A DNA stretch of 38,346 nucleotides, from assembly GCA_029834535.1 (NCBI GenBank), contig JAQMWT010000639.1, positions 1 to 38,346 on the forward strand, given 5' to 3'. Positions 1 through 38,346 of the stretch are shown one piece after another. Numbering within the stretch: the first letter of the stretch is position 1; each line of letters begins with the position of its first letter. The DNA is from Chrysophaeum taylorii (Eukaryota; Sar; Pelagophyceae; Pelagomonadales; Pelagomonadaceae). The notes under the pieces are model-generated. The model was not told the DNA's origin. It did no database searches and saw only the letters and a program-made list of their open reading frames with translations. A program made the translations under genes and the position numbers.

Positions 1-30
1 TCAGCTCAACTTTCCTAAAATCCCGCGTGC

Positions 31-1818
31 TTGACGAGGAAATCTCATCGTCGTAAGTTACGATGTGGTCTTGTCCTACATAAGGATCATTGGAGACATT
101 CGTACTTCCATGCCAGTCCTCCTCGTATTTATGGCTCGACCGCGAACCTGCACTACAGGGACGCGCGCAAGGGTGCTGCCATCACCTCGTTTCTGCGTCA
201 TTTCCGCAATGCACCTCGCGTGATTGGACGATGGACGTTGGAGCAGGAGCCATCCGTGATTCCCTTTATCCATCACAAGTTCTACATTCCGCGTGTGGTT
301 GACTTTTACAGTATCACCCCGGAATTGCTGTGTTCGCGCACGCGCCTACTTGGCAGCAATGTGCGCTTGTCATTGCCACTACTGACGCGAGTGCCACCCA
401 ATTTGCAGGACCGTTTCGGGCCAGCGTTAGGCTTTACGAGTGGTCACCCTCTGATTGTGGTGAACAGTTTTTCATCTACGCGACCAGCCATCGGCCCCAC
501 TTTCACGGTGACGCGCAATAAGTTGCAGATGGGCCCTCACGTTTCCAATGTGCGACCACTGTCCGTGGAAGTGCATCAGGAGATCATGACCGTCCCCACG
601 ACGTGGAAATGGGGTAGCATTTCGCAATCAGCGGCTATGAAGATGCTGGGGAGCATGGTACCTCCTGCGACTATGATGCGCATCGCACTCGCAGTGCATA
701 ATTCATTTGATCATGTGATTCGCAATCAGGGTCAACTACGGAATATCACTACCGCGACGATGGCCAATCCCGATTACCGTCTTCTACGGTTTTCAAACGT
801 CACCGCTGTTCCCACCGCCACCCCACCACCACCGTTGGTTGTATCGCCTGGGACGGCTCAATCTTTTTCAGGGGGCACCGTCGCCACTACCGTGATGCAG
901 AGCAACCAAGTCTCTACGACCGCTGAAGAGGAAGGCACATTGAAGGAGCGACCAGCGTATTTCAAGACGTACGCAGTTCCGTGGGCGGACGTGCCTAACG
1001 ACGAACATGGTTATCCTGTACCAGTGATGCCTCCTCATTTAGCTGATCAAGAGAGCATGCAAGTCATCCCTCCGACCGTCGCGCAGGTCGAAGAGGTGAT
1101 GGCTGCGCTGGGCATTACAGACCATCCCGCTTTAAATGAGGATGAAAAACGGATGATGCGACACTTGCTTTCCTACTCGTGGGCATTCTTTGATGACGTG
1201 ATGAGACCCGTTGATTCGCCTGAGGTCACCCTCCGGTTCAAAGAGGACAATCCGAGCCCGATTAAGTTGTCGCCGTATCGGTTGTCAAAGGAGAAGATCG
1301 AGTGCTTGAGACTTCAAATCGAGGAATGGAGCCGAGACGGAGTTGTCCGTCCCGCGAACTCTCCTTGGGGTTTTCCTATCCTGATGCTGCCTAAGAAAGG
1401 GGCTGAGCCAGGCACTTCCAACGCTTACAGAGCGGCTGTCGACCTGCGGCGCCTCAACAAATTGCTCAAGGATGAGAGTTGGCCGAGCGTGAGCATGACC
1501 GACGCGTTGATGTTTCTCACCGACAAGTTCCGTCGTTCTAGCATGGACATCCGATGGGGTTACCACAATTTGCGATTGTCAGCGGACGCGCAGGATGTAG
1601 TGACCTTCACTCCTTTGGGAGCATTCAGCTATATGCGTTTACCTTTGGGAAAGCCTGCTGGCAGCCTGTTCTGCAAGCAACTCAACACCGATCTGTCGAA
1701 GTGGTTGTACCGTGACCTAGTGGCTTATATCGACGACATTTGGCTGGGCATGCAGACACTAAGAGTCACTTGCAATGCCTTGTTCAAGTCATTCCCACTT
1801 GGCGTCGAAAGGGTATAG
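31..1818 (+). pseudogene. retrotransposon pol, linker and reverse transcriptase N-terminal part
   Basis: The frame is 595 codons. Residues 1-240 show no recognisable protease and may themselves contain shifted frames. Residues about 260-400 form a proline-rich linker. RT begins near residue 405; the segment PANSPWGFPILMLPKK near 445-460 and an AVDLRRLN-type motif are typical of the gypsy RT fingers. The catalytic YIDD is at residues 566-569 (1726-1737). After YIDDIW the frame drifts into an unrelated tail and stops at 1818, so the RT is broken shortly after its active site. The ATG at 31 is only the first in the window, not a proven start. Confidence 0.9.
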
Positions 1819-1992
1819 CGGCAAGGTTAAGAAGATCCACTTCATGAAGGAGGTCATTGAGTTCTTGGGGCATTTGTCTACCCCGAATGGACTTCTCCCG
1901 TCACCAAGATCGACGGAGGCCATCCGGCATATGCCAATCCCTGGTACTTTGTCAGATGCTGATCCCAAAAGCAAGTCCGCTCCTTCCTTGGG
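1743..1992 (+). pseudogene. retrotransposon RT thumb/connection fragment in two shifted frames
   Basis: Continuation of the reverse transcriptase in other frames. From about 1743 to 1815 the sense continues in the frame beginning at 1743 (HLQCLVQVI). From about 1815 to 1935 it continues in the frame at 1775, giving KKIHFMKEVIEFLGH, the conserved F-LGH block that follows the RT active site in gypsy elements. A third shift before 1980 leads into the RNase H frame at the RSFLGM block. The orderly order of conserved blocks across frames shows isolated indels rather than random sequence. Confidence 0.8.
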
Positions 1993-3681
1993 ATGGGGAG
2001 TTTTTGTCGTCGTTATGTGCGCAATTTCGCGCGAGTCGCGGAGCCGTTAAGACAGTTGACTTTGCCAGATGTTAAGTTCGAGTGGACGAAAGAGTGTCAA
2101 GAGGCCTGGGATGCCATCATCGAAGCTATTGTTACTTCTAAGGGCATTTACCATCCGGACTACTCATTGCCGTTCTACATTCGGACAGATACATCTGCGC
2201 ATGGATTAGGCGCTTACTTGTTTCAGAAAGTGCCAGTCGTTGGTGACGATGGAAAAGAACGGGTGGAGGAGAGAGTTATTGAGTACTGGAGTCGAACTGT
2301 GCCCAAATCGATGAGGAAATATGATCCTCGGCGCTTGGAACTCCTCGCAGTACTCTCTGCTCTCGAAAATTTCCGATTTTATATCGAAGGTCATCAGACA
2401 AAGTTAGAGACGGATCATCGTAACTTAACGTTTCTGCGGGATTCGAATCATACGTCTGGACAGTTAGCACGATGGGCTATGCGGCTTGCTGCGTTCGACC
2501 GGGAGCTCGGATACAAACCTGGAAATTCCCCGGGCATGCGCATCCCTGATTGCCTGTCGCGCAATCCAATCGACAAGTTAATCGAGCGGGACGAAGACGG
2601 AGAACCGATCAATGAAGCGTATCTGATCTTCCAGGAGATCCCCACCGATGTTCCGGGCACAGCGTGCTTCACCTTCTCATCAGTGACGATGTCTCTGTTG
2701 GCAGACAGGGAGTATACTGCAGCTCTAGCAGCAGTTAGTACGCGTCGGAGCGCGCCGCCGCCTCAATTTGCGTACGAAGCCGATCCGGTAGACCCCGTTG
2801 AACGGCTCCCTTTTGCTGATCAAGCTGAGGATGAGATCACTCTCGAGGAGATAGCTAAAGAACGGATTGAAGACAAGACTTGCACGCAGATCCGTCAGAG
2901 CCTCGATTCGGAGCAGAAGGATCCACGCGATAAGCCACCCCTGCCGTACGAGATCGAAGACAACGTCTTGTACAAGGTTGACGAGTCAGAATCTCGACGT
3001 CTGATTGTGGTCCCACAGTCGATGCAGGAGCGTGTGATCACCATGCACCATCGAGGGCTGTTCGGAGGCCATGTGGGACGAGATTCGACAGCGAGCCAGA
3101 TTTTGGAGCGATACTGGTGGCCCAACGTCATATCGTCGGTCACCGACTTCATCAAGGCCTGCATCATCTGTCAGAAAATTCGATCCACTGTGCCGAAGCG
3201 CTATGGCCTCCTTTGCCAACCGAATCGCATTGGTGATTGCTATGTCCTAGGAATGGATCTCTTTGGACCACTGAGAGGAGCCGACTTGCACACGTATATC
3301 CTCGCGATGTACGATGCTGTGTCGCATTTTCTCAAGCTGGCGTTGATAAATGCCAAGCATGACTACGCGATCTTGAATGCATTTGTTGACAAGATTGTCC
3401 TCGAGGGATGTCTCCCGCGGTGTATAGTTACGGATAATGGTAGTGAGTTCGCGAACAAGTTGTTCCGGACGTTCGTTCGTCAATTCAACGTTCGATACCG
3501 CACGACCATTCCTTATCACCCACAGAGTAATCATACTGAGCGAGTCAATCGGTTCATCAAGGCCTTCCTCCGGGCCGCGATGGATGAGCAGCGCCAAACG
3601 GACTGGTCTATTTTGTCCAGTACGTGGCTTTCATGTACAACCGGATGTACATCCCCGGAACGAAGATCTCGCCGTTTATGA
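1993..3681 (+). pseudogene. retrotransposon RNase H and integrase
   Basis: The start of this frame is a conserved RT-connection motif (SFCRRYVRNFARVAEPL) and not a real N-terminus. RNase H carries its four acidic residues: D in RTDTSAHG, E in LELLAVLSAL, D in ETDHRNLTFL and D in IPDCLSRNP. The integrase has an HHCC finger (H/H in MHHRGLFGGH, C/C in CIICQK) and a DDE core: D in GMDLFGPL, D in VTDNGSEF, E in NHTERVNRF. The last two acids are separated by 34 residues, one fewer than the usual 35. From about 3606 the sense moves to the next frame, so the last 20 codons here are out of frame. Confidence 0.92.
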
Positions 3682-4526
3682 TGCGTACCGGCAAGCAACC
3701 CCTGTTACCGCCTGATTACAACATCTTGGGCGAACAGCGTGGTCTGCCTCAATCGCGTCAACAGATCCTGACGGACTTTAAGCACAAGTTTGAATTTTAC
3801 AGTCAACTCGTCGCTCGGGCACATCAAAAGGCCCAGGAGACTCAGAAGATCAACTACGACGCCCATCAGATCGACATCCAGTTCTCTCCTGGCGATTATG
3901 TCTTGCGTTTTGTGCCTAAGACACGTCACAAGTTGCGGCCTATTTGGCGTGGCCCATATATTGTTACCAAGAAGAAGTCTCCAGTCGTTTACGAAATTAA
4001 AGACGTGCACGACGACAATGCCGAACCCGTTGTGGTATCCGTGCAGCAGATTGTGCCTTTGAAAGTGCCGATAATCGACACCTCTTCGGCCCCCCTGCAC
4101 ACGCCTTCAGACCGCGACCGCTTTAAGCACGGCAAATTTGTCATTTTTCGGGTCAAAGCACGAGGTAATGCGTGGAAGAAACGTATCTACGTTGCCGAGG
4201 TCTACGAAGACTATGATCACGACAATGATACTGTGGCATTACACTATTATACTGATCTAGGTTCACGCGATGACCCCCGTGTTTTCGACCCTACCAAGCC
4301 TCTAACTGAGCGACGATTAAGACCCGAATACAAAGATCGTGACGGATGCAGTTTCACTCGTTTTCGAGCGGACATGGATGGCTGTGAGCCTTGTGTCAAC
4401 GATTTCCGCCCTGAAGAGATCGATACCCTTGTCACTAACTTCAGCCTCCACAGCAACAAAGTCCCTACGGACATCGCAGAACGCGCTTATCGTCTCATTC
4501 TTGAGCGCGACCTTCGTCACCCTTGA
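3603..4526 (+). pseudogene. retrotransposon integrase C-terminus with GPY/F-like module and extra domain
   Basis: The sense resumes with YVAFMYNRM, the end of the integrase core. FSPGDYVLRF and PIWRGPYIVTKK (about 3883-3970) form the GPY/F-like module. After residue about 165, instead of a classical chromodomain, there is a segment with FVIFRVKARGN, KKRIYVAEVYEDYD and ALHYYTDL, then about 80 charged residues to the stop at 4524-4526. The hydrophobic/aromatic pattern resembles a small beta-barrel reader fold (chromo/tudor/BAH-like), but I cannot assign a family. In chromoviruses such tails help target integration; a similar role here is inference. Confidence 0.85.
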
Positions 4527-4561
4527 AGTCGAGGACGACTTCACCTTAAGTAGGGGGCTCC
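4524..4561 (+). other. stem-loop at pol stop codon and polypurine tract
   Basis: An 8-bp perfect stem (TGAAGTCG and CGACTTCA, 4-base loop) starts exactly on the pol stop codon at 4524. Seven bases later a purine-rich run (AAGTAGGGGG) ends at about 4557, just before a TG at 4562. This is the place and composition expected for the plus-strand primer of an LTR retrotransposon. Confidence 0.6.
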
Positions 4562-5270
4562 TGTGGCGGTAATAACCATTCCCCCCCCCACTTATGTGCC
4601 TGTTACCTGCCTGTTACCTTGAATTTGGCGGTGTCATGCTTGACACCCACACCTGCTTCTCCAAGGATACTCCTGTACCGAGGACCTGTGTTGCTCTTGC
4701 CGATCTAGCATATCTTGCTGGATCTCCCATTGGAATCTATCGATTCTTGCTGGTTCCTTGAAATTACCCTCAATTGAATGTTCGACAGCATGGCGTGAGC
4801 GGAGTGTGAGCGCTTGGTTGGGCGTGTGGTGGAACCACCCGTGGTTCAGGACAGTTGAGCGGTCACGTTGTGACCGACGGTTAGGCGAAGAGGGGCGGGT
4901 GATCTGAGTTTCCACCACACACCCACCCACATCCTTCATGCTCCCCACACACACCCCCCTCTTAGCAGTCGACATTTAAAGACAGACACCCCCCTCTTAG
5001 CAGTCGACATTTAAAGACAAACAAACCCCTCTTAGCAGTCGACATTTAAAGACAAACAGACAAACATCTATCGATTAGTAGTAAGGACCACCCAACGCCC
5101 TGCGTGCTCACCCTCCTAGATGGCCGAACAACGAACTTGACACTAAACCCTCACAAAATCGTGGACTGGGTGTTATGGTTCATGGTCGAATATGCCTGTA
5201 GAAATAACTTATTAACTGTATTATCCTTTGGCTGAAAAGCAAGCTCTTCGGGTGATTAATGCGTGCGCGA
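4562..5270 (+). repeat. putative 3' LTR region (right border not determined)
   Basis: The sequence after the polypurine tract begins TGTGGCGGTAATAACC, which could be the left edge of the 3' LTR. No 5' LTR lies in the window, so the right border cannot be fixed; 5270 is only a guess. The region contains an imperfect inverted repeat (arms about 4818-4833 and 4909-4924) around a small palindrome, GGTCAC-GTT-GTGACC at 4861-4875, and then the 35-bp repeat array listed separately. No coding signal is seen. Confidence 0.35.
4956..5060 (-). repeat. three tandem copies of a 35-bp motif (CCCCTCTTAGCAGTCGAC...)
   Basis: Three direct copies of a unit beginning with a run of C, then CTCTTAGCAGTCGAC and TTTAAAGACA, start near 4956, 4989 and 5025. 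The copies differ only in the number of C and in the ACA spacer. A single copy in opposite orientation lies at about 5358-5397, so the array and that copy form an inverted pair around about 300 bp. Related motifs occur inside the 12.3-kb unit. Confidence 0.85.
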
Positions 5271-5324
5271 AACCTTCGTCGCCAGATCAGTATACTTAAC
5301 GGATCCCAAAAAACGGGAAGTTCA

Positions 5325-5450
5325 ATGTGCGTCATGTCTGTCTGTGTGTCTGTCCGTCTGTCTGTCTTTAAAGGTCGACTGCTAAGAGGGGTGTGTGTGT
5401 GTGGCGCATACTGTCCGTCTGTCCGTCTGTCTGTCTGTCTGTCTGTCCTG
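5325..5450 (+). repeat. TCTG/TGTC microsatellite with inverted copy of the 35-bp motif
   Basis: Two tracts of TCTG-type tetranucleotides (about 5335-5366 and 5410-5448) flank GTCGACTGCTAAGAGGGG (5374-5391), the reverse complement of the array motif at 4956-5060. A short GT run follows the motif. No gene is supported here; an ORF reading valine/cysteine/serine repeats is a microsatellite translation. Confidence 0.85.
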
Positions 5451-5496
5451 TCAGTCTTCCGTATTTTCTATAGTCTTCCGTGTTTTCTTCTTACGT

Positions 5497-5625
5497 GCTA
5501 GAAAGAGAAATTACCAATAGGACGCAAGACTGCCTCCAAACCAGGAAAGAAAGCAGATAAAGAAAGATGATAAGCCGTAAGTAACTTGCTAGAAAGAGAA
5601 ATTACCTATAGGACGCAAGTCTGCT
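5497..5625 (+). repeat. 38-bp direct repeat, two copies 91 bp apart
   Basis: The sequence GCTAGAAAGAGAAATTACC followed by (A/T)ATAGGACGCAAG occurs at about 5497-5534 and again at about 5588-5625 with two mismatches. Its function is unknown. It could be the footprint of a duplication at the edge of a mobile element. Confidence 0.75.
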
Positions 5626-5717
5626 CAGGACATCTTACGGTTTTTCTCGCGGTAAACCGCGTCGTGGCTCGCCCCTTCGTGGAGAGCGACGGCGGACCGC
5701 CGCGCGGCCCGGGATGA

Positions 5718-6422
5718 CGAAACAAACCGTCCGGCGCTCGGCGAGGCGGGAGATCGTGCGGGAAAACGAAAGAGGCGCAAGTTCCTTGGAAAAGGAACTG
5801 GTACTCGAGTGTCCTCGCCCAGGAGTGGAATGGCGAAGAGAAAGTGTACAAGCGTGCTGTTGATGCGTGGAAGCGCTTGTTGCGTGTTCGAGACGATCGC
5901 TTTCTCAAGCGCGAACGTGCGGTCCGTCGCGACAAGATGGGGCGATTGCGGGTCGCTCGTCGTGAAGCTCTTGCCGCCGGCGACGAGGATGCGCTGATGC
6001 TCCTTGAGCGTCAACACGAGGCCAAGCGTATTGCAATTGCACAGCGGCGGGATGATCGTTTAGAAGAAGCGCACGCCGGCGACGAGGACGCGATGAGCGC
6101 GCTCGAGGACGAACGCGAGGCTGATCGTCTACGCCACGTCGCGAGGCGCGACAAACGTTTTGAAGAAGCGCACGCCGGCGACGAGGACGCGACGCTCGAG
6201 GACGAACGCGAGAGTGATCGTCTGCGCCACACCGTGTGCAACGAGCTCCTCAGCAGCACTCCTCGCCCCCCCTTTCTAACTTTTTTTTTTTTTTTTGCCT
6301 TTTTTTTTCAACCAAAGCCCTGCCGCGCCGGCCCTAATACAATACTTGTAAATAGTATTGATTTTATTGTTATAATTGTGTCGTTGTGGCAATTAATTAA
6401 CTCTCAGGCTCAAAATAATTAA
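5718..6422 (+). CDS. repetitive highly charged ORF, function unknown (possible gene fragment)
   Basis: A frame open from a TGA at 5715 to a stop at 6420-6422. The first in-frame ATG is only at 5937, so the 5' part would need an upstream exon or a missing start. The product is dominated by Arg, Asp, Glu and Ala. Two near-identical repeats contain EEAHAGDEDA followed by LEDERE and DRLRH, encoded with about a 105-bp period at about 6064-6235, and a weaker copy (AAGDEDALMLLERQ) precedes them. Such sequence would form long charged helices. The end runs through a poly-T tract (about 6280-6309), giving a meaningless Phe run, so the true gene must end or splice before that. I do not recognise the family. 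Confidence 0.35.
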   Translation, partial: RNKPSGARRGGRSCGKTKEAQVPWKRNWYSSVLAQEWNGEEKVYKRAVDAWKRLLRVRDDRFLKRERAVRRDKMGRLRVARREALAAGDEDALMLLERQHEAKRIAIAQRRDDRLEEAHAGDEDAMSALEDEREADRLRHVARRDKRFEEAHAGDEDATLEDERESDRLRHTVCNELLSSTPRPPFLTFFFFFAFFFQPKPCRAGPNTILVNSIDFIVIIVSLWQLINSQAQNN

Positions 6423-6444
6423 AATGACATTGTATTACGGTGCC

Positions 6445-6734
6445 ATTAATAAAGGGATTCGCCTCCCGGGCGGGCCGGTTGGCAGCCGGAACGTTCGCAG
6501 TGGGACGGGGTATGGCCGGGGGGCGAAGACGGAAGGTTATCGACGAGTTGGTTGTCAGTCACATCGCGGTCTCCTCGTCGCATGGCGACAAGCTTGATGG
6601 TCACTCTCCGCCGACCGACCTTTCGGCGCTCCTCGTCTACAGGCCCGTGATTCCGGACTGGCACCTGTCGGTCCGGCCTGGCTCCCATGCTCGGGAGAGG
6701 TCTGAAGTTAGTTAGTTAGTTATTAATAAAGGGA
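6445..6734 (+). mobile_element. SINE-like retroposon with 13-bp target-site duplication
   Basis: The 13-bp sequence ATTAATAAAGGGA occurs at 6445-6457 and again at 6722-6734, flanking a 264-bp segment. That segment ends in four GTTA repeats (about 6706-6721), like the simple-sequence tails of SINEs. Direct duplication plus a simple tail on one side is the signature of target-primed reverse transcription. The element has no convincing ORF. A diverged partial relative lies in opposite orientation inside the 12.3-kb unit (about 18440-18600). I could not recognise a clear tRNA-type A/B box head, so the class is inferred. Confidence 0.65.
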
Positions 6735-8750
6735 CGTCGCGACTGACGTCGCAAACACATGATCTTGTTCTAGCCATACGCAACGGACCACCTCTGCGCT
6801 TTGAACGGCGTCCCAATGATGGCGTGGGCACTGTGTGGCACCGGCACGTCCAACCCTGGGTAACCCGGAATCTAGGAATGCACACCCTAATGCGGGGAGA
6901 TTCAATTAACCCAACGCGCTCGGTTGCCGAGTTATTTCATGTTGCCCTCAGCCATTCTCGATGAAGAATTCCCACCAAAAGACTTCACATGTCAGCGCGG
7001 CTTCGACAATTGGCCATCGTAAGAGTACATGCCATTGACGTGCGTGCGAGTTGTTCAGAACTCCCAGCTTCAACTCCCGCCGAAATTCGACGCGCGCAAT
7101 AGGCTTCGCACCTTCGAGTGAGTCACGGCTGCGGACTTTAATAGAATCGGCTCAAGTGGGATTGACACGACCAAACTCCTCATATGCACCTCGAATGGTA
7201 GGTAGAATAATGGCGCTACGTGCACTGAGTCGTCAGCAGCCTACAAGTTCAGACTCCTGCAGTGTTCGAGCACATGCAGACCTCGTTAACTTGGCAAAAA
7301 GTAATAGCAAATCTAGCGATCCGATAATTGATCTAAATGACTGAGCAGATATAATAGAGAAAAGAAATAGTTTGGAAATAGATTTCACACCGGACATCGT
7401 CAAGGTGTGACTACTACGGCTTCCTTGCGCGCATATTCAAGCCCATCGTATTGAAAACGTGTCGGACAAATTTGCTCGCAGGAGTCAAATGAGGTGTTCA
7501 CAGCTGCCGGAATTGCTTCGAGCTACTAAGCGAGCACATTCGATGTGTAGGAGGAAGACTGAAGAATCGTCCACACGTCGTCAAGACGCTGGTGCTCAAA
7601 TTTACGCGCGCGTACCAGCGAGAGAGTCATAACGGCTGGGCATATGGCCACGTGCCGGGATATCCGATAACACGCGAGTCGCCGCATCTGAATGACGACA
7701 CAGATCAAACCAGCTTCAACGATTTCGCATCATGAGAGCACGTGCTTTAGAATTCCGTACGCCTTGTTCACGAGCAGAAGCTGCAACTCCCGCAAATCGG
7801 GGGGTCAGGCTTTGCATATCCGAATCAATCGCGCGTTCCAGTTTTGACGCGCGAATCGCCGAGCACACCTAAGCAAGTCCATCACGCGCCGCGTAAAAAG
7901 CTAGAAGTGATGGTTTCAGGTCTCTGGAGTTCGCAGCCCTTAAGCTCAGACTCTTGGAATGCGCGAGCGCGCGCGCTCACTCGTCAACGGCAAACCCGTG
8001 GACTAGCGGCAAATCCAGAGATCCGAGGTGGGATCTGGCACAGCTCATCTGAACGAGCCAAATAAAACAAGCTTGTAGCCTTCGGATTAAATACAAATAC
8101 ACACGGGCGAGTAGAACTTTGCTCTGGCTGACGTCACAAACGGCGACCACAATGGTTTTCCACGACCTATCGTCCACCCATCCGCCGCGTCTGAGTTGAA
8201 CGAGGTGTTCGCAGCTGCTTCGGAGTCGTTTTTAGCAGCTGAGCAATCACGTTAGAGCATAGCTGGAGAACTAGAGAATCAAGCACGCGTGTTCGCCACA
8301 ACATAGTACTCTCTCGAGTTGCAAGCATATCACGATGACCTTCGCCTTTCCGTGGTGAGTCTTAGTGTCCACTAGACAGCTAAAGAAATCAAGGTCTCGG
8401 ATGCCAAATCTGTCTCATTTTCACAGGCTTCCTCGAGCTCGCGCAGGTGCGATTCGAGGTACGCCTCGAACCGTTGGAGTTCGTCAAGAAAGGGAGGCGG
8501 GTTCGTGAGCCGATGTTGGTGTGGGAGTTGCGTTTCGAGCTCAGATCTCGCCCAATGTGTCGTCGCTCGCGACGGTATGAGATTGTCATCAAGGGTGCGA
8601 CTGCGATCCCGACAAATGCCCACCGCCTGAATGCTGCAGGCCGAAGAGCGAAATGTTGTGGGAGAACCAACTCGTGATCTTGCGTGTGTAGACTATCAAT
8701 TTCTAATTCAGGTGTGTTCAGCTCGTCAGATCCAAGCTGTGATCGCTGGA
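6735..8750. repeat. diverged, internally deleted relative of the 12.3-kb unit ('unit 0')
   Basis: From about 7790 to 8690 the sequence aligns with about 16990-17880 of the first full unit, clearly diverged by substitutions and small indels. At about 8690 the match jumps to the sequence near 21040, the end of the unit. A stretch equivalent to about 3.2 kb is missing, including the 255-residue gene. The part 6735-7790 contains short relatives of the dispersed repeat family but no gene I can support; the ORFs at 7051-7344 and elsewhere look fortuitous. Confidence 0.7.
8372..8690 (-). pseudogene. decayed copy of the 172-residue putative membrane-protein gene
   Basis: On the minus strand LPQHFALRPAAF, RRWAFVGIAV and SYRRERR match residues about 71-105 of the protein encoded at 17550-18068. 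The later part (FLDELQRFEA, HLRELE, ACENETDLAS) is found in another frame, so a frameshift separates the two halves. Several substitutions are nonsynonymous, as expected for a decaying duplicate. The similarity stops abruptly near 8690, at the same point as the unit 0 deletion. Confidence 0.6.
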
Positions 8751-8751
8751 T

Positions 8752-11490
8752 CCAAGCTGGGATCGCTGGATTCGCCACTAGTGTGCGGCGCGATTCATGA
8801 CAGTCGCACGCGCGCGCGCACGCGCGCGCACTGTATGTGACTGAACTTGTGGGTTGCGAACTTGGAGAACGTCACGCCATCACTCCAAGCTATTAGCAGA
8901 TGAGCTTAGGCGTCGCTCAGCTCTTCGCATGTATATAAAGACTGTGGTGGATAATTGATAGAATTAAATGCGTTCGGCGCGCGCGCGCGAATCGCTTGAG
9001 TTTGAGCTTTGGGCAGCAAACAGCACACACTTGTTTCTAGGATGCGTGTTCTAGCGACTCGCAATCGTCGAGGTTGAGTTGACATGTGTGGTCATTCGGG
9101 CTCGAGGTCTCCGAGCAGCGTTGTCAGCACCGACCTTTTTTGTAAAAAATAGTTGCACGCACGAGATCGAGAGGATCTGGTTGTGGCGGCAACGTCCGCG
9201 TAGTTCTCTAGTCCCTTGCCTACTTGCTTCAAATGAGTTCGTTCTGTTCCTCGAAACGAACCCGAATGAGCTGCAAACACATTCTTTCGACTCCTACGCG
9301 TAGGTTTGTCGGACGGTCGTTCGCGCGGATGTTCGCGCATGAACTGTAGTGGTCTCAGTTCGAGACGTCAGCCCGGGCGAAGGCGCCTCCACCGCTTGTA
9401 TTATTCTATCTATAGGTTATCGGTTTATTCTTTCAGATGTGTTTAGCCACGCAGATCCAACGATGGATCGTTGGATTTGGCACTAATATCGTCGGCCCGG
9501 TTGTTGATACATGCTACGGGATGGCCGCGCGCGCGAACTACACGTGACTGAGTATTTGAGCTGCGGACTCTCGAGGCGCGAGGCCAATACTCCGAGCTAC
9601 TACTAGATGCGTTCCGAAGGGCCTCGCGTATAATTTGCTCTGCTCTTGAGCTGTCTCTGATTAGTTCCACGCGATTGACTCCACGAATTTCACGCGCGCA
9701 AACTGCGGAAGTAAGAGCTTGAGATTCTGAACGTCTCCCTCACTAGCCTATATTGTGCGATCTTGCGATGCACAGTAGTTGGAGCCGTGTTGGCGTGCGC
9801 GGTGATTCAGACCCGATGTCTTTGCGTGTTAAAGGACTCGACGATCTCTTGTGATGCCCGCGCACAGCACCGCGAATAGCCGACAGCACCAGGTCGTGGT
9901 GACGACGCGTGCGTGGTTCTCTTGTTCGCCCCCCTACTCGTCGAGTGTGTTTGCTCAGTGGATTGATTGCGGTTCTGGCTCTGCTGTGAGCGTTTCGTTT
10001 GAATTTCGCGCGTCTGATTGTCGGACACGTGTTCGCGCGGAAACGGTCGTGGATCAGTTCGAGGCGTCAGCCCGCGAGTATGCGACTCCGCAGTGCGCAT
10101 TCTATGTGCAGGCTATCGGCGTACTTGTTCAGATGTGTCAGCAATTCAGATCCAACCTCCTATCTCTGGATTTGCTATTTTCAGTTCATTAAATCCAGGA
10201 CCTGGTCCGTGCAACCGTTGTGCGCACGCGCGACCACACACTCTAGGAGTCAGATCTTTGGGGCTGAGGACTTCGCATGCAAGACACCATCAATCATGGC
10301 TACTTGGCGATGCGTTTCGCAGTTGTTTCGATGTGTCGAGCTGTTCGGTTGTCTCAAGTCTAGTGCGCGTGATTGACCCGAAACGTGCAGCGCGCACGTG
10401 GTAGTGGCCACGTTGCGAGACTTCAGCCGAGCGTGGAATTTCCACGGTGTGTATTCTATCTGTGGGCTATCCAATTGCTGGTTCACACGCTTCGTTCATT
10501 CAGATCAAACGTCGGATCGCTGGACTTGCCACAAGTGCGACTCGCTGGTTGCCCACGGGTGCAAAATCAATCGGCACAGTCCAGGAGTCTAAACTAATGG
10601 ACCGAGGACTTCGTACACGTGACACCATCAATCGTAGCTACCAAGGCCTGGGAGTTGCTAATACGTCTTCAACTCCTCAGGTGTCTGCAGACTTGTACGG
10701 GCGACTGACTCCAATATTCGAAGCCCGTCACTCTCGGCACACGAACTTGAGCGGATTAGAGCTTGAGGTAGAGACGGGCGCTCACGCACATCCAAACTTG
10801 GTGCTGTCATAGTGCGCAATCGTTGGAGCTGCTTTGGCGCGTGTGGTCATTCAGCCCCAACGTTTCAGAACATTGTCGGGTGGCCGATCATCCCTATTGG
10901 ATGTGCGTGCGAAACTAGAGAGGACAAGATTGTGATGATGTCGGGTGCGTGGTTCTCATGTCCCGCACTTACTCTTCTTTGGTTATAACTCCTCGGTTGT
11001 TTCAAACAATTCCGACCCAGCTGCGAACACCGCGTTCATCGATCGCGTCTCGGATTGTCTGGTGTTTATTGGCAAAAATATTGTCTGGGTCTTTGCTCTT
11101 CACGTCAGCCCGCGGGGTCTTCGCTCGACACGTCAGCCCTTGCGCAAGAAAGCCGCTTCGTGGGACGTCTCTCTTTCTTAAGCTATTGTTGCACATGCTT
11201 AGGTCCTGAATTAAGTGCACGGATTTATTCCAGCCCCAGCTGAACTAATTGACACGTTACGAGATTCGCTCGTCGTGTCGAGAGGCGTGTGGCCGTGCAC
11301 ACTAATTGCGGCAGCGAACAGGGGCGGGCATTATTTCTGTCGGGAAGACCAATTCCTAATCTCGTGCATTCTAATCCCGCAACCGCCTCGGCCAAGCACG
11401 GCCGTTCCGAACAAAGTCTCGTAATCTCAAACTCCCATTTTGACTGTAACGAATGATGCCCTCACCCAGTTGCTTGATCTAGCCGCTCGT
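8752..11490. repeat. gene-poor segment of diverged dispersed repeats (also 21081-23819 and 33410-36148)
   Basis: No convincing gene. Several diverged relatives of one repeat family follow each other here. A recurrent core reads CAGATCC, then GGATCGCTGGATT and GCCAC (near 8722-8790, 9437-9490, 10135-10190, 10495-10545). Another reads CAGCTGCGAACAC (near 9269, 11020, 20900). Further copies, some in inverse orientation, lie near 8000-8060, 8205, 17170-17245 and 17374. Many overlapping ORFs of 60-130 codons in all frames have repeat-like, Arg/Ser-rich translations and are not reported as genes. A TATATAAAG stands at 8932-8940 with no clear gene behind it. Confidence 0.65.
8806..8992. repeat. alternating CG tracts (potential Z-DNA)
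   Basis: Two alternating purine-pyrimidine runs: about 8806-8829 (CACGCGCGCGCG repeated around a CA step) and about 8975-8990 (CGGCGCGCGCGCGCG). Both recur in copies 2 and 3 close to the unit junctions. Such tracts can adopt left-handed DNA and are prone to slippage. Confidence 0.6.
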
Positions 11491-11862
11491 TCATGACACG
11501 AGAGGCTTTTCCGGCCATTTCGCTATCTCCGGCTCCTTGTACCGCCCCGCAATTATCCGTACCAGCCTGTCTGTAGGAACTGTTTTGCCAGCGATCCAAT
11601 AAACTAAAGACTCACTCCGAACAATATATATTAACAAAATATTCAATCGAACCAACCACTGATCAACCAAGTGCGTCTTAGAAGCATCATGACTGTGGTG
11701 TCTACACCACATTTGGCCGCAGGCGCTCAAGCACCGAGTCGGTATACTGCTCTGTATGTACTTCATCAGAACACACACGAGCTCGCGTTAGTACGCACGA
11801 AAACATAGAAGCTTCGTGCGCTCTCGGTCGATCAAGACTACGGTGCGGTGCCGACGAGCGAC
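11491..11862 (+). promoter_or_regulatory. upstream region of the HORMA-domain gene
   Basis: AT-rich patch in otherwise CG-rich DNA, with TATATATT at 11625-11632 and ACAAAATATTC at 11634-11644, about 230 bp before the chosen HORMA start. It is the best TATA-like candidate for that gene; a transcription start cannot be placed. Minus-strand ORFs over this stretch (11491-11778, 11702-11920) show no family features. Equivalent positions are +12,329 and +24,658. Confidence 0.3.
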
Positions 11863-13005
11863 ATGGTCGATGAGATGCTTCGAGCGTCGCGTGGCGAATC
11901 GAGACCCGAACGGTGCACAACGGTGAGCGAGGCGCAGTCGGTCGATATTGTGACCAAGTTCATCGAGCTCACAGTCTACACGATTCTTTACCTGCGCAAG
12001 ATCGTTCCCGAGGAATGCTTCGAAAAAATGGACCTTGGAGGCGGCCACGCGTGTCCGTGTCTCGAGCTCAGCGCGGGCGGGCAAACTGGTGCGAATGCCC
12101 GAGTGATCCAATCGTGGATTTGTCGTGGACTCCGCACAGCAATTGCCATGCGATACCTCAAATCTGCGACGTTTATCATCGCCGACGACCAAGAGTGCTC
12201 TCAGGAGCAGTATACTTTTCGCCTTGCATACCCGTGCAGCGAAAAGATCCAGGTGTCGATGAGCGGACCGCGCGACACTGGACGAGAATTACTCCTGGAC
12301 AGCGCGCCCGTGTTCAAACAACTTCGACAAATATGGCTCGATCTTACACTGCTGACGAGCGGTCTTCCTCTACCCGCCGACGAAGAGCGCCTTGTTACGA
12401 TGAAACTCTCGTACACAAGTATTACGCCGCATGGTTACAACCCGCCCTGCTTTCGCACGTGCGCCGCCGATGCGTTTGACTTCGCCAACTCGGGCCCTGC
12501 TTCGTCCGTCGCTGTTGGAGGAGAAGGGTTGAACGGCGCCTACCACAGCTGCAAGCTGGTGTACAAGGGACCTCAAATAAGTCTGTCGGACTCATTGCGC
12601 GACGGTCAGCCGAACTGGTCCTCGAAAGGCACATCACTCGCCAGCCATTGTTGGCAAACAAACAATAAGACATGCAATTTAGATGAGTGCGCAAGTGCTG
12701 ACAACAACAAAAGCAACAACGACGACGATGGAGACGACGACGAAAAAACGCGTATCTCGGCTGGCCCCGACACCCTAGAGGTCTACGGGCACGCGTCGGA
12801 ATTGAACTCGTCGAGAAAAAGGCCGCGCAGCCTGGCTGGCGAACTGTTGTCACCGCCAGGTTCAACGTGCGTTGAGCACTCGCTAACCGACACTCAAGAC
12901 CCGTATTACCACGTCGTGAGCTCGCAGGATTCACAGGTCACGAAGTACATGCGCTACACCATGTGTCGAGAGCCCATCTCCTTCACACAACCCGACCTCT
13001 GCTGA
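11863..13005 (+). CDS. Hop1/HORMAD-like HORMA-domain meiotic chromosome-axis protein (copy 1)
   Basis: 380 residues, no intron needed. I start at the ATG at 11863; an upstream GTG at 11848 is unlikely in a eukaryote. The HORMA domain spans about residues 20-200: helix with YLRKIVPEECF (43-53), W-[IC]RGL...A-RYLKS (85-101), YTFRLAY (117-123) and LVTMKLSY...YNPPCF (177-197), all hallmark positions of Hop1/ASY1/HORMAD. Hop1-type proteins bind the meiotic chromosome axis, promote double-strand breaks and homologue bias, and are remodelled by Pch2/TRIP13. After the domain come an acidic run (287-293), a basic RKRPR (318-322, possible nuclear signal) and four SQ/TQ sites at 344, 354, 357 and 375, the type of cluster that Mec1/Tel1 kinases phosphorylate in yeast Hop1. 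No zinc finger is visible. Mad2 and Rev7 are excluded by the long tail and by the Hop1-like motifs. Confidence 0.93.
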   Translation: MVDEMLRASRGESRPERCTTVSEAQSVDIVTKFIELTVYTILYLRKIVPEECFEKMDLGGGHACPCLELSAGGQTGANARVIQSWICRGLRTAIAMRYLKSATFIIADDQECSQEQYTFRLAYPCSEKIQVSMSGPRDTGRELLLDSAPVFKQLRQIWLDLTLLTSGLPLPADEERLVTMKLSYTSITPHGYNPPCFRTCAADAFDFANSGPASSVAVGGEGLNGAYHSCKLVYKGPQISLSDSLRDGQPNWSSKGTSLASHCWQTNNKTCNLDECASADNNKSNNDDDGDDDEKTRISAGPDTLEVYGHASELNSSRKRPRSLAGELLSPPGSTCVEHSLTDTQDPYYHVVSSQDSQVTKYMRYTMCREPISFTQPDLC

Positions 13006-13656
13006 CCCTCTGTTCTATGTCGTTGCCTTGCACTACGACGTTGCGCGGGTCTCAAACCCAGACGCTTATGCACTCCCTGATACTGGCGAGCGCGGTACCT
13101 CGCGCAAGATCATCCGATCCGCAGACGAAACTACAATCAGCACGCGCACTGCGCTCCTATCACTCTGCATTCTACCTCCCTCAGTCGCGAATAACCTATT
13201 TCGAGCACGCAACTCACGTTCCCCAACACCTCTGCTAGGTTTGCGCTCGAGGGCAAGCTCTTCGGATATACTTAAATCGCTCGAGTGATCGGGTGCGTAG
13301 AATACGGGAACCTCGCAGGGCCAATCGATGAGTTGCAGGGCTCGGAGTTGCGCGTCACAACTTTGCGTTTGAAAATGAATGTGCTCTCCTGCTATCGACT
13401 TTTGGAGTGTAAATGTGTTGTTCTCGAGATTCAATGACTCAGACACGTGTACCTGTTTCGCGCTCAGACCACCGAGTCATAACCATGAGGGACGCAGGAA
13501 TCATTGCGCTGTGGGTGTGAAGAGCCGAGCATAAACACACTTGCGCGGACTAGAGGGTCGCCGTTTCAGATCCCGCATATCACTCGCAAATTGTGCGCTT
13601 TGCAAGTGTTCTAGATTGCTGCATCTATCTAAAGCTGTGTCTTAATACGTCTTACA
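13006..13656. other. interval between HORMA gene and small ORF
   Basis: 650 bp without a recognisable gene. The longest frame is on the minus strand, 13066-13446 (126 codons, GTG at its 5' end), rich in charged residues, with a DWPCEVPVFYAP segment but no family I recognise. It would converge on the HORMA gene. In copy 3 the beginning of this frame is altered by indels after 38070. It may contain the HORMA 3' UTR. Confidence 0.3.
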
Positions 13657-13944
13657 ATGAGTAAAGCAAGTGCTGCACGTGCGCGTCGCCTGCTACGGTG
13701 CATGAATTTTGACCCCACATCGTTCGAAGACTATGGGAAGTTTGGAGGCGGAGTTGGATCATCACGTGCCCAAGAGAATGAAATTGCTGGTGCTTGCTTC
13801 ATTCGAGAAGATCAACAATGCAAGCAAAACGCACGCGAATCCAATAACGTCACCAAAAGAACCAGACTAGGCGAGTCCAAACGCAACCGCACCGCGCCTC
13901 CGGGTCAGGCCGAGGAGATTACTGGCCTCGACAAACCGAAATGA
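13657..13944 (+). CDS. small basic protein of unknown function (copy 1)
   Basis: 95 codons from an ATG in good eukaryotic context (ACAATGAG). The product starts MSKASAARARRLLRCMNF, contains FDPTSFEDYGKFGGG (about 18-32), and ends in a Lys/Arg/Asn-rich tail with KRTR and SKRNR, which suggests a nuclear or nucleic-acid-binding protein. It could be one exon of a longer gene: its TGA overlaps the ATG of a second short frame (13941-14108). The whole ORF is missing from copy 3. No family recognised. Confidence 0.35.
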   Translation: MSKASAARARRLLRCMNFDPTSFEDYGKFGGGVGSSRAQENEIAGACFIREDQQCKQNARESNNVTKRTRLGESKRNRTAPPGQAEEITGLDKPK

Positions 13945-14108
13945 CCAAGCCGCGCATTGTTGAACACGAGACTCTACAGACCGCGCAGTCACTGACCCAA
14001 CAAGGTAAGCGAGACTCTCCATGCGATTACGACGTTACACCTCAGCTATTCTCACCTTATATTGTCACCATTGACTCTCCCGAAGACCTGTTATCGATGC
14101 CTCGATAG
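13941..14108 (+). CDS. 55-codon ORF, possible downstream exon of the small basic protein
   Basis: Overlaps the stop of the preceding ORF (ATGA). It contains a strong donor-like CAAG|GTAAGC at 14005 and a possible acceptor TTACACCTCAG ending at 14045, which would give a 41-base intron, shorter than the three in the recombinase gene. As read through, the translation ends IDSPEDLLSMPR before TAG. Whether it is an exon, an independent small ORF or chance is open. The copy 2 equivalent is 26270-26437. Confidence 0.2.
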   Translation: MTKPRIVEHETLQTAQSLTQQGKRDSPCDYDVTPQLFSPYIVTIDSPEDLLSMPR

Positions 14109-14321
14109 CCTCTCGCGGCCTCTCGAATTCCCTTGTGTCTCCGATAGTGTCACGGTGATTAGACTACTTAGCTAGACACCCTATGTTAAGGTTGGCAAGA
14201 GGGCGCCAAAAGGGCGCCGTAGTCCTCTTCAATGCCTGTCTCAGCTCGAAGACGTCGCAAGATTTTCGGTGCAGCTCCTCGCGGATATGCACGAGCGCCA
14301 GGATTTCCCCTAAGCAACGCA

Positions 14322-14789
14322 TCAAGGTTGCCTCATCTTGATTTTGAGCGACGGTTCCGCGTACGACACGACGCGCGTGCTTCTCGCGGGTCTATGAGTG
14401 GCTGTGGCGGATAGTGGGTGCGTTTGATGCTCGTTGAGAGAGCTGGGTCTTTCAGACGAGCTGATAGACTCTGATTGCACCATCTTGTTCGAAATCGCGG
14501 CACCCGTGCGCACCTTGAGAAGCTCTCTTGTCAGGGCAGAAATCTGGCGTTCGTATCGAATTCTTTCTAACTTGAGACGCGCGACTTCTGCGGCAAGTTC
14601 CTTGTTGTTCGACCGGAGCGAAGCTAGCCGAATTTCATTCACAGTGGTGGAGGCCGCGGTGAGGTCACGTCGTCGGCGGCGCCGAACGATCATTGGCTGC
14701 AGCCCAGTGTACCAGAGATGCGACGATCTAGTGCTATCGTCAACCAGGAGATGACTATCCGACATGGAAACGGACTGCAACATCAACAA
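14322..14789 (-). CDS. Shugoshin-like protein (copy 1)
   Basis: 155 residues. Residues about 45-94 form a heptad-patterned coiled coil (NEIRLASLRSNN, AAEVARLKLE, RQISALTRELL). The extreme C-terminus, residues 133-155, carries RPARSTR, then VVSYAEPSLKIKMR, which fits the conserved Shugoshin C-terminal basic motif (Arg-rich, then Y-x-x-PSL-x-x-K-[ML]-R). Shugoshin protects centromeric cohesin from separase by recruiting PP2A through the N-terminal coiled coil, and binds phosphorylated H2A through the C-terminal motif. The protein is far shorter than most Shugoshins because the middle is about 40 residues. A six-Arg run (36-41) precedes the coil. It is divergent from the recombinase gene with 136 bp between starts. 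The alternative, a bZIP factor, is disfavoured by the lack of the N-x7-R basic signature. Confidence 0.78.
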   Translation of the reverse strand: MLMLQSVSMSDSHLLVDDSTRSSHLWYTGLQPMIVRRRRRRDLTAASTTVNEIRLASLRSNNKELAAEVARLKLERIRYERQISALTRELLKVRTGAAISNKMVQSESISSSERPSSLNEHQTHPLSATATHRPARSTRVVSYAEPSLKIKMRQP

Positions 14790-14925
14790 ATTACGTGCGT
14801 GTATGCGGCTAGACGTATGTGTAACTCCCAGAATTGGTACAACACTTATACTGCGCTCAAGTACTACAAAGGAGGCATTAACGGCCTAACATCACGAGCG
14901 AGAAAAGGCTGATTGCTCATTAACG
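14790..14925. promoter_or_regulatory. 136-bp divergent promoter region between Shugoshin and recombinase genes (copy 1)
   Basis: The two start codons face away from each other with only 136 bp between them. A shared bidirectional promoter, hence co-expression, is likely. No certain TATA box is seen; TTATACTG (14846-14853) is a weak candidate. Confidence 0.45.
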
Positions 14926-16196
14926 ATGATGGACTTTAACGCGGGAGCCTTGTGCGAGACGGAGCCTGCGACGGCGCGCGCCGAACCTGTTGAGCAGGCC
15001 GATGCCAACAACCGTTTGGTCAACGAAGAAGAAGTGCTCGAAGACGAGGACGACATCGACACGCCCGTCACGTTCCTGCATGTCGAGGACCTCGCCGCCC
15101 ACGGTGCACACGCAGGGGAGATCTCCAAGCTACGGAAGGTGCGCTCTTGTTGGCTTTCTGACTGCTTGCCCGACAGATAGCGCGCAGCGCGGACTGACGA
15201 CTGTTGGGCTCGTTGCAAGCGCGTCGATGCGAGAACTGATCGAAGTGCCAGGGCTTTCGACAGAGCGCGCCGACTTCTTGCGCAAGAAAGCCAAACTGAT
15301 CGACGGTAAGTCCGGCGTCGTCTTCGCCTCGGGTCTGGACCTCGTGCAATCGATGAAGACCAAGATTACGACCGGCAGCGCCGCGCTCGACGCGCTCATC
15401 GGTGAGATTGGACCCGGGGTTGGACGTGTCGACGTCAGTCGAGCTGCTTCAGGTGGTGGCGTTGAGACGAAGACTATCACTGAGGTGTACGGCGACAGCG
15501 GAACGGGCAAGACTCAACTCTGCCACGCGCTGTGCGTGCGGACTCAATTCGCTCGAGACCAAGGTGGCGCCGAGGGCTGCGCGCTGTACATCGACACAGA
15601 TCAGACGTTCCGTCCAGACCGAATCCAGCAGATCGCGGAGGCCGTTGGTTTCGGTGAGGATCGCCGTGATATGCTGTTTCGTCCGAGAGTACCACGGCGC
15701 AGACCCACAGCAAATTCTGGGGAACATTGTCGTGATCAAGGCCACCAGCTTCGATCATCAATGCGAAATCGCAACCGCGGCGACTCGCGTGCTTGCAGAT
15801 CCACCGAGTGGCGAGTTTCGTCTCATCATTGTGGATAATATCATGACCCACCTGCGCGCCGAGTATGCTGGCCGCGGAGAGCTTGCGGCACGACAGCAAG
15901 CCCTTAACAGTCACCTTCGTTGGCTCAAGCAGCTTGCTGACGAGTTCGACTGCGCCGTCGTGGTCACGAATCAGGTCTCCACAGTTCCCGAGGCTTTCGG
16001 CATGGGCGGGGCCACCGTCAAGCCCTGCGGCGGGCCAGTCCTAGCTCATAGCGCCCCGATGCGAATCTGGTTGCGCAAAGGGCGCGCACAGCAAAAAAAG
16101 GCCACGCTTGAGCATTCAGCCTTCATGCCTAAAGGTAGCACTCCTGTGTCTATTTGTCGCGCCGAGACATACACAGGCGCTTGTCGTCCTGTCTGA
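14926..16196 (+). CDS. RadA/DMC1/RAD51-family strand-exchange recombinase, four exons (copy 1)
   Basis: Exons 14926-15138, 15188-15401, 15453-15653 and 15703-16196 total 1122 bases, giving 373 residues and TGA. All three introns (49, 51, 49 bases) are GT-AG, and splicing them restores continuous homology. Residues about 45-109 form the N-terminal helix-hairpin domain (EISKLRK / RGLTTVG, ELIEVPGLS). Then come KITTGS (130-135), GGGVETKTITE (143-153), Walker A GDSGTGKT (156-163), IDTDQTFRPDR, Walker B LIIVD (250-254), GRGELAARQQ (266-275), VVVTNQV (295-301) and GG-VLAHSA-MRIWLRKGR (319-337). The product forms filaments on single-stranded DNA and catalyses homologous pairing in meiosis or repair. 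The polymerisation motif is FASG (117-120) where relatives have F-x-x-A. Several positions (DPQQILGN, HLRAEYAGRG, P-AFG) look more like archaeal RadA than human RAD51 or DMC1. Confidence 0.93.
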
Positions 16197-16445
16197 GACT
16201 TTTTTGAAGCATGCGAGCGCGCGCAGGCGACTGCCTCTTCTCCATAGTAGCTGCAGGGATCGTCGACGCGATTGAAGGAGCTTAAGAGCTTGTCCCTTGC
16301 AATAGAAATAGAATAGACAAGAATGAAGTTTATCGGGCTTTTCCTTGTCGACGTGGCACGTCGCGCTGAATGTCTCGAAGAAGTCGTTCTCGCTCTCGAG
16401 CTCAAAATATCCATCCGTCCAAAGCTTACCGATGTCTAACTTCAT
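16116..16445 (-). CDS. unassigned ORF convergent with the recombinase 3' end
   Basis: 109 codons on the minus strand. It overlaps the last 81 bases of the recombinase gene antiparallel. The first part reads MKLDIGKLWTDGYFELESEN and DFFETFSATCHVDKEKPDK, a plausible folded-protein composition, whereas the distal part over the recombinase exon is Arg/Cys-rich and probably out of frame. ATCG|GTAAGC near the start is a possible splice donor. It could be the first exon of a minus-strand gene or chance. Copy 2 is at 28444-28773. Confidence 0.22.
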   Translation of the reverse strand: MKLDIGKLWTDGYFELESENDFFETFSATCHVDKEKPDKLHSCLFYFYCKGQALKLLQSRRRSLQLLWRRGSRLRALACFKKVSDRTTSACVCLGATNRHRSATFRHEG

Positions 16446-17549
16446 GCCACGATTTCATTGCGCATGTGCGCACACCACGACGATTTTGACCGCGCACACC
16501 AATGACGACGCACAAAAATTGACCGTCGCGGTTTACCCTCGCACCACCGCGCCACACCGCCTCGATATAAGAAACAACCAGTCCGAGTCCCAACTACAAC
16601 TATTTGTCTTGCTGAATGGTGCCGGCCTCTCAGAGACTAACGTCAGCTAGACGAGCGCACGGAATCACAGCTAGCTAGCGCTCAACGAGTTTATCGGTCG
16701 TGGCTAACAGACGTGGGAATATTTTGAGTACGAATTAGACTTCGAGTGTCGCATGTTATCGAAAACTCCATACATGGCGGCACTCACAATGAGCATACGT
16801 CGTCGGGCGTGTGTTCACACACCGCAATGGTAGTGGACTCGGGTCGAGACGTCACCCCGGGCGTAGGCGACTTGGGAGCGTTTAATCTATTTATGGCCTA
16901 TCGATCTACTTGTTCAGACGTGTTTGATCTTGCAGATCCCACTTTGCATCGCTTGATTCAAAACACTAGTCTCCAGCGCCGTAGGCGACAGGCTTTGCAT
17001 GTTCGAATCAGTCGCGCGCTCCAGTCTTGAGACATCCGAAACGCTGAATACACCTAAGCAAGCTCATCTCGCTTCGCCTAAAGAGCTAGAAGTGATGGTG
17101 TCACCACTGGCCCGCAACCCAGGAGTTCAGACTCCTGGTATGCGCGCGCGCACACATGTCAACGGCAAACCCGTGGATTTGTGGCAAATCCAGATATATC
17201 GGAGGTGGGATCTGGCTCAGCTCATCCGAACGAGTCAAATAAAACAGCCCGTAGCCTTCGGATAAAATACACACTGGGAAGTAGCCTTCGCCTTTGCTGA
17301 CGTCGCAAATTGTGAACACAATAGTTTTCAGTGACCTCCTGTCCACCAATCCGCCTCGTCGGAGTTGAACGAGGTGTTCGCAGTTGCTTCGGAATCGCTT
17401 CAAGCAGCTGATAAATCATGCTGAAAGCATTGCTGGAAAACTAGAGAATCAAGCACGCGTCTTCGCCACAACATATATTATCGAATTGCACGCGCACATC
17501 GAAGACATTCGTCTAACCGTGGCGAGTCTTATTCGTGTCGACTAGATAG
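16446..17549. repeat. intergenic segment, dispersed repeats in inverse orientation (copy 2: 28774-29877)
   Basis: No supported gene. 16446-16990 is nondescript apart from an AT patch at about 16710-16735. From about 16990 it matches unit 0 (from about 7790) and carries the dispersed repeat cores on the minus strand: GGCAAATCCAGATAT near 17180 and GTGTTCGCAGTTG near 17374. Overlapping short ORFs on both strands are considered fortuitous. Confidence 0.5.
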
Positions 17550-18068
17550 TTATAGAAAATCAAGGTCTGCGATGTCTGAGCTGACATCGGATGCCAAATC
17601 TGTCTCATTTTCACAGGCTGCCTCGAGCTCGCGCAGGTGCGTTTCGAGGCAAGCCTCGAACCGTTGGAGTTCGTCAAGAAAAGGTGGCGGGGTCTGCTGT
17701 GAGCCGATGTTGGTGTGGTAGTTGCGTGTCGAGCTCAGATCTCGCTCAGTGCATCGCTGCTCGCGACGGTATGAGATTGTCATCAAGAGTGCGACTGCGA
17801 CCCCGATGAATGCCCACCGCCCGAATGCTGCAGGCCGAAGAGCGAAATGTTGCGGGAGAATCGAATCGTGATCTCTCGATGTCGAGGGGGCGTGCCACGT
17901 TGTCGTGGTGTGCTTGGTGGGCCGATGAGGCTGGCTGAATAACCACCGAATGGTCAAAAGCACCCACAAGGTGCGCATTTTGATGCTGAAAGAGTGTATT
18001 GAACTGATTCGGGCCGACCACTGAAATCTCGTGAAAAAAATTGGACTGGAGAATTTCGTGTTGCACAA
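17550..18068 (-). CDS. putative small membrane protein of unknown function (copy 1)
   Basis: 172 residues. One probable transmembrane helix covers residues 82-100 (FGRWAFIGVAVALLMTISY), followed by positive residues RREQR. A second weak hydrophobic stretch is at 31-44, after an internal Met at 31 that may be the real start. The C-terminal 45 residues are helical and acidic (FLDELQRFEACLE, HLRELEAACENE). The part from residue about 71 onward is also present, frameshifted, in unit 0 at 8372-8690. That shows the sequence is old, although it also shows weak constraint. No family recognised, and a role with the neighbouring chromosome proteins is unproven. Confidence 0.4.
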   Translation of the reverse strand: MCNTKFSSPIFFTRFQWSARISSIHSFSIKMRTLWVLLTIRWLFSQPHRPTKHTTTTWHAPSTSRDHDSILPQHFALRPAAFGRWAFIGVAVALLMTISYRREQRCTERDLSSTRNYHTNIGSQQTPPPFLDELQRFEACLETHLRELEAACENETDLASDVSSDIADLDFL

Positions 18069-18440
18069 TACAGACTGAACTTATTATTCTGAACGGATTC
18101 GGGTATTTTTAAACGTCGACTGCTTAATAAAGTGGCAAAGGCGGTGAGACAGCGCGCGAGGGGGTGAGTGAGCTCGAAGGATTCGGGGGATTGTCAAGCG
18201 CTGCCAAAAGTGAGCGAGCCCTCGTAATTTCCCCAGGCTGCAACCCCTGCCTCTCGTGGACAACCACCACGTGACTATCAGAGAGTGACAACTCGTACAA
18301 CGAGTCAACTTGAAGCGAGAGCAGCGTGTAGCTTGTGTTCGCGCAATACGAACTATGGGCCAGCTCAGTACGCGGGGCGTAGGCTAATCCCACGGCCCTA
18401 GCACGCTGGATCAGAATCAGAGAGCGTTTAGACAGGAGGC
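18069..18440. other. short intergenic interval (copy 2: 30397-30768)
   Basis: Begins with TTTTTAAACGTCGACTGCTTAA (18104-18125), a relative of the GTCGACTGCTAAGAGGGG motif. A minus-strand frame of 131 codons (18124-18519) crosses it and reads into the SINE-like fragment. It is Ser/Leu/Pro-rich without recognisable motifs, and I do not support it as a gene. Confidence 0.35.
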
Positions 18441-18600
18441 GTAGAATGGAGAATTTAGTTGAAATTGAGTGCCTGTCGCCATGCGACACGTTTTGGCTGG
18501 AGATCAACTCCGTCGTCACCTTACTTCTTATTTATTTTTTTGCGCCACCCCGTCCCACTGCGAAGTTCCGCCTGCCAACCGTCCGCCCGGGAGGCGAACA
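18440..18600 (-). mobile_element. partial SINE-like element, reverse orientation (copy 1 of unit)
   Basis: The reverse complement of this stretch resembles 6459-6600. Shared blocks include CGCCTCCCGGGCGG, GGTTGGCAG, CGCAGTGGGACGGGG and GTCGCATGGCGACA. Homology fades outside and no target-site duplication or GTTA tail is seen, so this is an older or truncated insertion. Plus-strand ORFs of 70-119 codons over it are translations of the element. Copy 2 lies at 30768-30928. Confidence 0.55.
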
Positions 18601-18712
18601 GGTGCCAACCGGGACGGCGCAAGGCGAGTTCAGAAGGGGCACCATCCTCCATCGCGACCGTGCGTGCGTGAGACCAGGGTCAAAGAGAAAAATCAAAGGG
18701 CATTTGTACGTT

Positions 18713-18960
18713 GGCTGCTACGAGGAGGAGTGCGAGTGTGAGCACGCAGGGCGCTCATTGGTTCGGGAATGTGTGAGTGGCTGGATGAACTCTAAGCGCA
18801 CTTAAATTTTAAGGTGGACTGCTAAGAGGAGGAGTGTGAGCGTGAGTTGTGTTCGGTGGTCAAACTCTAAGGGAATTTCATGGTCGACTGCTAAGAGGGG
18901 GATGCGAACGTGAGCACGAAGGGCGTTCGGTGGTTTTGGGGGTTGTGTGAGGACGTGAGT
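18713..18960 (+). repeat. degenerate minisatellite, about 3 units of 70-100 bp
   Basis: Repeated blocks in the same order: GCTGCTA(A/C)GAGG, GTGTGAGC/GCACG, GGGCG(T/C)TC, GGTGG or GGTTCGG, then AACTCTAAG, with units starting near 18714, 18815 and 18888. The motif GTCGACTGCTAAGAGGGG in the third unit equals the motif at 5374-5391. Copy 2 (31041-31289) has one G more in the run at about 31216. Confidence 0.6.
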
Positions 18961-19272
18961 GGTGCCTGCAAGGCAAATGTATGCCGAGGCCTAGTCGGGG
19001 TCATCGTCGAGCCGCGGGGCAGGCGAAGAAGAGATGAGGGTCCCCGCCCGCACGTTGTGCGCATGCTGCCGCCGGATGTACGTGCGACGGAGTGTGACGT
19101 CCTAAACTCTAAGGGTCGCAGGTGGGGGCGAGAGAAGGAGAGAGGGGTATGCAGAAGTTTCAGAAGTGATGAGGGTAAGAGATAAATTCACAAGATCGTT
19201 GCTTTGAGCAACGGTTTGCTCTACTAACCGATCGATTTTGTCGCAAACTAACGAACGCTCTTGAGAGAAAGA

Positions 19273-20040
19273 ATGAATTCAGACAGCGCCGCGGACGACG
19301 AGATCAGCTTGGGCGATGCTTCGAGCGTGCTGAGTGCTGCAGAGGAACTCGATGATCTCCCGGAAGCGCCGAAGGGCACGGTCGAACAATCTTGCGAGAC
19401 AACGCCATCGCGGGAGCATAATACGGGAGGTTGCGGGGACACCTTCGAGCAGGGACCCGCAGAGCTCTCGCAGGACAGTACCGCCGCAAACTCGAGCCCC
19501 TCGCTGAAGCGAAAGGAAGTTGTGAGATCACAACCTTCGGCAAAGAGGATTGCAGTCGACGAGCCTTCGACACAATTGAGCCGCGCGGCGGAGCTATGGC
19601 GCAGAGAGTGTCAAAGTCAACTTAGCGCGGAGGATGCCAAAGCTGCCTGGTTAGCGCTTGATATCGCAGAACGCGAACGGTTCGAGGCTCGCGTCGAGGT
19701 CTTGCCTTCCCGCCCCATCGCGCGACGAGAGCGATACGGGGTGGCGAAACCACTTCCAAAAATTGTGCCAAAAGTTCGTGGTATTCGCATCCTAGGCGCT
19801 ACGAGACCAGCTCTTCTTGGTCCTGAACTCCCAATTCCCGTGCGAGGAAGAAAGAAGCACGGAAACTCGATCAAATCAAAGTCGGGAAACGATTACTTCA
19901 CCAAGAAGCTCATGGCGAACGGTTGGAGAGTGCAGGCCCAGGGGACCCAAGTCACATTCTGGAGTCCGGGCATCCCGTCGATTGCTTTCTCCTCGTTATC
20001 TCAGATTGCCAAGGCTTTTCCGCACCTGGTCCCCAATTAG
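19273..20040 (+). CDS. 255-residue nuclear-type protein with HMG-like helix and possible MBD-like C-terminus (copy 1)
   Basis: Starts at the first ATG of the frame (context AAAGAATGAA). Residues 1-75 are acidic and low-complexity. KRK (79-81) and KR (91-92) could be a nuclear signal. Residues about 100-141 (LSRAAELWRREC, AAWLALDIAERERFEAR) resemble the C-terminal half of an HMG box (W-x-x-L-x-x-x-ER-x-x-F). A basic linker (150-204) precedes residues 206-252: NDYFTKKLMANGWRV, GTQVTFWSPG, AFSSLSQIAKAFPHL, a GW...F-W-SPG...F-SL pattern reminiscent of methyl-CpG-binding/TAM-type modules. Both domain ideas are weak. A chromatin-associated DNA-binding protein is my best reading. It is the last gene of the unit. 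Confidence 0.6.
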   Translation: MNSDSAADDEISLGDASSVLSAAEELDDLPEAPKGTVEQSCETTPSREHNTGGCGDTFEQGPAELSQDSTAANSSPSLKRKEVVRSQPSAKRIAVDEPSTQLSRAAELWRRECQSQLSAEDAKAAWLALDIAERERFEARVEVLPSRPIARRERYGVAKPLPKIVPKVRGIRILGATRPALLGPELPIPVRGRKKHGNSIKSKSGNDYFTKKLMANGWRVQAQGTQVTFWSPGIPSIAFSSLSQIAKAFPHLVPN

Positions 20041-21080
20041 TTTATGCATCAATGTGCCTTCGCGTCCTAAATGCATCTGGGCGGACGAAACCTCCGCGAA
20101 GCCCCTAATAGCTACGCCCTCCCGCAGCTCATTGCGCTATTTTATGTGTCTTGCGCTAGATAGGAGCACGCTGTGCGCCGGAATGCTTCGTATTACTCCC
20201 GAGCCAAGTCCTCGCGCCCCAACATAGCTCGAGACTCCCTTAGAATAACATAATAAAACGTGTAGCACCTCGCCGTCGCTCGTGAGACAAAGAACTGAAC
20301 TGTGCTGCTCCTAGCCTCGGCTACTAAGGGCGACCTGCGTCCACATCCCGCGCACGGGCGACTTTATGAAATGTCGTTTAAAGCATCGAGCACAGTCCAA
20401 AGAGCACGACGTGACACTCGCACAAACAAGCAGATAGGAACGGGTAGTTGTAAGCAGAAGCCAAGACTCCTGGGCTGCGGACTTGGCATACGAGACGCCG
20501 GAACTCCTTGCCCCTAGACGATGCTCTTAAAGTTTCCAAGACATGCTCTGCTTTCGTATGCATCTTAACACTTCTGTGCGATTTCTCTTTACGTCCGAAG
20601 CCCCGCACATCGCAAACCAGCTGCAGGAGTTGGGCAGGAGTTGGAGCTAGGAGATTTCAACGACGCACGCAATTCTGCAGTATTGCTCCAAGGATTCGAA
20701 ATCGTTGGACTTGCTTTTATATGGGTGGTCATTCAGTTTCGAAGTCTCCGCGCATTGTCACTTCAAACCGTCTCCGCGGAACCGCGCGCGGGGTCGAGAG
20801 TTCTGCGTTGTGGCGACGACGTGTGGGTTATTCATTCTCGGGTCATCCCATATCGCTTCAAGAGTCTTCGCTCGGATGCTCGAAACGACCCCGACTCAGC
20901 TGCGAACACGGGGTTCGACTTTCGCATACGACTGGCTGTCGCTAGCGTTTGCGCGCGGCAAACTCAAGAGGTCTCAGTTTCTCAGTTCGAGACGTCAACC
21001 CGAAGGTATGCGACTCCACGACGTGTACATTATGTGTGTAGGCTGTCAGTTTCTTTATTTACGTGTTCCGCTCTCCAGAT
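20041..21080. repeat. 3' flank of the 255-residue gene and dispersed repeats (copy 2: 32370-33409)
   Basis: The first 250 bp are probably the 3' UTR. After about 20650 the sequence consists of plus-oriented members of the dispersed repeat family (GTGGTCATTCAG near 20726, CAGCTGCGAACAC near 20900, CTGGGATCGCTGGATTCGCC near 21083) leading straight into the next unit. ORFs of 60-162 codons here lack family features and follow the repeat. Confidence 0.5.
20252..20257 (+). terminator. candidate polyadenylation signal AATAAA (copy 2: 32581-32586)
   Basis: AATAAA lies 212 bp after the stop of the 255-residue gene, in the only AT-rich patch of this flank (AGAATAACATAATAAAACG). It is the expected hexamer for mRNA 3' end formation, though not proof. 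Confidence 0.35.
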
Positions 21081-24000
21081 CCTAGCTGGGATCGCTGGAT
21101 TCGCCACTAGTGTGCGGCGCGATTCATGACAGTCCCACGCGCGCGCGCACGCGCGCGCACTGTATGTGACTGAACTTGTGGGTTGCGAACTTGGAGAACG
21201 TCACGCCATCACTCCAAGCTATTAGCAGATGAGCTTAGGCGTCGCTCAGCTCTTCGCATGTATATAAAGACTGTGGTGGATAATTGATAGAATTAAATGC
21301 GTTCGGCGCGCGCGCGCGAATCGCTTGAGTTTGAGCTTTGGGCAGCAAACAGCACACACTTGTTTCTAGGATCCGTGTTCTAGCGACTCGCAATCGTCGA
21401 GGTTGAGTTGACATGTGTGGTCATTCGGGCTCGAGGTCTCTGAGCAGCGTTGTCAGCACCGACCTTTTTTGTAAAAAATAGTTGCGCGCACGAGATCGAG
21501 AGGATCTGGTTGTGGCGGCAACGTCCGCGTAGTTCTCTAGTCCCTTGCCTACTTGCTTCAAATGAGTTCGTTCTGTTCCTCGAAACGAACCCGAATGAGC
21601 TGCGAACACATTCTTTCGACTCCTACGCGTAGGTTTGTCGGACGGTCGTTCGCGCGGATGTTCGCGCATGAACTGTAGTGGTCTCAGTTCGAGACGTCAG
21701 CCCGGGCGAAGGCGCCTCCACCGCTTGTATTATTCTATCTATAGGTTATCGGTTTATTCTTTCAGATGTGTTTAGCCACGCAGATCCAACGATGGATCGT
21801 TGGATTTGGCACTAATATCGTCGGCCCGGTTGTTGATACATGCTACGGGATGGCCGCGCGCGCGAACTACACGTGACTGAGTATTTGAGCTGCGGACTCT
21901 CGAGGCGCGAGGCCAATACTCCGAGCTACTACTAGATGCGTTCCGAAGGGCCTCGCGTATAATTTGCTCTGCTCTTGAGCTGTCTCTGATTAGTTCCACG
22001 CGATTGACTCCACGAATTTCACGCGCGCAAACTGCGGAAGTAAGAGCTTGAGATTCTGAACGTCTCCCTCACTAGCCTATATTGTGCGATCTTGCGATGC
22101 ACAGTAGTTGGAGCCGTGTTGGCGTGCGCGGTGATTCAGACCCGATGTCTTTGCGTGTTAAAGGACTCGACGATCTCTTGTGATGCCCGCGCACAGCACC
22201 GCGAATAGCCGACAGCACCAGGTCGTGGTGACGACGCGTGCGTGGTTCTCTTGTTCGCCCCCCTACTCGTCGAGTGTGTTTGCTCAGTGGATTGATTGCG
22301 GTTCTGGCTCTGCTGTGAGCGTTTCGTTTGAATTTCGCGCGTCTGATTGTCGGACACGTGTTCGCGCGGAAACGGTCGTGGATCAGTTCGAGGCGTCAGC
22401 CCGCGAGTATGCGACTCCGCAGTGCGCATTCTATGTGCAGGCTATCGGCGTACTTGTTCAGATGTGTCAGCAATTCAGATCCAACCTCCTATCTCTGGAT
22501 TTGCTATTTTCAGTTCATTAAATCCAGGACCTGGTCCGTGCAACCGTTGTGCGCACGCGCGACCACACACTCTAGGAGTCAGATCTTTGGGGCTGAGGAC
22601 TTCGCATGCAAGACACCATCAATCATGGCTACTTGGCGATGCGTTTCGCAGTTGTTTCGATGTGTCGAGCTGTTCGGTTGTCTCAAGTCTAGTGCGCGTG
22701 ATTGACCCGAAACGTGCAGCGCGCACGTGGTAGTGGCCACGTTGCGAGACTTCAGCCGAGCGTGGAATTTCCACGGTGTGTATTCTATCTGTGGGCTATC
22801 CAATTGCTGGTTCACACGCTTCGTTCATTCAGATCAAACGTCGGATCGCTGGACTTGCCACAAGTGCGACTCGCTGGTTGCCCACGGGTGCAAAATCAAT
22901 CGGCACAGTCCAGGAGTCTAAACTAATGGACCGAGGACTTCGTACACGTGACACCATCAATCGTAGCTACCAAGGCCTGGGAGTTGCTAATACGTCTTCA
23001 ACTCCTCAGGTGTCTGCAGACTTGTACGGGCGACTGACTCCAATATTCGAAGCCCGTCACTCTCGGCACACGAACTTGAGCGGATTAGAGCTTGAGGTAG
23101 AGACGGGCGCTCACGCACATCCAAACTTGGTGCTGTCATAGTGCGCAATCGTTGGAGCTGCTTTGGCGCGTGTGGTCATTCAGCCCCAACGTTTCAGAAC
23201 ATTGTCGGGTGGCCGATCATCCCTATTGGATGTGCGTGCGAAACTAGAGAGGACAAGATTGTGATGATGTCGGGTGCGTGGTTCTCATGTCCCGCACTTA
23301 CTCTTCTTTGGTTATAACTCCTCGGTTGTTTCAAACAATTCCGACCCAGCTGCGAACACCGCGTTCATCGATCGCGTCTCGGATTGTCTGGTGTTTATTG
23401 GCAAAAATATTGTCTGGGTCTTTGCTCTTCACGTCAGCCCGCGGGGTCTTCGCTCGACACGTCAGCCCTTGCGCAAGAAAGCCGCTTCGTGGGACGTCTC
23501 TCTTTCTTAAGCTATTGTTGCACATGCTTAGGTCCTGAATTAAGTGCACGGATTTATTCCAGCCCCAGCTGAACTAATTGACACGTTACGAGATTCGCTC
23601 GTCGTGTCGAGAGGCGTGTGGCCGTGCACACTAATTGCGGCAGCGAACAGGGGCGGGCATTATTTCTGTCGGGAAGACCAATTCCTAATCTCGTGCATTC
23701 TAATCCCGCAACCGCCTCGGCCAAGCACGGCCGTTCCGAACAAAGTCTCGTAATCTCAAACTCCCATTTTGACTGTAACGAATGATGCCCTCACCCAGTT
23801 GCTTGATCTAGCCGCTCGTTCATGACACGAGAGGCTTTTCCGGCCATTTCGCTATCTCCGGCTCCTTGTACCGCCCCGCAATTATCCGTACCAGCCTGTC
23901 TGTAGGAACTGTTTTGCCAGCGATCCAATAAACTAAAGACTCACTCCGAACAATATATATTAACAAAATATTCAATCGAACCAACCACTGATCAACCAAG

Positions 24001-24191
24001 TGCGTCTTAGAAGCATCATGACTGTGGTGTCTACACCACATTTGGCCGCAGGCGCTCAAGCACCGAGTCGGTATACTGCTCTGTATGTACTTCATCAGAA
24101 CACACACGAGCTCGCGTTAGTACGCACGAAAACATAGAAGCTTCGTGCGCTCTCGGTCGATCAAGACTACGGTGCGGTGCCGACGAGCGAC

Positions 24192-25334
24192 ATGGTCGAT
24201 GAGATGCTTCGAGCGTCGCGTGGCGAATCGAGACCCGAACGGTGCACAACGGTGAGCGAGGCGCAGTCGGTCGATATTGTGACCAAGTTCATCGAGCTCA
24301 CAGTCTACACGATTCTTTACCTGCGCAAGATCGTTCCCGAGGAATGCTTCGAAAAAATGGACCTTGGAGGCGGCCACGCGTGTCCGTGTCTCGAGCTCAG
24401 CGCGGGCGGGCAAACTGGTGCGAATGCCCGAGTGATCCAATCGTGGATTTGTCGTGGACTCCGCACAGCAATTGCCATGCGATACCTCAAATCTGCGACG
24501 TTTATCATCGCCGACGACCAAGAGTGCTCTCAGGAGCAGTATACTTTTCGCCTTGCATACCCGTGCAGCGAAAAGATCCAGGTGTCGATGAGCGGACCGC
24601 GCGACACTGGACGAGAATTACTCCTGGACAGCGCGCCCGTGTTCAAACAACTTCGACAAATATGGCTCGATCTTACACTGCTGACGAGCGGTCTTCCTCT
24701 ACCCGCCGACGAAGAGCGCCTTGTTACGATGAAACTCTCGTACACAAGTATTACGCCGCATGGTTACAACCCGCCCTGCTTTCGCACGTGCGCCGCCGAT
24801 GCGTTTGACTTCGCCAACTCGGGCCCTGCTTCGTCCGTCGCTGTTGGAGGAGAAGGGTTGAACGGCGCCTACCACAGCTGCAAGCTGGTGTACAAGGGAC
24901 CTCAAATAAGTCTGTCGGACTCATTGCGCGACGGTCAGCCGAACTGGTCCTCGAAAGGCACATCACTCGCCAGCCATTGTTGGCAAACAAACAATAAGAC
25001 ATGCAATTTAGATGAGTGCGCAAGTGCTGACAACAACAAAAGCAACAACGACGACGATGGAGACGACGACGAAAAAACGCGTATCTCGGCTGGCCCCGAC
25101 ACCCTAGAGGTCTACGGGCACGCGTCGGAATTGAACTCGTCGAGAAAAAGGCCGCGCAGCCTGGCTGGCGAACTGTTGTCACCGCCAGGTTCAACGTGCG
25201 TTGAGCACTCGCTAACCGACACTCAAGACCCGTATTACCACGTCGTGAGCTCGCAGGATTCACAGGTCACGAAGTACATGCGCTACACCATGTGTCGAGA
25301 GCCCATCTCCTTCACACAACCCGACCTCTGCTGA
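24192..25334 (+). CDS. Hop1/HORMAD-like HORMA-domain protein (copy 2)
   Basis: The predicted protein is identical to that at 11863-13005, including the HORMA domain (about 20-200), the acidic run, RKRPR and the four SQ/TQ sites. There is no frameshift or stop, so this copy is as likely to be functional as the first. The upstream TATATATT recurs at 23954. Confidence 0.93.
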   Translation: MVDEMLRASRGESRPERCTTVSEAQSVDIVTKFIELTVYTILYLRKIVPEECFEKMDLGGGHACPCLELSAGGQTGANARVIQSWICRGLRTAIAMRYLKSATFIIADDQECSQEQYTFRLAYPCSEKIQVSMSGPRDTGRELLLDSAPVFKQLRQIWLDLTLLTSGLPLPADEERLVTMKLSYTSITPHGYNPPCFRTCAADAFDFANSGPASSVAVGGEGLNGAYHSCKLVYKGPQISLSDSLRDGQPNWSSKGTSLASHCWQTNNKTCNLDECASADNNKSNNDDDGDDDEKTRISAGPDTLEVYGHASELNSSRKRPRSLAGELLSPPGSTCVEHSLTDTQDPYYHVVSSQDSQVTKYMRYTMCREPISFTQPDLC

Positions 25335-25985
25335 CCCTCTGTTCTATGTCGTTGCCTTGCACTACGACGTTGCGCGGGTCTCAAACCCAGACGCTTATGC
25401 ACTCCCTGATACTGGCGAGCGCGGTACCTCGCGCAAGATCATCCGATCCGCAGACGAAACTACAATCAGCACGCGCACTGCGCTCCTATCACTCTGCATT
25501 CTACCTCCCTCAGTCGCGAATAACCTATTTCGAGCACGCAACTCACGTTCCCCAACACCTCTGCTAGGTTTGCGCTCGAGGGCAAGCTCTTCGGATATAC
25601 TTAAATCGCTCGAGTGATCGGGTGCGTAGAATACGGGAACCTCGCAGGGCCAATCGATGAGTTGCAGGGCTCGGAGTTGCGCGTCACAACTTTGCGTTTG
25701 AAAATGAATGTGCTCTCCTGCTATCGACTTTTGGAGTGTAAATGTGTTGTTCTCGAGATTCAATGACTCAGACACGTGTACCTGTTTCGCGCTCAGACCA
25801 CCGAGTCATAACCATGAGGGACGCAGGAATCATTGCGCTGTGGGTGTGAAGAGCCGAGCATAAACACACTTGCGCGGACTAGAGGGTCGCCGTTTCAGAT
25901 CCCGCATATCACTCGCAAATTGTGCGCTTTGCAAGTGTTCTAGATTGCTGCATCTATCTAAAGCTGTGTCTTAATACGTCTTACA

Positions 25986-26273
25986 ATGAGTAAAGCAAGT
26001 GCTGCACGTGCGCGTCGCCTGCTACGGTGCATGAATTTTGACCCCACATCGTTCGAAGACTATGGGAAGTTTGGAGGCGGAGTTGGATCATCACGTGCCC
26101 AAGAGAATGAAATTGCTGGTGCTTGCTTCATTCGAGAAGATCAACAATGCAAGCAAAACGCACGCGAATCCAATAACGTCACCAAAAGAACCAGACTAGG
26201 CGAGTCCAAACGCAACCGCACCGCGCCTCCGGGTCAGGCCGAGGAGATTACTGGCCTCGACAAACCGAAATGA
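25986..26273 (+). CDS. small basic protein of unknown function (copy 2)
   Basis: Identical 95-codon frame to that at 13657-13944, again overlapping a 55-codon frame by ATGA. Its absence from copy 3 is the only gene-content difference seen among the units. Confidence 0.33.
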   Translation: MSKASAARARRLLRCMNFDPTSFEDYGKFGGGVGSSRAQENEIAGACFIREDQQCKQNARESNNVTKRTRLGESKRNRTAPPGQAEEITGLDKPK

Positions 26274-26649
26274 CCAAGCCGCGCATTGTTGAACACGAGA
26301 CTCTACAGACCGCGCAGTCACTGACCCAACAAGGTAAGCGAGACTCTCCATGCGATTACGACGTTACACCTCAGCTATTCTCACCTTATATTGTCACCAT
26401 TGACTCTCCCGAAGACCTGTTATCGATGCCTCGATAGCCTCTCGCGGCCTCTCGAATTCCCTTGTGTCTCCGATAGTGTCACGGTGATTAGACTACTTAG
26501 CTAGACACCCTATGTTAAGGTTGGCAAGAGGGCGCCAAAAGGGCGCCGTAGTCCTCTTCAATGCCTGTCTCAGCTCGAAGACGTCGCAAGATTTTCGGTG
26601 CAGCTCCTCGCGGATATGCACGAGCGCCAGGATTTCCCTAAGCAACGCA

Positions 26650-27117
26650 TCAAGGTTGCCTCATCTTGATTTTGAGCGACGGTTCCGCGTACGACACGAC
26701 GCGCGTGCTTCTCGCGGGTCTATGAGTGGCTGTGGCGGATAGTGGGTGCGTTTGATGCTCGTTGAGAGAGCTGGGTCTTTCAGACGAGCTGATAGACTCT
26801 GATTGCACCATCTTGTTCGAAATCGCGGCACCCGTGCGCACCTTGAGAAGCTCTCTTGTCAGGGCAGAAATCTGGCGTTCGTATCGAATTCTTTCTAACT
26901 TGAGACGCGCGACTTCTGCGGCAAGTTCCTTGTTGTTCGACCGGAGCGAAGCTAGCCGAATTTCATTCACAGTGGTGGAGGCCGCGGTGAGGTCACGTCG
27001 TCGGCGGCGCCGAACGATCATTGGCTGCAGCCCAGTGTACCAGAGATGCGACGATCTAGTGCTATCGTCAACCAGGAGATGACTATCCGACATGGAAACG
27101 GACTGCAACATCAACAA
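26650..27117 (-). CDS. Shugoshin-like protein (copy 2)
   Basis: The 155-residue protein is identical to copy 1, with coiled coil 45-94 and C-terminal SYAEPSLKIKMR motif. A one-base deletion relative to copy 1 lies at about 26637, just beyond the stop codon, so the protein is not affected. Confidence 0.78.
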   Translation of the reverse strand: MLMLQSVSMSDSHLLVDDSTRSSHLWYTGLQPMIVRRRRRRDLTAASTTVNEIRLASLRSNNKELAAEVARLKLERIRYERQISALTRELLKVRTGAAISNKMVQSESISSSERPSSLNEHQTHPLSATATHRPARSTRVVSYAEPSLKIKMRQP

Positions 27118-27253
27118 ATTACGTGCGTGTATGCGGCTAGACGTATGTGTAACTCCCAGAATTGGTACAACACTTATACTGCGCTCAAGTACTACAAAGG
27201 AGGCATTAACGGCCTAACATCACGAGCGAGAAAAGGCTGATTGCTCATTAACG
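27118..27253. promoter_or_regulatory. divergent promoter region between Shugoshin and recombinase genes (copy 2)
   Basis: Same 136-bp head-to-head spacing and sequence as at 14790-14925. Confidence 0.45.
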
Positions 27254-28524
27254 ATGATGGACTTTAACGCGGGAGCCTTGTGCGAGACGGAGCCTGCGAC
27301 GGCGCGCGCCGAACCTGTTGAGCAGGCCGATGCCAACAACCGTTTGGTCAACGAAGAAGAAGTGCTCGAAGACGAGGACGACATCGACACGCCCGTCACG
27401 TTCCTGCATGTCGAGGACCTCGCCGCCCACGGTGCACACGCAGGGGAGATCTCCAAGCTACGGAAGGTGCGCTCTTGTTGGCTTTCTGACTGCTTGCCCG
27501 ACAGATAGCGCGCAGCGCGGACTGACGACTGTTGGGCTCGTTGCAAGCGCGTCGATGCGAGAACTGATCGAAGTGCCAGGGCTTTCGACAGAGCGCGCCG
27601 ACTTCTTGCGCAAGAAAGCCAAACTGATCGACGGTAAGTCCGGCGTCGTCTTCGCCTCGGGTCTGGACCTCGTGCAATCGATGAAGACCAAGATTACGAC
27701 CGGCAGCGCCGCGCTCGACGCGCTCATCGGTGAGATTGGACCCGGGGTTGGACGTGTCGACGTCAGTCGAGCTGCTTCAGGTGGTGGCGTTGAGACGAAG
27801 ACTATCACTGAGGTGTACGGCGACAGCGGAACGGGCAAGACTCAACTCTGCCACGCGCTGTGCGTGCGGACTCAATTCGCTCGAGACCAAGGTGGCGCCG
27901 AGGGCTGCGCGCTGTACATCGACACAGATCAGACGTTCCGTCCAGACCGAATCCAGCAGATCGCGGAGGCCGTTGGTTTCGGTGAGGATCGCCGTGATAT
28001 GCTGTTTCGTCCGAGAGTACCACGGCGCAGACCCACAGCAAATTCTGGGGAACATTGTCGTGATCAAGGCCACCAGCTTCGATCATCAATGCGAAATCGC
28101 AACCGCGGCGACTCGCGTGCTTGCAGATCCACCGAGTGGCGAGTTTCGTCTCATCATTGTGGATAATATCATGACCCACCTGCGCGCCGAGTATGCTGGC
28201 CGCGGAGAGCTTGCGGCACGACAGCAAGCCCTTAACAGTCACCTTCGTTGGCTCAAGCAGCTTGCTGACGAGTTCGACTGCGCCGTCGTGGTCACGAATC
28301 AGGTCTCCACAGTTCCCGAGGCTTTCGGCATGGGCGGGGCCACCGTCAAGCCCTGCGGCGGGCCAGTCCTAGCTCATAGCGCCCCGATGCGAATCTGGTT
28401 GCGCAAAGGGCGCGCACAGCAAAAAAAGGCCACGCTTGAGCATTCAGCCTTCATGCCTAAAGGTAGCACTCCTGTGTCTATTTGTCGCGCCGAGACATAC
28501 ACAGGCGCTTGTCGTCCTGTCTGA
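27254..28524 (+). CDS. RadA/DMC1/RAD51-family recombinase, four exons (copy 2)
   Basis: Exons 27254-27466, 27516-27729, 27781-27981 and 28031-28524, with the same introns of 49, 51 and 49 bases. The 373-residue product is identical to copy 1, with Walker A, Walker B, the degenerate FASG polymerisation motif and the C-terminal LRKGR block all intact. No copy-specific damage is seen. Confidence 0.93.
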
Positions 28525-29877
28525 GACTTTTTTGAAGCATGCGAGCGCGCGCAGGCGACTGCCTCTTCTCCATAGTAGCTGCAGGGATCGTCGACGCGAT
28601 TGAAGGAGCTTAAGAGCTTGTCCCTTGCAATAGAAATAGAATAGACAAGAATGAAGTTTATCGGGCTTTTCCTTGTCGACGTGGCACGTCGCGCTGAATG
28701 TCTCGAAGAAGTCGTTCTCGCTCTCGAGCTCAAAATATCCATCCGTCCAAAGCTTACCGATGTCTAACTTCATGCCACGATTTCATTGCGCATGTGCGCA
28801 CACCACGACGATTTTGACCGCGCACACCAATGACGACGCACAAAAATTGACCGTCGCGGTTTACCCTCGCACCACCGCGCCACACCGCCTCGATATAAGA
28901 AACAACCAGTCCGAGTCCCAACTACAACTATTTGTCTTGCTGAATGGTGCCGGCCTCTCAGAGACTAACGTCAGCTAGACGAGCGCACGGAATCACAGCT
29001 AGCTAGCGCTCAACGAGTTTATCGGTCGTGGCTAACAGACGTGGGAATATTTTGAGTACGAATTAGACTTCGAGTGTCGCATGTTATCGAAAACTCCATA
29101 CATGGCGGCACTCACAATGAGCATACGTCGTCGGGCGTGTGTTCACACACCGCAATGGTAGTGGACTCGGGTCGAGACGTCACCCCGGGCGTAGGCGACT
29201 TGGGAGCGTTTAATCTATTTATGGCCTATCGATCTACTTGTTCAGACGTGTTTGATCTTGCAGATCCCACTTTGCATCGCTTGATTCAAAACACTAGTCT
29301 CCAGCGCCGTAGGCGACAGGCTTTGCATGTTCGAATCAGTCGCGCGCTCCAGTCTTGAGACATCCGAAACGCTGAATACACCTAAGCAAGCTCATCTCGC
29401 TTCGCCTAAAGAGCTAGAAGTGATGGTGTCACCACTGGCCCGCAACCCAGGAGTTCAGACTCCTGGTATGCGCGCGCGCACACATGTCAACGGCAAACCC
29501 GTGGATTTGTGGCAAATCCAGATATATCGGAGGTGGGATCTGGCTCAGCTCATCCGAACGAGTCAAATAAAACAGCCCGTAGCCTTCGGATAAAATACAC
29601 ACTGGGAAGTAGCCTTCGCCTTTGCTGACGTCGCAAATTGTGAACACAATAGTTTTCAGTGACCTCCTGTCCACCAATCCGCCTCGTCGGAGTTGAACGA
29701 GGTGTTCGCAGTTGCTTCGGAATCGCTTCAAGCAGCTGATAAATCATGCTGAAAGCATTGCTGGAAAACTAGAGAATCAAGCACGCGTCTTCGCCACAAC
29801 ATATATTATCGAATTGCACGCGCACATCGAAGACATTCGTCTAACCGTGGCGAGTCTTATTCGTGTCGACTAGATAG

Positions 29878-30396
29878 TTATAGAAAATCAAGGTCTGCGA
29901 TGTCTGAGCTGACATCGGATGCCAAATCTGTCTCATTTTCACAGGCTGCCTCGAGCTCGCGCAGGTGCGTTTCGAGGCAAGCCTCGAACCGTTGGAGTTC
30001 GTCAAGAAAAGGTGGCGGGGTCTGCTGTGAGCCGATGTTGGTGTGGTAGTTGCGTGTCGAGCTCAGATCTCGCTCAGTGCATCGCTGCTCGCGACGGTAT
30101 GAGATTGTCATCAAGAGTGCGACTGCGACCCCGATGAATGCCCACCGCCCGAATGCTGCAGGCCGAAGAGCGAAATGTTGCGGGAGAATCGAATCGTGAT
30201 CTCTCGATGTCGAGGGGGCGTGCCACGTTGTCGTGGTGTGCTTGGTGGGCCGATGAGGCTGGCTGAATAACCACCGAATGGTCAAAAGCACCCACAAGGT
30301 GCGCATTTTGATGCTGAAAGAGTGTATTGAACTGATTCGGGCCGACCACTGAAATCTCGTGAAAAAAATTGGACTGGAGAATTTCGTGTTGCACAA
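29878..30396 (-). CDS. putative small membrane protein of unknown function (copy 2)
   Basis: Identical to the frame at 17550-18068: transmembrane helix at residues 82-100 and acidic helical C-terminus. Confidence 0.4.
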   Translation of the reverse strand: MCNTKFSSPIFFTRFQWSARISSIHSFSIKMRTLWVLLTIRWLFSQPHRPTKHTTTTWHAPSTSRDHDSILPQHFALRPAAFGRWAFIGVAVALLMTISYRREQRCTERDLSSTRNYHTNIGSQQTPPPFLDELQRFEACLETHLRELEAACENETDLASDVSSDIADLDFL

Positions 30397-31601
30397 TACA
30401 GACTGAACTTATTATTCTGAACGGATTCGGGTATTTTTAAACGTCGACTGCTTAATAAAGTGGCAAAGGCGGTGAGACAGCGCGCGAGGGGGTGAGTGAG
30501 CTCGAAGGATTCGGGGGATTGTCAAGCGCTGCCAAAAGTGAGCGAGCCCTCGTAATTTCCCCAGGCTGCAACCCCTGCCTCTCGTGGACAACCACCACGT
30601 GACTATCAGAGAGTGACAACTCGTACAACGAGTCAACTTGAAGCGAGAGCAGCGTGTAGCTTGTGTTCGCGCAATACGAACTATGGGCCAGCTCAGTACG
30701 CGGGGCGTAGGCTAATCCCACGGCCCTAGCACGCTGGATCAGAATCAGAGAGCGTTTAGACAGGAGGCGTAGAATGGAGAATTTAGTTGAAATTGAGTGC
30801 CTGTCGCCATGCGACACGTTTTGGCTGGAGATCAACTCCGTCGTCACCTTACTTCTTATTTATTTTTTTGCGCCACCCCGTCCCACTGCGAAGTTCCGCC
30901 TGCCAACCGTCCGCCCGGGAGGCGAACAGGTGCCAACCGGGACGGCGCAAGGCGAGTTCAGAAGGGGCACCATCCTCCATCGCGACCGTGCGTGCGTGAG
31001 ACCAGGGTCAAAGAGAAAAATCAAAGGGCATTTGTACGTTGGCTGCTACGAGGAGGAGTGCGAGTGTGAGCACGCAGGGCGCTCATTGGTTCGGGAATGT
31101 GTGAGTGGCTGGATGAACTCTAAGCGCACTTAAATTTTAAGGTGGACTGCTAAGAGGAGGAGTGTGAGCGTGAGTTGTGTTCGGTGGTCAAACTCTAAGG
31201 GAATTTCATGGTCGACTGCTAAGAGGGGGGATGCGAACGTGAGCACGAAGGGCGTTCGGTGGTTTTGGGGGTTGTGTGAGGACGTGAGTGGTGCCTGCAA
31301 GGCAAATGTATGCCGAGGCCTAGTCGGGGTCATCGTCGAGCCGCGGGGCAGGCGAAGAAGAGATGAGGGTCCCCGCCCGCACGTTGTGCGCATGCTGCCG
31401 CCGGATGTACGTGCGACGGAGTGTGACGTCCTAAACTCTAAGGGTCGCAGGTGGGGGCGAGAGAAGGAGAGAGGGGTATGCAGAAGTTTCAGAAGTGATG
31501 AGGGTAAGAGATAAATTCACAAGATCGTTGCTTTGAGCAACGGTTTGCTCTACTAACCGATCGATTTTGTCGCAAACTAACGAACGCTCTTGAGAGAAAG
31601 A

Positions 31602-32369
31602 ATGAATTCAGACAGCGCCGCGGACGACGAGATCAGCTTGGGCGATGCTTCGAGCGTGCTGAGTGCTGCAGAGGAACTCGATGATCTCCCGGAAGCGCCG
31701 AAGGGCACGGTCGAACAATCTTGCGAGACAACGCCATCGCGGGAGCATAATACGGGAGGTTGCGGGGACACCTTCGAGCAGGGACCCGCAGAGCTCTCGC
31801 AGGACAGTACCGCCGCAAACTCGAGCCCCTCGCTGAAGCGAAAGGAAGTTGTGAGATCACAACCTTCGGCAAAGAGGATTGCAGTCGACGAGCCTTCGAC
31901 ACAATTGAGCCGCGCGGCGGAGCTATGGCGCAGAGAGTGTCAAAGTCAACTTAGCGCGGAGGATGCCAAAGCTGCCTGGTTAGCGCTTGATATCGCAGAA
32001 CGCGAACGGTTCGAGGCTCGCGTCGAGGTCTTGCCTTCCCGCCCCATCGCGCGACGAGAGCGATACGGGGTGGCGAAACCACTTCCAAAAATTGTGCCAA
32101 AAGTTCGTGGTATTCGCATCCTAGGCGCTACGAGACCAGCTCTTCTTGGTCCTGAACTCCCAATTCCCGTGCGAGGAAGAAAGAAGCACGGAAACTCGAT
32201 CAAATCAAAGTCGGGAAACGATTACTTCACCAAGAAGCTCATGGCGAACGGTTGGAGAGTGCAGGCCCAGGGGACCCAAGTCACATTCTGGAGTCCGGGC
32301 ATCCCGTCGATTGCTTTCTCCTCGTTATCTCAGATTGCCAAGGCTTTTCCGCACCTGGTCCCCAATTAG
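31602..32369 (+). CDS. 255-residue nuclear-type protein with HMG-like helix and possible MBD-like C-terminus (copy 2)
   Basis: Identical to the product of 19273-20040. The start ATG is preceded by the same AAAGA context, and the candidate AATAAA lies 212 bp after the stop. Confidence 0.6.
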   Translation: MNSDSAADDEISLGDASSVLSAAEELDDLPEAPKGTVEQSCETTPSREHNTGGCGDTFEQGPAELSQDSTAANSSPSLKRKEVVRSQPSAKRIAVDEPSTQLSRAAELWRRECQSQLSAEDAKAAWLALDIAERERFEARVEVLPSRPIARRERYGVAKPLPKIVPKVRGIRILGATRPALLGPELPIPVRGRKKHGNSIKSKSGNDYFTKKLMANGWRVQAQGTQVTFWSPGIPSIAFSSLSQIAKAFPHLVPN

Positions 32370-35300
32370 TTTATGCATCAATGTGCCTTCGCGTCCTAAA
32401 TGCATCTGGGCGGACGAAACCTCCGCGAAGCCCCTAATAGCTACGCCCTCCCGCAGCTCATTGCGCTATTTTATGTGTCTTGCGCTAGATAGGAGCACGC
32501 TGTGCGCCGGAATGCTTCGTATTACTCCCGAGCCAAGTCCTCGCGCCCCAACATAGCTCGAGACTCCCTTAGAATAACATAATAAAACGTGTAGCACCTC
32601 GCCGTCGCTCGTGAGACAAAGAACTGAACTGTGCTGCTCCTAGCCTCGGCTACTAAGGGCGACCTGCGTCCACATCCCGCGCACGGGCGACTTTATGAAA
32701 TGTCGTTTAAAGCATCGAGCACAGTCCAAAGAGCACGACGTGACACTCGCACAAACAAGCAGATAGGAACGGGTAGTTGTAAGCAGAAGCCAAGACTCCT
32801 GGGCTGCGGACTTGGCATACGAGACGCCGGAACTCCTTGCCCCTAGACGATGCTCTTAAAGTTTCCAAGACATGCTCTGCTTTCGTATGCATCTTAACAC
32901 TTCTGTGCGATTTCTCTTTACGTCCGAAGCCCCGCACATCGCAAACCAGCTGCAGGAGTTGGGCAGGAGTTGGAGCTAGGAGATTTCAACGACGCACGCA
33001 ATTCTGCAGTATTGCTCCAAGGATTCGAAATCGTTGGACTTGCTTTTATATGGGTGGTCATTCAGTTTCGAAGTCTCCGCGCATTGTCACTTCAAACCGT
33101 CTCCGCGGAACCGCGCGCGGGGTCGAGAGTTCTGCGTTGTGGCGACGACGTGTGGGTTATTCATTCTCGGGTCATCCCATATCGCTTCAAGAGTCTTCGC
33201 TCGGATGCTCGAAACGACCCCGACTCAGCTGCGAACACGGGGTTCGACTTTCGCATACGACTGGCTGTCGCTAGCGTTTGCGCGCGGCAAACTCAAGAGG
33301 TCTCAGTTTCTCAGTTCGAGACGTCAACCCGAAGGTATGCGACTCCACGACGTGTACATTATGTGTGTAGGCTGTCAGTTTCTTTATTTACGTGTTCCGC
33401 TCTCCAGATCCTAGCTGGGATCGCTGGATTCGCCACTAGTGTGCGGCGCGATTCATGACAGTCCCACGCGCGCGCGCACGCGCGCGCACTGTATGTGACT
33501 GAACTTGTGGGTTGCGAACTTGGAGAACGTCACGCCATCACTCCAAGCTATTAGCAGATGAGCTTAGGCGTCGCTCAGCTCTTCGCATGTATATAAAGAC
33601 TGTGGTGGATAATTGATAGAATTAAATGCGTTCGGCGCGCGCGCGCGAATCGCTTGAGTTTGAGCTTTGGGCAGCAAACAGCACACACTTGTTTCTAGGA
33701 TCCGTGTTCTAGCGACTCGCAATCGTCGAGGTTGAGTTGACATGTGTGGTCATTCGGGCTCGAGGTCTCTGAGCAGCGTTGTCAGCACCGACCTTTTTTG
33801 TAAAAAATAGTTGCGCGCACGAGATCGAGAGGATCTGGTTGTGGCGGCAACGTCCGCGTAGTTCTCTAGTCCCTTGCCTACTTGCTTCAAATGAGTTCGT
33901 TCTGTTCCTCGAAACGAACCCGAATGAGCTGCGAACACATTCTTTCGACTCCTACGCGTAGGTTTGTCGGACGGTCGTTCGCGCGGATGTTCGCGCATGA
34001 ACTGTAGTGGTCTCAGTTCGAGACGTCAGCCCGGGCGAAGGCGCCTCCACCGCTTGTATTATTCTATCTATAGGTTATCGGTTTATTCTTTCAGATGTGT
34101 TTAGCCACGCAGATCCAACGATGGATCGTTGGATTTGGCACTAATATCGTCGGCCCGGTTGTTGATACATGCTACGGGATGGCCGCGCGCGCGAACTACA
34201 CGTGACTGAGTATTTGAGCTGCGGACTCTCGAGGCGCGAGGCCAATACTCCGAGCTACTACTAGATGCGTTCCGAAGGGCCTCGCGTATAATTTGCTCTG
34301 CTCTTGAGCTGTCTCTGATTAGTTCCACGCGATTGACTCCACGAATTTCACGCGCGCAAACTGCGGAAGTAAGAGCTTGAGATTCTGAACGTCTCCCTCA
34401 CTAGCCTATATTGTGCGATCTTGCGATGCACAGTAGTTGGAGCCGTGTTGGCGTGCGCGGTGATTCAGACCCGATGTCTTTGCGTGTTAAAGGACTCGAC
34501 GATCTCTTGTGATGCCCGCGCACAGCACCGCGAATAGCCGACAGCACCAGGTCGTGGTGACGACGCGTGCGTGGTTCTCTTGTTCGCCCCCCTACTCGTC
34601 GAGTGTGTTTGCTCAGTGGATTGATTGCGGTTCTGGCTCTGCTGTGAGCGTTTCGTTTGAATTTCGCGCGTCTGATTGTCGGACACGTGTTCGCGCGGAA
34701 ACGGTCGTGGATCAGTTCGAGGCGTCAGCCCGCGAGTATGCGACTCCGCAGTGCGCATTCTATGTGCAGGCTATCGGCGTACTTGTTCAGATGTGTCAGC
34801 AATTCAGATCCAACCTCCTATCTCTGGATTTGCTATTTTCAGTTCATTAAATCCAGGACCTGGTCCGTGCAACCGTTGTGCGCACGCGCGACCACACACT
34901 CTAGGAGTCAGATCTTTGGGGCTGAGGACTTCGCATGCAAGACACCATCAATCATGGCTACTTGGCGATGCGTTTCGCAGTTGTTTCGATGTGTCGAGCT
35001 GTTCGGTTGTCTCAAGTCTAGTGCGCGTGATTGACCCGAAACGTGCAGCGCGCACGTGGTAGTGGCCACGTTGCGAGACTTCAGCCGAGCGTGGAATTTC
35101 CACGGTGTGTATTCTATCTGTGGGCTATCCAATTGCTGGTTCACACGCTTCGTTCATTCAGATCAAACGTCGGATCGCTGGACTTGCCACAAGTGCGACT
35201 CGCTGGTTGCCCACGGGTGCAAAATCAATCGGCACAGTCCAGGAGTCTAAACTAATGGACCGAGGACTTCGTACACGTGACACCATCAATCGTAGCTACC

Positions 35301-36520
35301 AAGGCCTGGGAGTTGCTAATACGTCTTCAACTCCTCAGGTGTCTGCAGACTTGTACGGGCGACTGACTCCAATATTCGAAGCCCGTCACTCTCGGCACAC
35401 GAACTTGAGCGGATTAGAGCTTGAGGTAGAGACGGGCGCTCACGCACATCCAAACTTGGTGCTGTCATAGTGCGCAATCGTTGGAGCTGCTTTGGCGCGT
35501 GTGGTCATTCAGCCCCAACGTTTCAGAACATTGTCGGGTGGCCGATCATCCCTATTGGATGTGCGTGCGAAACTAGAGAGGACAAGATTGTGATGATGTC
35601 GGGTGCGTGGTTCTCATGTCCCGCACTTACTCTTCTTTGGTTATAACTCCTCGGTTGTTTCAAACAATTCCGACCCAGCTGCGAACACCGCGTTCATCGA
35701 TCGCGTCTCGGATTGTCTGGTGTTTATTGGCAAAAATATTGTCTGGGTCTTTGCTCTTCACGTCAGCCCGCGGGGTCTTCGCTCGACACGTCAGCCCTTG
35801 CGCAAGAAAGCCGCTTCGTGGGACGTCTCTCTTTCTTAAGCTATTGTTGCACATGCTTAGGTCCTGAATTAAGTGCACGGATTTATTCCAGCCCCAGCTG
35901 AACTAATTGACACGTTACGAGATTCGCTCGTCGTGTCGAGAGGCGTGTGGCCGTGCACACTAATTGCGGCAGCGAACAGGGGCGGGCATTATTTCTGTCG
36001 GGAAGACCAATTCCTAATCTCGTGCATTCTAATCCCGCAACCGCCTCGGCCAAGCACGGCCGTTCCGAACAAAGTCTCGTAATCTCAAACTCCCATTTTG
36101 ACTGTAACGAATGATGCCCTCACCCAGTTGCTTGATCTAGCCGCTCGTTCATGACACGAGAGGCTTTTCCGGCCATTTCGCTATCTCCGGCTCCTTGTAC
36201 CGCCCCGCAATTATCCGTACCAGCCTGTCTGTAGGAACTGTTTTGCCAGCGATCCAATAAACTAAAGACTCACTCCGAACAATATATATTAACAAAATAT
36301 TCAATCGAACCAACCACTGATCAACCAAGTGCGTCTTAGAAGCATCATGACTGTGGTGTCTACACCACATTTGGCCGCAGGCGCTCAAGCACCGAGTCGG
36401 TATACTGCTCTGTATGTACTTCATCAGAACACACACGAGCTCGCGTTAGTACGCACGAAAACATAGAAGCTTCGTGCGCTCTCGGTCGATCAAGACTACG
36501 GTGCGGTGCCGACGAGCGAC

Positions 36521-37663
36521 ATGGTCGATGAGATGCTTCGAGCGTCGCGTGGCGAATCGAGACCCGAACGGTGCACAACGGTGAGCGAGGCGCAGTCGGT
36601 CGATATTGTGACCAAGTTCATCGAGCTCACAGTCTACACGATTCTTTACCTGCGCAAGATCGTTCCCGAGGAATGCTTCGAAAAAATGGACCTTGGAGGC
36701 GGCCACGCGTGTCCGTGTCTCGAGCTCAGCGCGGGCGGGCAAACTGGTGCGAATGCCCGAGTGATCCAATCGTGGATTTGTCGTGGACTCCGCACAGCAA
36801 TTGCCATGCGATACCTCAAATCTGCGACGTTTATCATCGCCGACGACCAAGAGTGCTCTCAGGAGCAGTATACTTTTCGCCTTGCATACCCGTGCAGCGA
36901 AAAGATCCAGGTGTCGATGAGCGGACCGCGCGACACTGGACGAGAATTACTCCTGGACAGCGCGCCCGTGTTCAAACAACTTCGACAAATATGGCTCGAT
37001 CTTACACTGCTGACGAGCGGTCTTCCTCTACCCGCCGACGAAGAGCGCCTTGTTACGATGAAACTCTCGTACACAAGTATTACGCCGCATGGTTACAACC
37101 CGCCCTGCTTTCGCACGTGCGCCGCCGATGCGTTTGACTTCGCCAACTCGGGCCCTGCTTCGTCCGTCGCTGTTGGAGGAGAAGGGTTGAACGGCGCCTA
37201 CCACAGCTGCAAGCTGGTGTACAAGGGACCTCAAATAAGTCTGTCGGACTCATTGCGCGACGGTCAGCCGAACTGGTCCTCGAAAGGCACATCACTCGCC
37301 AGCCATTGTTGGCAAACAAACAATAAGACATGCAATTTAGATGAGTGCGCAAGTGCTGACAACAACAAAAGCAACAACGACGACGATGGAGACGACGACG
37401 AAAAAACGCGTATCTCGGCTGGCCCCGACACCCTAGAGGTCTACGGGCACGCGTCGGAATTGAACTCGTCGAGAAAAAGGCCGCGCAGCCTGGCTGGCGA
37501 ACTGTTGTCACCGCCAGGTTCAACGTGCGTTGAGCACTCGCTAACCGACACTCAAGACCCGTATTACCACGTCGTGAGCTCGCAGGATTCACAGGTCACG
37601 AAGTACATGCGCTACACCATGTGTCGAGAGCCCATCTCCTTCACACAACCCGACCTCTGCTGA
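36521..37663 (+). CDS. Hop1/HORMAD-like HORMA-domain protein (copy 3)
   Basis: Third intact copy, with a predicted product identical to the other two. It is the only complete gene of copy 3 inside the window; the Shugoshin and recombinase genes would lie beyond the right edge if the unit continues. Confidence 0.92.
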   Translation: MVDEMLRASRGESRPERCTTVSEAQSVDIVTKFIELTVYTILYLRKIVPEECFEKMDLGGGHACPCLELSAGGQTGANARVIQSWICRGLRTAIAMRYLKSATFIIADDQECSQEQYTFRLAYPCSEKIQVSMSGPRDTGRELLLDSAPVFKQLRQIWLDLTLLTSGLPLPADEERLVTMKLSYTSITPHGYNPPCFRTCAADAFDFANSGPASSVAVGGEGLNGAYHSCKLVYKGPQISLSDSLRDGQPNWSSKGTSLASHCWQTNNKTCNLDECASADNNKSNNDDDGDDDEKTRISAGPDTLEVYGHASELNSSRKRPRSLAGELLSPPGSTCVEHSLTDTQDPYYHVVSSQDSQVTKYMRYTMCREPISFTQPDLC

Positions 37664-38069
37664 CCCTCTGTTCTATGTCGTTGCCTTGCACTACGACGTT
37701 GCGCGGGTCTCAAACCCAGACGCTTATGCACTCCCTGATACTGGCGAGCGCGGTACCTCGCGCAAGATCATCCGATCCGCAGACGAAACTACAATCAGCA
37801 CGCGCACTGCGCTCCTATCACTCTGCATTCTACCTCCCTCAGTCGCGAATAACCTATTTCGAGCACGCAACTCACGTTCCCCAACACCTCTGCTAGGTTT
37901 GCGCTCGAGGGCAAGCTCTTCGGATATACTTAAATCGCTCGAGTGATCGGGTGCGTAGAATACGGGAACCTCGCAGGGCCAATCGATGAGTTGCAGGGCT
38001 CGGAGTTGCGCGTCACAACTTTGCGTTTGAAAATGAATGTGCTCTCCTGCTATCGACTTTTGGAGTGTA

Positions 38070-38346
38070 AAGTGTTGTTCGCCTCGAGATTCAATGACTC
38101 AGACACGTGTACCTGTTCGCGCTCAGACCACGAGTCATAAACCGCGCAGTCACTGACCCAACAGTAAGCGAACTCTCCATGCGATTACGACGTTACACCT
38201 CAGCTATTCTCACCTTTATATTGTCACCATTGACTCTCCGAAGACCTGTTATCGATGCCTCGATAGCCTCTCGCGGCCTCTCGAATTCCTTGTGTCTCCG
38301 ATAGTGTCACGGTTTTATTCGACTACTTAGTCTAGACACCCTATGT
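38070..38346 (+). other. rearranged, indel-rich end of copy 3
   Basis: Compared with copies 1 and 2, single-base gains and losses appear every 10-40 bases from about 38070, many in short homopolymers (for example TTT to TT, CCC to CC). At about 38140 the sequence jumps from the equivalent of 13482 to 13980, deleting about 497 bp including the 95-codon ORF. The final 40 bases match the equivalent of about 14150-14186 with several changes. The pattern resembles unpolished long-read sequence at a contig end. Confidence 0.75.

Follow-up and report, generated by a model that had tools for sequence, protein, structure and literature searches.

Meiotic genes are usually scattered across eukaryotic genomes. 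Among the proteins that concern us here, Hop1 carries in its tail an SQ/TQ cluster that is phosphorylated by Mec1/ATM, and the N-terminal coiled coil of Shugoshin recruits PP2A. Within the ochrophytes, Pelagomonas is reported in the consulted part of one study to have DMC1, RAD51, HOP2, and MND1 (PMC9481584), and another, in the part consulted, recovered neither HOP1 nor DMC1 from the diatoms that it surveyed (PMC4647503); the same parts of these two toolkit studies do not mention physical clustering of meiotic genes. The term "meiotic gene cluster," where it appears in the consulted part of PMC2944786, denotes expression clusters, and a literature search judged on titles and the beginnings of abstracts returned no description that we recognized of a linked HORMA/Shugoshin/recombinase cluster. 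We describe such a linkage in Chrysophaeum taylorii.

The window, that is, the whole stretch of 38,346 nucleotides analyzed on contig C639, contains a 12,329-bp unit in approximately 2.4 copies that are 99.9% identical by self-alignment. Unit 1 (8749..21077, + strand) and unit 2 (21078..33406, +) are followed by a partial unit 3 (33407..38140, +) that runs through the HORMA gene and gives way to an error-rich contig end (38141-38346). Unit 1 comprises, in order, a spacer, a HORMA gene, a small open reading frame (ORF), a shugoshin (SGO) gene, a recombinase gene, and a 255-aa ORF. The spacer is noncoding and consists of degenerate repeats of about 700 bp (8749..11230), and when positions 8760-11230 were used as the query, in a search that recovered their own place, the assembly was matched only at the two loci that hold the cluster. 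The first-pass annotation had assigned three closely linked frames to the HORMA, Shugoshin, and RAD51/DMC1/RadA families, and these assignments are borne out by profile searches, in which HORMA (PF02301, 1e-26), Shugoshin_C (PF07557, 6e-9), and Rad51 (PF08423) all exceed their cut-offs within 4.4 kb. That annotation made no mention of the tandem repetition of the whole unit or of the diverged second array on contig C548. The open copies on C639 number three for HORMA, two for SGO, and two for the recombinase, with one protein sequence per set.

The HORMA gene of unit 1 (11863..13005, +) encodes a 380-aa protein of the Hop1/HORMAD type in a single exon (PF02301, 1.2e-26; 94 bits against a cut-off of 24), and identical proteins are encoded in unit 2 (24192..25334, +) and unit 3 (36521..37663, +); the C548 copy matches the same profile at 2.8e-27. 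Among PDB sequences HORMAD1 is the sole match at E <= 0.001 (3.4e-5), and MAD2 and REV7 are more distant from the protein than HORMAD/Hop1 is; the assembly's own MAD2 and REV7 each match their own type. Two SQ dipeptides in the C-terminus are kept in 5/5 and 4/5 aligned sequences, respectively, a raw count that includes two sequences from this genome. The structure model is too weak to draw on (mean pLDDT 38.6). The likeness to HOP1/HORMAD1/ASY1 consists of the HORMA domain, the HORMAD1 match, and the SQ dipeptides of the tail, whereas the cluster protein differs in its length of 380 aa, its single exon, its tandem amplification, and its location beside an SGO and a recombinase gene.

The shugoshin gene lies at 14322..14693 on the - strand (PF07557, 6.4e-9) and encodes 123 aa from the start that is common to both loci; in this copy an ATG further out, at 14765, is in the same open frame and would give a possible 147-aa form, and an identical copy is found in unit 2 (26650-27021, -). 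The basic motif of Shugoshin_C scores 35.9 bits against a cut-off of 23.3 (38.3 bits in the C548 copy). Coiled-coil profiles match weakly and below their cut-offs, and the stretch that precedes the motif is coiled-coil-like and resembles by eye that of a further SGO candidate on contig C57 (ISALTREL/ISALTRDL). The similarity to known Shugoshin resides in the C-terminal basic motif and this upstream stretch, whereas the cluster protein is very small (123-147 aa) and is accompanied in the assembly by the second SGO candidate. Between the shugoshin gene (-) and the recombinase gene (+) is a divergent intergenic stretch (14694..14928), which, given the orientation of the two genes, is possibly a shared promoter; it is poorly conserved between loci, most 60-column segments giving about 0.53-0.63.

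The recombinase gene (14929..16285, +) is predicted to encode a 376-aa protein of the RAD51/DMC1/RadA type in five exons (14929-15138, 15188-15401, 15453-15653, 15688-16134, and 16227-16285), and unit 2 encodes an identical protein (27257..28613, +). This splice model, with its four short predicted introns, was guided by a relative (P0005) and is open at both loci; a TGA in the six-frame match on C548 is placed by the model inside intron 3. The core domain recognized in the first-pass annotation is recovered by PF08423 on two open frames (90.5 and 129.2 bits; cut-off 22), whereas the single frame ending at 16196 gives way to the five-exon gene ending at 16285. Walker A and B, a RecA core, and an N-terminal domain that we take, from alignment and recall, to be helix-hairpin-helix-like are all present. 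The top PDB match is yeast DMC1 (1.7e-71, obtained with a query whose superseded C-terminus lies outside the matched stretch). The protein scores 288.9 bits with the DMC1 equivalog model and 274.7 bits with the RAD51 model, below the respective cut-offs of 447.7 and 478. With the archaeal RadA models it scores slightly higher than with DMC1 for NF003301 (295.4 bits, above the cut-off of 259, which the assembly's RAD51 also exceeds at 340.7) and 286.8 bits for TIGR02236, below the cut-off of 361.15. Identity to seven reference rows is 40-47%, and in the tree the recombinase and P0007 form a long-branch clade of their own outside the RAD51 clade, with the deeper forks open. In its N-terminus, Walker motifs, core domain, and top PDB match the protein resembles DMC1/RAD51/RadA, whereas the long-branch clade and the scores under both model cut-offs set it apart from DMC1 and RAD51. 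We consider that it fits the DMC1 slot, although it falls below the DMC1 model cut-off and the tree gives it no firm position.

Further members of the unit had been suspected, and these fared differently. The small basic ORF of 95 aa (13657..13944, +; unit 2 copy 25986-26273) is open in both C639 units and in the C548 copy read, to which it is 73% identical with a dN/dS of 0.30, and this conservation at a second locus supports its membership; a Pfam search of it gave no match. The 255-aa ORF (19273..20040, +; unit 2 copy 31602-32369) is likewise open in both units, and a counterpart at C548:58839 is 75% identical (dN/dS 0.43), single, and outside the repeated unit. Its membership is thus upheld, but the description of its product as chromatin-like is not, as Pfam gave no match above the cut-off and Foldseek, run on a low-confidence model (pLDDT 52.8), none at E <= 0.001. 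Membership of the putative membrane ORF (17550-18068) is not supported: stop codons interrupt its C548 counterpart in the frames that were read, although introns may account for them.

The cluster recurs on contig C548, where the 9-kb unit that holds it is present in two tandem copies; gene order and strands match those of C639. Its open copies comprise two HORMA, two SGO, and two recombinase genes (the last with a 1-residue difference), and there is one truncated HORMA copy; at both loci the frames of the HORMA gene, the 95-aa ORF, SGO, the recombinase, and the 255-aa ORF are open. With gaps counted as differences and 13021-13439 outside the alignment, identity between the loci is 88% for HORMA, 89% for SGO, 83% for the 95-aa ORF, and 92.5% for the recombinase exons, as compared with 63% for intergenic DNA (1,611 columns); the short introns, at 81%, lie between the exon and intergenic values. 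Across the five genes dN/dS ranges from about 0.09 to 0.43 (HORMA 0.26, SGO 0.33, recombinase 0.085), and dS is about 0.25-0.46. The open copies at two loci, the higher conservation of exons than of intergenic DNA, and the dN/dS values together argue for an old, selected unit rather than chance frames. A contaminant origin of the contigs is not favored; in the frames read, the C548 flanks resemble ordinary genes styled like those of other contigs, and C639 has Ty3-type elements in common with many contigs.

As the first-pass annotation had suggested, the 70.8-Mb assembly was searched for other HOP1, SGO, DMC1, and RAD51 genes, and one RAD51 and the further SGO candidate on C57 were obtained, although six-frame searches may miss intron-rich genes. 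These domain searches of the assembly gave no other Hop1-type HORMA protein, the two other HORMA genes being MAD2 (2.9e-61) and REV7 (1.6e-31), and no other recombinase of RAD51/DMC1-core score except one ordinary RAD51 on C498 (495.6 bits, above its cut-off of 478). MND1 and HOP2-like domains are present, and two domain searches for the SPO11 family gave a single protein, which we read as the TOP6A type. RAD51, MAD2, REV7, the C57 SGO, MND1, and TOP6A each gave one place (6/6).

Outside this genome, relatives of the HORMA protein and of the recombinase sit on Logan contigs that differ in length, and in Logan no relative was obtained with SGO as the query. A viral or phage origin was considered and rejected: two HORMA searches of viral contigs gave no relative (no pattern match in one; 84 pattern matches in the other, 0 confirmed). 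In PHROGs, SGO weakly matches three families whose function is unknown (0.013-0.04), and four other proteins, the recombinase not being among those searched, have none.

Among the explanations offered by the first-pass annotation, we favor, at somewhat better than even chances, a lineage-specific meiosis cluster, copied to a second locus before being tandemly amplified at both. One short unit would join an axis protein of the Hop1 type, a second shugoshin, a divergent recombinase in the DMC1 slot, and two unnamed ORFs, and its genes would be expressed in meiotic prophase. Building the axis and directing break repair toward the homologue would fall to the HORMA protein, the recombinase would perform interhomologue strand exchange alongside RAD51 with HOP2-MND1, and the small cluster shugoshin would protect centromeric cohesion, with the C57 SGO serving mitosis. 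Close linkage and the putative divergent SGO-recombinase promoter could lead to co-expression of the set, and the arrays could provide a higher gene dosage. The missed DMC1 cut-off, the slightly higher score with one archaeal RadA model, the lack of a firm position in the tree, the finding of SPO11 only as what we read as the TOP6A type, the differing contigs of the HORMA and recombinase relatives elsewhere, and the fair conservation of the introns are points against a meiosis cluster. A bolder version, which we consider unlikely, is that the cluster is a recombination-cold amplified block in two diverged versions, in which the trio and two partner ORFs are inherited together and which would act as a sex- or mating-type-linked meiosis switch or as a dosage-selected, operon-like unit. 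To our knowledge, no eukaryote has yet been found with a unit of this kind. More generally, a compact, selected, and amplified cluster would offer a natural test of whether joint regulation or joint inheritance of the axis, strand exchange, and cohesion steps is possible. It would also bear on why meiotic gene dosage might rise and on whether, in a little-studied protist, linkage of these genes points to a locus related to sex, and it would suggest that a recombinase distant from known DMC1 can occupy the DMC1 slot.

The lineage-specific cluster has to be weighed against readings in which linkage has no meiotic purpose or a different one. Three ordinary genes could have become neighbors by chance and been co-duplicated, with independent meiotic roles and no cluster-level function; each protein is of a known type, there is no sign of co-regulation, and the intergenic DNA is poorly conserved, including the SGO-recombinase stretch (about 53-63%). 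Nevertheless, gene order was kept after the duplication while the spacers diverged, and, were genes placed uniformly, three named ones would fall within 4.4 kb of 70.8 Mb with a probability of about 1e-8, or of about 5e-5 once all triples of a 30-gene toolkit are counted; both figures were calculated post hoc. We regard fortuitous linkage as doubtful. Distinctly improbable in our view is a sex- or mating-type-like locus of which C639 and C548 are diverged haplotypes, that is, one low-recombination region with meiotic genes. Consistent with it are the two cluster versions at a dS of about 0.3, as against the single place of all six comparison genes, a related membrane-ORF region shared by the left flanks of both contigs, a GC trough at 56-84 kb of C548 (0.52-0.58 in 2-kb bins vs. 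0.57-0.72 outside), and a lower GC3 in the cluster (0.60-0.73 in 6 sequences vs. 0.68-0.91 in 12 others); however, the same genes at both loci imply no sex-specific content, and low GC also occurs elsewhere (0.53 in the C57 region).

Near-identical tandem copies at two loci, with meiotic-type genes and a repetitive spacer confined to them, might also be expected of a selfish element that amplifies a cassette and drives its own transmission through meiosis, but purifying selection, the restriction to two loci, and the fact that no Hop1-type or DMC1-slot gene was found outside the cassette, which looks like host function, make this very improbable. The mobile cassette entertained in the first-pass annotation is similarly disfavored, as only two loci were found and the 270-bp repeats around the cassette are not terminal repeats of the locus. 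A giant transposon bounded by inverted copies of these repeats, for which terminal inverted repeats and many insertion sites would be expected, was rejected: they are dispersed and retroposon-like, and the window copy has its own 13-bp target duplication. The dispersed-repeat search used an 11-kb query and scored 30 of 4547 candidates, so that its counts are lower bounds, as is the number of contigs, already many, with which C639 shares Ty3-type elements; searches with parts of this query, which gave the two-locus result, recovered their own places. Finally, the tandem copy number could be an assembly artefact even if the linkage is real, a suggestion that is compatible with the other readings, is judged separately from them, and seems to us improbable. 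Only eight sites distinguish unit 1 from unit 2 on C639, and the end of that contig appears unpolished, but between the C548 array copies there are 51 mismatches over 12 kb (99.5% identity), which is above the expectation for an assembly loop.

Profile searches confirm the three identities that the first-pass annotation had read from the sequence: the HORMA domain reaches 94 bits and Shugoshin_C 35.9 bits, and two open frames score 90.5 and 129.2 bits for Rad51; each value exceeds its Pfam cut-off. Once four introns (49, 51, 34 and 92 bases) are taken out, the recombinase is a single protein of 376 amino acids; this predicted splice model was fitted by us, and its last exon was located via the relative P0005, whose frame has the expected C-terminus. 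Carried to C548, a second contig of the same assembly (70.8 Mb, 697 contigs; eukaryotic, judged from its genes), the model yields a 376-aa recombinase with identical intron positions in both copies there. The shugoshin gene (SGO) lies on the minus strand, divergent to the recombinase gene.

The cluster is tandemly amplified at both loci. In the window (contig C639, 38,346 bp), self-alignment reveals a period of 12,329 bp: the stretch 8749-21077 is followed by a second unit, 21078-33406, and a partial third, 33407-38140, at 99.9% identity. Only eight sites distinguish unit 1 from unit 2. Because this unit is repeated, the window holds three full HORMA genes, two SGO and two recombinase genes (one identical protein per set), and has the 95-aa and 255-aa ORFs twice each. 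At the contig end, 38141-38346, the sequence skips from what corresponds to 13482 straight to the counterpart of 13980, contains indel-type errors and looks like unpolished read sequence. Since the copies are nearly identical and this end is unpolished, the copy number on C639 may be imprecise. The spacer (8749-11230 and 20640-21077) consists of degenerate repeats of about 700 bp, 60-80% alike; in a DNA search its part 8760-11230 has matches at the two cluster loci only. A search with 11240-16940 gave 12 matches: one, 47 bases long, falls on C672 and the other 11 on the two cluster contigs, C639 and C548. On C548 the unit measures about 8,988 bp (60138-69125, 69126-78112 and a partial copy to 81087, in which the HORMA gene is truncated); across 11,966 aligned columns its copies show 51 mismatches (99.5% identity). 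A single 255-aa gene lies left of this array at 58839, and the frames flanking the array, read by eye, resemble ordinary genes.

Comparison of C639 with C548 (Nei-Gojobori with Jukes-Cantor) gives a dS of 0.25-0.46 across the cluster genes. Amino-acid identity and dN/dS come to 95% and 0.085 for the recombinase; the other genes are HORMA (84%, 0.26), the 95-aa ORF (73%, 0.30, on few changes, about 50), SGO (87%, 0.33, on about 41 changes, likewise few) and the 255-aa ORF (75%, 0.43). Over the two aligned blocks, 11240-13020 and 13440-16330, nucleotide identity is 92.5% in the recombinase exons, 89% in SGO, 88% in HORMA and 83% in the 95-aa ORF, with 81% in the recombinase introns and 63% in intergenic sequence. 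The putative membrane protein, earlier proposed as a possible further member, has a C548 counterpart that is broken in the frames read, and we have left it out of the cluster. The C639 and C548 versions are either paralogues or diverged haplotypes; RAD51, MAD2, REV7, MND1, TOP6A and an SGO candidate on C57 each matched at a single place, a result that says no more than that the assembly is haploid or collapsed.

We also searched the assembly for other meiotic genes, in six frames without splicing, so that genes can be missed. The HORMA search returned seven matches: five cluster copies, MAD2 on C348 (2.9e-61) and REV7/MAD2B on C54 (1.6e-31). Eight of the 12 Rad51 matches are cluster exons; the others are RAD51 on C498 (495.6 bits against a cut-off of 478), a distant paralogue on C36 with about 105 bits under the RAD51 and DMC1 models alike, and matches of just 74 and 35 bits on C309 and C149. 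Thus the sole Hop1-type gene and the sole non-RAD51 recombinase of core-like score that these searches detected belong to the cluster. The SGO search (E <= 10) gave seven matches, five of them above the cut-off, namely four cluster copies and the C57 candidate, which on its own open frame scores 21.6 bits, slightly below the cut-off, and by eye retains the motif and a coiled-coil-like stretch. MND1 was located on C487 and HOP2-like domains on C581 and C78. The only SPO11-family Toprim match in the assembly, C52:109257-110099, is a protein that we take to be of the TOP6A type; two domain searches found no further SPO11-like domain above cut-off, the N-domain search adding one sub-cut-off match of 17 bits. 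This contrasts with the presence of MND1 and HOP2-like domains.

The closest PDB relative of the recombinase is yeast DMC1 (1.7e-71), then RAD51 (2.4e-64); the query carried an earlier version of the C-terminus, and the matched stretch stops before it. Under NCBIfam models it scores 295 and 287 bits with RadA, 289 with DMC1 and 275 with RAD51, below the DMC1 (448) and RAD51 (478) cut-offs; it exceeds one of two RadA cut-offs (259), as does the assembly's own RAD51. In a tree of 10 rows, with several reference rows partial and three short relatives aligned but excluded, the recombinase forms a pair with its relative P0007 (support 100/100); their branch is long and lies outside the RAD51 clade, and the tree leaves the deeper forks open. 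Given these scores and this placement, we assign it, as a divergent RAD51/DMC1/RadA-family member, to the DMC1 slot, but do not regard it as proven to be DMC1. The FxxA motif mediates polymerisation; the stretch before the core, in exon 2, reads FASG at both loci, FTTA in human RAD51 and FKSG in P0007.

Relatives in other sequence collections comprise four for a recombinase exon (53-71% identity, threshold 1e-30) and three for HORMA (43-45%, all on Logan contigs); for SGO, none of 300 candidates reached E <= 0.001. The contigs behind the recombinase relatives and those behind the HORMA relatives have different lengths, so the genes may or may not be linked elsewhere. In the HORMA C-terminus (about 12900-13002), the tail VSSQDSQ ... 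REPxxFT is conserved across all five sequences of the alignment and is a candidate for a closure or phosphorylation motif. In a literature search at the level of titles and the starts of abstracts, with subscription papers mostly outside its scope, we found no description of such a cluster.

Hop1-type proteins form the axis and bias repair toward the homologue, strand exchange is carried out by DMC1 with HOP2-MND1, and shugoshin guards cohesin at the centromere. The anatomy of the cluster, with its tight spacing, divergent SGO-recombinase pair and amplification, suggests that co-expression and dosage may be involved. On C548, GC in 2-kb bins falls to 0.52-0.58 over the cluster locus at 56-84 kb (56000-84000), against 0.57-0.72 outside, and GC3 is 0.60-0.73 in 6 cluster sequences versus 0.68-0.91 in 12 others, with overlapping ranges. 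This trough and the lower GC3 would fit low recombination, but low GC is present elsewhere in the assembly too, beyond the cluster locus. The low-GC centromeres of Pelagomonas are argued to reflect low recombination (PMC9481584).

Several repeats lie nearby. At 1-4526 is a Ty3/gypsy-like element with reverse transcriptase and integrase-like frames recognized by eye, its DNA recurring on at least 16 other contigs at 96-99% (best 30 of 4547 candidates scored). A dispersed retroposon-like repeat of about 270 bp with a TTAG-type tail occurs at 6457-6731, where it has a 13-bp target duplication, at C548:52625-52907 and 83168-83450, and on at least four other contigs; the inverted copies flanking the C548 locus are probably there by chance. 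Directly left of the window array, 7806-8680 is an older copy of the membrane-ORF region, 81% identical to 16989-17874.
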